Shown here one piece after another: positions 1-64,000 of a stretch of 64,000 nt of DNA. The stretch is taken from NCBI RefSeq assembly GCF_964019385.1, contig NC_088646.1, positions 42,033,908 through 42,097,907 on the forward strand, given 5' to 3'. This stretch comes from Sycon ciliatum. Lineage: Eukaryota > Porifera > Calcarea > Leucosolenida > Sycettidae. The notes under the pieces are model-generated. The model ran no database searches and had not been told where the DNA came from. It saw only the letters and a list, made by a program, of their open reading frames with translations. Numbering within the stretch: position 1 is the stretch's first letter; each line of letters begins with the position of its first letter. The position numbers were made by a program, and so were the translations under genes.

Positions 1-187
1 TGACGTTCCACACCTAACTTGCAATCATCTCTAGCACATCTTGGATGCGCACCCCAACAGCGTTCCAACTTGGAAGCTTCTAAGTTATAGAAATAACGTA
101 AGGACGTCAGTAATGTTGGTCAGTGTCGTGCAATGTTATTGCATGAGCTGATTGTAAAGTACCTGCAGTGGTGTTACTGGATATTAT

Positions 188-897
188 AACATAACTTGTA
201 GCTCTTTGGTCCTCTTTTCTTCTTATAATTTGGCTTCCCACTAGAGTGAAATACATAATATTATCATATGTATGTAATAATTATTGCAAGGCGTAGTGGG
301 AACACGGTCCAATTAGGAGAGAGTGTGTGATAGCCAACCATGGCACATAATTAGGGGTTGTGAGGGGAAATATGGGACAGAAGTGATAATAAACTCTGTG
401 GGGAGGGCGAATGTCGGTAAAGTCAGTCAAGAGCAACGGAGATACCGTAGAATCCCGCGGATAAGCCCACCCGCGTATTAGCCCATGCTCACGCATAAGC
501 CCAGGGAAAGTTCGAACATCACAAGGCTTCGTCGTACAAGCCCATGGACCTAATTTGTACCAAAAGTCCATAAATTATGGACTCTTGGTCGTACCATGTA
601 CATGTAGGTAGTGCATGTAGTTTTTTTTTGTTTGTTTGTACATTTCAACACAATCATCGGTTGTTTTCGTTTGAACAGTGGCTTTCAGCATTGCACTTCT
701 CACTTCCTTGGTACTTTTCAATAGCACAATGTTGATGTCGGCGTATAAGCCCATGCCCGCGTATAAGCCCATGTTCTTGTATAAGCCCACCGAAATGTCC
801 TTGTGAAACAGATAAGCCCATGGGCTTATCCGCGGGATTCTACGGTATGAAGGATGTGAAGGATATGAAGGGAGCGTGGATAATGAGCCAGGGGCGT
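188..897. repeat. Dispersed repeat R1, copy 1 (interrupted by BEL-1)
   Basis: About 710 bp that recurs, slightly diverged, at 18783-19517. Both copies carry a MITE at the same internal position, so the MITE was present before R1 was duplicated. This copy stops abruptly at 897, where the BEL-1 LTR begins. The other copy continues past the same point into unrelated sequence, so it approximates the unoccupied site. No coding potential is evident. The 187 bases before it show nothing I can assign. Confidence 0.8.
445..845. mobile_element. MITE with 25-bp terminal inverted repeats and TA target duplication, copy 1
   Basis: The ends are perfect 25-bp inverted repeats (445-469 and 821-845, beginning CCGTAGAATCCCGCGG). 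TA dinucleotides flank both sides (443-444 and 846-847). The interior is non-coding and holds several copies of a short ATAAGCCCA motif that also occurs in the termini. Size, TIRs and TA duplication fit a Tc1/mariner-mobilised MITE; the superfamily is an inference. Copy 2 lies at 19046-19447. Confidence 0.75.
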
Positions 898-1831
898 TGT
901 GCTGAAGACGTTCGCCACAATGTGAACTGATGCAGCTACGTAATCTTGTCGTGGTTCATGGATTTGTGTTATTAGTTTGCTTTCATGTATGTGCCTTGAC
1001 ATCTTCGAATTGCGTAATTATTCTCAGAATTTATTGTTGTATTTTAATATAGCGTTTGTAGTTGAGACATATTGTTGCGTCGATACAATTCAGTTCTCCT
1101 TATTAGTATCGCGCTAGTTGTATGAATTACAAAGTAGCAGTCAAGATCTATTCTCTAGTCGGTTGTAATAGACATTCGTTCCACAGGAATTGCCATAATT
1201 ATCCTTGTGCAGATTCTCACCTGATTTCGTTCGTTCCGCGTTCCATAGTTTTTCTATTCTACGCCCCGCAGTTTCTGACAGGGTTTGTCATCACCCGTTG
1301 GGGTGTTGCCACTCACTGGCAGATTGATAGACATATTTCACCAGCACAGATTCTCTGCACAGGAAGTATTTCAAGTCCTTTGTTCTCTTTTCTTTACAAT
1401 TCACACTTGAATTTTCGTTTCTCTTGTTTTTTTGCTTCTGCACTGACGCAGCGTTTTCATATCTTGATTTCCGCAAACGCGTCGTCGCGTACCGCGATTC
1501 CGGACGCGACGCCGTATTTGCCGCATGCATTCGTCACGGGTTTCTGTTTTTGGGCACTGCACTGCATTGCACATTGCAATATTGCACTCTGCACGCGTAG
1601 ACCCGGGTGCTCGAATCAGAAACGATTTGACAGGTGTGACATTTCTCATCTGTAAATCTCAACAATGTCTGACTCTGAATATACTTTTGTTGAGGCGATG
1701 GAACAGGGAAGGGAGTCTGGCTTGACCCACCCAGCAGGAATTCAGAACCTGGGTGCGCTACAACACAAGCTACAGTACACAGTAAAATTGTCGTATTTCC
1801 TTCGGATTTTTTATTTGAAAATTGGGTGCTC
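898..1831 (+). repeat. BEL-1 5' LTR, upstream part
   Basis: The start is fixed by identity with the 3' LTR start at 14434. The segment ends where gypsy-1 inserted; the LTR resumes at 7332. A 20-bp sequence at 1597-1616 (GTAGACCCGGGTGCTCGAAT) is a perfect reverse complement of 7704-7723 in the other half. ORFs here are short and have no recognisable content. Confidence 0.8.
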
Positions 1832-2244
1832 TGTAATCGAATTCCTTTCTACTTTAGGTCGGACCCTAGAGCACTACCAATTCCGTCTGTAGGCTCCCTC
1901 GATCCCTCACGACCACACACTCAAGACCCAAATACGGCTTGTTTACAGGAATTAGTCTAAAAGGAGAGTAAAAAGATCCACAAAAGCCAGCCTGATGCCG
2001 CGAGGTTCATGCCCTCACGCGCATCAAAGAACCATAGCAAAAATGGCGCACAGCATGATCAGATCACATGATCATGCTCTGATCAGCGATTCAAAGCGAG
2101 TCAACATATGATAACTAAATTATTGGAATCTTTCGAAAAACTATGATGTCAAAACATCAGTACATTTAGAGAATTATTTGAACAAGATCGAAGGAGAAGA
2201 TTGATTACTTTATAATGAACTGCAAATCATGCAATTCCATTACA
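1832..2244 (-). repeat. gypsy-1 3' LTR
   Basis: 413 bp, matching 6919-7331 base for base as far as I can read. It lies at the 3' end of the minus-strand element and begins and ends with short inverted repeats. Confidence 0.93.
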
Positions 2245-2478
2245 CCTCACCGCCTGATGACATAACCATTCATGCAATGAATACCTGAATGTCATCAACA
2301 AACTTATACTACACCTCACCGCCTGATGACATTATAAATAAAAGCACAAGAATAATAAAACAGAAACAAGTAAGGCAAAGAAGATGTCACGAACATACAC
2401 ATGACTTGAATATACACACATACGCACACACGCACACATACCCACACAGATGCGCACACGCAGGCCAACAACGGAAAG
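2245..2478 (-). other. gypsy-1 3' untranslated region with duplicated polypurine-tract segment
   Basis: Read on the minus strand, an imperfect purine-rich tract (AGGCGGTGAGG) abuts the 3' LTR at about 2245-2258. The same roughly 22-bp segment is repeated at about 2312-2334. A short CA-rich microsatellite (2396-2460) separates it from the Gag-Pol stop. Confidence 0.6.
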
Positions 2479-5400
2479 TTAGTGACTATACCGTGCTGGT
2501 GGTACAATAGCAGCCCTATCACGCAAGCCATACGCCCGCATAACTGAGGGCTCGGCTGCTGGCAACACACGGACATACGTGGCACTGTCACTGTCATTCT
2601 CTGCAGCGGCACCATCTGCAGGTGCTGCTGGGGCTGGCTCTGTTTGCAACGCATTAGGCTTCAAGAGTTCCACATTGACCGTTTTCTCACTAATCCGGCC
2701 GGCACTGGAGTTGGTGCTGCTGATGACAACGGTAGACGGTGACACGATATGCACTACAGACCAACCAGGTTCATATGGAGTCATCCGTTTCTGGTGACGT
2801 TCTGGGCGACGGAGAAGAACTGGGGCACCAACGACAAACGGACACTCACTCTCTTCAGCCAAAACAGCATCAGACTCGGCCACAGTATCATTGACAAAGT
2901 CACGAATCCGAGCGCACTTCAGTGATAGTTCAGCTGACCAGGACATAAGCGAACCTTCGACAACAGGACGCTCTACGATCAGGTCACATGGCTCCCAGTT
3001 GACCATGGCCATCATTGGCGACATCTGGATGGCAGCATGGGGGCGAGTACGGTAGCAATACAGTAATACCTGGAGCTCTGTCAACCAATCAGACGACGAG
3101 TCAATGGTCTTACGGATCATATTCAGCAGGGTACGGTTAAAGCGCTCAGCGCTGCCCTGCGACTGCGGGTGGCGAACTGCGCCGTGGCGAACATGCACAC
3201 CGAAGACATCAAACAATGCAGAGACCATGGCATTACAAAACTCTGACCCATTGTCGCTGCGAATGACACGTGGAGGACCCCATCGGGTACACAACTCCAC
3301 CAGGCCGGCAGCAACACTGGACGCATCATGTCTCTGAAGCGGAATAATTTCTGCCCACTTTGTGAAAGAGTCAATACAGACCAACACACAATGATACCTG
3401 CCACTATGACACGCACCCAACTCAAGGGTATCAATGTGGACTACTTCCCACGGTCGGCTGGGCGAGTCGGAACGCACTTTCGGAACTGGGCCAGCAGACA
3501 TAGAGCTGGCACAACGACAAGGGCTGCAGTCTCGGACATACTGCTGACAACTCTCAGCTAGCTTGGGAAAATAGCACCGACGGCGGATACTGCGCCACAT
3601 GGCCTCCCAATTGCCATGGGCAGTAGCAGAATGTGCAGACGACAATACCTCTTCACGGAGCGACATAGGTAAAACGGGCACTGCGACTTCACCATCTATC
3701 GGGTCCTTTACACTGCGGTACAATACACCTTCAACGACTACAAGCTGATGCTGCACACGCTTGAATGCAGCCACAGACACAGGCTTACCAGCTACCAAGT
3801 CAGAGATAGTGGCACAAATCAATTCATCACGTTGCTGTTCAGCAGCTATCTTGTCAAGTGAGACAAAAACCGATGACAATGATGGCAACGGCACAGAAAC
3901 AGAGATACCACACGTACCCTCATGGCGACGCTCATCTGCAGACTTGAGAACAGTCTTGGCGAGAGCTGTCCATCGGTGCGGAACACGGGTCAGGCAATCG
4001 GCACGATTCTGCTCACTTTTCACCCACGCGATGGTGACCTTGAGCCCAGCAACAGCGATCATGTCCGACAGGATAGCCAAACGACGTTGCACCAGAAGGG
4101 CTTGCAGACCCGACACTTTGACACGGGACGCGTTCCGTAACGTAGCTTGAATCCACCCGTGTACAGTCTTAGAGTCGGTCAGGAGGTGCACTTCACTGAC
4201 GTTCCAGTCAACAGCCAATTCCAGAGCTCGGATGGCGGCTTCAAGCTCTGCGACATTGATATGCCGCTTGTCGTCCTTGGCCCTGAGCCACGCGCGGTCT
4301 TCCACTGTTACACCGCCTGCTTCCAGGACAACACCATACGCCAGGTCAGATGCGTCACACCACACTTGCACTCTACCGGTACTGACTGGAACATGCCACT
4401 GGCCACGCACTGGATCCTCGGTGCACAGACGAGCAGATAGATCACGACAGCACTGGTACACTACGTCAGACACTTCGCTGTCCCAGCTGCCACATTCGGA
4501 TGACAGACGCTTGACGAAGCTGCATGCTGTACGTAACCACCCACAGATCGGGTAGTGACCAATGACGCGGCCGCACCAGCTAAACAGACTGCGCTTGGTG
4601 ATACGCACTGGTAGAGACACATCGATGTCACGGCGAACCCATGTCACTTCGCCGGTTGCATCCTGCTGCAACTGTAAGCCCAGCACTCGAGCTTCAGGCA
4701 GCTGTTCAGCAGGTTTCGTTGCGAGGCCGTACTCTGCCAACTTTGCCTCGGCTTCCACCTGGTGATTCTTTGCAACAAACACATCGTCGACGTAATTGTC
4801 GGCTCCCGGAACATCGCGCAGGACCCACTTGACTATGGCGTCCATCATCTTTGGAGCGACAGATAATCCAAAACCCATGCGCTGCATTACGAATCGTTTG
4901 CCCTTCCACAACACAATCTGGAAGCACTGAAGCTGCTCTGCTACATGAACTTGCAGGTAGGCCTTCCGGATGTCCATGAGGACATACTCGTGTGCAGGAC
5001 CAGCCTTGCGCCACTTGCGCAGCTTGTCTCCACAGATAGGGGCCTCTCTGCCAGGCTCGGACTTCACAAGACGATTCAGCGACCGGTAATCCAAGCACGG
5101 TCGCACTGGAGTAGACTGTTTGTGCTCTTGGACCTGCGGGATGAGCGGCAGAACACACTGTGGGGGACCATGAACTGATGTATCGTGCGGGACCAGCCAG
5201 CCGTTGTGGATCCACAGATCAACTTCATCTTGGAACAACTTCTCTTGCTCCGCCGTAAGCTTATGGCGCGAGTATTCTCCGATACCCGACCCAACACTGG
5301 CTTCGGGACCGACGCCATCATTCCATTGCCATGTCAGTTCCCACCGGCTCAGTACATTATTCCAGCGTACGCTGCCATCACTCGTTGAAAGTGTGACGTT

Positions 5401-6717
5401 ACCGGCCTCATCCTCATCCACTGACACATACGGTAGTGGATGCTCTGGCTTCTTTGCTGCGGCAGCACAGACAGGTTCAGCAGCTGTAAAGACCACTGAC
5501 GCCAGATCATCGCCATCGTAGCGTACACGAACCTCGCCCACAGCTGATATCAGGGTCAAGCCAATTAGTACATCTGCACACACTGACTTGAGATCTGCCA
5601 CAACGAGCGCCTCCACCTCTGTCTGCGGCAGCACAACATTCGCCGAGTCTTGTCGTGATAGTGTGACTCTGGTAGCGCCCAAGACTGGCAATGGCCGTCC
5701 ATCGACTGCAGAAATCTGTGCATTGGAGGGGGTCAGCTGGCAGTGCAAGGCCTTAGCCAACTGGGCAGACAGCAACGTTTGGGAGGATCCCGTGTCTACC
5801 ACTGCAACAGCACGATGTTCCTCCCCGCCAGGCAATTTTGCATCGACGTACACGCGAGGCAGACGAACATTTGTCGATGGCACACACAGAACGTGATGAA
5901 CGGATTCACCAGAAACTGGAGCAGCAGCAGATGCTGACGTCTTACTACTGCGGGACTTCTTCCACGCTTCTCTCTCGGGACAATCTTTCTTGAGGTGTCC
6001 CTCCGCATCGCAAAAGTGACAGATCGGACGCCAACCTGAGTTACCACTAGCACCATCTCGACGTTTCTTAACTTTACTCGGGCAGTTCCGTGAAATATGC
6101 CCGACTTCATGACACTCGAAGCACAGCACTGAACTGGATCGTCCTCGCCCGCTGGATGAGGATGACGACTTCACCGAAGACGCTGCTACGGCTGACACAC
6201 CACCCGACATGTGCGACACCGAAGTGCGCAGGCGACGAACATATGCCACGCAGGCTCCAATTGATGACGTGTCACCATTCGATGTCAATTGGTTGGCTTC
6301 CGTCGACGGCAAGCCCCTTATGAACTGCTCGATGAGCATGGGTGACTTGCCGTCCGCTTCGACTTTATGTCCGGCTGCGATTAACAACCGGCGCAGATCC
6401 GCAGCGTATGCATCCACACTCTCGGATCGACCAAGGGTGCGCGTAACAAACTGGCCATACGCCTGTCCTGTCGACAGCGTGAAGGCATCACGCAGCCGTT
6501 GTTTCACACTGTTCTCTTTTTTCTTATCCTCATCAGAGAGCTCATCCCACACTAAAAAGGCATCTCCATCCAAGAATAACGGAAGTTGTGCCATTCGCTT
6601 TTCTTCTGTTGTCCATTGTTGAAGTTGAGCAGCCACCATAAACTTTCTCCAAAAGACATCAAAGTCATCGCGAGCTCCACGATACTGTTTCAAATACGAA
6701 TCAAATTTGGAGGACAT
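2479..6717 (-). CDS. gypsy-1 Gag-Pol polyprotein (single frame)
   Basis: About 1412 residues from the ATG at 6717. I chose this start because the next residues align with the start of the gypsy-2 polyprotein. The frame is open back to 6915 (in-frame ATG at 6894), so a longer product is possible. In order: Gag; two CCHC zinc knuckles at about residues 199-212 and 233-246; aspartic protease with DTGSS at about 308; reverse transcriptase with YVDD at about 642; RNase H with its acidic residues; integrase with an HHCC zinc finger and a D-x58-D-x35-E triad. The protease-RT-RNase H-integrase order is that of Ty3/gypsy. There are no stops or frame breaks. It supplies capsid and enzymes for cytoplasmic reverse transcription and for integration. 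Confidence 0.93.
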   Translation of the reverse strand: MSSKFDSYLKQYRGARDDFDVFWRKFMVAAQLQQWTTEEKRMAQLPLFLDGDAFLVWDELSDEDKKKENSVKQRLRDAFTLSTGQAYGQFVTRTLGRSESVDAYAADLRRLLIAAGHKVEADGKSPMLIEQFIRGLPSTEANQLTSNGDTSSIGACVAYVRRLRTSVSHMSGGVSAVAASSVKSSSSSSGRGRSSSVLCFECHEVGHISRNCPSKVKKRRDGASGNSGWRPICHFCDAEGHLKKDCPEREAWKKSRSSKTSASAAAPVSGESVHHVLCVPSTNVRLPRVYVDAKLPGGEEHRAVAVVDTGSSQTLLSAQLAKALHCQLTPSNAQISAVDGRPLPVLGATRVTLSRQDSANVVLPQTEVEALVVADLKSVCADVLIGLTLISAVGEVRVRYDGDDLASVVFTAAEPVCAAAAKKPEHPLPYVSVDEDEAGNVTLSTSDGSVRWNNVLSRWELTWQWNDGVGPEASVGSGIGEYSRHKLTAEQEKLFQDEVDLWIHNGWLVPHDTSVHGPPQCVLPLIPQVQEHKQSTPVRPCLDYRSLNRLVKSEPGREAPICGDKLRKWRKAGPAHEYVLMDIRKAYLQVHVAEQLQCFQIVLWKGKRFVMQRMGFGLSVAPKMMDAIVKWVLRDVPGADNYVDDVFVAKNHQVEAEAKLAEYGLATKPAEQLPEARVLGLQLQQDATGEVTWVRRDIDVSLPVRITKRSLFSWCGRVIGHYPICGWLRTACSFVKRLSSECGSWDSEVSDVVYQCCRDLSARLCTEDPVRGQWHVPVSTGRVQVWCDASDLAYGVVLEAGGVTVEDRAWLRAKDDKRHINVAELEAAIRALELAVDWNVSEVHLLTDSKTVHGWIQATLRNASRVKVSGLQALLVQRRLAILSDMIAVAGLKVTIAWVKSEQNRADCLTRVPHRWTALAKTVLKSADERRHEGTCGISVSVPLPSLSSVFVSLDKIAAEQQRDELICATISDLVAGKPVSVAAFKRVQHQLVVVEGVLYRSVKDPIDGEVAVPVLPMSLREEVLSSAHSATAHGNWEAMWRSIRRRCYFPKLAESCQQYVRDCSPCRCASSMSAGPVPKVRSDSPSRPWEVVHIDTLELGACHSGRYHCVLVCIDSFTKWAEIIPLQRHDASSVAAGLVELCTRWGPPRVIRSDNGSEFCNAMVSALFDVFGVHVRHGAVRHPQSQGSAERFNRTLLNMIRKTIDSSSDWLTELQVLLYCYRTRPHAAIQMSPMMAMVNWEPCDLIVERPVVEGSLMSWSAELSLKCARIRDFVNDTVAESDAVLAEESECPFVVGAPVLLRRPERHQKRMTPYEPGWSVVHIVSPSTVVISSTNSSAGRISEKTVNVELLKPNALQTEPAPAAPADGAAAENDSDSATYVRVLPAAEPSVMRAYGLRDRAAIVPPARYSH

Positions 6718-6900
6718 GGTGCATACAAGGTGTTCACCAGCACGCGCAACAGTTCCTTTATCGTCCGCGACGTCCAAATTTGTCACACTGACAGCACTGA
6801 CACTCGAACTTTGATCAGTCTGCTCACAACCAGCACTACCACGTTGCTGTTTTTGGACTGTATTTCCACGACCACGACGACTTTTCCGGGGCATCCACGT

Positions 6901-6914
6901 GGGTTTCGGTACCA
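6901..6914 (-). promoter_or_regulatory. gypsy-1 primer-binding site (tRNA-Phe)
   Basis: Four bases inside the 5' LTR on the minus strand, TGGTACCGAAACCC complements the 3' end of metazoan tRNA-Phe including CCA, with one mismatch (A for G). The gypsy-2 site has the matched base. Confidence 0.8.
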
Positions 6915-6918
6915 AATC

Positions 6919-7331
6919 TGTAATCGAATTCCTTTCTACTTTAGGTCGGACCCTAGAGCACTACCAATTCCGTCTGTAGGCTCCCTCGATCCCTCACGAC
7001 CACACACTCAAGACCCAAATACGGCTTGTTTACAGGAATTAGTCTAAAAGGAGAGTAAAAAGATCCACAAAAGCCAGCCTGATGCCGCGAGGTTCATGCC
7101 CTCACGCGCATCAAAGAACCATAGCAAAAATGGCGCACAGCATGATCAGATCACATGATCATGCTCTGATCAGCGATTCAAAGCGAGTCAACATATGATA
7201 ACTAAATTATTGGAATCTTTCGAAAAACTATGATGTCAAAACATCAGTACATTTAGAGAATTATTTGAACAAGATCGAAGGAGAAGATTGATTACTTTAT
7301 AATGAACTGCAAATCATGCAATTCCATTACA
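6919..7331 (-). repeat. gypsy-1 5' LTR
   Basis: 413 bp, the promoter-side LTR of the minus-strand element, matching 1832-2244. It is followed at 7332 by the GCTC target duplication and the resumed BEL-1 LTR. Confidence 0.93.
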
Positions 7332-7897
7332 GCTCGAATCAGAAACAGCGAACTCGTCAGATCGTCTCCGATTCAAGCACACGGGTCTACCATCGTCTAC
7401 GCTTGGTGTGGCAGTTGAGGGCAGGGAGTAGTAACTTACTACTTCATTTTTGAGAGCAAGATGGTCAGTGGAGCCGCAGATTCAGCAGGTCTTTGGCAGC
7501 TCCGTACAGGAGACCCATATCCTCGAATCAAGGACCCAGCAAAAAGTGGGTCGCGAGTATTTCAAAAAGCGTTTACCGGGCAGCGCTGAAATTTGGCATA
7601 CCGTTAGCGGGCCGTATGTTGATGGTATTTGTGAAAACTAAACGAAATCGGAATAAGTTTAGGTACAATTTCAGGGTGTTTCTGTTTTGGTACCCTGTGT
7701 CTCATTCGAGCACCCGGGTCTACGAACACGGACGCTCTTTTATTTTTGCTGTCGATCAAGTTTTCGACGGAGCTCGTTGTGAGCTTGAACAGATTTTTGA
7801 GAGAAGAATGGCGACGTTCGTTGAGTTTCGAGGCTTCCTTGTTTCGTGCTAGCCAACCGATCTTTAGTCCGTTACGGGACGATAAACCTCCGTAACA
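7332..7897 (+). repeat. BEL-1 5' LTR, downstream part
   Basis: Continuation of the LTR after the gypsy-1 insertion, ending CGTAACA three bases before the primer-binding site. It contains the second arm (7704-7723) of the 20-bp inverted repeat. Short ORFs here have no recognisable content. Confidence 0.75.
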
Positions 7898-7900
7898 TTT

Positions 7901-7919
7901 TGGTAGCAGAGGATGGTTT
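7901..7919 (+). promoter_or_regulatory. BEL-1 primer-binding site (initiator tRNA-Met)
   Basis: TGGTAGCAGAGGATGGTTT is 19 bases exactly complementary to the 3' end of metazoan initiator tRNA-Met with CCA. It begins three bases after the LTR end and so fixes that boundary. Confidence 0.88.
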
Positions 7920-7947
7920 GTCGTTAGGTTAGGATCCTCGCCTGAGA

Positions 7948-10494
7948 ATGGCATCCTCGGAGGAATGCCAGGATTTGGAGCGTGAGATCGAGCTCCTGAA
8001 GCTGCGGAAGTCGGCAGCGAAGACGCAGCTTACGAATGCGAGGCGTGGGCTGTTGGTCTTGGTAGATGTCGACACGCGACCTGTGCCGGACAAGGCAACG
8101 GTACTGAAAGCAGTTTCCTTGCTGCAAGGAGCCATGGACGAACTTGCAGGAGTCACCAGGACCCTGGCGAGTTATGTTCAGCAGACCCCAGACTGTCTGG
8201 GAGAATTCCGCAAGTTATCTGAGGATGCGGAGCAAACAGAAGAGAAGTATACGTCCGCGATGGAACGAAGTGCGGACTTCTGTCGGCAATACAGCAGTTT
8301 TGTCACGCCCAATACACGTTTTGGAAGTCCGTCCAGAAAAACTCAAATCTACAAACTGCGAGCTTACCTGGATAGGCACACTGCTCTTGTCGATGAGACC
8401 AGCGCTGATGAACGCGATGAACATGCTAGTGGAGCACGGGAATTTGAGTACGGAGTGGAGTCGCTAGCGCTGCAGACAGATAGTAGTAGTACTGTGGAGC
8501 ACACAGCGATCAGAGAAGCTGGTGCTCAGGCCGGTGCCAGTGAAGTAAAAGTTAGAGCAGACGTAGGGGGCCTCAGTCTCGGAGACAGAGCGCTTCAGTC
8601 CAGCACTAGCATTAGATCTGCTAGTACTTCTGCCACTAACACTAGTAACAGTACTAGTTCTACTTCTAGTACATGTACCAGCACCACTGCAGGGTTGTCA
8701 CCTGCAACCACAAACAACCTGTCACCAGCACAGGCCAGTGTGACAAGCATTAGTTTCACAAGTACAGGTGCCAGTTTCAGTGCTAACTACTTGGCAGCAT
8801 CCAGTGCACCACCACCAGGTTACCTGCAGACCAGGCCAGTGATAGGTATGGGAAGCACTGTGACAGTCAGCGCTGCCACTGGCACCAAGACTAGCACTCG
8901 CAGCAGCAGGCATGCACCAGCAGTGTCTACTACAAGTGCAACTGTGCATACCACTCTGCCAGTGTCTGCGATGAGCTTGCCTCCAACAGCCAAGACCAGA
9001 GTAGGCCAGACTGCCACTCAACCTATAACTCTGCAATCTTCCGCACCTAATAGTATGTTTCAGCCGTCGACACAGCAGCAATTGTATTTGCCGACGTCTC
9101 AATCGCAGCAGCATTCATTGCAGATACCACAGCCACAGTATGCATCACAGGTCATGCAGCAGCAGTGTATTCCGCCACAGCAGCAGTCTACCGTACAAGC
9201 GACTCAGCCGCAGTACGCACCGTTGTCAGTACAGCAGCCAGCACAGCAACAGTATTCTAATTCGGCGCCGCAATACCAGTATTCGGCACAGTCGTATACA
9301 CCACAGCCGTCACAGCCGTATACGCCACAGTACACACAGTCATACACACCGCAGTATACTCAGCAACAGTCCACACCACAAGCCTTACCTACACTGTATC
9401 CTAGTCCGTATTCAGCGCCCACGTTGCCGTACACTCAGGCATCTCTCCCGCCGCTATATCCACCACCACAGTCAGGGTATAGTTCACAGGTGCATGTCCA
9501 ACAGCCATCATCAGATATCACTAAGAATCTGAAGAAGGTGTCAATCCCAACATTCAGCGGCAATAAGCGCGAGTACGACCGATGGAAAGCAGCGTTCGTA
9601 GTATGTGTCGACAAACAGCCGCTCTCGAAAGAGATGAAGTTACTGCAGTTGCGGCAGTATTTGAGTGATGAGGCACTGAAAGTTGTTGAGAGTCTTGGAT
9701 TCTCACCGTCTTCGTACGACGCTGCGCTACGCCGGCTCGAACAACGCTACGGTGGACAACGAAGACAAATCGCTGTACACGTGGAAGAACTAGAGGAGTT
9801 CAACCAGATACGAACCGCAAAGGCAGCAGATCTGGAAAGGTTTGCTGACCTCCTAGAAGTCGCCATCGTACAAATGACGGACGCCGGATTGCAGTCCGAG
9901 CTCGGCATTGGCACAATGTACACAAGGCTGCAGCAGAAATTGGCCACACCAATTCTCACACAGTATCACCGTTGGGTGCTGGAAAACTCCAAGCACGAAT
10001 CCGTGAGAACACTACAAGAGTGGGTGAACCGAGAGGCAGCCATCATCGCTACAGCGACAGAGACAGTGGACGGCGTCAGCGGCAGTGGCAGCAACAGCAG
10101 TAGCAGCACCGGAAGCAGAAATAGCAGCAACAGCAGTAGCAGCACCGGAAGCAGAAATAGCAGTAACGCGCAAGCTGGCACACGACGGACCCATCTGGCA
10201 ACCGACAAGAAGGCCAAATCAACAGCTACATGCGCTCTTTGCGAAGAGAGCCATGCAATTTGGAACTGCCAACAGTTCAAGACCGCTGAGCCATCCAAGC
10301 GTTGGGTACATGCTAAACGTCTCAACCTTTGCTATCGTTGCCTCGGCACAGGCCACCGTGGGAACGATTGCACCAGGAGCCGAACATGTAATGTGAACGG
10401 TTGCAAGGACACACACAACTACCTCCTGCACAAACCAACAACAACACCTGGTGGATGCGACAAGGAGAAGCCGTCTGAGAAACAAACCAGATGA
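7948..10494 (+). CDS. BEL-1 Gag-like protein
   Basis: 848 residues from an ATG 29 bases past the primer-binding site. The first 40 residues form a charged helix, probably coiled coil. About residues 190-510 are low-complexity Ser/Thr/Gln/Pro. A Pao-type Gag domain (DUF1759-like, starting near IPTFSGNKREYDRWK) occupies about 530-700, and a Ser/Asn/Gly linker follows. A cysteine-rich zinc-knuckle region lies near 755-830 (CALCEESHAIWNC, then CYRCLGTGHRGNDC). It ends with TGA at 10492-10494 while Pol is open one frame over. The related BEL-2 has Gag and protease in one frame, so this is either a frameshift mutation or a recoding site. Confidence 0.9.
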   Translation: MASSEECQDLEREIELLKLRKSAAKTQLTNARRGLLVLVDVDTRPVPDKATVLKAVSLLQGAMDELAGVTRTLASYVQQTPDCLGEFRKLSEDAEQTEEKYTSAMERSADFCRQYSSFVTPNTRFGSPSRKTQIYKLRAYLDRHTALVDETSADERDEHASGAREFEYGVESLALQTDSSSTVEHTAIREAGAQAGASEVKVRADVGGLSLGDRALQSSTSIRSASTSATNTSNSTSSTSSTCTSTTAGLSPATTNNLSPAQASVTSISFTSTGASFSANYLAASSAPPPGYLQTRPVIGMGSTVTVSAATGTKTSTRSSRHAPAVSTTSATVHTTLPVSAMSLPPTAKTRVGQTATQPITLQSSAPNSMFQPSTQQQLYLPTSQSQQHSLQIPQPQYASQVMQQQCIPPQQQSTVQATQPQYAPLSVQQPAQQQYSNSAPQYQYSAQSYTPQPSQPYTPQYTQSYTPQYTQQQSTPQALPTLYPSPYSAPTLPYTQASLPPLYPPPQSGYSSQVHVQQPSSDITKNLKKVSIPTFSGNKREYDRWKAAFVVCVDKQPLSKEMKLLQLRQYLSDEALKVVESLGFSPSSYDAALRRLEQRYGGQRRQIAVHVEELEEFNQIRTAKAADLERFADLLEVAIVQMTDAGLQSELGIGTMYTRLQQKLATPILTQYHRWVLENSKHESVRTLQEWVNREAAIIATATETVDGVSGSGSNSSSSTGSRNSSNSSSSTGSRNSSNAQAGTRRTHLATDKKAKSTATCALCEESHAIWNCQQFKTAEPSKRWVHAKRLNLCYRCLGTGHRGNDCTRSRTCNVNGCKDTHNYLLHKPTTTPGGCDKEKPSEKQTR

Positions 10495-13400
10495 ACGAAG
10501 TCATCTAGCAGCCGCGACACTTCAGACTAGACGGCATAAAGAGTCTGTCTCGCTACGTACTGTACCCGTGATTGTGCGAGCTAACGGCAAGTCCGTCGAA
10601 ATCAACGCTCTGCTCGACGACGGGAGCACGAAGACCTACGTCAATGAGGTATTGGCTAAAGAGCTCGGCTTGCAGGGTAAACGGCGAGAAGTTCGGGTAG
10701 CCGTCCTGAGCGGCACCGTAGAGACGTTCACCAGCATGCCAGTCCAGTTTGAGCTTGAGAGCACCGACACTACAGTGAAGCTCAAGATGGAAGCTGACAC
10801 GATAACTGATGTAGTGGGAGATGCCAGAGCCGTCAATTGGCGGAACAAGAAGCGAGCGTGGCAGCATTTAGCTAATCTCGAATTTCCACCGCTTGGCCGC
10901 AAACCTACCATTGATCTCCTGATTGGCCTGGACTACGCCGAGCTTCACAAGTCCGTCAAAGACATCGCCGGCCAACGTGGCGAGCCCATTGCCCGCCTGA
11001 CACCACTCGGATGGACCTGTGTTGGGTCAACGGACAGTGAGACCCTCCCACGCACCCTGTTGACACGCCAGGTAGATGATCTGGGCACTCAAATGAAACG
11101 GTTCTGGGAAGTCGAGGAGGTACCAGCAGCAATGGTAGCCGAGTCGCAACGCACTGCTGACGAGAAGGCAGCACAGGACATCGTCAGCGCTGGGCTCACC
11201 AAGTCGGACGACAAGTACACGGTTCCGTTACCGTGGAAAGGCAACCGAGCCGAGCTACCAGACAACGCCATCATGGCGGAGAAACGGCTCAGAAATACAG
11301 AGCACCGGTTGAAGAAGGACACAGCAGTCGGCGAAGCATACAGCAACGTAATTGAGTCATACGTGAAGAAGGGCTACGTTCGCAAGGTGCCACCCACGGA
11401 AGTCAGCACAACACGATGGTTACTTCCACACTTTCCCGTCCTAAGACCGGACAAGAGCACAACGAAGCTGCGGATAGTGTTTGACGCGGCGGCACGCTGC
11501 CAAGGTGACTCACTAAATGAACACCTCCACGCGGGCCCGAAGCTGCAACGCAGTCTCTTTGATGTTCTCCTTCGCTTTCGGCAGCACCCAGTCGCCATCG
11601 TATGCGACATATCAGAAATGTACCTGCAAGTGAAGGTAGCACCAGCCGATCGTCCCTGCCTACGTTTCCTGTGGCGAAATCTCGACACCAGTAAGCCACC
11701 CGATACGTATGAATTTGAGAGAGTTGTGTTCGGCCTCTGCGTGTCACCGTTTCTGGCACAATTTGTTGCGCAGGAACACGCTAGACGACACCGAGAAGAA
11801 AGCCCCCGAGCAGCCGAGTCCATACTTGACTCCACCTACATGGACGATACGCTGGATTCGGTGGAAACTGTAGCAGACGGCAAGAAGCTGTACCACGATC
11901 TGTCAGCGATGTGGGCTGGAGCCGGCATGAGCGCACGCAAGTGGCTGTCGAATGCACCGGAAGTGCTCGAAGCCATCCCAGCAGAGCCACGAGCAGCCGA
12001 AATCAATCTGGAGTCTGGGGAGCTACCGGCGGTTAAAGCTCTCGGCATTCTCTGGAAAGCAGCCGAAGACGTGTTCTCGTTCCGTCCGGCAACCTCAAGT
12101 GAAACAATCAGCACGAAGCGCCAGTTTCTGCAGCGCATCAGTCAGCTCTTCGACCCGCTAGGCCTGATTGCACCAGTAGTTGTGCAGGGCAAGATCATTA
12201 TGCAGGACATATGGACGTCCGGCACAAACTGGGACGAAGAACTGAATCCGCTACTGAAAGCCTCAGCAACCAAGTGGTTTCAGCAACTACAGCAACTCGT
12301 GTCAATCAGAGTCCCAAGATGCCTCAGCTTGACTAACAGCCAGCAGCAGCTGCATGTGTTTGCAGATGCATCCAGTCTCGCTTACGGCGCAGCCGTATAC
12401 ATGCGCAGCCAGGATAGCAGTGATGTCGCGGCTCGGTTCGTGGCAGCAAAGAGTCGCGTCGCTCCGCTGCAAGCGATCAGCATTCCTCGGCTCGAGTTGA
12501 TGGCTGCAGTAACCGCAGCAGAACTCGGATCTGCAGTTGCTTCAGCGACACAGCTACAGCTGCAGAATGCAGTCTTCTGGACTGATTCCATGGATGTATT
12601 CCATTGGGTCCGGCAACCCAGTCGGCAATACAAGCCATTCATCGCACATCGGATCGGCTACATCCAGACGCTAACTCGACCTGGGCAGTGGCGCTATGTC
12701 CCGACAGCGCTCAATCCAGCAGATCTCGTGTCCCGAGGCGCAACGGTAACGAACCTCGCGGAGAGCAGCTTGTGGTGGGAAGGTCCTGCCTTTCTCCTGC
12801 AGCCATCTACTGAGTGGCCACAACCAGCAGCTACCACGACAGCATCGCCAACAGCTGCTGCAGAAGTCCGCAAGACAGCAGCGCTTCCGTCAACATTTGC
12901 CAGTGTAACCACATCAAACACCGACACCATGTGGCGATTAACCCCAGAGCGTTATTCAGATTTTCAGCGTCTCGTACGAATAACAGGATTGGTGTTAAGC
13001 TTCATCAGTAATGTGAGCAGTAATCAGCGCGCCACGGGGGAGCTGACAGTCTCAGAGCTTCAAGACGCTGAGCGTCTGTTGTTCAAGGGCGCACAAGCAG
13101 AAGCCTTTGGACAAGAGCTGCAGGCGCTAGCAAATGGCAAGGCCCTTCCAGCTAGTTCAGTTCTCAGCAAGCTAAGTCCCAGAGTCGACGAAGATGGTCT
13201 GTTACGTTGCGACGGTCGAACGAAGTACGCAGAGTGGCTACCGTACGACGTACGTTACCCAGTTATTCTGCCACGACACCACCATATCACGAAGTTAGTG
13301 GTTAAGCATCACCACGAATTGCAGCAGCACGGCGGTACCAACCAGACACTTTCATCGGTATGCGAGAGATTCTGGATAGTGGCTGCTCGAGAGGTGATAC

Positions 13401-14407
13401 GGGAGTGGGAACACGAATGTGCGCGGTGCATACGCACGAGGGCGAAGCCAGCTGAGCAAGTGATGGCACCCCTTCCAAAGAGTCGTCTGGAGCCACCACT
13501 TCGAGCATTTGCTAAGACAGCCGTGGACTTTGCTGGGCCGTATATCACAATCCAAGGCCGTGGAAGAGCACGTCAGAAGCAATACGTGTGCCTCTTCACC
13601 TGTCTGTTAAGTCGTGCAGTTCATCTGGAGCTTGCGTATGGGCTTGATACTGATTCATTCCTGCGCGCATTCTCACGTTTTGCCCATCGCCGTGGACTAC
13701 CAGTGCAAGTTCTGTCGGACAATGGAACGAACTTTATCGGCGCTAATCGGGAGCTGCGAGAGCTGGTCGATGCGCTCGACAAAGATGCCATCCAGCGGTC
13801 AGCAGCAAACCGCAAGATGGACTGGTCATTCAACCCACCACTCGCCCCGCATTTCGGCGGAGCGCACGAAGCCATGATCAAGTCAGCGAAAAGAGCAACT
13901 GCCAAGATCCTAGGGAACGCAGACATTACAGATGAAGAGTTGATGACTGCCTTCACAGGTGCGGAAGCCCTACTCAACTCGCGCCCACTGACCTTCCAAA
14001 GCGCCAACCCTGCAGATGTGAGTCCCTTGACACCCAACCACTTCCTGATTGGGCAAGCCGGTGGTCAGTATGCACCCGAGTCAGTGGACACTCAGCCATT
14101 TCACCCGAGGAACCGGTGGCGTCGTATCCAAGAGCTGCTGCAGCACTTCTGGCAGCGTTGGCTGACAGAATGGGTTCCGGCATTGAATCAGCGCCGGAAG
14201 TGGCTTGCCGAGCGTAAGGACGTCAGCTGTGACGACGTTGTCCTAGTCATCCAACCTGATTCCCCACGTGGTCAATGGCCATTGGGTCGAGTCACTCAGA
14301 CCTTCCCGGGCGCTGACGGAAAGGTACGCGTCGTCGAAGTGCAGGTCGCCGGTAAGCGAATGACCCGACCAATTACGAAGGTATGCCCTCTAGAGTTTGT
14401 AGATTGA
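10451..14407 (+). CDS. BEL-1 Pol polyprotein (protease, RT, RNase H, integrase)
   Basis: 1318 codons from a GTG. There is no ATG upstream of the protease, so expression probably depends on shifting from Gag; this frame is open from 10397 and is +1 relative to Gag. Domains: protease with LLDDGSTKTYV near residue 55; Pao-type reverse transcriptase with YMDD at 463-466; RNase H-like region (ADASSLAYG); integrase zinc finger; an integrase core with VDFAGPY, SDNGTNF and the catalytic Glu in HFGGAHE; and a C-terminal DUF5641-like segment ending in TGA. No internal stops. Domain order and the Pao RT assign it to BEL/Pao. Whether it is still active depends on how the Gag/Pol junction is decoded. Confidence 0.92.
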   Translation: MDATRRSRLRNKPDERSHLAAATLQTRRHKESVSLRTVPVIVRANGKSVEINALLDDGSTKTYVNEVLAKELGLQGKRREVRVAVLSGTVETFTSMPVQFELESTDTTVKLKMEADTITDVVGDARAVNWRNKKRAWQHLANLEFPPLGRKPTIDLLIGLDYAELHKSVKDIAGQRGEPIARLTPLGWTCVGSTDSETLPRTLLTRQVDDLGTQMKRFWEVEEVPAAMVAESQRTADEKAAQDIVSAGLTKSDDKYTVPLPWKGNRAELPDNAIMAEKRLRNTEHRLKKDTAVGEAYSNVIESYVKKGYVRKVPPTEVSTTRWLLPHFPVLRPDKSTTKLRIVFDAAARCQGDSLNEHLHAGPKLQRSLFDVLLRFRQHPVAIVCDISEMYLQVKVAPADRPCLRFLWRNLDTSKPPDTYEFERVVFGLCVSPFLAQFVAQEHARRHREESPRAAESILDSTYMDDTLDSVETVADGKKLYHDLSAMWAGAGMSARKWLSNAPEVLEAIPAEPRAAEINLESGELPAVKALGILWKAAEDVFSFRPATSSETISTKRQFLQRISQLFDPLGLIAPVVVQGKIIMQDIWTSGTNWDEELNPLLKASATKWFQQLQQLVSIRVPRCLSLTNSQQQLHVFADASSLAYGAAVYMRSQDSSDVAARFVAAKSRVAPLQAISIPRLELMAAVTAAELGSAVASATQLQLQNAVFWTDSMDVFHWVRQPSRQYKPFIAHRIGYIQTLTRPGQWRYVPTALNPADLVSRGATVTNLAESSLWWEGPAFLLQPSTEWPQPAATTTASPTAAAEVRKTAALPSTFASVTTSNTDTMWRLTPERYSDFQRLVRITGLVLSFISNVSSNQRATGELTVSELQDAERLLFKGAQAEAFGQELQALANGKALPASSVLSKLSPRVDEDGLLRCDGRTKYAEWLPYDVRYPVILPRHHHITKLVVKHHHELQQHGGTNQTLSSVCERFWIVAAREVIREWEHECARCIRTRAKPAEQVMAPLPKSRLEPPLRAFAKTAVDFAGPYITIQGRGRARQKQYVCLFTCLLSRAVHLELAYGLDTDSFLRAFSRFAHRRGLPVQVLSDNGTNFIGANRELRELVDALDKDAIQRSAANRKMDWSFNPPLAPHFGGAHEAMIKSAKRATAKILGNADITDEELMTAFTGAEALLNSRPLTFQSANPADVSPLTPNHFLIGQAGGQYAPESVDTQPFHPRNRWRRIQELLQHFWQRWLTEWVPALNQRRKWLAERKDVSCDDVVLVIQPDSPRGQWPLGRVTQTFPGADGKVRVVEVQVAGKRMTRPITKVCPLEFVD

Positions 14408-14420
14408 TCCTAGTCGGATC

Positions 14421-14433
14421 AAGAAGGGGAGGA
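14421..14433 (+). promoter_or_regulatory. BEL-1 polypurine tract
   Basis: AAGAAGGGGAGGA lies directly before the 3' LTR start at 14434, the expected place for the plus-strand primer. Confidence 0.8.
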
Positions 14434-14468
14434 TGTGCTGAAGACGTTCGCCACAATGTGAACTGATG
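14434..14468 (+). repeat. BEL-1 3' LTR, first 35 bases before the gap
   Basis: Identical to 898-932. The remaining 1.4 kb or so expected for this LTR is not present because the N gap begins. Confidence 0.85.
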
Positions 14469-14668
14469 NNNNNNNNNNNNNNNNNNNNNNNNNNNNNNNN
14501 NNNNNNNNNNNNNNNNNNNNNNNNNNNNNNNNNNNNNNNNNNNNNNNNNNNNNNNNNNNNNNNNNNNNNNNNNNNNNNNNNNNNNNNNNNNNNNNNNNNN
14601 NNNNNNNNNNNNNNNNNNNNNNNNNNNNNNNNNNNNNNNNNNNNNNNNNNNNNNNNNNNNNNNNNNNN
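14469..14668. other. Assembly gap (200 N)
   Basis: A run of 200 N of conventional length; the true size is unknown. It replaces the rest of the BEL-1 3' LTR and the start of the ribozyme-bearing mosaic. Confidence 1.
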
Positions 14669-14672
14669 ATTG

Positions 14673-14674
<2 letters not shown>

Positions 14675-14703
<29 letters not shown>
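14675..14703. repeat. (TA)n tract, first of the module junctions
   Basis: Pure TA repeat. Similar tracts lie at 14862-14875, 15035-15052, 17925-17948, 18162-18172, 18393-18405 and 18763-18784. Each marks a boundary between distinct sequence modules. Confidence 0.9.
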
Positions 14704-14706
<3 letters not shown>

Positions 14707-14768
14707 CTGGTTAGAGGGAAAGAGACAAACGGGAAAAGTCTGAAGAAAAAATTGACTGTCACCACCAG

Positions 14769-14845
14769 GACTCGAACAAGGGACCCTCGCTTGTAGCCAG
14801 CGATGCTCTAACCACTGAGCTATGGTGTAGTCGTCATCCAAGCAG
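14769..14845 (-). repeat. tRNA-related sequence (SINE head or tRNA pseudogene)
   Basis: On the minus strand the sequence has a D-arm-like A box (AGCTCAGTGGTTAGAGC), a 5-bp anticodon-like stem (TCGCT/AGCGA) and a B-box-like GTTCGAGTCC. The T stem does not pair properly, the anticodon loop lacks T at position 33, and the acceptor is poorly matched. It is therefore not a functional tRNA. A tRNA-derived SINE head is the likelier reading. Confidence 0.5.
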
Positions 14846-14875
14846 AGACCGTTCAACGTTTTATATATATATATA

Positions 14876-15036
14876 CTCAATCTGCGGACAGCATGCTGTT
14901 TCGTTCTTTTTGAACTCATCAGCGCAGCACAGAGGAAATGAGGCCGAACCTGATAGCAATGGAAATAAAAATTTCCAATCAGGCCCGAACGTACCTTGCC
15001 AGAGTGCTCAAACTGACAAGTCAGTGAGCTCTGCAT
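14876..15036 (-). repeat. Ribozyme-bearing module X, copy 1 (truncated)
   Basis: About 161 bp bounded by (TA)n tracts, shared with 17949-18161, 18405-18536 and 18552-18762. It holds a hammerhead on the minus strand and next to it a hairpin-forming stretch (TGGAAAT-AAAA-ATTTCCA inside CCTGAT/ATCAGG arms). It also carries the motif GAGTGCTC, a recurrent TTGAGCACTCT-type sequence in this region. Confidence 0.8.
14882..14927 (-). ncRNA. Type I hammerhead ribozyme motif (module X copy 1)
   Basis: Read on the minus strand: stem I CTGCG/CGCAG, core CTGATGA, stem II GTTC-AAAAA-GAAC, core GAAA, a short stem III (ACAG/CTGT, 4-base loop), then cleavage-site C (complement of 14887) just before the 3' strand of stem I. 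All invariant core positions (CUGANGA, GAAA, UH) are present. Stem I is the open helix, so the topology is type I. Confidence 0.85.
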
Positions 15037-15195
15037 ATATATATATATATATCCTTGGTGAGGACCGCTTCCATTGTGTACTAGCTCCAGTGCACCCCAG
15101 CGCTGTTGAGCCCTCTTTGCGGTGGACGGGACCACTTCCCCCTGTGTGAAGGCTCTCTTTTATAGATTGAGCACTCTTTCTCAGATACCGCAGCT

Positions 15196-15546
15196 ATGGA
15201 CCCACCAAGACGGACGGACCTCGGCTATTCCCTCGGGAATATACCCATCCCATCAGCAGACTCCTACCGAAAGCGTCTGGTGGAGAAAGTGGAGAGTGTA
15301 ATACGCCGGATGAGGTGGAAGGCGTTCTTCTTTCTCAACGGCGAGACCAGAGCGCAGGAGACCGAGACATATGGTTTCCCAAGCCAGAAGACGCCACCGC
15401 CAGTGCCGCAGCTAAAGGCATTCGAAGACGTTACACTGCCTGCACCTAGCAGTAACTCTTCACTCTCCACACTTCACGCTTTCTCTTTTGTGCGCCTTGC
15501 TGTGTGGTTGTGTATTTCTTTAGTGGACCTGACAGCCCTGCTTTAG
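15196..15546 (+). CDS. 116-residue ORF of the 556-bp unit, copy 1 (retroelement N-terminal fragment)
   Basis: The ORF starts MDPPRRTDLGYSLGNIPIPS and includes a basic stretch RRMRWKAFFFL and the segment TYGFPSQKTPPPVPQL. From memory these resemble the region before the reverse transcriptase in multi-copy retroelement proteins of aquatic invertebrates, possibly Penelope-like; I cannot verify this. The last 34 residues or so, which include a hydrophobic stretch, look unrelated, as if the reading frame had been joined to other sequence. No enzymatic domain is present. Whether it is translated is unknown. The stop lies 8 bases before the hammerhead. Confidence 0.5.
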   Translation: MDPPRRTDLGYSLGNIPIPSADSYRKRLVEKVESVIRRMRWKAFFFLNGETRAQETETYGFPSQKTPPPVPQLKAFEDVTLPAPSSNSSLSTLHAFSFVRLAVWLCISLVDLTALL

Positions 15547-15554
15547 TTAGAAAA

Positions 15555-15597
15555 GTTGCCTGACGATTGAAAAACTCAAGAAACTCGGAGTAGCAAC
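15555..15597 (+). ncRNA. Type I hammerhead ribozyme motif, array unit 1
   Basis: Stem I GTTGC/GCAAC; core CTGACGA; stem II TTGA-AAAAC-TCAA; core GAAA; minimal stem III (ACT/AGT with a 3-base loop); cleavage-site A at 15592 followed by the 3' strand of stem I. The U-A pair closing stem II is weaker than the usual G-C. A very short stem III is known for retroelement hammerheads, which can act as dimers; a tandem array provides that. Confidence 0.82.
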
Positions 15598-15751
15598 GGA
15601 TTGTGTTTCCTTGGTGAGGACCGCTTCCATTGTGTACTAGCTCCAGTGCACCCCAGCGCTGTTGAGCCCTCTTTGCGGTGGACGGGACCACTTCCCCCTG
15701 TGTGAAGGCTCTCTTTTATAGATTGAGCACTCTTTCTCAGATACCGCAGCT

Positions 15752-16102
15752 ATGGACCCACCAAGACGGACGGACCTCGGCTATTCCCTCGGGAATATAC
15801 CCATCCCATCAGCAGACTCCTACCGAACGCGTCTGGTGGAGAAAGTGGAGAGTGTAATACGCCGGATGAGGTGGAAGGCGTTCTTCTTTCTCAACGGCGA
15901 GACCAGAGCGCAGGAGACCGAGACATATGGTTTCCCAAGCCAGAAGACGCCACCGCCAGTGCCGCAGCTAAAGGCATTCGAAGACGTTACACTGCCTGCA
16001 CCTAGCAGTAACTCTTCACTCTCCACACTTCACGCTTTCTCTTTTGTGCGCCTTGCTGTGTGGTTGTGTATTTCTTTAGTGGACCTGACAGCCCTGCTTT
16101 AG
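15752..16102 (+). CDS. 116-residue ORF of the 556-bp unit, copy 2
   Basis: Same as the ORF at 15196 except one substitution (Lys to Thr in the SYRKRLVEK segment). It lies inside the monomer delimited by the hammerheads of units 1 and 2. Confidence 0.45.
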   Translation: MDPPRRTDLGYSLGNIPIPSADSYRTRLVEKVESVIRRMRWKAFFFLNGETRAQETETYGFPSQKTPPPVPQLKAFEDVTLPAPSSNSSLSTLHAFSFVRLAVWLCISLVDLTALL

Positions 16103-16110
16103 TTAGAAAA

Positions 16111-16153
16111 GTTGCCTGACGATTGAAAAACTCAAGAAACTCGGAGTAGCAAC
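16111..16153 (+). ncRNA. Type I hammerhead ribozyme motif, array unit 2
   Basis: Identical in sequence to the motif at 15555-15597, exactly 556 bases downstream; predicted cleavage after 16148. Confidence 0.82.
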
Positions 16154-16307
16154 GGATTGTGTTTCCTTGGTGAGGACCGCTTCCATTGTGTACTAGCTCC
16201 AGTGCACCCCAGCGCTGTTGAGCCCTCTTTGCGGTGGACGGGACCACTTCCCCCTGTGTGAAGGCTCTCTTTTATAGATTGAGCACTCTTTCTCAGATAC
16301 CGCAGCT

Positions 16308-16658
16308 ATGGACCCACCAAGACGGACGGACCTCGGCTATTCCCTCGGGAATATACCCATCCCATCAGCAGACTCCTACCGAAAGCGTCTGGTGGAGAAA
16401 GTGGAGAGTGTAATACGCCGGATGAGGTGGAAGGCGTTCTTCTTTCTCAACGGCGAGACCAGAGCGCAGGAGACCGAGACATATGGTTTCCCAAGCCAGA
16501 AGACGCCACCGCCAGTGCCGCAGCTAAAGGCATTCGAAGACGTTACACTGCCTGCACCTAGCAGTAACTCTTCACTCTCCACACTTCACGCTTTCTCTTT
16601 TGTGCGCCTTGCTGTGTGGTTGTGTATTTCTTTAGTGGACCTGACAGCCCTGCTTTAG
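16308..16658 (+). CDS. 116-residue ORF of the 556-bp unit, copy 3
   Basis: Translation identical to the copy at 15196-15546. Confidence 0.45.
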   Translation: MDPPRRTDLGYSLGNIPIPSADSYRKRLVEKVESVIRRMRWKAFFFLNGETRAQETETYGFPSQKTPPPVPQLKAFEDVTLPAPSSNSSLSTLHAFSFVRLAVWLCISLVDLTALL

Positions 16659-16666
16659 TTAGAAAA

Positions 16667-16709
16667 GTTGCCTGACGATTGAAAAACTCAAGAAACTCGG
16701 AGTAGCAAC
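16667..16709 (+). ncRNA. Type I hammerhead ribozyme motif, array unit 3
   Basis: Identical to the unit 1 motif; predicted cleavage after 16704. Confidence 0.82.
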
Positions 16710-16863
16710 GGATTGTGTTTCCTTGGTGAGGACCGCTTCCATTGTGTACTAGCTCCAGTGCACCCCAGCGCTGTTGAGCCCTCTTTGCGGTGGACGGGAC
16801 CACTTCCCCCTGTGTGAAGGCTCTCTTTTATAGATTGAGCACTCTTTCTCAGATACCGCAGCT

Positions 16864-17214
16864 ATGGACCCACCAAGACGGACGGACCTCGGCTATTCCC
16901 TCGGGAATATACCCATCCCATCAGCAGACTCCTACCGAAAGCGTCTGGTGGAGAAAGTGGAGAGTGTAATACGCCGGATGAGGTGGAAGGCGTTCTTCTT
17001 TCTCAACGGCGAGACCAGAGCGCAGGAGACCGAGACATATGGTTTCCCAAGCCAGAAGACGCCACCGCCAGTGCCGCAGCTAAAGGCATTCGAAGACGTT
17101 ACACTGCCTGCACCTAGCAGTAACTCTTCACTCTCCACACTTCACGCTTTCTCTTTTGTGCGCCTTGCTGTGTGGTTGTGTATTTCTTTAGTGGACCTGA
17201 CAGCCCTGCTTTAG
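16864..17214 (+). CDS. 116-residue ORF of the 556-bp unit, copy 4
   Basis: Translation identical to the copy at 15196-15546. Confidence 0.45.
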   Translation: MDPPRRTDLGYSLGNIPIPSADSYRKRLVEKVESVIRRMRWKAFFFLNGETRAQETETYGFPSQKTPPPVPQLKAFEDVTLPAPSSNSSLSTLHAFSFVRLAVWLCISLVDLTALL

Positions 17215-17222
17215 TTAGAAAA

Positions 17223-17265
17223 GTTGCCTGACGATTGAAAAACTCAAGAAACTCGGAGTAGCAAC
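17223..17265 (+). ncRNA. Type I hammerhead ribozyme motif, array unit 4
   Basis: Identical to the unit 1 motif; predicted cleavage after 17260. Confidence 0.82.
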
Positions 17266-17419
17266 GGATTGTGTTTCCTTGGTGAGGACCGCTTCCATTG
17301 TGTACTAGCTCCAGTGCACCCCAGCGCTGTTGAGCCCTCTTTGCGGTGGACGGGACCACTTCCCCCTGTGTGAAGGCTCTCTTTTATAGATTGAGCACTC
17401 TTTCTCAGATACCGCAGCT

Positions 17420-17770
17420 ATGGACCCACCAAGACGGACGGACCTCGGCTATTCCCTCGGGAATATACCCATCCCATCAGCAGACTCCTACCGAAAGCGT
17501 CTGGTGGAGAAAGTGGAGAGTGTAATACGCCGGATGAGGTGGAAGGCGTTCTTCTTTCTCAACGGCGAGACCAGAGCGCAGGAGACCGAGACATATGGTT
17601 TCCCAAGCCAGAAGACGCCACCGCCAGTGCCGCAGCTAAAGGCATTCGAAGACGTTACACTGCCTGCACCTAGCAGTAACTCTTCACTCTCCACACTTCA
17701 CGCTTTCTCTTTTGTGCGCCTTGCTGTGTGGTTGTGTATTTCTTTAGTGGACCTGACAGCCCTGCTTTAG
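17420..17770 (+). CDS. 116-residue ORF of the 556-bp unit, copy 5
   Basis: Translation identical to the copy at 15196-15546. Confidence 0.45.
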   Translation: MDPPRRTDLGYSLGNIPIPSADSYRKRLVEKVESVIRRMRWKAFFFLNGETRAQETETYGFPSQKTPPPVPQLKAFEDVTLPAPSSNSSLSTLHAFSFVRLAVWLCISLVDLTALL

Positions 17771-17778
17771 TTAGAAAA

Positions 17779-17821
17779 GTTGCCTGACGATTGAAAAACT
17801 CAAGAAACTCGGAGTAGCAAC
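17779..17821 (+). ncRNA. Type I hammerhead ribozyme motif, array unit 5
   Basis: Identical to the unit 1 motif; predicted cleavage after 17816. It is followed by the 92-bp partial sixth unit and a (TA)n tract. Confidence 0.82.
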
Positions 17822-17948
17822 GGATTGTGTTTCCTTGGTGAGGACCGCTTCCATTGTGTACTAGCTCCAGTGCACCCCAGCGCTGTTGAGCCCTCTTTGC
17901 GGTGGACGGGACCACTTCCCCCTGTATATATATATATATATATATATA

Positions 17949-18161
17949 CTCAATCTGCGGACAGCATGCTGTTTCGTTCTTTTTGAACTCATCAGCGCAG
18001 CACAGAGAAAATGAGGCCGAACCTGATAGCAATGGAAATAAAAATTTCCAATCAGGCCCGAACGTACCTTGCTAGAGTGCTCAAACTGACAAGTCAGTGA
18101 GCTCTGCATAACGCAAACAGCAAAGGCACTACCCCACGCAAGAGTGCTCAACTGCTACAAG
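17949..18161 (-). repeat. Ribozyme-bearing module X, copy 2
   Basis: 213 bp between (TA)n tracts; the longest copy on this side. It forms an inverted repeat with copy 4 (18552-18762), so 17949-18762 could fold back on itself. Confidence 0.85.
17955..18000 (-). ncRNA. Type I hammerhead ribozyme motif (module X copy 2)
   Basis: Same sequence as 14882-14927: stem I CTGCG/CGCAG, CTGATGA, stem II GTTC/GAAC, GAAA, short stem III, cleavage-site C. Confidence 0.85.
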
Positions 18162-18206
18162 ATATATATATACACTCAGACACAAAGGATCTCCAAGTTT
18201 CTCACT

Positions 18207-18248
18207 GTTGCTACTCTGAGTTTCGTGCAAAAGCACTCTTCAGGCAAC
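18207..18248 (-). ncRNA. Type I hammerhead ribozyme motif (palindrome, minus arm)
   Basis: On the minus strand: stem I GTTGC/GCAAC, CTGAAGA, stem II GTGC-TTTT-GCAC, GAAA, minimal stem III (ACT/AGT, 3-base loop), cleavage-site A. Stem I and stem III match the array ribozyme but stem II differs fully while still pairing. Confidence 0.82.
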
Positions 18249-18251
18249 TAC

Positions 18252-18291
18252 TTGCCTGAAGAGTGCTTTTGCACGAAACTCAGAGTAGCAA
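18252..18291 (+). ncRNA. Type I hammerhead ribozyme motif (palindrome, plus arm)
   Basis: Same core as the minus arm on the other strand: CTGAAGA, stem II GTGC-TTTT-GCAC, GAAA, cleavage-site A. Stem I is 4 bp (TTGC/GCAA) because the palindrome centre truncates its 5' strand. Confidence 0.78.
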
Positions 18292-18404
18292 CAGTGAGAA
18301 ACTTGGAGATCCTTTGTGTCTGAGTGCATAACCCCGCTCTGTCTTAGGACATTGAGCACTTTTTGCCGACGCAAGAAATACTTCTATTGTTCTATATATA
18401 TATA

Positions 18405-18536
18405 TAGCACTCTGGCAAGGTACGTTCGGGCCTGATTGGAAATTTTTATTTCCATCGCTATCAGGTTCGGCCTCATTTCCTCTGTGCTGCGCTGACGAGT
18501 CCACAAAGGACGAAACAGTTCTGTCCGCAGATTGAG
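18405..18536 (+). repeat. Ribozyme-bearing module X, copy 3 (partial)
   Basis: About 132 bp that starts at a (TA)n tract and matches the 3' part of copy 4 in direct orientation, hammerhead included. Confidence 0.82.
18487..18530 (+). ncRNA. Type I hammerhead ribozyme motif (module X copy 3)
   Basis: Stem I CTGCG/CGCAG; CTGACGA; stem II GTCC-ACAAA-GGAC; GAAA; short stem III (ACAG/CTGT); cleavage after C 18525. Compared with copies 1 and 2, stem II changes from GTTC/GAAC to GTCC/GGAC, a compensatory change that preserves pairing. Confidence 0.87.
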
Positions 18537-18551
18537 TATTTCGCTCCTGCC

Positions 18552-18762
18552 CTTGTAGCAGTTGAGCACTCTTGCGTGGGGTAGTGCCTTTGCTGTTTGC
18601 GTTATGCAGAGCTCACTGACTTGTCAGTTTGAGCACTCTGGCAAGGTACGTTCGGGCCTGATTGGAAATTTTTATTTCCATCGCTATCAGGTTCGGCCTC
18701 ATTTCCTCTGTGCTGCGCTGACGAGTCCACAAAGGACGAAACAGTTCTGTCCGCAGATTGAG
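18552..18762 (+). repeat. Ribozyme-bearing module X, copy 4
   Basis: 211 bp, inverted relative to copy 2 (17949-18161), ending at the (TA)n tract that leads into R1 copy 2. Confidence 0.85.
18713..18756 (+). ncRNA. Type I hammerhead ribozyme motif (module X copy 4)
   Basis: Same as copy 3: CTGCG/CGCAG, CTGACGA, GTCC-ACAAA-GGAC, GAAA, short stem III, cleavage after C 18751. Confidence 0.87.
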
Positions 18763-18782
18763 TATATATATATATATATATA

Positions 18783-19517
18783 TAACGTAACCTGTAGCTC
18801 TTTGGTCCTCTTATTTTCTTATAAATTGGCTTCCCACTAGAGTGAAATACATATTATTATGTATGTACTTCGAAGTAATAATTATCGCAAGGCGTAGTGG
18901 GAACACGGTCCAATTAGGAGAGAGTGTGTGATAGCCAACCATGGCACATAATTAGGGGTTGTGAGGGGAAATAAGGGACAGAAGTGATAATAAACTCTGT
19001 GGGGAGGGCGAATGTCGGTAAAGTCAGTCAAGAGCAACGGAGATACCGTAGAATCCCGCGGATAAGCCCACCCGCGTATTAGCCCATGCTCACGCATAAG
19101 CCCAGGAAACGTTCGAACATCACAAGGCTTCGTCGTACAAGCCCATGGGCCTAATTTGTACCAAAAGTCCATAAATTATGGACTCTTGGTCGTACCATGT
19201 ACATGTAGGTAGTGCATGTAGTTTTTTGTTTGTTTGTTTGTACATTTCAACACAATCATCGGCTGTTTTCGTTTGAACAGTGGCTTTCAGCATTGCACTT
19301 CTCACTTCCTTGGTACTTTTCAATAGCACAATGTTGGTGTCAGCGTATAAGCCCATGCCCGCGTACAAGCCCATGTTCTTGTATAAGCCCACCGAAATGT
19401 CCTTGTGAAACAGATAAGCCCATGGGCTTATCCGCGGGATTCTACGGTATGAAGGATGTGAAGGATGTGAAGGATATGAAGGATATGAAGGGAGCGTGGA
19501 TAATGAGCCAGGGGCGT
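18783..19517. repeat. Dispersed repeat R1, copy 2
   Basis: Aligns along its length with 188-897, with small indels, and continues uninterrupted past the point where BEL-1 entered copy 1. No coding content is recognised. Confidence 0.8.
19046..19447. mobile_element. MITE with 25-bp TIRs and TA target duplication, copy 2
   Basis: 402 bp, same termini and internal ATAAGCCCA motifs as 445-845; TA at 19044-19045 and 19448-19449. Confidence 0.75.
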
Positions 19518-19739
19518 AGCATAGCCCTTTTTCAGCCTGCTTCAGAAGGCCATGTGACTCGACATAGTGAACCCTTTTTTGCAGCTAAGGATACTGGCTC
19601 AGCCAGCTCATTTTATATTTGCAGTAAACTGCACAAGAGAGAATTCAACGAGTTTAATTCAGCAGTCTATACATCATTTATTCATTCATTCTTCTAACAA
19701 CAACGACGCGACGACGGCGACTAGATGGAGACAGAGACG

Positions 19740-20075
19740 GAGAGGCAGAGACGGAGAGTGAGGGGGAGAGTGAGGGGGAGGCAGAGACGGAGAGTGAGGG
19801 GGGGGAGAGTGAGGGAGGAGGCAGAGATGGAGAGTGAGAGGGGGGGGGGGGAGTGAGGGGGAGGCAGAAACGGAGAGTGAGAGGGGGGGGGGAGAGTGAG
19901 GGGGAGGCAGAGACGGAGAGTGAGATGGGGGGGGGGGGTGAGGGGGAGGCAGAGACGGATAGTGAGAGGGGGGGGGGGGAGAGTAAGGGGGAGGCAGAGG
20001 CAGAGAACGAGAGGGGGGGGGGGGGGGGAGTGAAGGGGACGGGCAGAGACGAAGAGTGAGGAGGGGGGGGGGGGA
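19740..20075. repeat. G-rich minisatellite with runs of 9-17 G
   Basis: Imperfect units of roughly 40 bp built on GAGAGTGAGGGGGAGGCAGA, separated by long homopolymeric G runs. All long frames across it are low complexity. It lies in or before an intron of the adhesion GPCR gene. Confidence 0.85.
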
Positions 20076-20109
20076 CATTATGGGGATTGTTATGATGGAT
20101 AATTGACAT

Positions 20110-20320
20110 GTAGTTATATACACAAACTGTTTGGGATGGATACGGGCTGGGCAAGTCGAGAGCCGTCACAAGAGCTTTAAATGTCCGCCAGTCGCCTTCC
20201 GTACGAACCGCAGCTGGGAGAGCATTCCACAGAATGCTCCCAACAGCCTGAATCGAGCGATGCCAGCGGGACCAGGGAGGAACGGAACTTTTAGCAGAGG
20301 TGAAAGAAGGTGATTAATTG
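20110..20320 (-). mobile_element. Non-LTR retrotransposon (LINE) 3' remnant
   Basis: The minus strand translates without a stop to a stretch with WNALPAAVRTEGDWRTFKAL. This is the pattern (LWN-LP--VR ... FK--L) seen at the C terminus of many LINE reverse-transcriptase proteins. No upstream RT domain remains and the G-rich minisatellite abuts the other side. I infer a 5'-truncated LINE copy; the clade is not identifiable. Confidence 0.55.
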
Positions 20321-20576
20321 TTTAAATGATTGGGAAATTTTCAAATTCAAAGGGCAGTCGGGGAAGTGAACCATTGTTGGTCCCCTGCTGGGGGAGGGAA
20401 AAAGACCCAAGTGCCAACAGTATGTGTGGCACGTGTTGTGAGCTGACTTCAGAGTTTAAAAAAACTTGAACTGTCAGCGCCTTCTAGGTTTGGACTGGTC
20501 CCATAGCAAAGATGGTTAGAGCATTGCTCGTTTCCTTTATTAACCTTCATTTTATCTCTTTTGTTTCTTTGTATAG

Positions 20577-21174
20577 TTGTTGGATGAAGCAAGGACCAGC
20601 CTTCTATGGTGGATTTGTGGCGCCTCTCGCTATCCTGCTCTGCTATAACATTGTTATTCTCGTCAGAGTCACGATGTCTCTGCGAAACCGTCAAGCATCT
20701 ACGACCAAGAAAGGAGGAAAGAATAATTCTGCCCTGCGTGTCACGGTATCCCTATCTCTGTTGCTTGGTCTTACTTGGATCCTGGGCTTTTTCATTCTGA
20801 TCCATGAACACAAAGCCTTACTATATATTTTTGTCATTCTCAACTCAACACAAGGTGTTTACTTGTTTGTTCATGTTATCATTGGAAAAGAAACCAGGAA
20901 GGGGCTCCGTGCCATCATTAACAAACCACGTCAGAACAAGAAAGCAGGCGAGATGGCAAAGCCCACCCGCTCAAAGCAGCCTGATACTGCCACAACGAGT
21001 GGGACCAACCAGAACACAATAGTCACGTGCAATAACACAATAGTCACGTGCAATAAGATATCGAGCAGTCACAGTAATTCCACATCAAGGGACATGTCCT
21101 GCACCACTGATGCAGCCGTTCAATACTGGAAAACACACCAAACGAGTAACAGTGACGACTTGCTTTCAGTATAG
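20577..21174 (+). CDS. Adhesion-type G protein-coupled receptor, terminal exon
   Basis: The exon follows a pyrimidine-rich tract and an AG acceptor at 20575-20576, enters in phase 2, and ends with TAG at 21172-21174. It encodes about 199 residues. It starts at the conserved Cys-Trp of extracellular loop 2 (CWMKQGPAFYGG) and covers TM5 (LAILLCYNIVILVRV), TM6 (LLLGLTWILGFFILI, the family B2 GLTW motif) and TM7 (LLYIFVILNSTQGVYLFVHV). A basic, Ser/Thr-rich cytoplasmic tail of about 80 residues follows. TM1-4 and the extracellular region lie on exons upstream that I did not find in this window. A plasma-membrane receptor that signals through G proteins is the family role; the ligand is unknown. 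No lesion is seen. Confidence 0.88.
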
Positions 21175-21394
21175 GATTGCAAGAAGATTTGGCCAATTTT
21201 GTTTGTATAAGTGTTTCATACTTCAGTTTCTTTATCCATGAGAGTTTTTGGATTTTTATTTGCGTGAGATGTTACATTTGACGACTCTAATTCGTCCTTT
21301 TTCATCCCACCACCGTACCGGCTGAATTTGTTGCATTTCATGTCCAGACTTTCGTTTGACTTACAGCTACAAAATATATGATACATTATCGATA

Positions 21395-21437
21395 AATAAA
21401 TTCAATAAGGAACTCGGATGGAGTTTTTATAAATAAA
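21395..21437 (+). terminator. Poly(A) signals of the adhesion GPCR gene
   Basis: AATAAA occurs at 21395-21400 and again at 21432-21437, about 220-260 bases after the stop codon. Gypsy-2 begins 200 bases further on, outside the inferred transcript. Confidence 0.65.
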
Positions 21438-21635
21438 CTCAATGTCACATATTTCGTTTTTTTTGATGTGTTGTAGTTGATTGCCTCAACAGTACAATGT
21501 ACAACGTCAAAGAGGGTCGAACAGAAAACAAAATAATTGAATGTCATCAGAAAGGGAGTGAGGGAGAAAAAAGGTCGAGGATTTTGTCGAAGCCCACTTA
21601 CTGCAAGAAAGGTGGCTTATGATAAACTAACTGGC

Positions 21636-22386
21636 TGAAGTAGAATAGTTCGCCTCTCTCTCTCCACAAGTATTTGATACCATACTGCACGTTTATTTAT
21701 TGCTTCAAGTTATAGATTTTGAATTTGTACGTCGTGTTCTTCGTTTTGAGACTTTGCTTACCGTTCTGTTCTGTTATCCATACTCTGCATTCTCCGCGCC
21801 TGCTCTGTTCCTTTCTTCTCTTGCTATTATCATGTTTCCTTTCCTCTCTGACTCACACTGACTGTCAACTTGTCTAGTTTCGAATTGTTTCATTGTCCGC
21901 CAGATCGCAGAGATCGTTTCCTGCATCGTAGCTCACGGTTACTTTTCGAACACATTTTTGCGTAGGCATTTTCACGAGTTATGTTGACGTCATGCGCTTT
22001 CAGCTACGCGTCAATATTGCGAGCATGCGCATTGCTTTTGCCTTCTGCCTTATTTGCATGCTGCGCTTGCTGCAAAGGTTAGCGTCCCCACGCTTGCTGG
22101 CCGAAGCCCCATTGACCGCGCCGCGTGCGTACTCGCACACGTCAGCCGGGCTTCTCCACGTCGCCTTGCCCCGCCCCCGCCGGTTCCGTGGAGTTCCGGT
22201 TTTATTTCTCCTTGTTGATTAGCTCTCCCAAGATTGAGTTGTTGTTTTCTATATCCTTACCTAACTAATTCTTTTCCAAGTATCAGTCCTTTTATTTACA
22301 CTACTGTCAGAGTCCGCCGTTGTGAGTGCTGTGTGCATGTGCGGAGTAGTAGTGGTGAATAATTGTTGTGCGTGCGTTACACAACA
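21636..22386 (+). repeat. gypsy-2 5' LTR
   Basis: 751 bp, from TGAAGTAGAA to TTACACAACA. The interior is GC-rich near 22080-22200 and carries short ORFs that also occur in the 3' LTR. Confidence 0.93.
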
Positions 22387-22389
22387 GAG

Positions 22390-22404
22390 TGGTGCCGAAA
22401 CCCG
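22390..22404 (+). promoter_or_regulatory. gypsy-2 primer-binding site (tRNA-Phe)
   Basis: TGGTGCCGAAACCCG lies three bases after the LTR and complements 15 bases of the 3' end of metazoan tRNA-Phe with CCA. Confidence 0.88.
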
Positions 22405-22551
22405 CCTTGGATTTGAGGATCGTTGGGTCGTTCGTGTTGTAGTGTTCACCTGTGTTGGTGCGTTTGTGGCAGTGGTCGGTGCCCGTGCTTGTTTCCCGCA
22501 AGCTGTTCTACTAGCGTTTAGTATCGTTATTCGTAGTGTGTTCTGTTCAGT

Positions 22552-25500
22552 ATGAGTCTCAAGCTGGACAATTTCCTTCGTCCCTTCAAGGGCAAGGGGG
22601 ACGATTTCAATGCATTTCGCTCGAAATTTGGTGTGTTGGCCAAAATATCAAAATGGACGTCGGATGACGACAAGATGAAACACCTTCCGCTCTTTCTGGA
22701 CGGCGACGCGTTTCTTGTGTATGATCGATTGTCGGACACCGACAAGGCAGATCCGGATGTTGTGTTCGGCAAGTTGTCATCTGCGTTCGCCGTGACGAAG
22801 TCGCAGGCATACGGCCTGTTTGTACAGCGTAAGCTGAAACCCGATGAGTCGGTGGACGCGTACGTCGCCGATCTGCAGCGGTTGCTAGGCCTGTCTGGTC
22901 ACAGCGCGACTGATGATGAGGATACTGTCGTGATAGAACAGTTCATCAGTGGGTTACCCGTAGAATTTATCCAGCCCCTGCGCATGGCCACTGCTGGGAA
23001 AAAGTTGAAAGTGTCCGAGTGCGTGGAGCAGGTACGTGCTCTACAAGCTACGCATGCTGATTGTACACGCAGTCCGATGGTGGTCGCCAGTGCTGCACCT
23101 GGAGGTAATGGAGGTGCGTCCCGCAGCGTATTTTGCCACCAGTGCCACGAGCCTGGACATATTCAGCGGAACTGTCCTCGCCGAAAGAGGCACCATGATC
23201 GGCATGGCGGTGGAGAACGAACATGCTTCTTCTGCGACAAGCCTGGCCATGTCAAGTCTACGTGCCCGGAGCGCAAAGCTTGGATGGCGGCTTCCGCTGG
23301 CAAATCTGCTGCCGGGGTGTCAAAAGCTGACAAGAAAGCCCCAGTCCTGTGCATTTCAAGTGCCTCTGGTCCTGGCACCCTCCCGAGAATGCATGCGGAC
23401 GTACGTCGTTGTGGTGTCAAGTGTAACTGGGAACGTGTCACCGCTGTTATTGACAGTGGGTCAACCCATACACTGATCTCTGCTAGCTGCACCTCAGTAC
23501 TGCCCGCCAACTGCCCGGTCGATCGCACGTCGAATGTGCTCGTTGCCTTGGATGGCCAACCATTGCCTGTCGTTGGGACTGTTCGCCTGACGCTGAAACG
23601 TACTGACGGCCCAGTCCATCTCTCACCAATCGAGGTTACAGCCACTGTCGTCAAGAGTTTGGATGCTGTGGATGCCTCCGTGCTAATCGGGACAGACCTC
23701 ATTGCTGCAGCTGGTGGTCTCAGCCTACAGTATGACAATGACAACTTATTGTGTGGTGTCCGTTTCGGTCAGGCCGTGACTGCAGCTGTTCCAGGTACTC
23801 CTCCGATGGTGCATCCTTCTCCGTATGTGTCCGTAAGTTCTGATGGTGATGACACTGTGTTGCATACGGATGATGGTGAGGCCAGATGGCGCGCGGACAA
23901 GCAGTACTGGGAGGTGAAATGGTCCTGGAAAGATGATGTTGCACCCAGCGAGCCTGTCGGCCATGGCATCGGCGAGTATTCTCGCTCCAAGCTGACACCA
24001 GACCAAGAGGGTCTTTTCCAGGCCGAGGTTCAGAAGTGGCTGGATAGTGATTTCCTCGTTCCCCATAATCGGGAACTTCATGGTGACCCTGTGGCTGTTC
24101 TACCCTTGCTGGCTCAAGTACAGGAGCACAAGGGCACCACACCGGTCAGACCGTGTCTGGACTATCGTCTCCTGAACCGCCGTCTTACTTCGCAGCCTGG
24201 TCGCGATGCTCCTGTGTGTGAGGAGGCCCTCCGACGCTGGCGAAGTGATGGCCGCCCTGAAGAGTACTGTTTGCTTGATATCCGCAAGGCGTATCTACAA
24301 GTTCGTGTCGCTCCGGACTTGCTGAAGTTCCAGACAGTGATGTGGAACGGCCGTGTCTACACTATGACTCGGATGGGCTTTGGCCTCAATGTCGCCCCGA
24401 AGCTGCTGACGATGATTGTCCAATGGGTCACGCGCGACTTTGCAGGCGTCGATAGTTACATCGACGATATCCGCACGCCCATTGCATGCCGTGATGCACT
24501 CGCTACTCGTTTAGCCGAATTTGGTCTCCCGACGAAACCTGCCGAGCCACTCATCACTGCTCGTGTTCTTGGTCTGCAGCTCGCTCAGGACGACAATGGC
24601 ATTGTTAACTGGTCGCGCCGCGCTGGTGTCGATCTACAGCTGCCTCGGCCTGCTACCAAGCGCTCGTTATTTAGCTGGTGTGGTCGTTTGACGGGCCATG
24701 TTCCTATCTGTAACTGGCTCCGTCCCGCTTGCAGCTTCATCAAGCGCCTGATTGGTGCGAGCACCGCCTGGGACGACCCGGTCCCCGATAATGTGTTGCG
24801 GCTCTGCACGGAGGTTGAAACCAAGCTGCAACAGCATGGTGACCCTGCACGTGGTCGGTGGTGGACGAGCCCTGACGGTGGTTCTGACTGTGCTGTGTAT
24901 GTCGATGCATCTGATGTTGGCCTGGGTGTAGTCGTGTCCGTTGATGGCCAAGTGATGGAAGATCGCTCGTGGCTACGTCCGAAAGACGACAAGCGACATG
25001 TCAATGTCGTTGAGCTGGAGGCTGCAATCAAGGGCCTTTCTCTCGCCGTGGCCTGGAAATTCTCTTCTGTCCGTCTGGTCACCGACTCGAAAACATCAGC
25101 TGCCTGGCTCCGTGATGTCGTCAACAATGTGCGCCGTGTGAAGACAAGCGGCCTGTATGATGTCCTGGTTCAACGCCGCCTGCAGATCATTGCTGACCTG
25201 ATTGTCAGCGCACAGCTCCGTGTCACCATCGAGTGGGTAGCATCTGCCGCCAACCCTGCTGACGTCCTGACTCGAGTCCCTGCTACGTGGATCCAGCTGA
25301 GCAAGAAGTTGACCGCTACTGCTGAAGCACCTGCCAGTGTTAGTGCTGCCGTGACAACTCCGGTTGCCACCATTGTTGGTCCTGTGCTGTTGACTGACAT
25401 TACTTCTGCTCAGAGTACTGACCAACTGATTCAGACTGTGATCACTCAACTCGAGCAGGATCTGCCTGTTGCTCGTGAGTACAGCAAGGTGAGACCCCAG

Positions 25501-26748
25501 TTAGTGGTCTGTGATGGTGTTCTGTTTCGCAGTGTGAAGTTGCCTGTTGACGGCCTTGTGCTAGTGCCTGTCATTCCAGTCTCGGTTATCTCTTCTGTGC
25601 TGTCTGCCGCTCATGTCAATTCTGGCCATGGTTCGTGGTCCACGATGTATAGCTTGCTGCGCTGTCGCTGCTTCTTCCCTGGCATGGGTAGTGCATGCGA
25701 GGAGTTTGTTGCCAATTGCGCTGATTGCCGTGCTGCCAGTCCTCTGCGGGGACCTGCTGCTGCTGCCTCTCGACCCGATATCCCCGGTCGTCCGTGGGGC
25801 GAGGTCACTATCGACACTCTTGAACTTGGTCTAGACAAGAGTGCGACTCATCATTGTGTCTTGGTTTGTGTCGACTCATTTACGAAGTGGGTTGAAGTCA
25901 TCCCTCTGCGTCGTCATGATGCCGTGTCTGTTGCCGCTGCTTTCGCTGGTGTATGCAAGCTCTGGGGTGCCCCCGACATTGTCCGCATGGATAACGGCAC
26001 GGAATTTCGTAATGCCATTGTGGAGTCGTTGTTCAGTCTCATGGGTGTCCGTGTGCGTACCGGTGCTGTTCGACACCCTCAATCGCAGGGCTCTGCTGAG
26101 CGTGCCAATCGTACTCTGCTCGGCCTCATCCGGAAAGTCCTCGATGGCTCTTCGGACTGGAGGGGTGAATTGGATATGCTCCTGTTTTTCTATCGCAATC
26201 GACCTCACAGTGCCACTCGCCTGTCGCCGATGGAAGCCATAGTGGGCTGGAAACCCCCTCACTTCATTATTGCCGACACCGCTGAAGCGTGTAGCCTCAG
26301 TGACTGGGCCACGAAACATGCAAAGCGGTCTGCTCGGATTCGTGATCTGATCGATGCTGAGCTCTCGGCGAGCGACTTCGTCGAAGAAGAGTCACACTGT
26401 CCCTATGCTGTTGGTGATCACGTGATGTTGCAGCGCCCAGATCGCCATCAGAAGCGCCTTGCACCCTATGAGCGTGGCTGGAAAGTGAAAGCAATCGTAA
26501 GTCCAATGACTGTGGTGATTGAAAAGCCAGGTTCGGACAACCGCCGAGTGTCCGAGAAGGTTATCAACATTGCCTTGTTGAAGAAGGATCTTCCCGATGC
26601 TGCTGATGTAGCTGCCACAGAGGCTAGCCTGAATAGTGACGAGGAAGATGACAATGGTATTGGTGTCACCATTGATGTTGCTCCAACTGCCGGATATGCG
26701 CTACGACCTCGTGGCCAGCTCCAGGCGCCAGCACGTTACCGTGAGTGA
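22552..26748 (+). CDS. gypsy-2 Gag-Pol polyprotein (single frame)
   Basis: 1398 residues, ATG to TGA with no break. Gag (about residues 1-180) shares the PLFLDGDAFLV segment with gypsy-1. CCHC zinc knuckles lie at about 195-208 and 225-238. The protease has its catalytic Asp at about 301 (VIDSGSTHTLI). Reverse transcriptase has YIDD at 636-639. RNase H begins with its first Asp at about 785. Integrase has an HHCC finger and D1088, D1147 and E1183 in the D-x58-D-x35-E spacing. A C-terminal region follows the integrase. I see no chromodomain. Gag and Pol share one frame, so the Gag:Pol ratio must be set by processing or another route. All catalytic motifs look intact. Confidence 0.95.
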   Translation: MSLKLDNFLRPFKGKGDDFNAFRSKFGVLAKISKWTSDDDKMKHLPLFLDGDAFLVYDRLSDTDKADPDVVFGKLSSAFAVTKSQAYGLFVQRKLKPDESVDAYVADLQRLLGLSGHSATDDEDTVVIEQFISGLPVEFIQPLRMATAGKKLKVSECVEQVRALQATHADCTRSPMVVASAAPGGNGGASRSVFCHQCHEPGHIQRNCPRRKRHHDRHGGGERTCFFCDKPGHVKSTCPERKAWMAASAGKSAAGVSKADKKAPVLCISSASGPGTLPRMHADVRRCGVKCNWERVTAVIDSGSTHTLISASCTSVLPANCPVDRTSNVLVALDGQPLPVVGTVRLTLKRTDGPVHLSPIEVTATVVKSLDAVDASVLIGTDLIAAAGGLSLQYDNDNLLCGVRFGQAVTAAVPGTPPMVHPSPYVSVSSDGDDTVLHTDDGEARWRADKQYWEVKWSWKDDVAPSEPVGHGIGEYSRSKLTPDQEGLFQAEVQKWLDSDFLVPHNRELHGDPVAVLPLLAQVQEHKGTTPVRPCLDYRLLNRRLTSQPGRDAPVCEEALRRWRSDGRPEEYCLLDIRKAYLQVRVAPDLLKFQTVMWNGRVYTMTRMGFGLNVAPKLLTMIVQWVTRDFAGVDSYIDDIRTPIACRDALATRLAEFGLPTKPAEPLITARVLGLQLAQDDNGIVNWSRRAGVDLQLPRPATKRSLFSWCGRLTGHVPICNWLRPACSFIKRLIGASTAWDDPVPDNVLRLCTEVETKLQQHGDPARGRWWTSPDGGSDCAVYVDASDVGLGVVVSVDGQVMEDRSWLRPKDDKRHVNVVELEAAIKGLSLAVAWKFSSVRLVTDSKTSAAWLRDVVNNVRRVKTSGLYDVLVQRRLQIIADLIVSAQLRVTIEWVASAANPADVLTRVPATWIQLSKKLTATAEAPASVSAAVTTPVATIVGPVLLTDITSAQSTDQLIQTVITQLEQDLPVAREYSKVRPQLVVCDGVLFRSVKLPVDGLVLVPVIPVSVISSVLSAAHVNSGHGSWSTMYSLLRCRCFFPGMGSACEEFVANCADCRAASPLRGPAAAASRPDIPGRPWGEVTIDTLELGLDKSATHHCVLVCVDSFTKWVEVIPLRRHDAVSVAAAFAGVCKLWGAPDIVRMDNGTEFRNAIVESLFSLMGVRVRTGAVRHPQSQGSAERANRTLLGLIRKVLDGSSDWRGELDMLLFFYRNRPHSATRLSPMEAIVGWKPPHFIIADTAEACSLSDWATKHAKRSARIRDLIDAELSASDFVEEESHCPYAVGDHVMLQRPDRHQKRLAPYERGWKVKAIVSPMTVVIEKPGSDNRRVSEKVINIALLKKDLPDAADVAATEASLNSDEEDDNGIGVTIDVAPTAGYALRPRGQLQAPARYRE

Positions 26749-26764
26749 GTATGACTATGGTATC

Positions 26765-26775
26765 AGGGGGAGAGG
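26765..26775 (+). promoter_or_regulatory. gypsy-2 polypurine tract
   Basis: AGGGGGAGAGG lies directly before the 3' LTR. Confidence 0.85.
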
Positions 26776-27523
26776 TGAAGTAGAATAGTTCGCCTCTCTC
26801 TCTCCACAAGTATTTGATACCATACTGCACGTTTATTTATTGCTTCAAGTTATAGATTTTGAATTTGTACGTCGTGTTCTTCGTTTTGAGACTTTGCTTA
26901 CCGTTCTGTTCTGTTATCCATACTCTGCATTCTCCGCGCCTGCTCTGTTCCTTTCTTCTCTTGCTATTATCATGTTTCCTTTCCTCTCTGACTCACACTG
27001 ACTGTCAACTTGTCTAGTTTCGAATTGTTTCATTGTCCGCCAGATCGCAGAGATCGTTTCCTGCATCGTAGCTCACGGTTACTTTTCGAACACATTTTTG
27101 CGTAGGCATTTTCACGAGTTATGTTGACGTCATGCGCTTTCAGCTACGCGTCAATATTGCGAGCATGCGCATTGCTTTTGCCTTCTGCCTTATTTGCATG
27201 CTGCGCTTGCTGCAAAGGTTAGCGTCCCCACGCTTGCTGGCCGAAGCCCCATTGACCGCGCCGCGTGCGTACTCGCACACGTCAGCCGGGCTTCTCCACG
27301 TCGCCTTGCCCCGCCCCCGCCGGTTCCGTGGAGTTCCGGTTTTATTTCTCCTTGTTGATTAGCTCTCCCAAGATTGAGTTGTTGTTTTCTATATCCTTAC
27401 CTAACTAATTCTTTTCCAAGTATCAGTCCTTTTATTTACACTACTGTCAGAGTCCGCCGTTGTGAGTGCTGTGTGCATGTGCGGAGTAGTAGTGGTGAAT
27501 AATTGTGCGTGCGTTACACAACA
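26776..27523 (+). repeat. gypsy-2 3' LTR
   Basis: 748 bp, same as the 5' LTR apart from a 3-bp deletion near 27506. Flanked by the TGGC duplication. Confidence 0.93.
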
Positions 27524-27819
27524 TGGCAAAGCATGAACGCAGACAAAAGTTACGATCATCGGAAAAATAATCGACGAGGAGACGATAGTCGTTAATGGCA
27601 ATAATTTAGAAAGAATATTCGAATGTGACAAACCGAACGAATGTTCGAATATTCGTTTCACCACAAGTTACGCTTTTTTAATGTCCACCATCTCTCTCTT
27701 TCTCTCTCTCTCTCTCTTTCTCTCCCTCCCTCCCTCCCTCTCTCTCTAAAAAAAAGCACTCTTTGGACAGTGGAGCACGCTACTTGATTACAAACACACA
27801 TGCACACATACACACGCAC

Positions 27820-28060
27820 ACACACAAACACAAACACAGACTCAGACATGCCCCATTGCGGAAGCGATGATGGCGAACAGCTCCTATTTTTCATTCTTTT
27901 TTTTCTTTTTCGACACACATACACCGCACCACATACTCCGGCATACACTGGCTGTTGGTAACCACCCAGAAGAATGAAAGAAGAGCTGGAGAATGAGAAA
28001 GAGAAGAAAGACACGTGCGACCATAATTGTCGGGAATTGAACCCAGGGCCTGCTCTAGAC
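27820..28060. repeat. Dispersed SINE-like repeat, copy near 27.9 kb
   Basis: Shares long stretches with 60310-60500 (for example CATACACTGGCTGTTGGTAA and CGTCGGGAAT-GAACCC, a B-box-like element on the minus strand). The tRNA-like part is degenerate here. Confidence 0.6.
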
Positions 28061-28846
28061 ATTCCGCACAGCCCGGTCAGAGTGTACCTGGCGCATGCAG
28101 GCCAGCCGGGTCAAGCCGGGTCAAGCCGGGTCAGATCAACCGGCAGAAAAACAACCAAAAACCCTGCTCAAAACGCAGGAAAACAGAAAGGCGAATTTTT
28201 TCGTCTTCCTTTGGAAATGCGTCTTGCACAAAGCCCATTACATCAAGAGTACATAACCCCCTTACTCTTGATGACATGGATAGACTGGCATGGTCGTAGT
28301 CCAGCCAGGGTCGACCTTTCTTCCAAGAGTCTTGGAAAGCGTGAGTTCTTTTTCTCTTCGCTGCGGGCTCGATGGTCCAAATCACCAGTCGGCTGAAATA
28401 GTGAAAACTTGCAACTGTGTCAAAAGCTATAGCCAAAGTTACCATGGTTACGCTTTTGACTGCCTGCCCCATCATCGACTTTGAGTTTGAATGTCCTGAC
28501 TTCCTGCTCGCCGCTTGCCAGATCGCGCTCGAACCAGTTGACCCCATGCCATGGGCCCATGCCCCGTTGACCCTAGCCGAGTTTCTGTCGCTTGTAGACT
28601 GGTGTGTACGCTAGATTTGCAACAGATGGGGTCCGCGAGTCGTAAAATACCGGTATTTTAGGAATCCATTGTCAGTTTGAGACATTTTTCAGCCGGGTCA
28701 GACTGGACCCGGTCTTATCTGTTCAGCCAGGTCGCTCAGTTCCCCAGCCGGGCGCGTGACCCGGCTGACCCGGCTCTCCAGCAGGCCCTGGAACCCACAA
28801 CCTCTCCATTGGAAATCGATTGCACATACCACTGCACCGTATGGGA

Positions 28847-28849
<3 letters not shown>

Positions 28850-28909
<60 letters not shown>

Positions 28910-28990
28910 ACACGCACACACACCACACACACACACACATACACACACACACATAAAAGGACACACAAATGGACACACACACACACACTC
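28850..28990. repeat. (CA)n microsatellite next to a SINE-like end
   Basis: Nearly pure CA repeat with a few variants, preceded by a sequence (CATTGGAAATCGATTGCACA) also found before the (CA)n tract at 60.5 kb. Confidence 0.9.
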
Positions 28991-29619
28991 TCTCTCTCTC
29001 GCATAGGCTCAGACACAGACACAGGCACACATGCAAAATTGATCGGCCTGCGCTAGCGTAAGTCGGTCAGAAATAGAAAGATGGTGATAAAAAATTCATT
29101 TTAAATAGGATGGTAAAGTTGTTCAAAAGCATTACTGTGGATATAGCGTGAACACGTGTAAGAGTTGTTTTCAAATTCTGAACATCAAATTCACAGAATT
29201 GCCGGCCTAACATAAACACACTGGTGAAAAATTGATGAATTTCAAAACCTAATACACTTTTGCCTCAGCTGCTGCCGACACTTAAAAACGAAAACAAATT
29301 GCAAATTGAATGTATTGTCAGCAAGCACCATGTGAAAAGGCATTTTAAAGAGAGGTGCTTGACGTCCAGAACACCAGGAAAAATGAATGAAGAGTATGAA
29401 TGGGTGTATTGAAAAGGTGTTGATTGCATGCATGCATTGCAAGCAACTGAGCTGCTACATATTGGCACCCTGCTGAGTCCCGAAGATTTGATATACTGCT
29501 GAGAGAATTGCCAATCAAGTTATAGTACGATGATGCCACTAGCAAGGGAAGAGAAATGCCAGATGGTGTGCCACCAGTAAGGGAAGAGAGATGGCGTGCT
29601 ACAAGTTGCAGTACACAAA

Positions 29620-30063
29620 CACGCCGGATATGACACATCCGGGTCGGCTAAAAAACAACAAAATGGATGTCGGAAATCAAAACAGGAAAACTGAAAACAA
29701 AAATTATTGCTCAAGTGATGGAGAAGTGGGGCAAAGAAGGCGAGTACATGCAGTCACGCAGCAGAATACGAATGCACATGACGCTGCAATGGCCATGACC
29801 AAGAACAATCGGAGGAGAGGAAGACGAGAATGACACACACACACACCGGATATCACACATGCAGGTCGGCTAAAAAACAACAGCAAGGATGTCGGAAATC
29901 AGAACAGGAAAACTGAAAACAAAACTGATGGTTCAAGTGAAGGAAAGAGGAGAAGTGGGGCAAAGAAGGCGAGTACATGCAGTCATGCAGCAGAATACGA
30001 ATGCACATGATGCTGCAATGGCCGTGACCAAGAACAGTCGGAGAAGAGGAAGACGAGAATGAC
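29620..30063. repeat. Tandem duplication of about 220 bp, then short GA-rich repeats
   Basis: The segment near 29620-29835 recurs at about 29845-30063 with scattered substitutions. Both copies contain GGTCGGCTAAAAAACAACA and GTACATGCAGTCA. It leads into short repeats of GAGAATGACATGCGAGGGGA (30055-30195) and three 33-bp units at about 30262-30357. No coding function is recognised. From here to 31840 I see no gene. Confidence 0.75.
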
Positions 30064-31843
30064 ACGCAAGGGGAAAACAAAGTCGAGAATGACATGCGAG
30101 GGGAAAATGAAGACGAGAATGACATGCGAGGGGAAACGAAGACGATAATGACATGCGAGGGGAAAATGAAGACGAAAATGATATGTGAGGGGAAACGCTT
30201 ACATGATAACTTCAATGTTGCAAGGAGAGAAACATGTGGCTGTGCGTCATGCAGTGATGACCATGGCGAATGGATTCGAAGTGGAGATGTTGAGCATGGC
30301 GAATGGATTCGAAGTGGGGATGTTGAGCATGGCGAATGGATTCGAAGTGGAGATGTGAAAAGCAATCGTATTCACTTGCTCTCTCCTAGCAACGAAATGC
30401 ACTGAAGTCCAGCTTGAAAATGCAGAAAAGAACATGGAAAACACAGATGTGGTGAGTCAATGGTTGAAGGAGTGAGAGAGAAAGAGAGAGAAAGATAGGG
30501 AGAGGGAGAGGGAGAGGGACAGGGAGAGGGAGAGAGAGGTTTGGTAATGGAGCGAGGAAAAGCTGAAGCAAGAAATAATGTACAGCATAAGACGGTGATA
30601 TCGAAGGTTTCAACTTAACTTTTTAGCAAGACAAACTTGGCGTTTGACTTTGCACTCCGTCAGGCGAAATTACTGGTCAGTCGGCGTCACGCATTTTTCA
30701 CAAAAATTTGCGTTTCACCTGCTGGGAGAGTATGCGTGTACTCGAGTCTCATCCTGAGCCCGTTTTTTTCTTCTTTTTTTCAGCTCTAGTATAGCTGTAT
30801 TTTTCATTGCAAAGCCGTCCTCGATTGTTGTGTTCGTTGTTCAAACGAAGTGGACATTCAATCATGAAGGCAGAGGACATAGGAGCCTGATTGGAGTTTC
30901 TCGTGGCATAGGACGGCCACACAGAGACACTTTGGGATTTTCTGAATATAAAATACCGTACGCACGATGCTGAGATCAATTTGTGCGATATCAAATTGTT
31001 TGTGATCTACCACATCGAGCAGAATGGGATCCAAACACAAGCTTACCGACGGTTAGGCTGCCGACCTGAATGGACAAATGATCCCTGGCTTCACCAGACG
31101 CCAGAAGTCGGAGACCATGTTCTTTGCCGCGACGTCCATCTCCAAAAAGAACTCCTTCTTCGCCGTGAAAAGGCTTGAAATACTCAATATTCAACCGAGA
31201 TTCGCGGACTCGCGCTTTCTCGGATCGATTAATTTCCTGTTGGAACAGTTGCAGGGCAGCTTCCCGCCACTGTTTCAACAGGCGATGGCTCCAAAGCAAG
31301 CCTGGAACAAGCCATATCGAGGTTGCAAGCCACCCCTCTCAGCAAAAATTCGAAGAAATTTGAAATTTCAGTGGTGGAAGATATACTATGAAGAGAATTT
31401 CAAAAAGTATGTTTCGCGGAGCGATCGCTCAACCTACGTCATTCAAACTTTGCAGGATGGTTCAGACGTACATGCTAGGCATGGAACCACAGGCGATGAT
31501 GCCATAGCTGACACACAGAGTAACACACACAGCAGATTCGTGTGCACAGATACTAAATTAGTGGACGTCGTCATCTTCTTCCTGCTGATCTCGAATGTAC
31601 TATGACGTGCTATTTCGCCTGACGCCGATGCAAGTGCAATTCAGTGATGAAATTTGCAATGTGATGAGGGTTAGCACACGGGATGTGAGCTTGTATAACG
31701 TCGACAGGTCGTACCGTATTTTAGAGAGTAACAGCCGTACTTTAAACACGAGTAATTCACACCAAAAACATCAGAAACAACAGGGCGCTTTATACTATGA
31801 TGGTGAAAGTGACGGTGATAGTTTAGTTGTGTGTTCAGTACAT

Positions 31844-32394
31844 CAGTACATCAGTACATCAGTACATCAGTACAGCAGCACAGCAGTACAGCAGTACAGC
31901 AGTATAGCAGTACAGCAGTATAGCAGTACAGCAGTACAGCAGTACAGCAGCACAGCAGTACAGCAGTACAGCAGTACAGCAGTACAGCAGTACAGCAGTA
32001 CAGCAGTACAGCAGTACAGCAGCACCTCAGCACAGCAGCACAGCAGTACAGCAGTACAGCAGCACAGCAGTACAGCAGTACAGCAGTACAGCAGTACAGC
32101 AGTACAGCAGCACAGCAGTACAGCAGTACAGCAGCACAGCAGTACAGCAGTATAGCAGTACAGCAGTATAGCAGTACAGCAGCACAGCAGTACAGCAGTA
32201 CAGCAGTACAGCAGTACAGCAGCACAGCAGTACAGCAGTACAGCAGTACAGCAGTACAGCAGTACAGCAGTACAGCAGCACAGCAGTACAGCAGTACAGC
32301 AGTACAGCAGTATAGCAGTACAGCAGTACAGCAGTACAGCAGCACAGCAGTACAGCAGTACAGCAGTATAGCAGTACAGCAGTACAGCAGGTTT
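31844..32394. repeat. CAGTA/CAGCA minisatellite, about 550 bp
   Basis: Arrays of CAGTACAGCAG-type units with occasional CAGCACAGCAG and CAGTATAGCAG variants. Open frames on both strands are by-products of the repeat. Confidence 0.95.
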
Positions 32395-32916
32395 TCATGA
32401 AGGGTATCATCAGTAGATGGATTAGGCGGTATGGTCGCTTTGCCCCCCTCCCCCCCCCCCCCCACATTGCATTGTGTGGGAGAAAGTAATTTTGAAAACG
32501 GGTGTCATTCAGTTGTTCGTTGCTGCAGCCTATATTTTCTTTTCCTGGCTAAATGTTGTGTAACATGGGAGAAGAGTGCAGTGTGGAGTGGTAGAAGAGT
32601 GCAAAGTGGAGTGGTGAAATGGTGGAGTGGTTCAAGCTAGAACCCTGAACACGTAGTGAGTTTATCATTGTGCTGACACAAATCCACGATTCGTGTTCCA
32701 ACTGCTTTCCCCGACATTCCATACAGTGAAACATTTCTACAACTTACCCTGATGGAAAGGCAAAGGTTTCCGACAATTCCACTGGTCACTCTTCTACACT
32801 GCCTCGACAGAAGTTCTGGGTCTTCTGCATCGTGTGATGATACAGGCATACACGCACCATCACACACATGCACATAGGCACACACATGTACACACACACG
32901 GACATACATGCACACG

Positions 32917-32962
<46 letters not shown>

Positions 32963-34835
32963 CACACAAGCACGGAAACATGAAAACACGAAAACATGAT
33001 AAGCGGCTTAGCCCCTTGTGACCCCACTGACCACACACGGTTTCATTATCGTCTGTAAAGAAGTGGATTTGACAATTTCGGTCTTCCTGGAAAGGTAGGG
33101 TGTGAGGAAGGAGTTTTTGATTGCTCCGATCAACATACCATAGCCCTTCAGCCTTAGTGTATGATACAGCGGGCATACATGACCTACTGGTACGGCGGGC
33201 ATACATGACCTACTGGTACGGCGGGCATACATGACCTACTGGTACGGCGGGCATACATGACCTACTGGACAGTCAACAGATACACGGTTGGTGGACAAAG
33301 GGTTGGACGGACCAAGCTTTAGTTTGTGGCCTCCCGCTTCGCTGCACTTGCAGATAAGGTCGACGTCTTCATCAGAGTTTGAGGCAGACCCTTCAGCACT
33401 CAACAAGACGCTGAACAAGACGCTCGTTCCAATTCAGGTCATGATACTTCGTTTTCAAGAGATCCATGCCTCCAGGTGGCAGGCGATGACGGCAAACTAC
33501 TGAAGTAGCATTTTTCAAGTACACTGTAACGACCTTCCAGCGAGATAGGGTAAGCAGTTCCGCACCTTCTTTCCTTGGCAAGCGCTTCGCTGATTTTGTT
33601 GGTGTTTTCAGACCCGCTACCTTCGCAGCAACATGCGCCACAACTAGAGCATTTTAGGAGATTGAGAACACGTTGTTCTTGCCATTGTCAACTTCAGCAT
33701 TTCGAATTCAGAAGAGATACCAGGATTCTTTTACCCGAGCTTGCAGTCTGGATAAATGCCCATGCGAACGATGTAGGCCGGCACGAATTCCAGAAGAAAG
33801 ATACCCGCTCTGGGGCGAAATAGTGCGGAGCGCGATGAATTTGTTTGGTGCGGAAGACAGCTCCGAGACCACCACGGCTTCAGTAACAAGTAGACATTGC
33901 GCAGGAAGGGTAGCACCCATGTTCGAACACAGAAAACAGCGATTCCGACAGTCTGACTAAGACGAGCAAGTCTCCTTGACTGCAAGTGATTCTTCCAGCA
34001 GCCACACTGTCATGCTCAGAATTCCTGGGGGAGAAGAGAGGGAAAAGGGGAATCCCCCCCCCCCCCAAACTGGTCACTTTATCCAGTCGACAGCCGTGTC
34101 TGTCCAGTTGGGTTGGGATAATATTTAGATTGCAGAAACCGGTTAATACGAGATGGATTTAGAACAGTTTAAACATGCTTATTAACATTCTGATTCGATG
34201 TTTTCTGATTCCTAGAACCCTAATATTGGTGGTAAATGCACACCTGGCAATAAGGCGGCAAATACACGCCTGCCCACACACGCTCTCTGTAGGTCGCAAA
34301 GTTTCTCTGGCACAGAGCTCTCCTTCTCACCACCACCACCGCCACCGCCACCGCCACCACCAGCACCAGCACCACCACCACCACCAGCACCACCACCAGC
34401 ACCACCACCAGCACCTCCACCACCATCAGTTCGCGAATGGCGCCTAGTCGATGCATGGTTAGTGGTATCCGACATAGCAGGTTGGTACATCAGGTAGCGC
34501 ATGGCGCAAAGCAGTTGACATAGCAACGACTTAGCCAGGTGTGTATTTACCAGTATATAAATCAACCGTACATGTAAGTACAAGTACAGGTACAGGTCCA
34601 GTGGAGGGTTCAACAGCATACTTGTACTAGAAAACCACAATTCTCTCGCTGATTAATGCCTCTAAGATCACCTTGTGATTATGAGTTATACATACATACA
34701 TACATACTAGAAAACCAATACCACTATATCGAGTTCAATTGTTCACGTCACGTCAATTGTTCACGTCACGTCAATTGTTCACGTCTCAAATCGTTATAGA
34801 CTCAATGTTGACATAGCTATTGTGGTCAAGGAAGG

Positions 34836-34882
<47 letters not shown>

Positions 34883-34887
34883 CACAC

Positions 34888-34936
<49 letters not shown>

Positions 34937-35760
34937 GGGACTAAAACAAATACACACATACACGCACACACATAATACAAACATACAAACACACAGACAC
35001 AGACACACATACACGCACACGCATACAGACACAGACACACATGCACACACACACATGCACACTTCGCAGAGAGTCCCACTGGACACAGACACAAACGCTG
35101 GTCGGTAGAAAGCCACCGGTCATTGGTCAACACAATCACTACTGAAGCACCATTACCAACTAATATAGCATTGGCTGTCCTTCATACCACTAACATGACG
35201 TGTATTGTCAGCAGACAACCGCCATGCTGGATTAAGAGCGTATTAAATACTTCACAAGGCAATGTCAGCTGCTAAGTGTGTCATTTCATTAAATTTTTAA
35301 ATCATCACACAATCTCTCAGCTGACACTGTTATAGCCGCTAGCATGTCCCACTCATTACAATGTGCCGTGCTGAAACAAACACATCTCGTACCTTGCTGT
35401 ACACAATTACAGGTGTGTAGTCTGTTCGAGGCGGCTTACTGCCACGTATAGAACTGTCATAGGAGTCTTGATCCGAGGCTAGTCCAACACTTTCAGCAGT
35501 GGGGTTGGCTAAGACTCGTTTTGGTTCAACATCCTAGGCAGCAGAGAAAACATAATGTATGTGTGTTTGTCCGTGTGTCCGTATGTGTGTGTAAGTGTTT
35601 AGGTGTTGAATAAATCTCCCCCATGACGTGATACAACCCAGGTGGCATCATGCGAGTACACGGCAGAAAGGAACGAGACACAGCAGAAACAGACACAGAT
35701 AATACTCAAGGAACAAACTAGTGCATCTGTGTGTGCACGTGTGTGTGTGTGTGTGGGGGG

Positions 35761-35805
<45 letters not shown>

Positions 35806-36208
35806 ATAGTTATTGGAGAAGCCGTCTAGGCTGGATGATTTCAGTTTTTTCGCAGTTAGAATTTCAGCAGTGGTTAATTTAAAGTCCACTTCCATCAGTA
35901 ATATTCTGGCTGCTGGAAGAAACAGCTAATCAGAGGCACAGTGTCAAGTTTTAATCTCTCTTGGAGTCAATACATTTTGGTGTGATCATTTTTCACACTT
36001 ACACATTCAGCCTGAGTCAACTGACGTTCATGGTAGCCATGGGGGATTAGCCACAAATATAGACACATGGACACATGAACAAACGGTCACACAAACAGAT
36101 CGACACGCACACAGACACACACATCGAAAAAACGGACAAACAGACACACACAAAGTTCCGCACAAACACACACATGCACGAACGCAAGCACGCACACACG
36201 CATGCACG

Positions 36209-36251
<43 letters not shown>

Positions 36252-37160
36252 ACCCACAGGTTCCAACATGCCAAAGCAAGCAAGAAGTGATGAGTACAGC
36301 TAGAGACATTTGATATCACAAGTAAGACAGAGGAGATTGAATCTCGACATTGATGAACATATACGGAATGCTTTTACTATAGTTAACTCGTATACGGAGC
36401 AAATAATCAAGTTAGGATTAAAAAGGACACATTGGTCCTAACTATGAGCCATTATCCCACACTACATTATGGTCAGCAGTCAGAGTGTGCCATAACTGAG
36501 CACAAAACTGACAGGGCTACTAAGACATTCAACGACCTGAAATCTAGCTTCAACCCATGTCCAGCGCGCAAGCCAGCAGCCTTCAAACTTGGTAGGGTCA
36601 AGGTTAATTTAAAAAAAAGGTACGACCAAGTCATACGTCGGCATCATAACTGTTTCTTTTAGCGTAGATTTATTCATGGTGTCGCATTATAACTACTTCT
36701 CTTAGTATGAATTATTCCTTGTGTGTTTGTGCTCATGCATGAGGGCAACGTCAGACAATGAGCAGTCAATAGTCAGTCACTCGCATCAAATCTAGTCGAA
36801 CAGGAATTTGAATCAGTTATTTCACTCCCAAAGGGTTATGGGTGTGTCGGAGTACTACCACACAGCCTGGGCATAGTGTGACCGCTGTCACCAGACACTA
36901 CACGTCTAAGAAGACAAGTTGATATAGCATGACACTTTAAAACACATGCCTTAGAAGACAAGTTGACATAGCATGATACTTCAACATATGTCTTAGGAGA
37001 CGAGTTGACATAGCATGGCACTTTAACACATGTCTTAGGAGACGAGTTGAAATGGCATGGAATGTCAACACATGTCTTAGAAGTTGACAAAACGCTTCAA
37101 ACCCCTCTCTGGCACACTGTACCGACTTATCAAAACATCCTTCTTTCCCTGTGGATTTGC
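32395..37160. other. Gene-free stretch with many microsatellites
   Basis: Contains (CA)n at 32860-32970; four 26-bp units at 33155-33265 (GGCGGGCATACATGACCTAC); a CCA/CCG-rich tract at 34329-34435; three CACGTCAATTGTT units near 34745; (CA)n at 34838-35055; GT then GA tracts at 35735-35803; (CA)n at 36060-36260; and four or five units of about 42 bp at 36900-37080. ORFs at 33.2-34.0 and 31.0-31.6 kb show no motif I recognise and may be decayed transposon remnants. Confidence 0.6.
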
Positions 37161-37161
37161 A

Positions 37162-37230
37162 TATGTGTGTGTGTATGTGTGTGTGTGTGTGTATGTGTGT
37201 GTGTGTACGTGTGTGTGTACGTGTGTGTGT

Positions 37231-37265
<35 letters not shown>

Positions 37266-37440
37266 TTTAAACAGCTGTGTGGTGGATACCAGGCTAAAAT
37301 TAGTGGCGGTCAATTCATCAGCCTTACAAGCTGTTGAATGGTGTAATCCCACCACAAGTTGCTATGTCTAACATAGCTGTTCGCTATCATCGCTTCCGCG
37401 ATGGGCATGTCTGAGGTCTGAGGTGTGCTTTACAGCGCAT
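37162..37440 (-). repeat. (GT)n tract and SINE-like repeat, inverted relative to 60.6-60.8 kb
   Basis: From 37263 to 37440 the sequence is close to the reverse complement of 60640-60800, joined to a GT/CA tract in the same relative position. The two are copies of one dispersed repeat. Confidence 0.75.
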
Positions 37441-37703
37441 GGAGGAGGAGAGTTTGTATATAGTAGATCACATAGAGTTAAAGGGGAAGTTAAGGCAAAA
37501 ATTAAAATTTCACCAGTTGTAGTCTTCGGGGTGGTGAGTCGAATGGTCTTGGTCCGAGAAAGCTGAGACGCTCCCTTCCTACTTGAATCCCAATCGAACT
37601 CGCGCACTTCCACCGAAACTGGGTGACTGCGCCCTACTAGATGGGGATTTGTATGCAAAATGTCACTAAAAGCGCCGTTTCGTTCTTATCCCCTTTAGCG
37701 CGA

Positions 37704-37764
37704 GCGTCGTACTAGTACGACGCACATGAGTTGCATGCCCCACGGCCGTCGTACTAGTACGACG
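37704..37764. repeat. Two perfect palindromes around GTACTAGTAC
   Basis: A 20-bp palindrome (GCGTCGTACTAGTACGACGC, 37704-37723) and an 18-bp version at 37747-37764, 43 bp apart, just inside the left arm of the foldback element. They could be transposase-binding sites; that is a guess. Confidence 0.85.
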
Positions 37765-38425
37765 CGCGCTGTACACTGTACACTGAACCTGCATCTCAGT
37801 CGTGGGGTCCGTGTTGAGTCCATAGTGACTTGTTCAAACTATCGTAACTCACTCAATACTTGGTCGATTCTCACAATCGAAACATGTATCTGCAAGAGAA
37901 AACTCTCAGCTGGCGATAGAAACAATTGCCGAAGCGATGTGACTACCGGTTGTTGAGATATGCGACTCGACACGGCAAATTTCAACTCGATTTTTTTGCG
38001 CAGTCTGCAGAACGCGTATTTTCCATCATGGATCATTTGTGCGCTACCTGCTGCCATGGAAACAATATTCAAATGATGGTAGTGGATCCCGTGAGTCCTC
38101 ACAAAAAAATTGAGCTCGATACGAGCAAGGAGACCGAAATGGCAGCTGAATATTTGAGCTTGGTTAGTCTTGGCCGTGCTCAAGTCTGTCGAGCGCGTGG
38201 ATGAAGTTTGCCAGACTGTAGCACGGGGTTTTGGTTTCGCTCCGAGCTAGGTTTGACACCAGTTTGTCACACGTCTCAAGACCTTTCCAGGAAGCTCAAG
38301 ATCGTGGAATTCGTCCAAGGGAAGGTAAAGTTATCGATCCTTGAGCAGCTAGTACTTTCATGGGAAAATGCGACTTTTACAGGTGTTGTCGTGGGGCGCG
38401 CTCAGGTAGCGTCGTGCTAAAGAGG

Positions 38426-38868
38426 TTATAAAAGCAAGGATGACCGCGATTGGCCCATATGTTGTAGTCTTTTGGACGCTGAGTCGACTGGTTTTGGTCC
38501 GAAAAGGCTGCGATGCAGCGTTCCTCCTTTATTCCCAATCGAACATGGTTGAACAAGTGGTCACGTGCTCCTGCGTACACCAGTCAGCTGGTCACCGTGC
38601 CTGCAGGGTACAACTTACTAGCCTGTTTGACCTTTTTTTGGGTGCAGTCCTGTCACTGGAGTTGAACCTTGGTGTGAAAGTTGTCGCCTGCTGGCGTGGT
38701 GACCAGGTGATTTGGGCACCCAGGAGCACGTGACCACTTGTTCAACCATGTTCGATTGGGAATAAAGGAGGAACGCTGCATCGCAGCCTTTTCGGACCAA
38801 AACCAGTCGACTCAGCGTCCAAAAGACTACAACATATGGGCCAATCGCGGTCATCCTTGCTTTTATAA
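38426..38868. mobile_element. Inner foldback element with 148-bp inverted repeats
   Basis: Arms 38426-38573 and 38721-38868 appear to be perfect inverted repeats starting TTATAAAAGCAAGG, around a spacer of about 147 bp. Part of each arm (the CTGAGTCGACTGGTTTTGGT segment) is homologous to the outer arms, so inner and outer elements are relatives. No coding content. Confidence 0.78.
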
Positions 38869-39502
38869 GAACGAAACGGCGCTTTTAGTGAGATTTTGCA
38901 TACAAATCCCCATCTAGTAGGGCGCAGTCACCCAGTTTCGGTGGAAGTGCGCGAGTTCGATTGGGATTCAAGTAGGAAGGGAGCGTCTCAGCTTTCTCGG
39001 ACCAAGACCATTCGACTCAGCACCCCGAGGACCACGACTGGTGAAATTTTAATTTTTGCCTTAACTTCCCCTTTAAAGAGTATGGACGTTATGTACGCAG
39101 GGTAAGTCGTTAGTGTTATGCCATGCCTCGACTTTCCCAACACATCTCAAGTGATGACGTAATCGCATAACACCAATACATGTATGTCTACATCCACCCT
39201 TTTGTACCACACGAGCGGAGAGATGCATATTTACCTAGGTAATGTAAAACCGGAAAATTTCGGTGGAGATATATTTTGGTAACTTCGGTGCGGGTAATTT
39301 TAGCCTAAAATAAAACGCACCGAAAATGCATGCCTGCAATACGGAAGACTGATTTACCGAAATGTTCGCGCCAACGAACCGTTGACTTTTGGGAAATGCC
39401 GAAAATACTACACCACTGAAAATTCCCGGTTTCACAGTACATACACGACCACGCCATGCACTGTTCTGCAAATGTCAAACCAGCTGTATGAACCAGCATA
39501 GC

Positions 39503-39823
39503 TCATCTCCATGGAGACAAAGAACACTGCAGAACGCAAACCTTTTTGGTCAGAAAGACTTCCGTATACACTGGCCCTGCGACGGCTGCTGGTAGCGATG
39601 CTGCTCGAGCTTCTTCCTCCGACTGGAACACAGGAGTGGTTGCACTTGTTCCAGCCGATGACACACTCGCGTCAGTGATTGGAGTGGTGGCGGATTTGTA
39701 AGCGGCGGTGACAGTGGTTGACTTGGGAGTGGCGGCCAGGTTGGTGTTGGGTGTGCTGACCATGCTGGTGGTTGCAGCAGCGGTCATCAAATCATCCTCT
39801 CCAGCATCGTTGGCAAGACAGAG
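39503..39823 (-). CDS. Receptor gene, last cytoplasmic exon seen
   Basis: Acceptor TTCTTTCAG, then a phase-0 exon open to a stop at 39503. It encodes about 106 residues: an acidic start (NDAGEDDLM), a long Ser/Thr/Ala-rich stretch, and a tyrosine motif GPVYTEVF near the end. VYTEV resembles SH2-binding immunoreceptor-type motifs (Y-x-x-V) but lacks the hydrophobic residue two before Tyr. A weak GT after LTKK could be a donor, so the true end is uncertain. I see no poly(A) signal close downstream. Confidence 0.6.
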   Translation of the reverse strand, partial: LCLANDAGEDDLMTAAATTSMVSTPNTNLAATPKSTTVTAAYKSATTPITDASVSSAGTSATTPVFQSEEEARAASLPAAVAGPVYTEVFLTKKVCVLQCSLSPWR

Positions 39824-39939
39824 CTGAAAGAATAGCAAAAGGCGGGCAATGTTTACAAACTCGGATGGAGAGCCGAGGATTAAAATTTTAATAGAAACGA
39901 CCCAAAGTTCCCAAGCTACCCGTAGTTATCCAACACTGG

Positions 39940-40168
39940 CAATCATAAGCATGATATGGATGAGTCATAAGCATGATATGGATGAGTCATAAGCATGATA
40001 TGGATGAGTCATAAGCATGATATGGATGAGTCATAAGCATGATATGGATGAGTCATAAGCATGATATGGATGAGTCATAAGCATGATATGGATGAGTCAT
40101 AAGCATGATATGGATGAGTCATAAGCATGATATGGATGAGTCATAAGCATGATATGGATGAGTCATTA
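39940..40168. repeat. 22-bp minisatellite, about 10 units, in a receptor intron
   Basis: Nearly identical units of GAGTCATAAGCATGATATGGAT. Confidence 0.95.
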
Positions 40169-40239
40169 CATACAACAGTTAGCACAATGATGATTGCTGT
40201 CGTACTGACATTCAACCACCTGACGTTCATGAGGCAGAT

Positions 40240-40500
40240 TTGGTCGTGTGATAGATTAGATCATGCGACCACTAAGGTCGAGTGAAAGGTTAGGTCATGT
40301 GACAGCTAAAGTCATGTGACAGCTAAAGTCATGTGGTAGCTTACTAGTAGGTCAGTTGACATATTAGGACATCAATAGGTCATGCGACAGCTAAGGTCAT
40401 GTGACAGGGTAGGTCATGCGACAGGGTAGGTCACGTGACAGGGTAGGTCATGTGACAAGGTAGGTCATGCGACAGCTAATATCATGTGACAGGGTAAGTC
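40240..40500. repeat. Cluster of GTCATGTGAC-type motifs in a receptor intron
   Basis: About ten degenerate copies of GGTCATGTGACAG, including GTCACGTGAC and GTCATGCGAC variants, spaced about 17-20 bp. The core is an E-box/M-box-like palindrome. This could be a decayed minisatellite or a real cluster of bHLH-zip sites. Confidence 0.75.
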
Positions 40501-40512
40501 GCATACACTTAC

Positions 40513-40596
40513 GTCATGTGGAGCCATATAATCATTGTCGGCTGCACGTTCAACAGCGGCATCTGGGATCCTGTTGGGGCGATGAAGAGACAGCTC
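40513..40596 (-). CDS. Receptor gene, cytoplasmic exon (phase 0-0)
   Basis: 28 codons between a GTGTTCAG acceptor and a GTAAGT donor. It encodes a basic start (LHRPNR) and DNDYMAPHD. YMAP looks like an SH2-binding tyrosine site (Y-M-x-P). The short exon length and clean splice signals support it. Confidence 0.7.
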
Positions 40597-41013
40597 CTGA
40601 ACACACCACACCACAACACAGTAGAGTAGCAAGCACATGAAACAAAGATCATAAAGGGTTTGCTGCCTTCAAAGAGAATAAATAGCAAGCAGATTTTCGA
40701 CTTCGTCGCCAGATGACGTGTACTTGAATTTTCGCGATTCATGTTGTCGCTGCTCAATCAAACTATGTTCTAAAGCAGAGAACTTCACACCACTGGACAG
40801 CTGAGTTCAAAACCTTTCCAGTGGTGGATTGTTTGTAAAAGATCTTCCGCAAATCACCGGAGTTATGAGTGCTTGTACAATGATTAATACACTGCATAGA
40901 AATAGATCGAGATATCTTGTCATCTGGCGCCCGGGTCACTTTACAAAGCGACATATCTCATCATCAGCAATGTTAGGGTTACCAGACACTGAGGAACACT
41001 AACATACCAGTAC

Positions 41014-41166
41014 CTCATTGCCAGAGCCAGGTGGAGTTGCCATGGCACCCGTAGATGATGGCACAGTGCTGGTAGGGTGTGCTGTGAGCTCTATATTGTC
41101 GTAGTTGTGACCCTGGGATGTATGCAGTGCTGATGGCTGAGCACTGCTAGCGGCTGCAGTAGATTC
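41014..41166 (-). CDS. Receptor gene, cytoplasmic exon (phase 0-0)
   Basis: 51 codons between acceptor ATACAG and donor GTACTG. Ser/Thr/Pro-rich with HNYDNIELTAH. YDNIEL is a tyrosine motif of the Y-x-x-I/L type used in endocytic sorting or SH2 binding. Confidence 0.68.
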
Positions 41167-41169
41167 CTG

Positions 41170-41405
41170 TATAAACACACACCACACGCAAACACACACA
41201 CCACACGCAAACACACACACCACACGCACACACACAAACACACACACCAGGCAAACACACACACACACACACACACACAAACAAACACACACACCACGCA
41301 AATACACACACACACACACACACACACCACACGCAAACACCACACGCACACACCACGCAAACACACACCACGCAAACACACACCATGCAAACACACGCAA
41401 CGCGA
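41170..41405. repeat. CA-rich repeat in a receptor intron
   Basis: Imperfect repeat of ACACACACCACACGCAAACA. Long frames read from it are low-complexity Cys/Val artefacts. A pure (GT)n tract follows at 41630-41710, and a poly(G) run at 41789-41807. Confidence 0.9.
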
Positions 41406-41629
41406 AACACACCGAGAAAGTGTTACATATTGCAGTGTAAGTACAGAGGCAGAGAACTGAGGAGGATGTGTACAAAACAAGGCCGGTCGAGGTGGCTCGA
41501 AGCAGAGTGCTCAATGCACAAACGTGCAGAGCAGTACACACACACAACGGAGGCGAAAGGCTGTGTAGCTGTAATTTCAAGTTTCACACATTTCAGCGAT
41601 CATCGCCAGGAGCGTAGCTGGTCCCCCTT

Positions 41630-41701
<72 letters not shown>

Positions 41702-41895
41702 GTGTGTGCAAGGCCGCATAGGTGTAGGATGGCTGGTGCATGTCATTCATGGTCATTATGTGCATGCTGAACCTAGGTCGAAATTTTAGGGGGGGGGGGG
41801 GGGGGGGCTACGGGCCTGTTACACAATGACATTTGACATTTAGGACATTCAGGACATTCAGGATATTCAGGACATTCAGGAGGATGCGTATGTAC

Positions 41896-42017
41896 CTGAG
41901 TGGAGTTGGTGGCTGTAACCGATGAACTAGAACCATGCTTGACAGACTGGTAACGCATCCCGGTGCCAGATGTAGGTCTGTTGTTTGCTGACCTCTCACC
42001 TGCAGCTTCCAGAGCTC
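41896..42017 (-). CDS. Receptor gene, juxtamembrane cytoplasmic exon (phase 1-0)
   Basis: 122 bp between acceptor AATGCAG and donor GTACAT. It encodes GALEAAGERSANNRPTSG... followed by MRYQSVKHGSSSS. It joins in frame to the transmembrane exon upstream (phase 1) and to the phase-0 exon downstream. Confidence 0.68.
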
Positions 42018-42024
42018 CTGCATT

Positions 42025-42225
42025 GAACACACACACACACACACGCACACACACACGCACACACACACGCACCAACAAGTAAGAAAACACATAGACACAA
42101 ATACAGACGCACACACACACACACACATGCATGCACACACACACACACACACGCACACACCAACAAGTAAGAAAACACATAGACACAAATACAGACGCAC
42201 ACACACACACACACATGCATGCACA
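42025..42225. repeat. CA-rich tandem duplication of about 84 bp in a receptor intron
   Basis: Two copies of a CA-rich unit with the insert ACCAACAAGTAAGAAAACAC. Confidence 0.9.
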
Positions 42226-42345
42226 AGGTTACAGTACTGCTGAGTCACCTCTGCAATAGCAAAGAAGACGTGGTTACAAGCGACCGTTGACGTGTGCATA
42301 GTGTGCATACGCATACATAGTGTATCCATCCCAGTGCTTGCTCAC

Positions 42346-42579
42346 CTGATCTCTGATGCTGGAGACTAACTCCATCCTTGTTATGATGTACCACCACCAT
42401 CAGGCAGACTATGAGAACGAGTGCGGCCAATAGTACTGCAACGCCAACGCCAATATACAGACCAACCATGCTGGCTTTCGCCGGTGGGGCAACATCAGTT
42501 CCGCTTGGCGAGGAACTGATCATAGATGGTTGTGATCCTTCACTGCTCGGTGATGGCTTACCGTCTGACGACGAAGAAG
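42346..42579 (-). CDS. Receptor gene, transmembrane exon (phase 1-1)
   Basis: 234 bp between acceptor CCTTATATAG and donor GTGAGC. About 38 Ser/Pro-rich residues form a stalk, then a hydrophobic segment GLYIGVGVAVLLAALVLIVC of about 24 residues, then HHNKDG, a charged inside-facing boundary. This is a type I single-pass topology, with the Ser/Pro stalk outside. It links the extracellular modules to the tyrosine-bearing tail. Confidence 0.78.
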
Positions 42580-43444
42580 CTATATAAGGAAAACAGTGAG
42601 ACACAGCGGCGTGTAAAAAAGCGATGAGGTGATAACTGTTTCAGAATTACGAACAAGAGGACGAGCTGAATCGACACGTGTGATGGCTTTACTGTACATG
42701 GAAGAATAAACGAATCTTGCAAGTAAACTACTAAGGCTATGATGGACAATCAAACAATAAATGATTTCCCAACATTTCCGGATCAGAACACAGTAAGCGG
42801 GAATTACCGGAGCATACTGCCGCATCTCCCACCATCATGCCTTCGGGAGCTGCTCCTTTCAGACATTGCATTTTGACAGCTGGGGCAGTGCAACAGCCAA
42901 TAGTGCCACCACATACACGCCGCCCCCCCCCCCCCCCCCCTCCCTCTCCCCTTTCAGGACATTCTCCTTTGTGTCACTACTGCACACTAGCTGTGTGTAT
43001 TTGTATTAATGGATTATCCCCAGGCCTTAGCCAAATTCGAGGGAGTCTCCGTCGACAGCTTATGAAGAAGAAAAAGCCAAAAAGATAGTAAATAACGGAA
43101 AAGGATAGAAAAGACACGGGCGATAGTAATTTAACCCAGCGCTCTATGACAAGGCTTCTCCAAGTGGAATGAATCGTAACACCTGCTCAGCTGCCTGTCA
43201 GCCTGCATGTGAGTGAGTGAGTGAGTACATGGGCAATACCGGCTCTGTTACATGTCACCATGGAAACGCAGTTTGAATATCTACCAGCTGGTATTGTCCT
43301 TCAACGCTCATTGCCGCCAAACACCTTCTTCATAGGCGGTAGCCATAACAGTTAGTACGCTACGCATTTACAATTTACATTCACGTGCTCTGTGACTGCC
43401 TTGTATTCACGGTTACTTCCGTGTGTTCATTGTAAGTGCATGTT

Positions 43445-43985
43445 CATGCATATTGTACTGTACATACATTCTGACTGCAGTGTCTATTGTACTGTACATA
43501 CATTCTGACTACAGTGTCTATTATACTGTACATACATTCTGACTACAGTGTCTATTGTACTGTACATACATTCTGACTACAGTGTCTATTGTACTGTACA
43601 TACATTCTGACTGCAGTGTCTATTGTACTGTACATACATTCTGACTGCAGTGTCTATTGTACTGTACATACATTCTGACTGCAGTGTCTATTGTACTGTA
43701 CATACATTCTGACTGCAGTGTCTATTGTACTGTACATACATTCTGACTACAGTGTCTATTATACTGTACATACATTCTGACTGCAGTGTCTATTATACTG
43801 TACATACATTCTGACTGCAGTGTCTATTGTACTGTACATACACTCTGACTGCAGTGTCTATTATACTGTACATACATTCTGACTGCAGTGTCTATTGTAC
43901 TGTACATACATTCTGACTGCAGTGTCTATTGTACGGTACATACATTCTGACTGCAGTGTCTATTGTACTGTACATGCACTCTCGG
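43445..43985. repeat. 34-bp minisatellite, about 16 units
   Basis: Units built on TGTACTGTACATACATTCTG and GACTGCAGTGTCTAT with few substitutions, in the intron between the transmembrane exon and the B exon. Confidence 0.95.
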
Positions 43986-44273
43986 ACTACACTGCTACTT
44001 CTGCAGAGGCGTTCTGACAGCAATAAATCTACTCCAAGTGTTGTATTATGTACTCCGAGTGCCGTATATGTATCCCAGAGAGCCATATCTCTTGTATACA
44101 CATTGTGCCCTCCGTAAATACACCATGTCTGTTGTAAATATATCGCATCCTCTCTGTTATTACATCACATGTGTGATATGCACCTGTCTCACATTCATTG
44201 GTACTGGGATATGTAGAGAAGGACGGTAGACAGAAAGGCATATTAGCTAAACATAAACACACTGAATACTTAC

Positions 44274-44618
44274 CATTGTTACCTGGCATGCTGGTCATCC
44301 GAGGTACAGTGGTAGTTGGTCTTGGATAAACTGTGTATAGAACAGGTATACTAAGTAGTGTAGAATTGTGTGGAGACAGGGCAAACTCGTACAGGCCATC
44401 CTTGAACGGGACTGACTCATTGAACACACTGTAACTACAGGTGTCTGACTGGTTTGTACTAGGAATGTTAACGCACTCGACTTTGTACGGCCGAAACCAA
44501 ACACTTAAGTTGACCAGGTAGCTGCGGAGATGGTCTGTGGGAAGGATATTATTCGAGCTGTTGTTCACCATGAAGAATTCGGAGCGATTCTCGGCCAGCT
44601 CTGCTGCAACAGTGTCAG
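44274..44618 (-). CDS. Receptor gene, extracellular exon B (phase 1-1)
   Basis: 345 bp (115 codons) between acceptor TTGCGCCACAG and donor GTAAGT. Several N-glycosylation sequons (NNSSN, NLSVW, NQSDT, NESVP, HNSTL) and two Cys suggest a secreted or extracellular fold. I do not recognise the domain. A paralogous exon, spliced in the same phase, is at 55983-56330. The end (TTTVPRM) is a Thr/Pro linker. Confidence 0.78.
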
Positions 44619-44647
44619 CTGTGGCGCAAAAGAAAGAAATGGAAGAT

Positions 44648-44763
44648 AGATAGATAGATAGATAGATAGATGGATAGATAGATAGATGGATAGATAGATA
44701 GATAGATAGAGAGAGTGAGTGAGTGAGTGAGTGAGAGAGAGAGAGAGAGAGAGACGAAGAGAT

Positions 44764-44853
<90 letters not shown>
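44648..44853. repeat. (GATA)n and (GA)n microsatellite in a receptor intron
   Basis: GATA repeats pass into a long GA tract. An equivalent GA tract lies at the matching place in the duplicated segment (59868-59964). Confidence 0.95.
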
Positions 44854-44856
<3 letters not shown>

Positions 44857-44951
44857 TTGCTTTCGTGAGGGGGTTAGTTATTTAAAACATGACTGGAGAC
44901 AAGCTTTTAGCTCTCTGAACTGATTACTGCTTGCATCGAAAGTCTTGGGAA

Positions 44952-45021
<70 letters not shown>

Positions 45022-45060
45022 GCACGTCAACATGAATAAATACACACGCGCGTATCTCAC

Positions 45061-45276
45061 CAAGAGATTCGGAAAATGTGTAGATGATCCGCTCAGCAGA
45101 TCTGATGGCAAATTTCCCTTCTGGTAAAGACAGATTAGCCAGCAGGTAAAGTGTATTCTGTGTGAACACACGGTGCACCCTCCACTCTGAATCAATCAAG
45201 CTGAAAACAGTGACGTTTGAACTCCCAAACCCTTCGCCAGTAACGTACATATTTAGCTTGTCGACGATGGATTCAC
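45061..45276 (-). CDS. Receptor gene, extracellular exon C (phase 1-1)
   Basis: 216 bp (72 codons) between acceptor CTTTGTACAG and donor GTGAGA. It encodes ESIVDKLNMYVTGEGFG..., a beta-rich-looking segment with NVT and NLS sequons. It splices in frame to exon B. No domain is recognised. The paralogue at 60892-61107 has the same length and phase. Confidence 0.78.
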
Positions 45277-45589
45277 CTGTACAAAGGGCAGTCCAGAGCA
45301 TTACAATCCGTCATGTGATTAGGTGAGTATTACCTGTACACAGTTGTGGTATTGAACAGAATGATCAAATAACAGGATGAATTTCATTATTCGTGGAGTG
45401 AATGGATATTCGAGTAATTGCAGGAACTGGCAGAAATCGAGAAATAATCATGGGGTATACATTTGCAGATTGTGCACTCAAAGTGCAGGCATGCTCCACA
45501 TGCATATTCACATACAAACAGTTGCATGGGGCATGACACGAACAGCTACTGTCTGCACAAGATCTCCTTAGCATCTGATGAGTCTCTGC

Positions 45590-45626
45590 AGCATAGCGCA
45601 GTGCTGTTGATGCACTGCGCTATGCG
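45590..45626. repeat. Short hairpin in duplicated receptor intron
   Basis: A 14-bp perfect inverted repeat (GCATAGCGCAGTGC) with a short loop; the same hairpin occurs at about 63925-63960 in the duplicated segment. Confidence 0.8.
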
Positions 45627-45659
45627 TGTAGCTGGACAACACTCTTGACTTGTGGGGGC

Positions 45660-47180
45660 CAGCTTCCACTCAATGCACTGCTCAGCCTTCCCTATAGAGG
45701 GTATTACCTGATCAGTTGATACGCTTTGGCAAAGTGGCAGCACAGCGCTGCACTTGCACTAGCAATTGAAGCTGCATACATAGCGGGGGTGACCGTGAGG
45801 TTGGCAGGGGAAACAAACTGTTCACCCATTTTGTCCGTGTTCCATTATTGCACTGTCATACAAAATAGAACGTACGTGCGCAGCGAGGACCCGGAATGGA
45901 ACATGTGGCGGCACTTTCGTCGCGTGAACCCAAAAATTGAATTATACAAGTAGGGTGGTGCATTATCAGAGTAAGGGAGTAAGGGAAGGGGGGGGGGGGA
46001 GAGCGCTGCCCCCCCCCCCCCCCTTCTCTAGAACTCTGAAATATCACCAGAGCTAAGCAGAGTGATCCCGGCAGCAAACAGAGACCCTCAAGTACCTTCA
46101 TCGGCTGGATATGTGCTGACGAGCTTAGTAAGCAACAAATATAAACTGAAGATAGAGGACGTACTGTAGCATAGGCGGCAGATTAAACCCAATTGACATG
46201 CTCGTGCACTAGAAATAGCAATAAATCATCAGCAACAAACATCGCATTCCGCATTGTACTCTTTGCAAAACCAGTGTCCAGGCTTTCTAAATGCCATTAA
46301 ATCTTCCACACTGTTTCGCCAGTGTTAACATCATGGCCACCTCGATGTGACTACTCCCCAGTTTGCCTGTTTTTCACGTCAGTCTGTATACACCCTGATC
46401 AAGCAGTCAAGGTATACCAGGCTTGGTCTGCAATAGAACACAAGTTTTCATATCCTGGGAATTGGTCAGTCAAACAGAATGAGAATGTGTTAGGATGAGA
46501 CCATATCACTTACAGCTGTGTGCGGGTGTGCTGATAAAATAACCGGGTCTACACACACACCGGTCTTCACCAGGTACCGCCAACAAGTTGTAAATGCTAT
46601 TGCAGTACCCTGTAGCAATGAACACAGAAGCACATTAAACTGCAACAATGAACAGAGAAGCATATTACACTGCAGAAAAAAACAACAAATATACTGCTGT
46701 CTGGGTTGACAACACTGGTAACACCAATTGAGCAGTGCCCGTATTGACAGAATTTGAACTTGCTCTACATACTATTGTGATAGCATGTCTCCTATCGACG
46801 GAATTCTACAGTCAGTGATGTTGTGCAAAGCAGACCATGATATCTGTTCGAATACACACACAGAGTCAATAGTATTGTCTTAGGAGCCGGTGAAATAGTT
46901 TTTTGTCGTCCCTGGAATGAACATCTTTCATTTGAGGGCAGGTGGTTTCAGCTAAAATCTCAAGTCGACTGACGATGTTCATTCATATCAATTTACATGC
47001 TATTTTCGTCGTCCAGCATAGAAAGCTGTGTTCATTTTGGAGGGTGGGGAGGGGTCCGAGTACAAAGTGAACCATATTCGTTTCAAGGACGACTAAAAAC
47101 TATCACTCTGATCAATGTGATAGAAAACAACTACTCAGATTGCTGAGTCCATTGTGTGTGGAAATCCTGAGCAGAATTTA
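45660..47180. other. Receptor intron without recognised genes
   Basis: Contains a G run and a C run (45988-46022) and no ORF I can support. Frames here are short and lack motifs. Confidence 0.6.
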
Positions 47181-47233
47181 TCACACGCATACATAGAGTA
47201 CGTCACTTGATGCTAGCAGAGCGGGGCACTTAC

Positions 47234-47545
47234 AGGATACGCAGATTGTGGGACGTGCCGCGGTGCAGGAGTCTTGATGTGTTGTGTTAGTAGATGGTCG
47301 GTAGGTAGTGCAATGAGACCCATTAGTGGCGTTGGTGTATACCGGTATGTAGCTGACGTTGTTGTCATGCAAGACTTGCGATGTGTTCAGCAGTTTTGAG
47401 GCACAGCTGAGTTGCTGCCCGTCTGTAGACAATGGCCGACCACCATATTGTTGATAGCACGTCTGGTTTGCATGATCTGCTGAGAATGAGATGCTATGGT
47501 ATGTATACATGTGTGAGTCACACACTATAGAAGCTGCTTGTGTAT
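47234..47545 (-). CDS. Receptor gene, C-type-lectin-like exon (phase 1-1)
   Basis: 312 bp (104 codons) between acceptor TTTGTGGCTGTAG and donor GTAAGT. Six cysteines, six N-glycosylation sequons, a YHSISFSADHANQTC start and a GGRPLS stretch followed by a closing RPTICVS. This recalls the first alpha-helix Cys, the GG-R/L-A/S segment and the terminal PFICE of C-type lectin-like domains. The central WND and EPN motifs are absent, so sugar binding is not implied. The fold call is tentative; the exon call is firmer. Confidence 0.62.
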
Positions 47546-47615
47546 CTACAGCCACAAACAAGAGTAGAACGGATATCCAATCATGTCGTCTCAGACAGTG
47601 ACATACTTCACGCAG

Positions 47616-48058
47616 TGTTCCAACTAAATGCACTGCAGCAATCAGTAAAGAACCTACATTACGAAAGGTACGAAGACTGTAAACTAAAACAACTAACTTC
47701 AAGAACATGAGAACAAAGGAAGATATAGAAAACGAGCACGGCAGGACAGTGTGTAGATTACTAAACTATTCATGCTCGGATATGGTACGATGCACATAGA
47801 GAGTGTGCTCAGGTTACACACTCAGACATGAATGGTGACAACATGTGAATGCATAAGGCCGGGGCATAGAAAGGTCAAACACTGACCTGGATTGGACATC
47901 CGTAACAGTGGTCAGCTACGGCTAGGCTATAGCATACAATGCATGTAACAGCCATGAATGAGTCTCAGTCGACCTACCAAGCATGACCAGCACTAATGCA
48001 CTGGACTACAACTATCAAAACAAAAGAAAGACCGGAATATTCTAGAACAAATCTAACA
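47616..48058 (-). repeat. BEL-2 3' LTR
   Basis: 443 bp, matching 54414-54856 with two differences (near 47709 and 47828). Confidence 0.93.
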
Positions 48059-48070
48059 TACCTCCCTCAC
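48059..48070 (-). promoter_or_regulatory. BEL-2 polypurine tract
   Basis: Minus strand GTGAGGGAGGTA directly before the 3' LTR. Confidence 0.75.
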
Positions 48071-48163
48071 GAACGAAGAGTGATAACAGCATCTGAGTGA
48101 GTCTAAGAAAAGAAAGTGCAAATAACGTAGCAATGAAGTGAACCAACAGACTGCAAGTAGTGT

Positions 48164-49324
48164 TCACTCAGTACCTTCGACTTCAAGGGGCACAAGCCGA
48201 TGGACAGCTCGCTTGTAGAATCTCTCAGCCACCTTGACCTTCACTACTCGAACAATACCATCCTTGCCGGGATAGACCTCTGTCACACGCCCAAGCGGCC
48301 AGTGTGACCTTGCTGTGTGCTCGTCCATCACAAGCACAACGTCTCCTTCCTGAACGTTACGCTGCTTCTGTAACCACTTCACTTGAACGTTCAGCTTTGG
48401 GACGATTTCTTTTAGCCAACGCTTCCACACATCGTCGATGATACGCTGTACGACCTCCCATCGCTTCCTTGGGTGAACTTGCGTCTCTGTAGTTATGTTG
48501 ACTTCAGCGGCCATTGTAGAATTGGCATGTCCAACTAGGAAATGCTGTGGTGTCAATGGCTGAAGGTCCTCAACATCTGACGTCATGGTGCAGAGAGGAC
48601 GACTATTGATGAGGTCTTCGGCGTTAACCAGTGCCGTGTGTAATTCCTCGTCTGTCAAATCAGCTCTGTACAGCACACCCTGTAGCACTCTTTTCATGGA
48701 TTTGACCATCACCTCAAACACACCGCCGAAATGAGGCGCCCTTGGTGGGTTGAATGCCCACGAGATGCCACGTGACGTCATCTCCGCGGCAAGCCTGGAG
48801 TTGTCCAGTGACTTCACAGCTGCTCTCAGTTCTTGATCTGCTGCGACGAAGTTGGTACCGTTGTCGGACACCATCTTTTGTGGCACTCCGCGGCGCTTAG
48901 TAAACCGGCTCAGAGCTAGCAGGAAACCGGCAGTATCTAGAGAGTAGACGAGCTCAAAGTGACATGCTCTGGTCAGGAGACAGGTGAAGACACATACATA
49001 CCGCTTGGCCTGAGATCGACCACGACCCTGGCGTGTGTGGAATGGTCCAGCATAGTCCACTCCGACCTTCGCAAATGGTTGTTGTGGTCCAGACGTTCTG
49101 AAGTTAGGAAGCGGTGCCATTGCTGGTGTTGCCGTCTTGACGTAGCGCTTCCGACAGAGAATGCACTTGCTCCTGTGCTCTTTGACTGCTGCCTTGCCTT
49201 TGACTATCCAGTATTCACCAGCGAGCAGTGATAGAAGGTGGTTCGTACCGACGGCATGATTGGCGTTCGCATCGGCTGCTGCGATGATTAGCTTTGTTGT
49301 TCTGTGACTTCTCGGTAAAATCAC
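48164..49324 (-). CDS. BEL-2 integrase and C-terminal region (separated by a frame break)
   Basis: 386 codons in the frame one base off from the upstream Gag-Pol frame, starting at a GTG next to the upstream TGA. It holds the integrase HHCC finger (ending CILCRKRY), the catalytic core (VDYAGPF, SDNGTNF and Glu in HFGGVFE) and the DUF5641-like tail. BEL-1 has the same regions continuous with its reverse transcriptase, so here one base appears lost, or a -1 shift is needed. The local sequence is not an obvious slippery site, which favours a mutation. Confidence 0.85.
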   Translation of the reverse strand: MILPRSHRTTKLIIAAADANANHAVGTNHLLSLLAGEYWIVKGKAAVKEHRSKCILCRKRYVKTATPAMAPLPNFRTSGPQQPFAKVGVDYAGPFHTRQGRGRSQAKRYVCVFTCLLTRACHFELVYSLDTAGFLLALSRFTKRRGVPQKMVSDNGTNFVAADQELRAAVKSLDNSRLAAEMTSRGISWAFNPPRAPHFGGVFEVMVKSMKRVLQGVLYRADLTDEELHTALVNAEDLINSRPLCTMTSDVEDLQPLTPQHFLVGHANSTMAAEVNITTETQVHPRKRWEVVQRIIDDVWKRWLKEIVPKLNVQVKWLQKQRNVQEGDVVLVMDEHTARSHWPLGRVTEVYPGKDGIVRVVKVKVAERFYKRAVHRLVPLEVEGTE

Positions 49325-52300
49325 TGGTGTCCGAATGCCGGGTGGTAGATGGTGTGCTGTGCGAAGTCTCCCATTGACTTGAGAACACCAACGCCACTAG
49401 TGGCGTCTAGTACTGGTTGAAGCTTTTGTAGCGGTGAGGATGCTGAGAGGCCCTTGCCTCCTGTGACATCTGCAAACGTTCTGCCATAAACCTCTCGCTG
49501 AGCCAAGCTGATCCATACACACTTAGCACTCCATAGCTCGGACACTGTCAACTCTGGCACGGAGACGTTTCTCCCAGTTGGTAGAGTTATGGACTTGGTC
49601 GCAATCTCAGGACTGGCGGCTTGCGTGCTGCGTCGCCTAGCATTGTTGACGAATCGTCGACACCATGCGGTTATCCGTACGAGGTGATCCCAGGAGGAGA
49701 AGTGGTCTGGATGAAGACGGCTTGTGGGCAGTTCTTGCGTAGTGGCCACCATCGTGATCTCTCGTTTCAATTGACCTGGAAGCTCTGGTGGCGGCACGAT
49801 GTGCTTACTGGGCCATGTGGAGGTGGGCTTGGACAAGAAGGCTGGACCTGTCCACCATGTTGCATCATCGGCCAGCTGCGTCGCACCAACACCTCGACTT
49901 GGCATATCAGCAGGGTTGACTGTGGTGCTGACGTGACACCATTGACTTGCATTACTGAACTCTTGGATCTCCGAGATGCAGTTTCCGACTTCGATCTTGA
50001 ATTTCCTGCTGGGCGATCTTACCCAGTACAACACATTCATCGAGTCAGTGTAGAAGTACTGCCGTGATACAGGAACATCAAGTGCCTCACCCACTGAGCA
50101 GCTCAACCGAGTGCCTAGCACTGCACCTTGCAGTTCCAGCATGGGGATGGTCTTGCGCTTGATAGGTGTTGGTCTTGCCTTGGCGAGCGCTAATGTCACC
50201 TTTGCAGTCCCGTCATCACGCTCTTGTCGGGCGTACGTCACGGCGGCGTAAGCTGATGCAGACGCGTCTGTGAACGTGTGGAGTGTCAGAGGCTGATCTG
50301 AACTGATCTCGGTGAAGCATCGGCTTGCCTTCACATCTCTCAGACTTGGGAACTCTGAGAACCATTGCTTCCACTCTGATGCTTGATCACTGTCCAGAGG
50401 ATCATCCCAGTCTGTTCCACGGATGCAGGTGGCTTGGAAGAGAATGCGACTGCGGATGGTGAATGGACACAGCTGTCCTCTGGGATCAAACAGTCGGCAC
50501 ATTTGACTGAGCACTCCTCGCCGTGTGAACTGGACGTTGCTCGGTTCTGGATAGATGAATGTGAACTGGTCATCATCTGGCTCCCAGGCGACTCCAAGAG
50601 CCTTGTGAGGAAGAGGTGGCAGTTCACTGCTGGCTATGGTCATCATCTTGTTGCTGGCTCGATCTTCCAGTGGGATGGAATCCAACACCGCTTCCGTATT
50701 GCTCATCCACTTCCGCAAGTGAAAACCACCACGCTGTGTAACTTGTTGAAGGTCACTCCGAGTGACGATTGCAGATTGTACTGACGGTAGCGACATCAGC
50801 AAGTCGTCCACGTAGAAGTTGTCATCAATGGCCTTTGCTACCTCGGCGCCAGCCTCGCTGCTGAATTTCTCTGCCGTTGCTTTCAGTGCTCTTCCTGCGA
50901 GGTAAGGTGATGCACGCATGCCGAATACAACCCGGCAGAACTCAAAGAACACCACTGGGTCCTGTGGTGACTCACTCCACATGAACCGATGGTACTTGCG
51001 ATCCGTCTCGCGCAGCTCGACTTGTAAGAACATCTCAGAGATATCTGCGGCGAGTGCGATCGGCTGATGACAGAAGCGGAGTAAAACTTTCACCAAGTCA
51101 CTCTGCAACTTCGGACCGGTGTGCATGAGATCGTTGATGCACTCTCCGTGCACCTTGGCTGAGCCATCAAACACCACGCGAACTTTTGTTGTGGCCTTGT
51201 CTTCTCTGATTACAGGGAAATGAGGCAGAATCCACTGGTCGACACCAGCAGCCTGAACTGCGGACGTTGATACTGTGTGAATGTAGCCCTTCTTCAGGTA
51301 GTTCTGAAGCACTTCTGAGTAGCGCAGCTGTACAGTAGGATTTTTCTGGAACAGACGGTGTAGCGAGCAGAGCCGCTTCCTGGCGTACTGTTCCGATCTC
51401 TGCTGAATCTTTGGCTTGCTACCGTCGCCTCGCCATGGGATGCCGACAACGAACCGTGTGCCGTTGTGGTGGAGACTTTGCACGGTCATTGCGTCAGCCT
51501 CACGCTCATCCGGAGTCAGGTAGGATGATGTGCTCTTGGCCTGCATGCCAACGCTCTCGAGGTCCCAGAACTTGTTGACGGTGTTTATCAGTGTACTGTC
51601 ACTTACAGCCAGTAGTGATTGTTCCGTCATCTCTGATGCGCTGTCAGTCGGACCTTCGCCGAACAATACCCAGCCCAACGGTGTCTTCCTGGCAATTGGA
51701 CCTCCCTCACTGCAGAATCGTTCGGCAAGTGAAATGTGCAGCTGCGGCGCATTGAGACCAATCAACAGATCCACTCTGGACTCGTTGCTTGCAGGTACGA
51801 CGTCACTGAGATGCGGCCAGCGTTTCAGTTCCTCTGTCCAGTCGAAGGCTGGGACGGGACGCATGATGCGCGGAAGCATCCACACTCTGACGGTTGTTGA
51901 CGACTGGCCATCAGCGTGACATAGTTCAGCTGATGTATAATGCTCCAGACGGAGCTTCTCTCCCCCCAGAACAGCGGTATCCAGCGGGACGTTAGCTTTC
52001 GTTGTCTGTAGCCCGAGCTGGCTGACGAGTTCTGTGGTTATAAAGCTGCAAGAAGATCCTGAATCCAGGAAGACGTTAGCTTTCCTTGACCCTGTCGGAC
52101 CCTTTGCGGTGGTGGCAACAGTCATGAACGCGACAGACTTGGGCTCGATGGTAGTGCCACATGCAGTCTGGGTGTGTGCTGTCTTGTCAGCTGCTGATGC
52201 CTCCGTGCTTGTATCCTGGCAAGTAGCTGAGTGGTCCTTGCTGTGTTGACTATTGGCTCCGGTTGTCCGTTGGTTCAACTTCGTGTAGTGTAGCAGGCGA

Positions 52301-54384
52301 TGATGTGGCCTACTACAGATGCCGCACTTGGACTGCTTGCATGACTTTGCCTTGTGGCCTGGGCCAAAGCAGCAGATGCAGACGGGCTTTGGTTTGATGA
52401 AGTCCCATCTCTGAGGGATTGTCAACTGCTTGAATTCTCGGCAATAGCTGAGTGCATGGTCTTTGTTGCAGTATATGCAATCGTTGCGGCTGTCTGGGCT
52501 CTGGCCACTAGTAGTTGCTACAAACGTACGGTCGGGCCGCTTGCCAAACTTGGCTCCACCACTACTTGGTCGCTGTTCAGCCAGCTCGGCGCCACTCATT
52601 CGTTCTTCGACCTGGCGCAGACGCTGGACTCTCTTGAGCAGGTACTCTGAGAAGGCACCAATGTCGCACTGCGAGTCGTCGTGCTTTTCCATAAAGCGTG
52701 TCAACACTGACTTGGGTACCTTCTGCGTGACACTTAGGTACAACTCTCGCCCTGGTGTGATGCCGCTGGCGCTGAGATTGATGAGTGCATTCCTCAGCTT
52801 CACGGCAAAACTCTTCAACCCGTCGAGGTCTCGCTCATTGACGAGTCGCGGCGCTGACATCAATTCTTTTTCATACCGGTCGATGTCCCGTGTTGGCCCG
52901 CCATACCATGCATCTAGCTCATGCAGTGCGGCATTGTAGGCACCAGGACCATCCACAATTTCGGCAATCAACTCATAGGCGTCACCACCTGTCAGCGCTT
53001 CTCGCAGACGTGCAAACTTGTGCCCCTCTGACAAGAATGCATCGTCGTCGATGAGTTGCTTAAAGCGCTGCTTCCACCGGCTGTAATCGTTTGTCTTGCC
53101 ACTGAATCTCGGCAGCTCTAGTGGTCTCAAATGCTGTCTGGACAGCATGCTGTTGTAAATCTGCAGCTGCTCTGGACCAGACAATACTGCTGCAGCGGGT
53201 GCTGGCACTGTGGTAGCTGCTGCTGACTTCTGTGCCCTGTGACTGGGTCCCTGCACAGAACTGATGGGTGCAAAACTGGACTGCACAGTCACTGGTTTCC
53301 AATTACTGGGTGTGACACCACATGTAACACTAGTACTAGTAGTAGTGGCCACACTGTATGATCTGCCAACACCAGGCCCCAGGTGTGTATTCACTGATGC
53401 TGTCACTGGCTGGGTCATGGCAGGTAAGCCATATCTTACTCCTGCCAGTCCTGGTCTGATTGAGCTCACTGGATTGTAGTTCAATGCACTTGGCCCTGGG
53501 CCAGGGTTGAGGCTGCTGCGGCTCACCTGAGTGGCTGGATGAATGGTAATCTGCCTCTGGCTCTGGTGACTGGAAGGCTGGGGCCGACTTGGCTGAGCTT
53601 GCACAGGCGGCTTAGCCAGTACACGACCTGTACTGTTCACACCTTGGTGATGATCCCAGGACACAGAAGCGATCGAGCTGTGGTCGTCAGGAACACTTCC
53701 TGTGCCCTGCGCACCTACTGCAGCTCCAGAGCTATCCACACGGTCTACAGGCACAGGCACTGAACCGAGTAAATCTGCCGCCGCAGTTTGTAGATCCACA
53801 CTGTTACTCAACTGAACCTTGCTGAGGTCAGGCAAACTCTGAGCGCCATTCTCCGGGCCTTGCTGATCTAGATCGCCTTCTTCCTCCGGACGAGGATCTG
53901 CGTCAAAGCCAGCACGACTAAGCGTGACAGCTCCTTGTCTGGGTTTACCAGCTCCGGTATCCAGATTGCTGAGCTCCAGCCTACGTAGAAACTGGGCATG
54001 ACGCTCCAGCAAACTCGTCGTCAATCTTGGACTCTGAGTTTCCTTGCCTGCACTGGCGATTGGCATCATTGCCTCGGAGCTTGCAACAGAGTGCCGACTC
54101 CCAACGGAGGAGAGTTCAAGTGCAACAGCTGCCTTATCTGCTGCTAGGCGCTTCTGAATCACGCCTCTCTGCAACTCCAAGCGTTTCTTCGCCAGTTGCT
54201 CCGCTGTCTCCATCTCAAGTTGAGCCAGCTCCTCAGCCGCTTCGAATTCTTTCTCCGCGACTAAGACCTCTAGTTCAGCCGCTTTGCTGGACGTTCTCGA
54301 GGCCTTTGAGACACTGTCCCACTCACCAAGCCTAGAAGGCGGCCTACCCTTCGTAGTTCTCGAGCTAATTCTTTTCTCCGACAT
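49321..54384 (-). CDS. BEL-2 Gag-protease-RT-RNase H polyprotein, lacking integrase in frame
   Basis: 1687 codons from an ATG eight bases downstream of the primer-binding site. An Ala/Glu-rich coiled coil occupies about residues 30-100, then a Ser/Pro/Gln-rich region. A Pao-type Gag domain (LELPRFSGKTNDYSRWKQRF) starts near 430. Zinc-knuckle cysteines (CIYCNKDHALSYC and CICCFGPGHKAKSC) lie near 645-700. The protease has VFLDSGSSCSFI. Reverse transcriptase has YVDD at 1191-1194, and the RNase H-like part has FTDASASAYA. It ends at TGA (49321-49323) just where the integrase should begin. Gag and protease share a frame, unlike BEL-1. The element probably cannot integrate on its own unless the shift is suppressed. 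Confidence 0.9.
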   Translation of the reverse strand: MSEKRISSRTTKGRPPSRLGEWDSVSKASRTSSKAAELEVLVAEKEFEAAEELAQLEMETAEQLAKKRLELQRGVIQKRLAADKAAVALELSSVGSRHSVASSEAMMPIASAGKETQSPRLTTSLLERHAQFLRRLELSNLDTGAGKPRQGAVTLSRAGFDADPRPEEEGDLDQQGPENGAQSLPDLSKVQLSNSVDLQTAAADLLGSVPVPVDRVDSSGAAVGAQGTGSVPDDHSSIASVSWDHHQGVNSTGRVLAKPPVQAQPSRPQPSSHQSQRQITIHPATQVSRSSLNPGPGPSALNYNPVSSIRPGLAGVRYGLPAMTQPVTASVNTHLGPGVGRSYSVATTTSTSVTCGVTPSNWKPVTVQSSFAPISSVQGPSHRAQKSAAATTVPAPAAAVLSGPEQLQIYNSMLSRQHLRPLELPRFSGKTNDYSRWKQRFKQLIDDDAFLSEGHKFARLREALTGGDAYELIAEIVDGPGAYNAALHELDAWYGGPTRDIDRYEKELMSAPRLVNERDLDGLKSFAVKLRNALINLSASGITPGRELYLSVTQKVPKSVLTRFMEKHDDSQCDIGAFSEYLLKRVQRLRQVEERMSGAELAEQRPSSGGAKFGKRPDRTFVATTSGQSPDSRNDCIYCNKDHALSYCREFKQLTIPQRWDFIKPKPVCICCFGPGHKAKSCKQSKCGICSRPHHRLLHYTKLNQRTTGANSQHSKDHSATCQDTSTEASAADKTAHTQTACGTTIEPKSVAFMTVATTAKGPTGSRKANVFLDSGSSCSFITTELVSQLGLQTTKANVPLDTAVLGGEKLRLEHYTSAELCHADGQSSTTVRVWMLPRIMRPVPAFDWTEELKRWPHLSDVVPASNESRVDLLIGLNAPQLHISLAERFCSEGGPIARKTPLGWVLFGEGPTDSASEMTEQSLLAVSDSTLINTVNKFWDLESVGMQAKSTSSYLTPDEREADAMTVQSLHHNGTRFVVGIPWRGDGSKPKIQQRSEQYARKRLCSLHRLFQKNPTVQLRYSEVLQNYLKKGYIHTVSTSAVQAAGVDQWILPHFPVIREDKATTKVRVVFDGSAKVHGECINDLMHTGPKLQSDLVKVLLRFCHQPIALAADISEMFLQVELRETDRKYHRFMWSESPQDPVVFFEFCRVVFGMRASPYLAGRALKATAEKFSSEAGAEVAKAIDDNFYVDDLLMSLPSVQSAIVTRSDLQQVTQRGGFHLRKWMSNTEAVLDSIPLEDRASNKMMTIASSELPPLPHKALGVAWEPDDDQFTFIYPEPSNVQFTRRGVLSQMCRLFDPRGQLCPFTIRSRILFQATCIRGTDWDDPLDSDQASEWKQWFSEFPSLRDVKASRCFTEISSDQPLTLHTFTDASASAYAAVTYARQERDDGTAKVTLALAKARPTPIKRKTIPMLELQGAVLGTRLSCSVGEALDVPVSRQYFYTDSMNVLYWVRSPSRKFKIEVGNCISEIQEFSNASQWCHVSTTVNPADMPSRGVGATQLADDATWWTGPAFLSKPTSTWPSKHIVPPPELPGQLKREITMVATTQELPTSRLHPDHFSSWDHLVRITAWCRRFVNNARRRSTQAASPEIATKSITLPTGRNVSVPELTVSELWSAKCVWISLAQREVYGRTFADVTGGKGLSASSPLQKLQPVLDATSGVGVLKSMGDFAQHTIYHPAFGHQ

Positions 54385-54391
54385 CGTCGGA

Positions 54392-54408
54392 TCCGGCTCG
54401 AAGGACCA
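54392..54408 (-). promoter_or_regulatory. BEL-2 primer-binding site (tRNA-Tyr)
   Basis: TGGTCCTTCGAGCCGGA on the minus strand, 17 bases exactly complementary to the 3' end of metazoan tRNA-Tyr with CCA, five bases from the LTR. Confidence 0.88.
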
Positions 54409-54413
54409 GAAAA

Positions 54414-54856
54414 TGTTCCAACTAAATGCACTGCAGCAATCAGTAAAGAACCTACATTACGAAAGGTACGAAGACTGTAAACTAAAACAACTAACTTCAA
54501 GAACATGAGAACAACGGAAGATATAGAAAACGAGCACGGCAGGACAGTGTGTAGATTACTAAACTATTCATGCTCGGATATGGTACGATGCACATAGAGA
54601 GTGTGCTCAGGTTACACACTCAGACATGCATGGTGACAACATGTGAATGCATAAGGCCGGGGCATAGAAAGGTCAAACACTGACCTGGATTGGACATCCG
54701 TAACAGTGGTCAGCTACGGCTAGGCTATAGCATACAATGCATGTAACAGCCATGAATGAGTCTCAGTCGACCTACCAAGCATGACCAGCACTAATGCACT
54801 GGACTACAACTATCAAAACAAAAGAAAGACCGGAATATTCTAGAACAAATCTAACA
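54414..54856 (-). repeat. BEL-2 5' LTR
   Basis: 443 bp, partner of 47616-48058. Confidence 0.93.
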
Positions 54857-55668
54857 CGCAGAGTTATGATTTCTGCCAAGAGCTTTGTATAACACTTGTT
54901 CATACCTGAGACACTTTATAAAACCCGTTCTACATAAGTACATAAAGTGGAAAATCAAAAGCAAAGACGAACTGTCGCAAACCGAAAGTCAATATCTTAC
55001 TAAACTCCATGTTTTGCTTGGCTTCCCCTCATTATGTGCTTTACATACCTTCGAGCGTCCAAGTTGAGTGGTCTGTTTCCTTGCGACATCCAGTTGTAGT
55101 GAGACTGGTGTGTTCAATGTTCTTACTAGTCTCGTCATCGTGTAACGTTCTACATTCTTTGTAGCCAAGGGACACAGCTCGTGCACCTATTCGTGGCGAA
55201 TCCCTTCCCCTCATTGGAACTTTCCGCACCTGAGCCTTCCAAGTTGGAAGGTTGTTGGTTTGCGCTTCGTAGATGTGTTGGAGCTAGGTGTCAGGTCGTT
55301 GAATTTATCAGTATCCTCGTCAGTGTTGTGCCTTGTTGTCACACTATCTGACTGTATAATTAACCCTTTCATTGCCAAGGGGGTCAGAAAAATTTTTCTG
55401 AGTTGAGCCGAACTCAAATTTTTCATAGCTCAGCTGTATATCCACGGATCTTTACAAACGATGGCTCTCTGGAAAGATATCATGGCCAGGCAGACAGCTT
55501 TGAAGAGAAAATGCAGCGAAAATAGTCTTCCTAGTGAGGGCGACTGAGCGAAGTCCGTTTTCTGCATTTTCGTAGCATCTACACTTTCTCACGCGCGCGA
55601 TCGATCACAGTGCAGTCAACTTTCAACACACGAAATTTGGACAAAGTTGGCCTGAAAGCCACTGAAAT
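54857..55668. other. Receptor intron with decayed dispersed-repeat fragments
   Basis: Around 55210-55330 a segment is about two-thirds identical, inverted, to 36505-36600 (shared ATTCAACGACCTGA). Short TCCAA-TTGGAA motifs recur here and at 71-85. No gene is recognised. Confidence 0.5.
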
Positions 55669-55868
55669 NNNNNNNNNNNNNNNNNNNNNNNNNNNNNNNN
55701 NNNNNNNNNNNNNNNNNNNNNNNNNNNNNNNNNNNNNNNNNNNNNNNNNNNNNNNNNNNNNNNNNNNNNNNNNNNNNNNNNNNNNNNNNNNNNNNNNNNN
55801 NNNNNNNNNNNNNNNNNNNNNNNNNNNNNNNNNNNNNNNNNNNNNNNNNNNNNNNNNNNNNNNNNNNN
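55669..55868. other. Assembly gap (200 N)
   Basis: A run of 200 N in the intron downstream of the duplicated B exon; true size unknown. Confidence 1.
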
Positions 55869-55982
55869 TGTAGTCATCGTCGTCCCCTTTGTACAAGTGT
55901 GGAGATGGCACGGAACTGGGAGCAGGTAGAGAAAAGCGAGTTACAACATCATCATCCAAACATGAACACACTGAATACTTAC

Positions 55983-56330
55983 CATTGTTACTAGGCATGC
56001 CATCCATCCGCGGTACAGTGGTAGTCGGTCCTAGGTCAACTGTGTATAGAACTGCTACACTAAGTATCGTAGAGGTGAGTGGAGACAGGGCAAACTCGTA
56101 CAGGCCATCCTGGAACCGGTGTGTCTCCGTGAACAGACTGTAATTACAGTTGTCTGATTCATTTGCAATAGTAAAATTAATGCACTCGACTCGGTACCGC
56201 CGAAACCAAATGTTCAGGTCGGCCAGGTAGCTGCGCAGATGGGCTGTGGGTACAAGGATATCATTCAAGCTGTTGTTCACCATGAAGAATCGGGAGCGAT
56301 GCTCGGCCAGCTCTGCTGCAACAGTGTCAG
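55983..56330 (-). CDS. Receptor gene, extracellular exon B' (phase 1-1), paralogue of 44274-44618
   Basis: 348 bp (116 codons) between acceptor TTGCACTACAG and donor GTAAGT. It is colinear with exon B: the same start (DTVAAELAE), the same LRSYL, ECIN and DGLYEFALSP segments, the same Thr/Pro exit. It has no stops and conserved splice sites, so it looks functional. Either it is part of one long receptor with two C-B modules or it belongs to a tandem paralogous gene. Confidence 0.78.
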
Positions 56331-56654
56331 CTGTAGTGCAAGAGAAAGAAATGAAAGATAGATAGATAGATAGAGAGAGTGAGAGAGGGTGAGAGAGAGA
56401 CAAACAGAGGGTTACGGAATCTCAGCCATTCCGTTCCCCGGGATGCAGGACACAAAGGACAAGCCTAGTTTGGTTTACATTATAATTATATTTGACATGA
56501 CGGAAATTCAAGACTACACTGAAAGGGACGAACAAGAAGACTGACAAAAGGACTCTCGACTACAAAATCGCGCATGCTCATATCACACATGCACGCGACT
56601 AGACGAGACAGTTTGGAGAATGCCATCACACAGGAAAACAACACATCATTTCAT

Positions 56655-56805
<151 letters not shown>

Positions 56806-57030
56806 GAGACTGTTGAGTCGGGCTCGCTCGTTCGCAGACTGTTAGACAACAACTGGATGGGTTCTGAGATATCTCTTACTTAGACTATCATGATCTCAGA
56901 CAATACTACAAGACCAAAGCAAAAGGGAAATAATAATAATAATAGGGAAAACCACTCGAAAAACCATGTCCGCCATTCCAACTCTCTCTCTCCAGAACTC
57001 CCTCAGCACAAACTCCCAACTCACTCAAAG

Positions 57031-57310
57031 TGTTGTCCCTGCCCTTTTGGTACGTGTGTGCCCCTTTTGGCACGTTGGTGCGGACCGCGCGCGGACTGCG
57101 CCGGTTGGAGATTATCGTACATGTTCTTGTTGTTGTGCGCATGCTTGCATGCTTATCGTGCGCATTCTGGTTGTTTTGGGTGCCTTCTTCCTGAGACTCT
57201 CCTTGGAGCAACAATGATAATCATTCTGTCCTCTGCGTGTGGCGTACGTGTATGAATAAGAGAGTAATCGGAAGGGCTATCGTGCGAGGGAAAAAAAAAC
57301 CCCGACGACA
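57031..57310 (+). repeat. LTR-A element 5' LTR
   Basis: 280 bp, partner of 59084-59363. Confidence 0.88.
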
Positions 57311-57312
57311 AT

Positions 57313-57326
57313 TGGCGCCCAGCTAG
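57313..57326 (+). promoter_or_regulatory. LTR-A element primer-binding site (tRNA-Lys, short match)
   Basis: TGGCGCCCA is nine bases complementary to the tRNA-Lys(CTT) 3' end, two bases after the LTR. The next bases (GCTAG) do not continue the match, but GCCCAGCTAG at 57317-57326 resembles the first ten bases of tRNA-Lys. Confidence 0.6.
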
Positions 57327-59083
57327 TGGCATCGTTCCCCACGACCCTGAGATCGTTTTCGTTTTTCGCCGTGGCTTCAAATCTTGCCTTCTCCACGCGT
57401 CCTCGCCATGGCTCCGCTTTGCTCCATCTGCTCAACCCTGACGTCGGAGCTCCTACTCAGGTGAGCCTGCTTTGTCTGCCCTGCGTAATGTTTTGTACCT
57501 TGTACGTAGTTCTCCTGGTACTAGTCTTCGATTTGGGATTTTCAAATAATTGTGTCGCTTCGTGGCATTGAAGTCCCGTGTTGTTCTCTTGTGTACGAGT
57601 ACCTCGTTCGAGCCTCGCTCCTGTTAGTACATGATTGTGGCCCACGTTGTGTGTGCGGTGTTTTGAACCAGTGTACATTGTCGCCCTCCGGCCTCCGGCT
57701 GTTCGAGTGGTCGTGTGCACTGTGTTTTCACACCTTCTGACTTGAAAGTTAGTTTGTTGTCTGTGCTGTCGTGCATGCTCATCGTGTTGCTTGCTACGTC
57801 ATCATGGTAGTCAGCATGGGTAGCTTTGCTCGTGTTTGCTTACTCGCCCTGTGTTGTGCACTGGTGCACGTCGTTTCGGTGTCGTCGGACTGCTCCGATC
57901 CTGTGTCTTCCGATTTGTTTCAGTTTGGTAGATGTCCCCATCGATTTACTCGATGTGGTGGCACTCCGTCGTTTCCAGTTTCAAGTACAAGTGCTTTCTT
58001 TTTCGTTTTACTAGTATTCATGTTTTGTGTCGAGCGTTTTAGTGCTCCGCCTGGTTGTCCCGCTCATGTGGAATGGCTGACGCCCAGTGGTGTAACATGC
58101 TTCTGAGATTCTCGTTGACGGTCCGGGTGGCAATATTTCTGTGAGTGTGTTGTTTGGTATTTGTGTTTTGGCACGTGGGTCTCTTCATTTCACCTAGGGG
58201 GCGTCCGATCATGGTGAGCCACGGTCTGCCTGGTGGACTGGTGGGATCCAGCGCTTATTTGTATCGGTTCGCCTTGCGGGTGTTCGGTTTCCGTGTTTTG
58301 CTGGCTGGCCTTTGTGCGTCCCAGTAGGGTTCAGGACGGTGTTTTTTTTGTGTTTCGTGAGCGGATGTGTTTCACGCGTGATATTCAGGTTCAATCCCTG
58401 TGGGTTTTTTCAGGTTAGAGACCTGTGGTTTTTTTCAGGTTAGAGGCCTGTGGTTATTCAGGGTAGCGCCCTGTGGTTTTTCTATGTTAATTTTTGTTTG
58501 CGTATTGGTGACCGATTTGTTTGTGTGCTATCTGGTGTCCTCATGGATAGACTGCCCCTGTATCCGTAGGCGTGTTCAATGTTGCTGTTCTGCCATTCCT
58601 TCTTGTGGTTTTTCTTGTCTGAATTTTGGCTCCTAGTGTTGCTGAGATGTTTGCGTCAGTCCGTGTTTCTTTCTTTCTGTGTATGTCTCTGTGAGTTTTC
58701 GTAGCCCCATCGGCTGCGCGATGGTTTTCCGGACAACTCCTGTGCTGTCAGATGACTGGTCACCCGGTTCAGCTGCCGCGGTCTTCGCAGTAGCGTCGGT
58801 TTGCCTTGTCTTCACACCAGGGCGAGGTGGTTGTTTTCCGGGGGCCCACGCCTGAAAGATGGCGGTTCCCTCTATAGGTGGGCCCAGTCTGTTTTCTTTC
58901 CACCCCTTTGCTTTGGCTTTTCCCCCATTGTCCGGAGTTACTAATGTATCCTACTGTTTTGGCCCTGCGTATCTGCATGTGTATGTTGTTCACATTTGAT
59001 TTCTTTTTCTCCTGTCTGTCTTCTCGTTTTGTTTTCTTTTCTCCCATCCTCAGGAGAGGATGCATTTTTTTCATGTGGAAGTA

Positions 59084-59363
59084 TGTTGTCCCTGCCCTTT
59101 TGGCACGTGTGTGCCCCTTTTGGCACGTTGGTGCGGACCGCGCGCGGACTGCGCCGGTTGGAGATTATCGTACATGTTCTTGTTGTTGTGCGCATGCTTG
59201 CATGCTTATCGTGCGCATTCTGGTTGTTTTGGGTGCCTTCTTCCTGAGACTCTCCTTGGAGCAACAATGATAATCATTCTGTCCTCTGCGTGTGGCGTAC
59301 GTGTATGAATAAGAGAGTAATCGGAAGGGCTATCGTGCGAGGGAATAAAAACCCCCGACGACA
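59084..59363 (+). repeat. LTR-A element 3' LTR
   Basis: 280 bp; abuts the tRNA-Lys copy two bases later. No clear polypurine tract precedes it (weak TGTGGAAGTA). Confidence 0.86.
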
Positions 59364-59365
59364 AT

Positions 59366-59431
59366 CTCAGTCGGTAGAGCATGAGACTCTTAATCTCAGG
59401 GTCGTGGGTTCGAGCCCCACGTTGGGCGCCA
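59366..59431 (+). other. 5'-truncated tRNA-Lys(CTT) sequence with encoded CCA, between two LTRs
   Basis: Positions 59366-59428 match metazoan tRNA-Lys(CTT) from about base 11 to base 73 without a mismatch I can see: D arm, CTT anticodon at 59388-59390, variable loop, T arm, 3' acceptor strand. CCA follows at 59429-59431. The first ten bases are missing, so it cannot fold an acceptor stem. Nuclear tRNA genes do not encode CCA, and no T-run terminator follows. Read on the minus strand it is a primer-binding site extended over nearly the whole primer, next to the LTR at 59433. Confidence 0.82.
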
Positions 59432-59432
59432 A

Positions 59433-59863
59433 ATGTTGTAGTTGTAAGTCTACCATTACTTCTCCATCACTGCATCAGCTCAACCGCCACCACTGGACTG
59501 CCTTTTTACACTCTTTTATTGACGAATAACCAAGAACACGGAAAACGACTACATCTTGAACAAGACGACAGACCAAAGACTAGCTCACACAGTTTCGCGC
59601 ATGCGCACAACACCACCAACCAATGACGCGTGTCCACAGCGACCAAGACGAAACAAACACGTGACACCAAATCTACCACAAAAGTATGGTTGAAAGCCTG
59701 CGCAAAGCAACAAGCACGTGACACGCAGATACCGCGCGACACTAAAACACGGCTAAACCGTGCACTACACGTAGGGTAGTGACGACAATACAAAGTCAGA
59801 TACATGGCGACTGATATCATGCCGATCAGTAGCAGTTCAGTCAGTTGAGGTCGAACCTCAACA
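59433..59863 (-). mobile_element. Solitary LTR (LTR-B) on the minus strand, joined to the tRNA-Lys copy
   Basis: 431 bp beginning and ending TGTTG/CAACA. In minus orientation it reads TGTTGAGG...CTACAACA, then TT, then TGGCGCCCAACG, as a 5' LTR plus primer-binding site would. A minus-strand AATAAA at 59515-59520 lies near the LTR 3' end. No partner LTR or coding region is visible; the interior is replaced by LTR-A. Confidence 0.6.
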
Positions 59864-59867
59864 GAGA

Positions 59868-59868
59868 T

Positions 59869-59964
<96 letters not shown>
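59868..59964. repeat. (GA)n microsatellite at the start of the duplicated receptor segment
   Basis: The GA tract is followed by GAGTGGTTGCTTTCGTGAGG, as at 44853 in the other copy. Confidence 0.95.
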
Positions 59965-59967
<3 letters not shown>

Positions 59968-60092
59968 TTGCTTTCGTGAGGGGTTTGTTATTTAACATGG
60001 CTTGAGACAAGCTTTTAGCTCTCTGAACTGATTATTGCTCGCATCAAGAGTCTTTGGGAATCACACACGCACGCACTCGCGCACGCACTCGT

Positions 60093-60123
<31 letters not shown>

Positions 60124-60309
60124 CCTTTGACCTTGACCTTTTGACGCCCATCGCCGGAGGCGATGATAGCAATGCTACGGCAGAAGCCATAGCAACTTGT
60201 GCTGGGATTGCACTATTCAACAGCTTGCAAGGCTGAAGAATTGACCGTCACTATTCAGCCTGGTCTACACCATACAGCTATTTGAAGTGACTTTTTCTGG
60301 CCAGTGAAT

Positions 60310-60859
<550 letters not shown>

Positions 60860-60891
60860 ACATGAATAAATACACACGTGCGTTATCTCAC

Positions 60892-61107
60892 CTTCCTGTA
60901 GAGATTCGGAAAACGTGTAGATGATCCGCTCAGCAGATCTGATGGCAAATCTCCCTTCTGGTAAGGAGAGATTAGCCAGCTGTTGTAGTGTATTCTGTGT
61001 GTAGACACTGTGCACCCTCCACTCTGAATCAATCAAGCTGAAAACAGTGACGTTTGAACTCCCAAGCCCTTCGTCAGTAATATTTAGCATGTCGACAATG
61101 GATTCAC
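60892..61107 (-). CDS. Receptor gene, extracellular exon C' (phase 1-1), paralogue of 45061-45276
   Basis: 216 bp, same length and phase as exon C. Acceptor TTTGTTCAG, donor GTGAGA. The sequence GESIVDMLN...TFSESLQE is open throughout. The intron to exon B' has grown to 4.5 kb by insertion of LTR elements, SINEs and microsatellites. Confidence 0.78.
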
Positions 61108-61282
61108 CTGAACAAAGGGCAGTCCAGCACATTACAATCCGTCGTGTGATAAGGTGGGTATTACCCATACACAGTTGTGGTATTGAAAAGAATGATCAAA
61201 TAATGGGAAGAATTTGATTATTCGTGGAGTGAACGGATATTCGAGTAATGGCAGGAACTGGCAGAAATCGAGAAATGATCAC

Positions 61283-61418
61283 TGTAGTGATGTAATCATG
61301 TACATATGTATAGTGTGCGCATGCGTGCATGCTTGCAGTAGAGAACTCGCAGAGCTTGAAGAAGAAGCCTGCAATGGCTACCTCCAGACTTGTATTGTTG
61401 TAGTGTTGTCCATCTACA
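61283..61418 (+). repeat. gypsy-3 5' LTR
   Basis: 136 bp, TGTAGTGATG...CATCTACA. Confidence 0.95.
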
Positions 61419-61419
61419 T

Positions 61420-61435
61420 TGGCGCAGTGAACAGG
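61420..61435 (+). promoter_or_regulatory. gypsy-3 primer-binding site (tRNA-Ser-like)
   Basis: TGGCGCAGTGAACAGG lies one base after the LTR. It resembles the complement of metazoan tRNA-Ser 3' ends (TGGCGC-GTGA-CAGG) with about two mismatches to the human tRNA I remember. Confidence 0.55.
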
Positions 61436-61440
61436 TCAAG

Positions 61441-63423
61441 ATGACAACGAAGGGCAGAGTGCCCAAGGATTTTGTACCCGATTACGCCGGCGACATCGGG
61501 GCCGATTTTGAGCTTTGGCTCGAGGATGTCAACGATTACTTAGCAATTTGTAATGTTTCTACTGCTGCTGACAAAAAGCGTTTATTTTTGAATTTGGCCG
61601 GACTCTCAGTTCGCAAAGTTGTGAAGGGTCTGGTTGTTCCTTCTCCGCCAGCAAATGATGATGGTTCTCCTGGAGACGAATACGCAGCACTGACGGACGC
61701 CGTTCTGGGGCACTTCCGTCCCACCATCAATACGACGTCAGAACGTCACAAATTCCGGCAGCTCAAACAAGGGCCGGAGGAATCCGTCTCCACCTTCGTT
61801 GGCCGTTTACGAGAGAGAGTGGACTTATGTAAATTCGGGGCGACGGATGTGGACAGCGTGGTAAACTCCCAGGTGCGGGACCTGTTGGTTGCAGGTTTGA
61901 AATCCCCCGAAGTTCGTCGCGAGTTGCTCAAGGAGTCCAGACTCACCCTCGCAGATGCCATCACCAAAGCAGTGGCACTGGAGACCTCCTATGCGGAGAG
62001 TAAGCTGTATGATCCGCCGGCAGAGCCTGCCAATCAGTTTAGCTCAGTGGCCGCCGTTAGTGCGACCAGACAGCAACGCAGACAGCCACGTACAGTATCT
62101 GGGTCTTGCAAGTACTGTGGCCGTACCCATGCTAAGGGAAAGTCGTTTTGCCCTGCAGCCAACATCCGCTGTCGCAGTTGTAGCAAGGTCGGACATTTTG
62201 CGGCCGTATGTCAGTCGCAACGCTCTGAGATTGAAGGCGTGTGGGAGAAGCTGGCAATCGACCTGGTATCTATTGAGGGCCACTCTGTTCTCTCCCTCAT
62301 TGATTATGGCTCCCGATACCCTATCCTCAAGGTTCTGTCCTCTACAACCACTACAGCTATCGTGGACGAGCTAGATGAAGTGTTTGCCCTATTCGGTCTA
62401 CCGTCTGTACTGGTTTCGGATAACGGGCCACAGTTTGTGTCGGAGCAGATGACCACTTTCTTGCAGCGGCTGGGCATTCGTCACATCCGCTCCAGCCCAC
62501 GTTATCCACGTTCCAATGGCATGGTGGAACGACTCCATCGTCTCGTCAAGGAAAGAATGGTGGCGCTGAAGCCTCATTTACCTTTCCGTCGACGACTGAA
62601 CCAGGTTCTGTTCGACGTCCGACATTCTCGACACCGCATGTTGGGAACCTCTCCAAACGAGGCTCTGTTCTCTCGCCCATTGCGTAGCAGAGTTCCTACC
62701 ATGATCCCTCCTCGCATTATCAACCCCAGCATCCAGCTGAGAGCCAAGGCCACAATGGCACGTGATCATGACGCTCGTCGGGGAGTGAAGGCCTTGCCAC
62801 ATCTGCAGGCGGGCAAGCGGGTGATCCTCCATGACGGATACAATGATCCAGCCAAGCCGTGGACCGTGGTGGAGCAGTACGGGAGGCAAGTGGGAGTAAC
62901 CGACGGTGTCCGGATTCTGCTTCGTAACCGCCAACATGTCAGAGAATTGGTCTCACCCGCTGCTGCATCGTCTGATTGGCCTGAGTTTGTTGCCTCCGTA
63001 CCCAAGTCACCGCTGTCCACGCCTCCTGTTAGTGTTCCGGTTCCGACTAGCCCGGCCGCACCACAATCGGCGACAGGTAGTGAGCCATTGGTGCCAGCGT
63101 CAACGGAAGCCGAGGCCCCTCTCACCCATACTGCACTTGCTGACGCCTCACCCGCGTGTTCTTCGCCTCGTCCAGTTTCTCCTAGCGATGTCTGCAGGGA
63201 TCAGACCAGCTCACCAGCCAGTGAGTCTCCCAAGCGATTTCATGATGGCATGAAAACCCGTTCTGGCCGTCAGGTAACCCTTACAGAGAAGGCCAGAGCG
63301 GCTTTATGGATGACTGCTGCTGCTGTGGGACAGTGTGTCCATGGACACGTAGAGACCATTTTCCCGTTTTTTTGTGCTGACATTTTTTTGTTTTTTTCCT
63401 CGTTCACAGCCGCTTGTCGGTAG
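61441..63423 (+). CDS. gypsy-3 Gag-integrase fusion protein
   Basis: 660 residues from the first ATG after the primer-binding site (the frame is open upstream without another ATG). Gag fold with FELWLEDVNDYLAI near the start; two zinc knuckles near 225-260 (CKYCGRTH... and CRSCSKVGHFAAVC). Directly after CQSQ the frame enters the integrase core: Asp in WEKLAIDLVS, Asp in SDNGPQF and Glu in NGMVERLHR, with x52 and x35 spacing. A GPY/F-like region (RQVGVTDGVRILLRNR) and a Ser/Pro-rich tail follow. The join is in frame and removes all of protease-RT-RNase H. It would need enzymes from a relative to copy itself. Confidence 0.9.
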   Translation: MTTKGRVPKDFVPDYAGDIGADFELWLEDVNDYLAICNVSTAADKKRLFLNLAGLSVRKVVKGLVVPSPPANDDGSPGDEYAALTDAVLGHFRPTINTTSERHKFRQLKQGPEESVSTFVGRLRERVDLCKFGATDVDSVVNSQVRDLLVAGLKSPEVRRELLKESRLTLADAITKAVALETSYAESKLYDPPAEPANQFSSVAAVSATRQQRRQPRTVSGSCKYCGRTHAKGKSFCPAANIRCRSCSKVGHFAAVCQSQRSEIEGVWEKLAIDLVSIEGHSVLSLIDYGSRYPILKVLSSTTTTAIVDELDEVFALFGLPSVLVSDNGPQFVSEQMTTFLQRLGIRHIRSSPRYPRSNGMVERLHRLVKERMVALKPHLPFRRRLNQVLFDVRHSRHRMLGTSPNEALFSRPLRSRVPTMIPPRIINPSIQLRAKATMARDHDARRGVKALPHLQAGKRVILHDGYNDPAKPWTVVEQYGRQVGVTDGVRILLRNRQHVRELVSPAAASSDWPEFVASVPKSPLSTPPVSVPVPTSPAAPQSATGSEPLVPASTEAEAPLTHTALADASPACSSPRPVSPSDVCRDQTSSPASESPKRFHDGMKTRSGRQVTLTEKARAALWMTAAAVGQCVHGHVETIFPFFCADIFLFFSSFTAACR

Positions 63424-63619
63424 TATGTAGCGTGGTTGTGTTTTGTTTTGTTTTTCTCAGTGATTTGCAGTTTTGAATGACTGGCGCATGGCATGCGCCT
63501 TCGCATCGTGTTTTTTTTCCTTTTCTTCTTTTTGTTTTTTTCTCTTCAATTAATTGGCTTTTCCTTCTTCACTTTGTTCCTTTATTTTGATTTCTTCTTC
63601 TTCTTCTTTTTTTTTATTT

Positions 63620-63630
63620 GAAGGGGGAGA
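63620..63630 (+). promoter_or_regulatory. gypsy-3 polypurine tract
   Basis: GAAGGGGGAGA directly before the 3' LTR. Confidence 0.88.
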
Positions 63631-63766
63631 TGTAGTGATGTAATCATGTACATATGTATAGTGTGCGCATGCGTGCATGCTTGCAGTAGAGAACTCGCAG
63701 AGCTTGAAGACGAAGCCTGCAATGGCTACCTCCAGACTTGTATTGTTGTAGTGTTGTCCATCTACA
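63631..63766 (+). repeat. gypsy-3 3' LTR
   Basis: 136 bp; one difference from the 5' LTR (GAAGACGAAG against GAAGAAGAAG). Confidence 0.95.
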
Positions 63767-64000
63767 ATCACGGGGTATACATTTGCAGATTGTGCACTCA
63801 AAGTGCAGGCATGCTCCACATGCATATTCACATGCAAACAGCTGCAGGGTGGGGGGGGGGGGGGCATGGCATGAACAGATACTGTTTGTACCAGATCTCC
63901 TTTGCATCTGATGAGTCTCTGCAGCATAGCGCAGTGCTGTCGATGCACTGCGCTATGTGTGTAGCTGGACAACACTCTTGACTTGTGGTGACCAGCTTCC
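63767..64000. repeat. Duplicated receptor segment, far side of gypsy-3
   Basis: Continues the match to 45450-45670 after the gypsy-3 insertion, including the 14-bp hairpin at about 63925. It runs to the window end. Confidence 0.85.

What the first reader, a model, noticed from the sequence alone, without database searches (positions are those of the whole stretch)
14876..18762. Eleven type I hammerhead ribozyme motifs within 4 kb
Seen directly: CTGANGA ... GAAA cores with three pairing stems and a UH cleavage site at 14882-14927 (-), 17955-18000 (-), 18207-18248 (-), 18252-18291 (+), 18487-18530 (+), 18713-18756 (+), and five array copies from 15555-15597 to 17779-17821 (+). Stem I is the open helix in all (type I). 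Known: type I hammerheads with very short stem III occur in Penelope-like retroelements and in animal retrozymes, small non-autonomous elements that make circular RNAs. Inference: this mosaic is a ribozyme-bearing retroelement cluster, and its mix of three ribozyme variants in both orientations is unusual.
Basis: partly seen in the sequence, partly recalled or inferred. Interest (0 to 1): 0.92.

Follow-up and report, generated by a model that had tools for sequence, protein, structure and literature searches.

The report
Penelope retroelements and their ribozyme parasites
Small self-cutting RNA elements and larger Penelope retroelements in this probably animal genome share a paired RNA hairpin just beside the points where their DNA copies end, which suggests that the small ones travel on the larger ones' copying machine.

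Summary
In detail: a strict descriptor finds exactly 11 type I hammerhead (HHR) folds in the 64-kb window, at the stated places. They are not one element but separate insertions into a (TA)n tract, from three families.

(A) The 556-bp array is an internally deleted Penelope-like element (PLE-1). Uninterrupted 704-aa tandem copies lie elsewhere in the same genome; A keeps the HHR and the first 235 nt of the ORF and lacks 2,071 bp.

(C) The palindrome is the inverted HHR-bearing end of a second family, PLE-2, with a PLE "tail" on one arm.

(B) A 226-bp retrozyme.

Sampled insertion 3' ends cluster at set points after the HHR cut: PLE-1 44 of 53 at +39..46 or +106..112, PLE-2 46 of 57 at +38/43 or +109, B 55 of 66 at +11..17. 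The commonest end points lie 3-6 nt before a hairpin GCUC-stem-loop-stem-UU-GAGC, usually two per element. Its inner stem pairs in 9 of 11 sites (re-pairing mean 1.8; none of 100,000 reach 9). The motif pair (2,901 genome matches, control 38) led to three new families, all three HHR-bearing.

Best reading: the hairpin is the PLE reverse-transcription start signal, and retrozymes carry it to be copied in trans. Cleavage, RNA circles and protein binding are untested.

The parts
14862..14875 (.). (TA)n run at the 3' end of B1; one of 7 TA runs >=10 bp in the window, all within 14675-18784
14876..15034 (-). B1, 5'-truncated copy of the 226-bp retrozyme; HHR 14882-14927, cut after 14887; 3' end ATTGAG|(TA)n
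15052..17925 (+). A: mini-PLE-1 tandem array, 5.17 units of 556 bp, inserted in (TA)n; 3' end +109 nt after the last HHR cut, a point also used by full PLE-1 copies
15555..15597 (+). HHR of array unit 1 (cut after 15592); the same at 16111-16153, 16667-16709, 17223-17265, 17779-17821
15752..16102 (+). ORF in the unit (116 aa): its first 78 codons match the N-terminus of PLE-type proteins (best E 1.3e-27, 72%); repeated from 15196, 16308, 16864, 17420
15986..15987 (+). deletion junction GAAGACG|TTACACTG where 2,071 bp of PLE-1 (rest of the ORF and beyond) are missing; no shared bases at the joint
15640..15667 (+). hairpin 1 of unit (GCTC-stem-TT-GAGC, 6-bp inner stem), repeated each unit
15708..15728 (+). 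hairpin 2 of unit (3-bp inner stem) 6 nt 3' of the end point used by the array, repeated each unit
17949..18161 (-). B2, copy of the 226-bp retrozyme; HHR 17955-18000, cut after 17960
18173..18247 (-). C left arm: PLE-2 end with HHR (cut after 18212), short arm without tail, ends at (TA)n
18252..18392 (+). C right arm: PLE-2 end with HHR (cut after 18287) plus tail 18327-18392, ends at (TA)n; hairpin 18336-18357
18407..18762 (+). B3, retrozyme, 1.6 units of 226 bp; HHRs cut after 18525 and 18751; hairpins 18543-18567 and 18611-18634
18763..18784 (.). (TA)n run at the 3' end of B3
41480..41630 (-). decayed PLE-3/PLE-4-like end (hairpin 41509-41532, HHR-like remnant) next to a (CA)n tract, found with the hairpin descriptor

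Best explanation
The locus is a (TA)n tract hit repeatedly by one kind of machinery: the PLE protein cuts AT-rich repeats and reverse transcribes RNA from an internal start point onto the cut end. The start point is set by an RNA hairpin (GCUC, variable stem-loop, UU, GAGC, then usually ACUCU) 3-6 nt 3' of it; elements carry two such sites, about 60 nt apart, after the HHR. PLEs use both (one per strand), giving inverted ends with and without a tail. A is an internally deleted PLE that kept HHR, both hairpins and the ORF start and is copied in trans; the 226-bp retrozyme B keeps only HHR and hairpins and is copied in trans too. Because copying starts only ~13 nt after the retrozyme's own cut site, its template must be a circle (HHR cut plus ligation) or an uncut multimer. 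Shown by sequence: homology, deletion, end-point clusters, hairpin pairing. Inferred: protein recognition, trans copying, RNA circles.
Against: No biochemistry, transcripts or circles were seen. The hairpin was noticed on the same 12 sites on which it was then tested. Two of the 11 hairpins lack the inner stem, and E's second site lacks GCTC; single folds beat inner shuffles only modestly (mean z -1.1). B's second hairpin has no cluster of ends before it. B is not confined to (TA)n. Loci were chosen by similarity to queries that themselves end near the end points, which could inflate the clusters; ends in TA tracts are ambiguous by a few nt. E's end was read by eye from one copy. In the Anolis PLE the start is in the ORF and not homologous to the target, unlike here. 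Pfam and NCBIfam see no RT or GIY-YIG domain in the PLE-1 protein or P0003.
Confidence: 0.8

Rival explanations
1. Common descent only: retrozymes B and E are worn-down PLE ends, and the hairpin is an inherited feature with another role (promoter, RNA stability, ligation), not the reverse-transcription start signal.
For: HHR, hairpin 1 and hairpin 2 occur in the same order and near-equal spacing in PLEs and retrozymes. Mini-PLEs are plausible intermediates.
Against: Inner stems pair although their sequences differ between families, and the commonest insertion ends sit 3-6 nt from GCTC at the six points for which I have ends, one of them a single copy. Descent and the start-signal reading can both be true.
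Confidence: 0.15
2. The arrays are ordinary satellite DNA spread by unequal crossing-over or gene conversion, with a chance or passenger ribozyme.
For: The array units are nearly identical, and tandem arrays can grow that way.
Against: Clustered 3' ends, variable 5' ends, AT-rich or (TA)n flanks, target duplications of 7 bp or more in 7 of 30 B copies (null 0.8; one of the 7 is a TA run), and dispersed full PLE copies ending at the same points.
Confidence: 0.08
3. Retrozymes are moved by a LINE-type machinery; co-location with PLEs in (TA)n only reflects a shared taste for AT-rich DNA.
For: B copies also occur outside (TA)n, some with direct flanking repeats of 7-16 bp.
Against: B and E share the motif pair and spacing with four PLE families. 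No LINE was searched for, so this is not excluded.
Confidence: 0.1
4. The array is an assembly artefact.
For: 200 N lie at 14469-14668, just outside the mosaic, and the units are near-identical.
Against: The deletion junction, a private base in one unit and ends in (TA)n, plus separate mini-PLE-2 arrays on other contigs.
Confidence: 0.03

Closest known systems
Animal non-LTR retrozymes (Cervera & de la Pena 2020, PMC7229834)
   Same: Element B: type I HHR, 226-bp tandem units, no ORF, more than one family in one genome, co-existence with PLEs; the paper proposes PLEs as movers.
   Different: The text I read (parts 1-4 of 6) gives no start signal or insertion end points. Unit A is larger (556 bp) and carries an ORF fragment, so it is not a retrozyme by that description.
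Penelope-like elements: Anolis PAc (PMC11167929) and Adineta Pen (PMC3846280, passages)
   Same: HHR (PAc), tandem copies, inverted pLTRs with an optional tail (Adineta), two internal start sites (PAc), AT-rich targets.
   Different: In PAc the start lies in the ORF in an AC-rich stem-loop, not homologous to the target; here the end points lie 5' of the ORF, read TGT/TGTA/TAT/TATA and precede a GCUC/GAGC hairpin.
Short non-autonomous Penelope elements (Heliconius, PMC6685494)
   Same: Non-autonomous PLE copies have been reported.
   Different: The two passages I saw describe no HHR, tandem unit or retained ORF start.
Telomerase (recalled)
   Same: PLE RT is regarded as a relative of TERT; TERT is among the top fold matches. 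An RNA structure next to the template would define where copying starts.
   Different: Analogy only; no template-boundary function was tested.

Membership tests
Penelope-like element (PLE-1, the parent of A) | RT of the PLE/telomerase lineage | tested here: inconclusive
   A homologue's model (P0003, pLDDT 69) matches RTs; telomerase is tied with DGR RTs. The GLYRDDGL box is conserved in homologues and present in PLE-1, known as PLE-like from recall. No Pfam RT hit.
Penelope-like element (PLE-1, the parent of A) | C-terminal GIY-YIG endonuclease | tested here: inconclusive
   YIG..FK.RY.NH..SF and a CxC/CPLxGxC cluster conserved; motif names recalled, no profile hit, domain not folded and searched alone.
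Penelope-like element (PLE-1, the parent of A) | Tandem copies with repeated ends (pLTR), inverted pLTR, tail on one arm | tested here: met
   L009 is a tandem dimer; in the 13 fetched PLE-1 loci with two opposed ends (of 29) one ends at ref 201-208 and the other at 268-274 (my count); PLE-2 likewise in many loci.
Penelope-like element (PLE-1, the parent of A) | Type I HHR in the pLTR | tested here: met
   By sequence and descriptor only; not by Rfam.
Penelope-like element (unit A itself) | Own RT and endonuclease | tested here: not met
   Deleted; filed as a non-autonomous derivative.
Animal retrozyme (B) | Type I HHR in 150-450 bp tandem units without ORF | tested here: met
   226 bp; paired HHR.
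Animal retrozyme (B) | Low GC (<50%) | tested here: not met
   50.4%; borderline.
Animal retrozyme (B) | Target duplications longer than 4 bp, when present | tested here: met
   Duplications >=7 bp in 7 of 30 insertions, null 0.8.
Animal retrozyme (B) | Self-cleavage and abundant circular RNA | not testable with these tools
   No RNA data.
Animal retrozyme (A) | No ORF, 150-450 bp | tested here: not met
   556 bp with the PLE ORF start.

The most novel reading that the evidence does not exclude
A pair of RNA hairpins is the start code of PLE reverse transcriptase, and animal retrozymes are the end stage of PLE miniaturisation: PLE, then mini-PLE (HHR, hairpins, ORF start), then retrozyme (HHR, hairpins only), copied in trans from ribozyme-made RNA circles.
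Probability: 0.5. Interest if true: 0.92.

Novelty: new variant of a known kind. Interest (0 to 1): 0.82.

Why it matters
Which enzyme moves animal retrozymes is open: the authors who described them name PLEs as a strong candidate, on grounds of shared ribozymes, tandem copies and co-occurrence. Here is a concrete, searchable RNA signal beside the mapped end points of both, and mini-PLEs as possible intermediates. The question becomes directly testable with one purified protein and short RNAs. It also offers a reason for PLEs' two start sites and odd inverted ends.

Tried and rejected
Single element with mixed ribozymes: rejected, since the parts have their own (TA)n-flanked ends and their own genomic families.

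Head-to-head ribozymes in C as a microRNA: the Rfam microRNA hits there come from the long near-perfect palindrome and stay below their cut-offs.

Splicing as the origin of A's deletion: no GT-AG at the ends and no shared bases at the joint.

Circle structure as evidence: the A circle is no more stable than base shuffles (z -0.3); B is (z -3.2). Not used as proof.

Pfam/NCBIfam/PDB sequence searches for the PLE protein: nothing useful.

Viral contigs and genome-contig scans: no relatives. Organism: not identified; an animal is likely from a 7tm_2 fragment and the retroelements.

A first count of neighbouring HHR elements (15 of 44, 20 of 45) placed some ends by string match in repeats and counted the same family; one search replaces it.

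A genome-wide count of GCTCN{8,24}TTGAGCACTCTC, meant as a further independent test of the inner stem, did not complete. As a smaller substitute I listed TTGAGCAC[TC] sites in the loci already held, mostly B and PLE copies.

Counts include simple-repeat arrays and the answer lists only the first places; I did not classify the 2,901. Of types new to me I fetched three, one place each; others were not looked at.

Rows left out: B insertions were measured in 26 of the 30 fetched B loci (window copies and overlapping or near-duplicate loci dropped), and the null there used flanks without element ends. E site 2 (no GCTC) is left out of the 11.

Not in print: judged only. PMC4209133 and PMC5785218, two key PLE-HHR papers by their titles, were not held. 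Seen of papers: PMC7229834 parts 1-4 of 6 and passages; PMC11167929 abstract and main text; PMC3846280, PMC7761336, PMC6685494, PMC8490949 passages; the others as search listings only.
Full report
OBSERVATION. A strict descriptor finds 11 hammerhead folds in the 64-kb window, all those of the finding, and none in 60 simulated windows. Rfam's thresholds are not reached, though the B copies score 30-33 bits with E 1.7e-5 to 1.3e-4 when the region is searched alone; the A and C motifs are not listed at E 10. Thirty-six genomic copies of the B ribozyme keep the stems with two-sided changes, most clearly in stem II: C-G in 20 and U-A in 11 at one pair; the count of further pair types shows no excess over shuffles.

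ANATOMY. The window has seven TA runs of 10 bp or more, all between 14675 and 18784, and they separate distinct insertions. From left to right: a tRNA-like piece; B1 (-); the A array (+); B2 (-); C, two arms head to head; B3 (+). The three window B copies end 3' at ATTGAG followed by (TA)n and differ at the 5' end.

UNIT A IS A DELETED PENELOPE-LIKE ELEMENT. The first 78 codons of an ORF in the 556-bp unit match proteins of up to 738 residues (13 proteins with E <= 1 of 50 candidates, best 1.3e-27 at 72%). These carry GLYRDDGL-like and, where complete, YIG..FK.RY.NH-like motifs (the meaning of the motifs is recalled), and an AlphaFold model of one (pLDDT 69) has an RT fold, telomerase tied with DGR RTs at the top. 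In the window's own 538-Mb genome the unit has 98 matches (40 of 210 candidates scored, a lower bound). I fetched 29 places. L009 holds two tandem copies of the full element with uninterrupted 704-aa ORFs. A equals this 2,629-bp unit without 2,071 bp (a 2-bp indel lies elsewhere); the joint is GAAGACG|TTACACTG with no shared bases.

MINI-PLEs RECUR. Family C (PLE-2, unit 2,589-2,590 bp, 54% identical to PLE-1 over the first 478 residues) has short tandem forms of 546 and 481 bp, about 99% identical to the full element, keeping 171 and 148 nt of the ORF. I did not establish an intact PLE-2 ORF: one copy has a stop at codon 318, another is open for the 481 codons held. The 546-bp form occurs at two near-identical places that may be one duplicated event. 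Two more PLE-1-like loci keep about 138 and 109 nt and share A's 3' breakpoint within a few bases. A keeps 235 nt. In the Anolis PLE the first 172 nt of the ORF were the minimum template (PMC11167929 main text).

END POINTS. Measured from the HHR cut: PLE-1 ends 25 at +39..46 and 19 at +106..112 of 53; PLE-2 17 at +38/43 and 29 at +109 of 57; B 55 of 66 at +11..17. The array's own end is +109. In the 13 fetched PLE-1 loci with two opposed ends one arm is short and one long (my count), as also in many PLE-2 loci. This is the inverted pLTR with tail described for Adineta (PMC3846280 passages), tied to two start sites in Anolis. The downstream 20 nt are 75-80% AT (54% in random pieces of the same loci), TA-alternating in 14/53, 31/57 and 21/66 (0.7% of random pieces). 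A piece of another HHR family lies within 300 bp of 11 of 43 PLE-1 ends and 15 of 45 PLE-2 ends, this locus included.

THE HAIRPIN. The families share TTGAGC[A/C]CT downstream of the HHR: PLE-1 +70/+131, PLE-2 +65/+125, B +37/+104. In the window TTGAGCACT occurs 12 times, 11 in these elements on the HHR strand (expected 1.1). The motif is the 3' half of a hairpin: GCUC, inner stem, loop, inner stem, UU, GAGC. GCUC begins 3-6 nt after the commonest end in PLE-1 (both), PLE-2 (both) and B, and after the one E end that I read by eye; ends in TA tracts are ambiguous by a few nt. Of 12 sites in six families, 11 have GCTC and 9 of those an inner stem of at least 3 bp; re-pairing the arms among sites gives 1.8 on average and never 9 in 100,000 trials. 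The exceptions are PLE-2 site 2 and E site 1 (no 3-bp stem next to GCUC) and E site 2 (no GCTC). The pattern was noticed on these sites and then tested on them; single folds beat shuffles of their inner bases only modestly (mean z -1.1).

PREDICTION TEST. TTGAGCACTN{45,66}TTGAGCACT has 2,901 matches in the genome against 38 for the reversed pattern. Of those listed, most look like B and some are simple repeats. I fetched one place each of three types new to me. All three fit: E is a tandem 237-bp retrozyme with a 6/4/5-bp HHR, motifs at +39/+104 and, by eye, a target duplication of at least 11 bp; F and G encode PLE N-termini (58% and 50% identical to PLE-1) with HHR-like cores whose cut lies 52 and 62 nt before the first motif. 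I assigned those two cores by eye; the descriptor missed them because stem II opens with a U.U pair. The hairpin descriptor gives 17 window hits, 16 in the mosaic (simulated mean 0.3). The other, at 41509-41532 (-), lies in a relic colinear with the PLE-3 end and similar to PLE-4 (scores 34 and 44, shuffle maxima 28 and 24).

MECHANISM. Shown by sequence: homology, deletion, end clusters, AT-rich flanks, paired hairpins. Inferred: the PLE protein binds the hairpins, nicks AT-rich DNA such as (TA)n, and starts copying where the RNA reads UGUA, UGU, UAU or UAUA, able to pair with the nicked end. In Anolis the start is not homologous to the target, so this pairing is a difference. A linear self-cut retrozyme monomer would offer only about 13 nt upstream of the start; all 30 measured B insertions are longer and 19 exceed one unit, so the template was circular or multimeric. 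15 of 30 measure 0.92-1.22 units, which fits one turn round a circle but also a dimer cut at its 5' HHR. Flanking duplications of 7 bp or more were found in 7 of 30 (null 0.8), one of them a TA run. B's second hairpin shows no end cluster, so its role there is open.

LIMITS. Loci came from similarity searches that score only the best candidates and whose queries end near the end points; one search was not classified in full; a further scan did not complete. No RNA or protein experiment. The species is unknown. Two key papers were not held.

Noticed in passing
window 14704-14861 (-): A tRNA-like sequence (ARAGORN 14757-14829, CTA anticodon; Rfam tRNA 28.4 bits, just under cut-off) also sits between two (TA) runs, perhaps a tRNA-derived SINE using the same target.
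   Followed up: partly
window 41480-41630 (-): Decayed PLE-3/4-like end with hairpin beside a (CA)n tract.
   Followed up: yes
L043, L049 and window 18173-18326: PLE-2 loci where both inverted arms start at about the same point, the base of HHR stem I, a few nt apart, as if cDNA folded back on itself there.
   Followed up: no
G000:C11:4.07-4.09 Mb (L009, L034, L042, L055-L058): Tandem PLE-1 with uninterrupted ORFs and tandem PLE-2 lie within about 20 kb of each other: a possible source cluster.
   Followed up: no
L075 1252-1742: Two B copies tail to tail across a short TA run, giving a palindromic joint.
   Followed up: no
window 2482-6960 (-), 7933-14407 (+), 22537-26745 (+), 48164-54456 (-), 61360-63420 (+): Long LTR-retrotransposon-like ORFs; Pfam was run on four (2482-6960, 7933-10491, 22537-26745, 61360-63420), which show gag, integrase or RT-type domains; the others look alike by eye.
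   Followed up: partly
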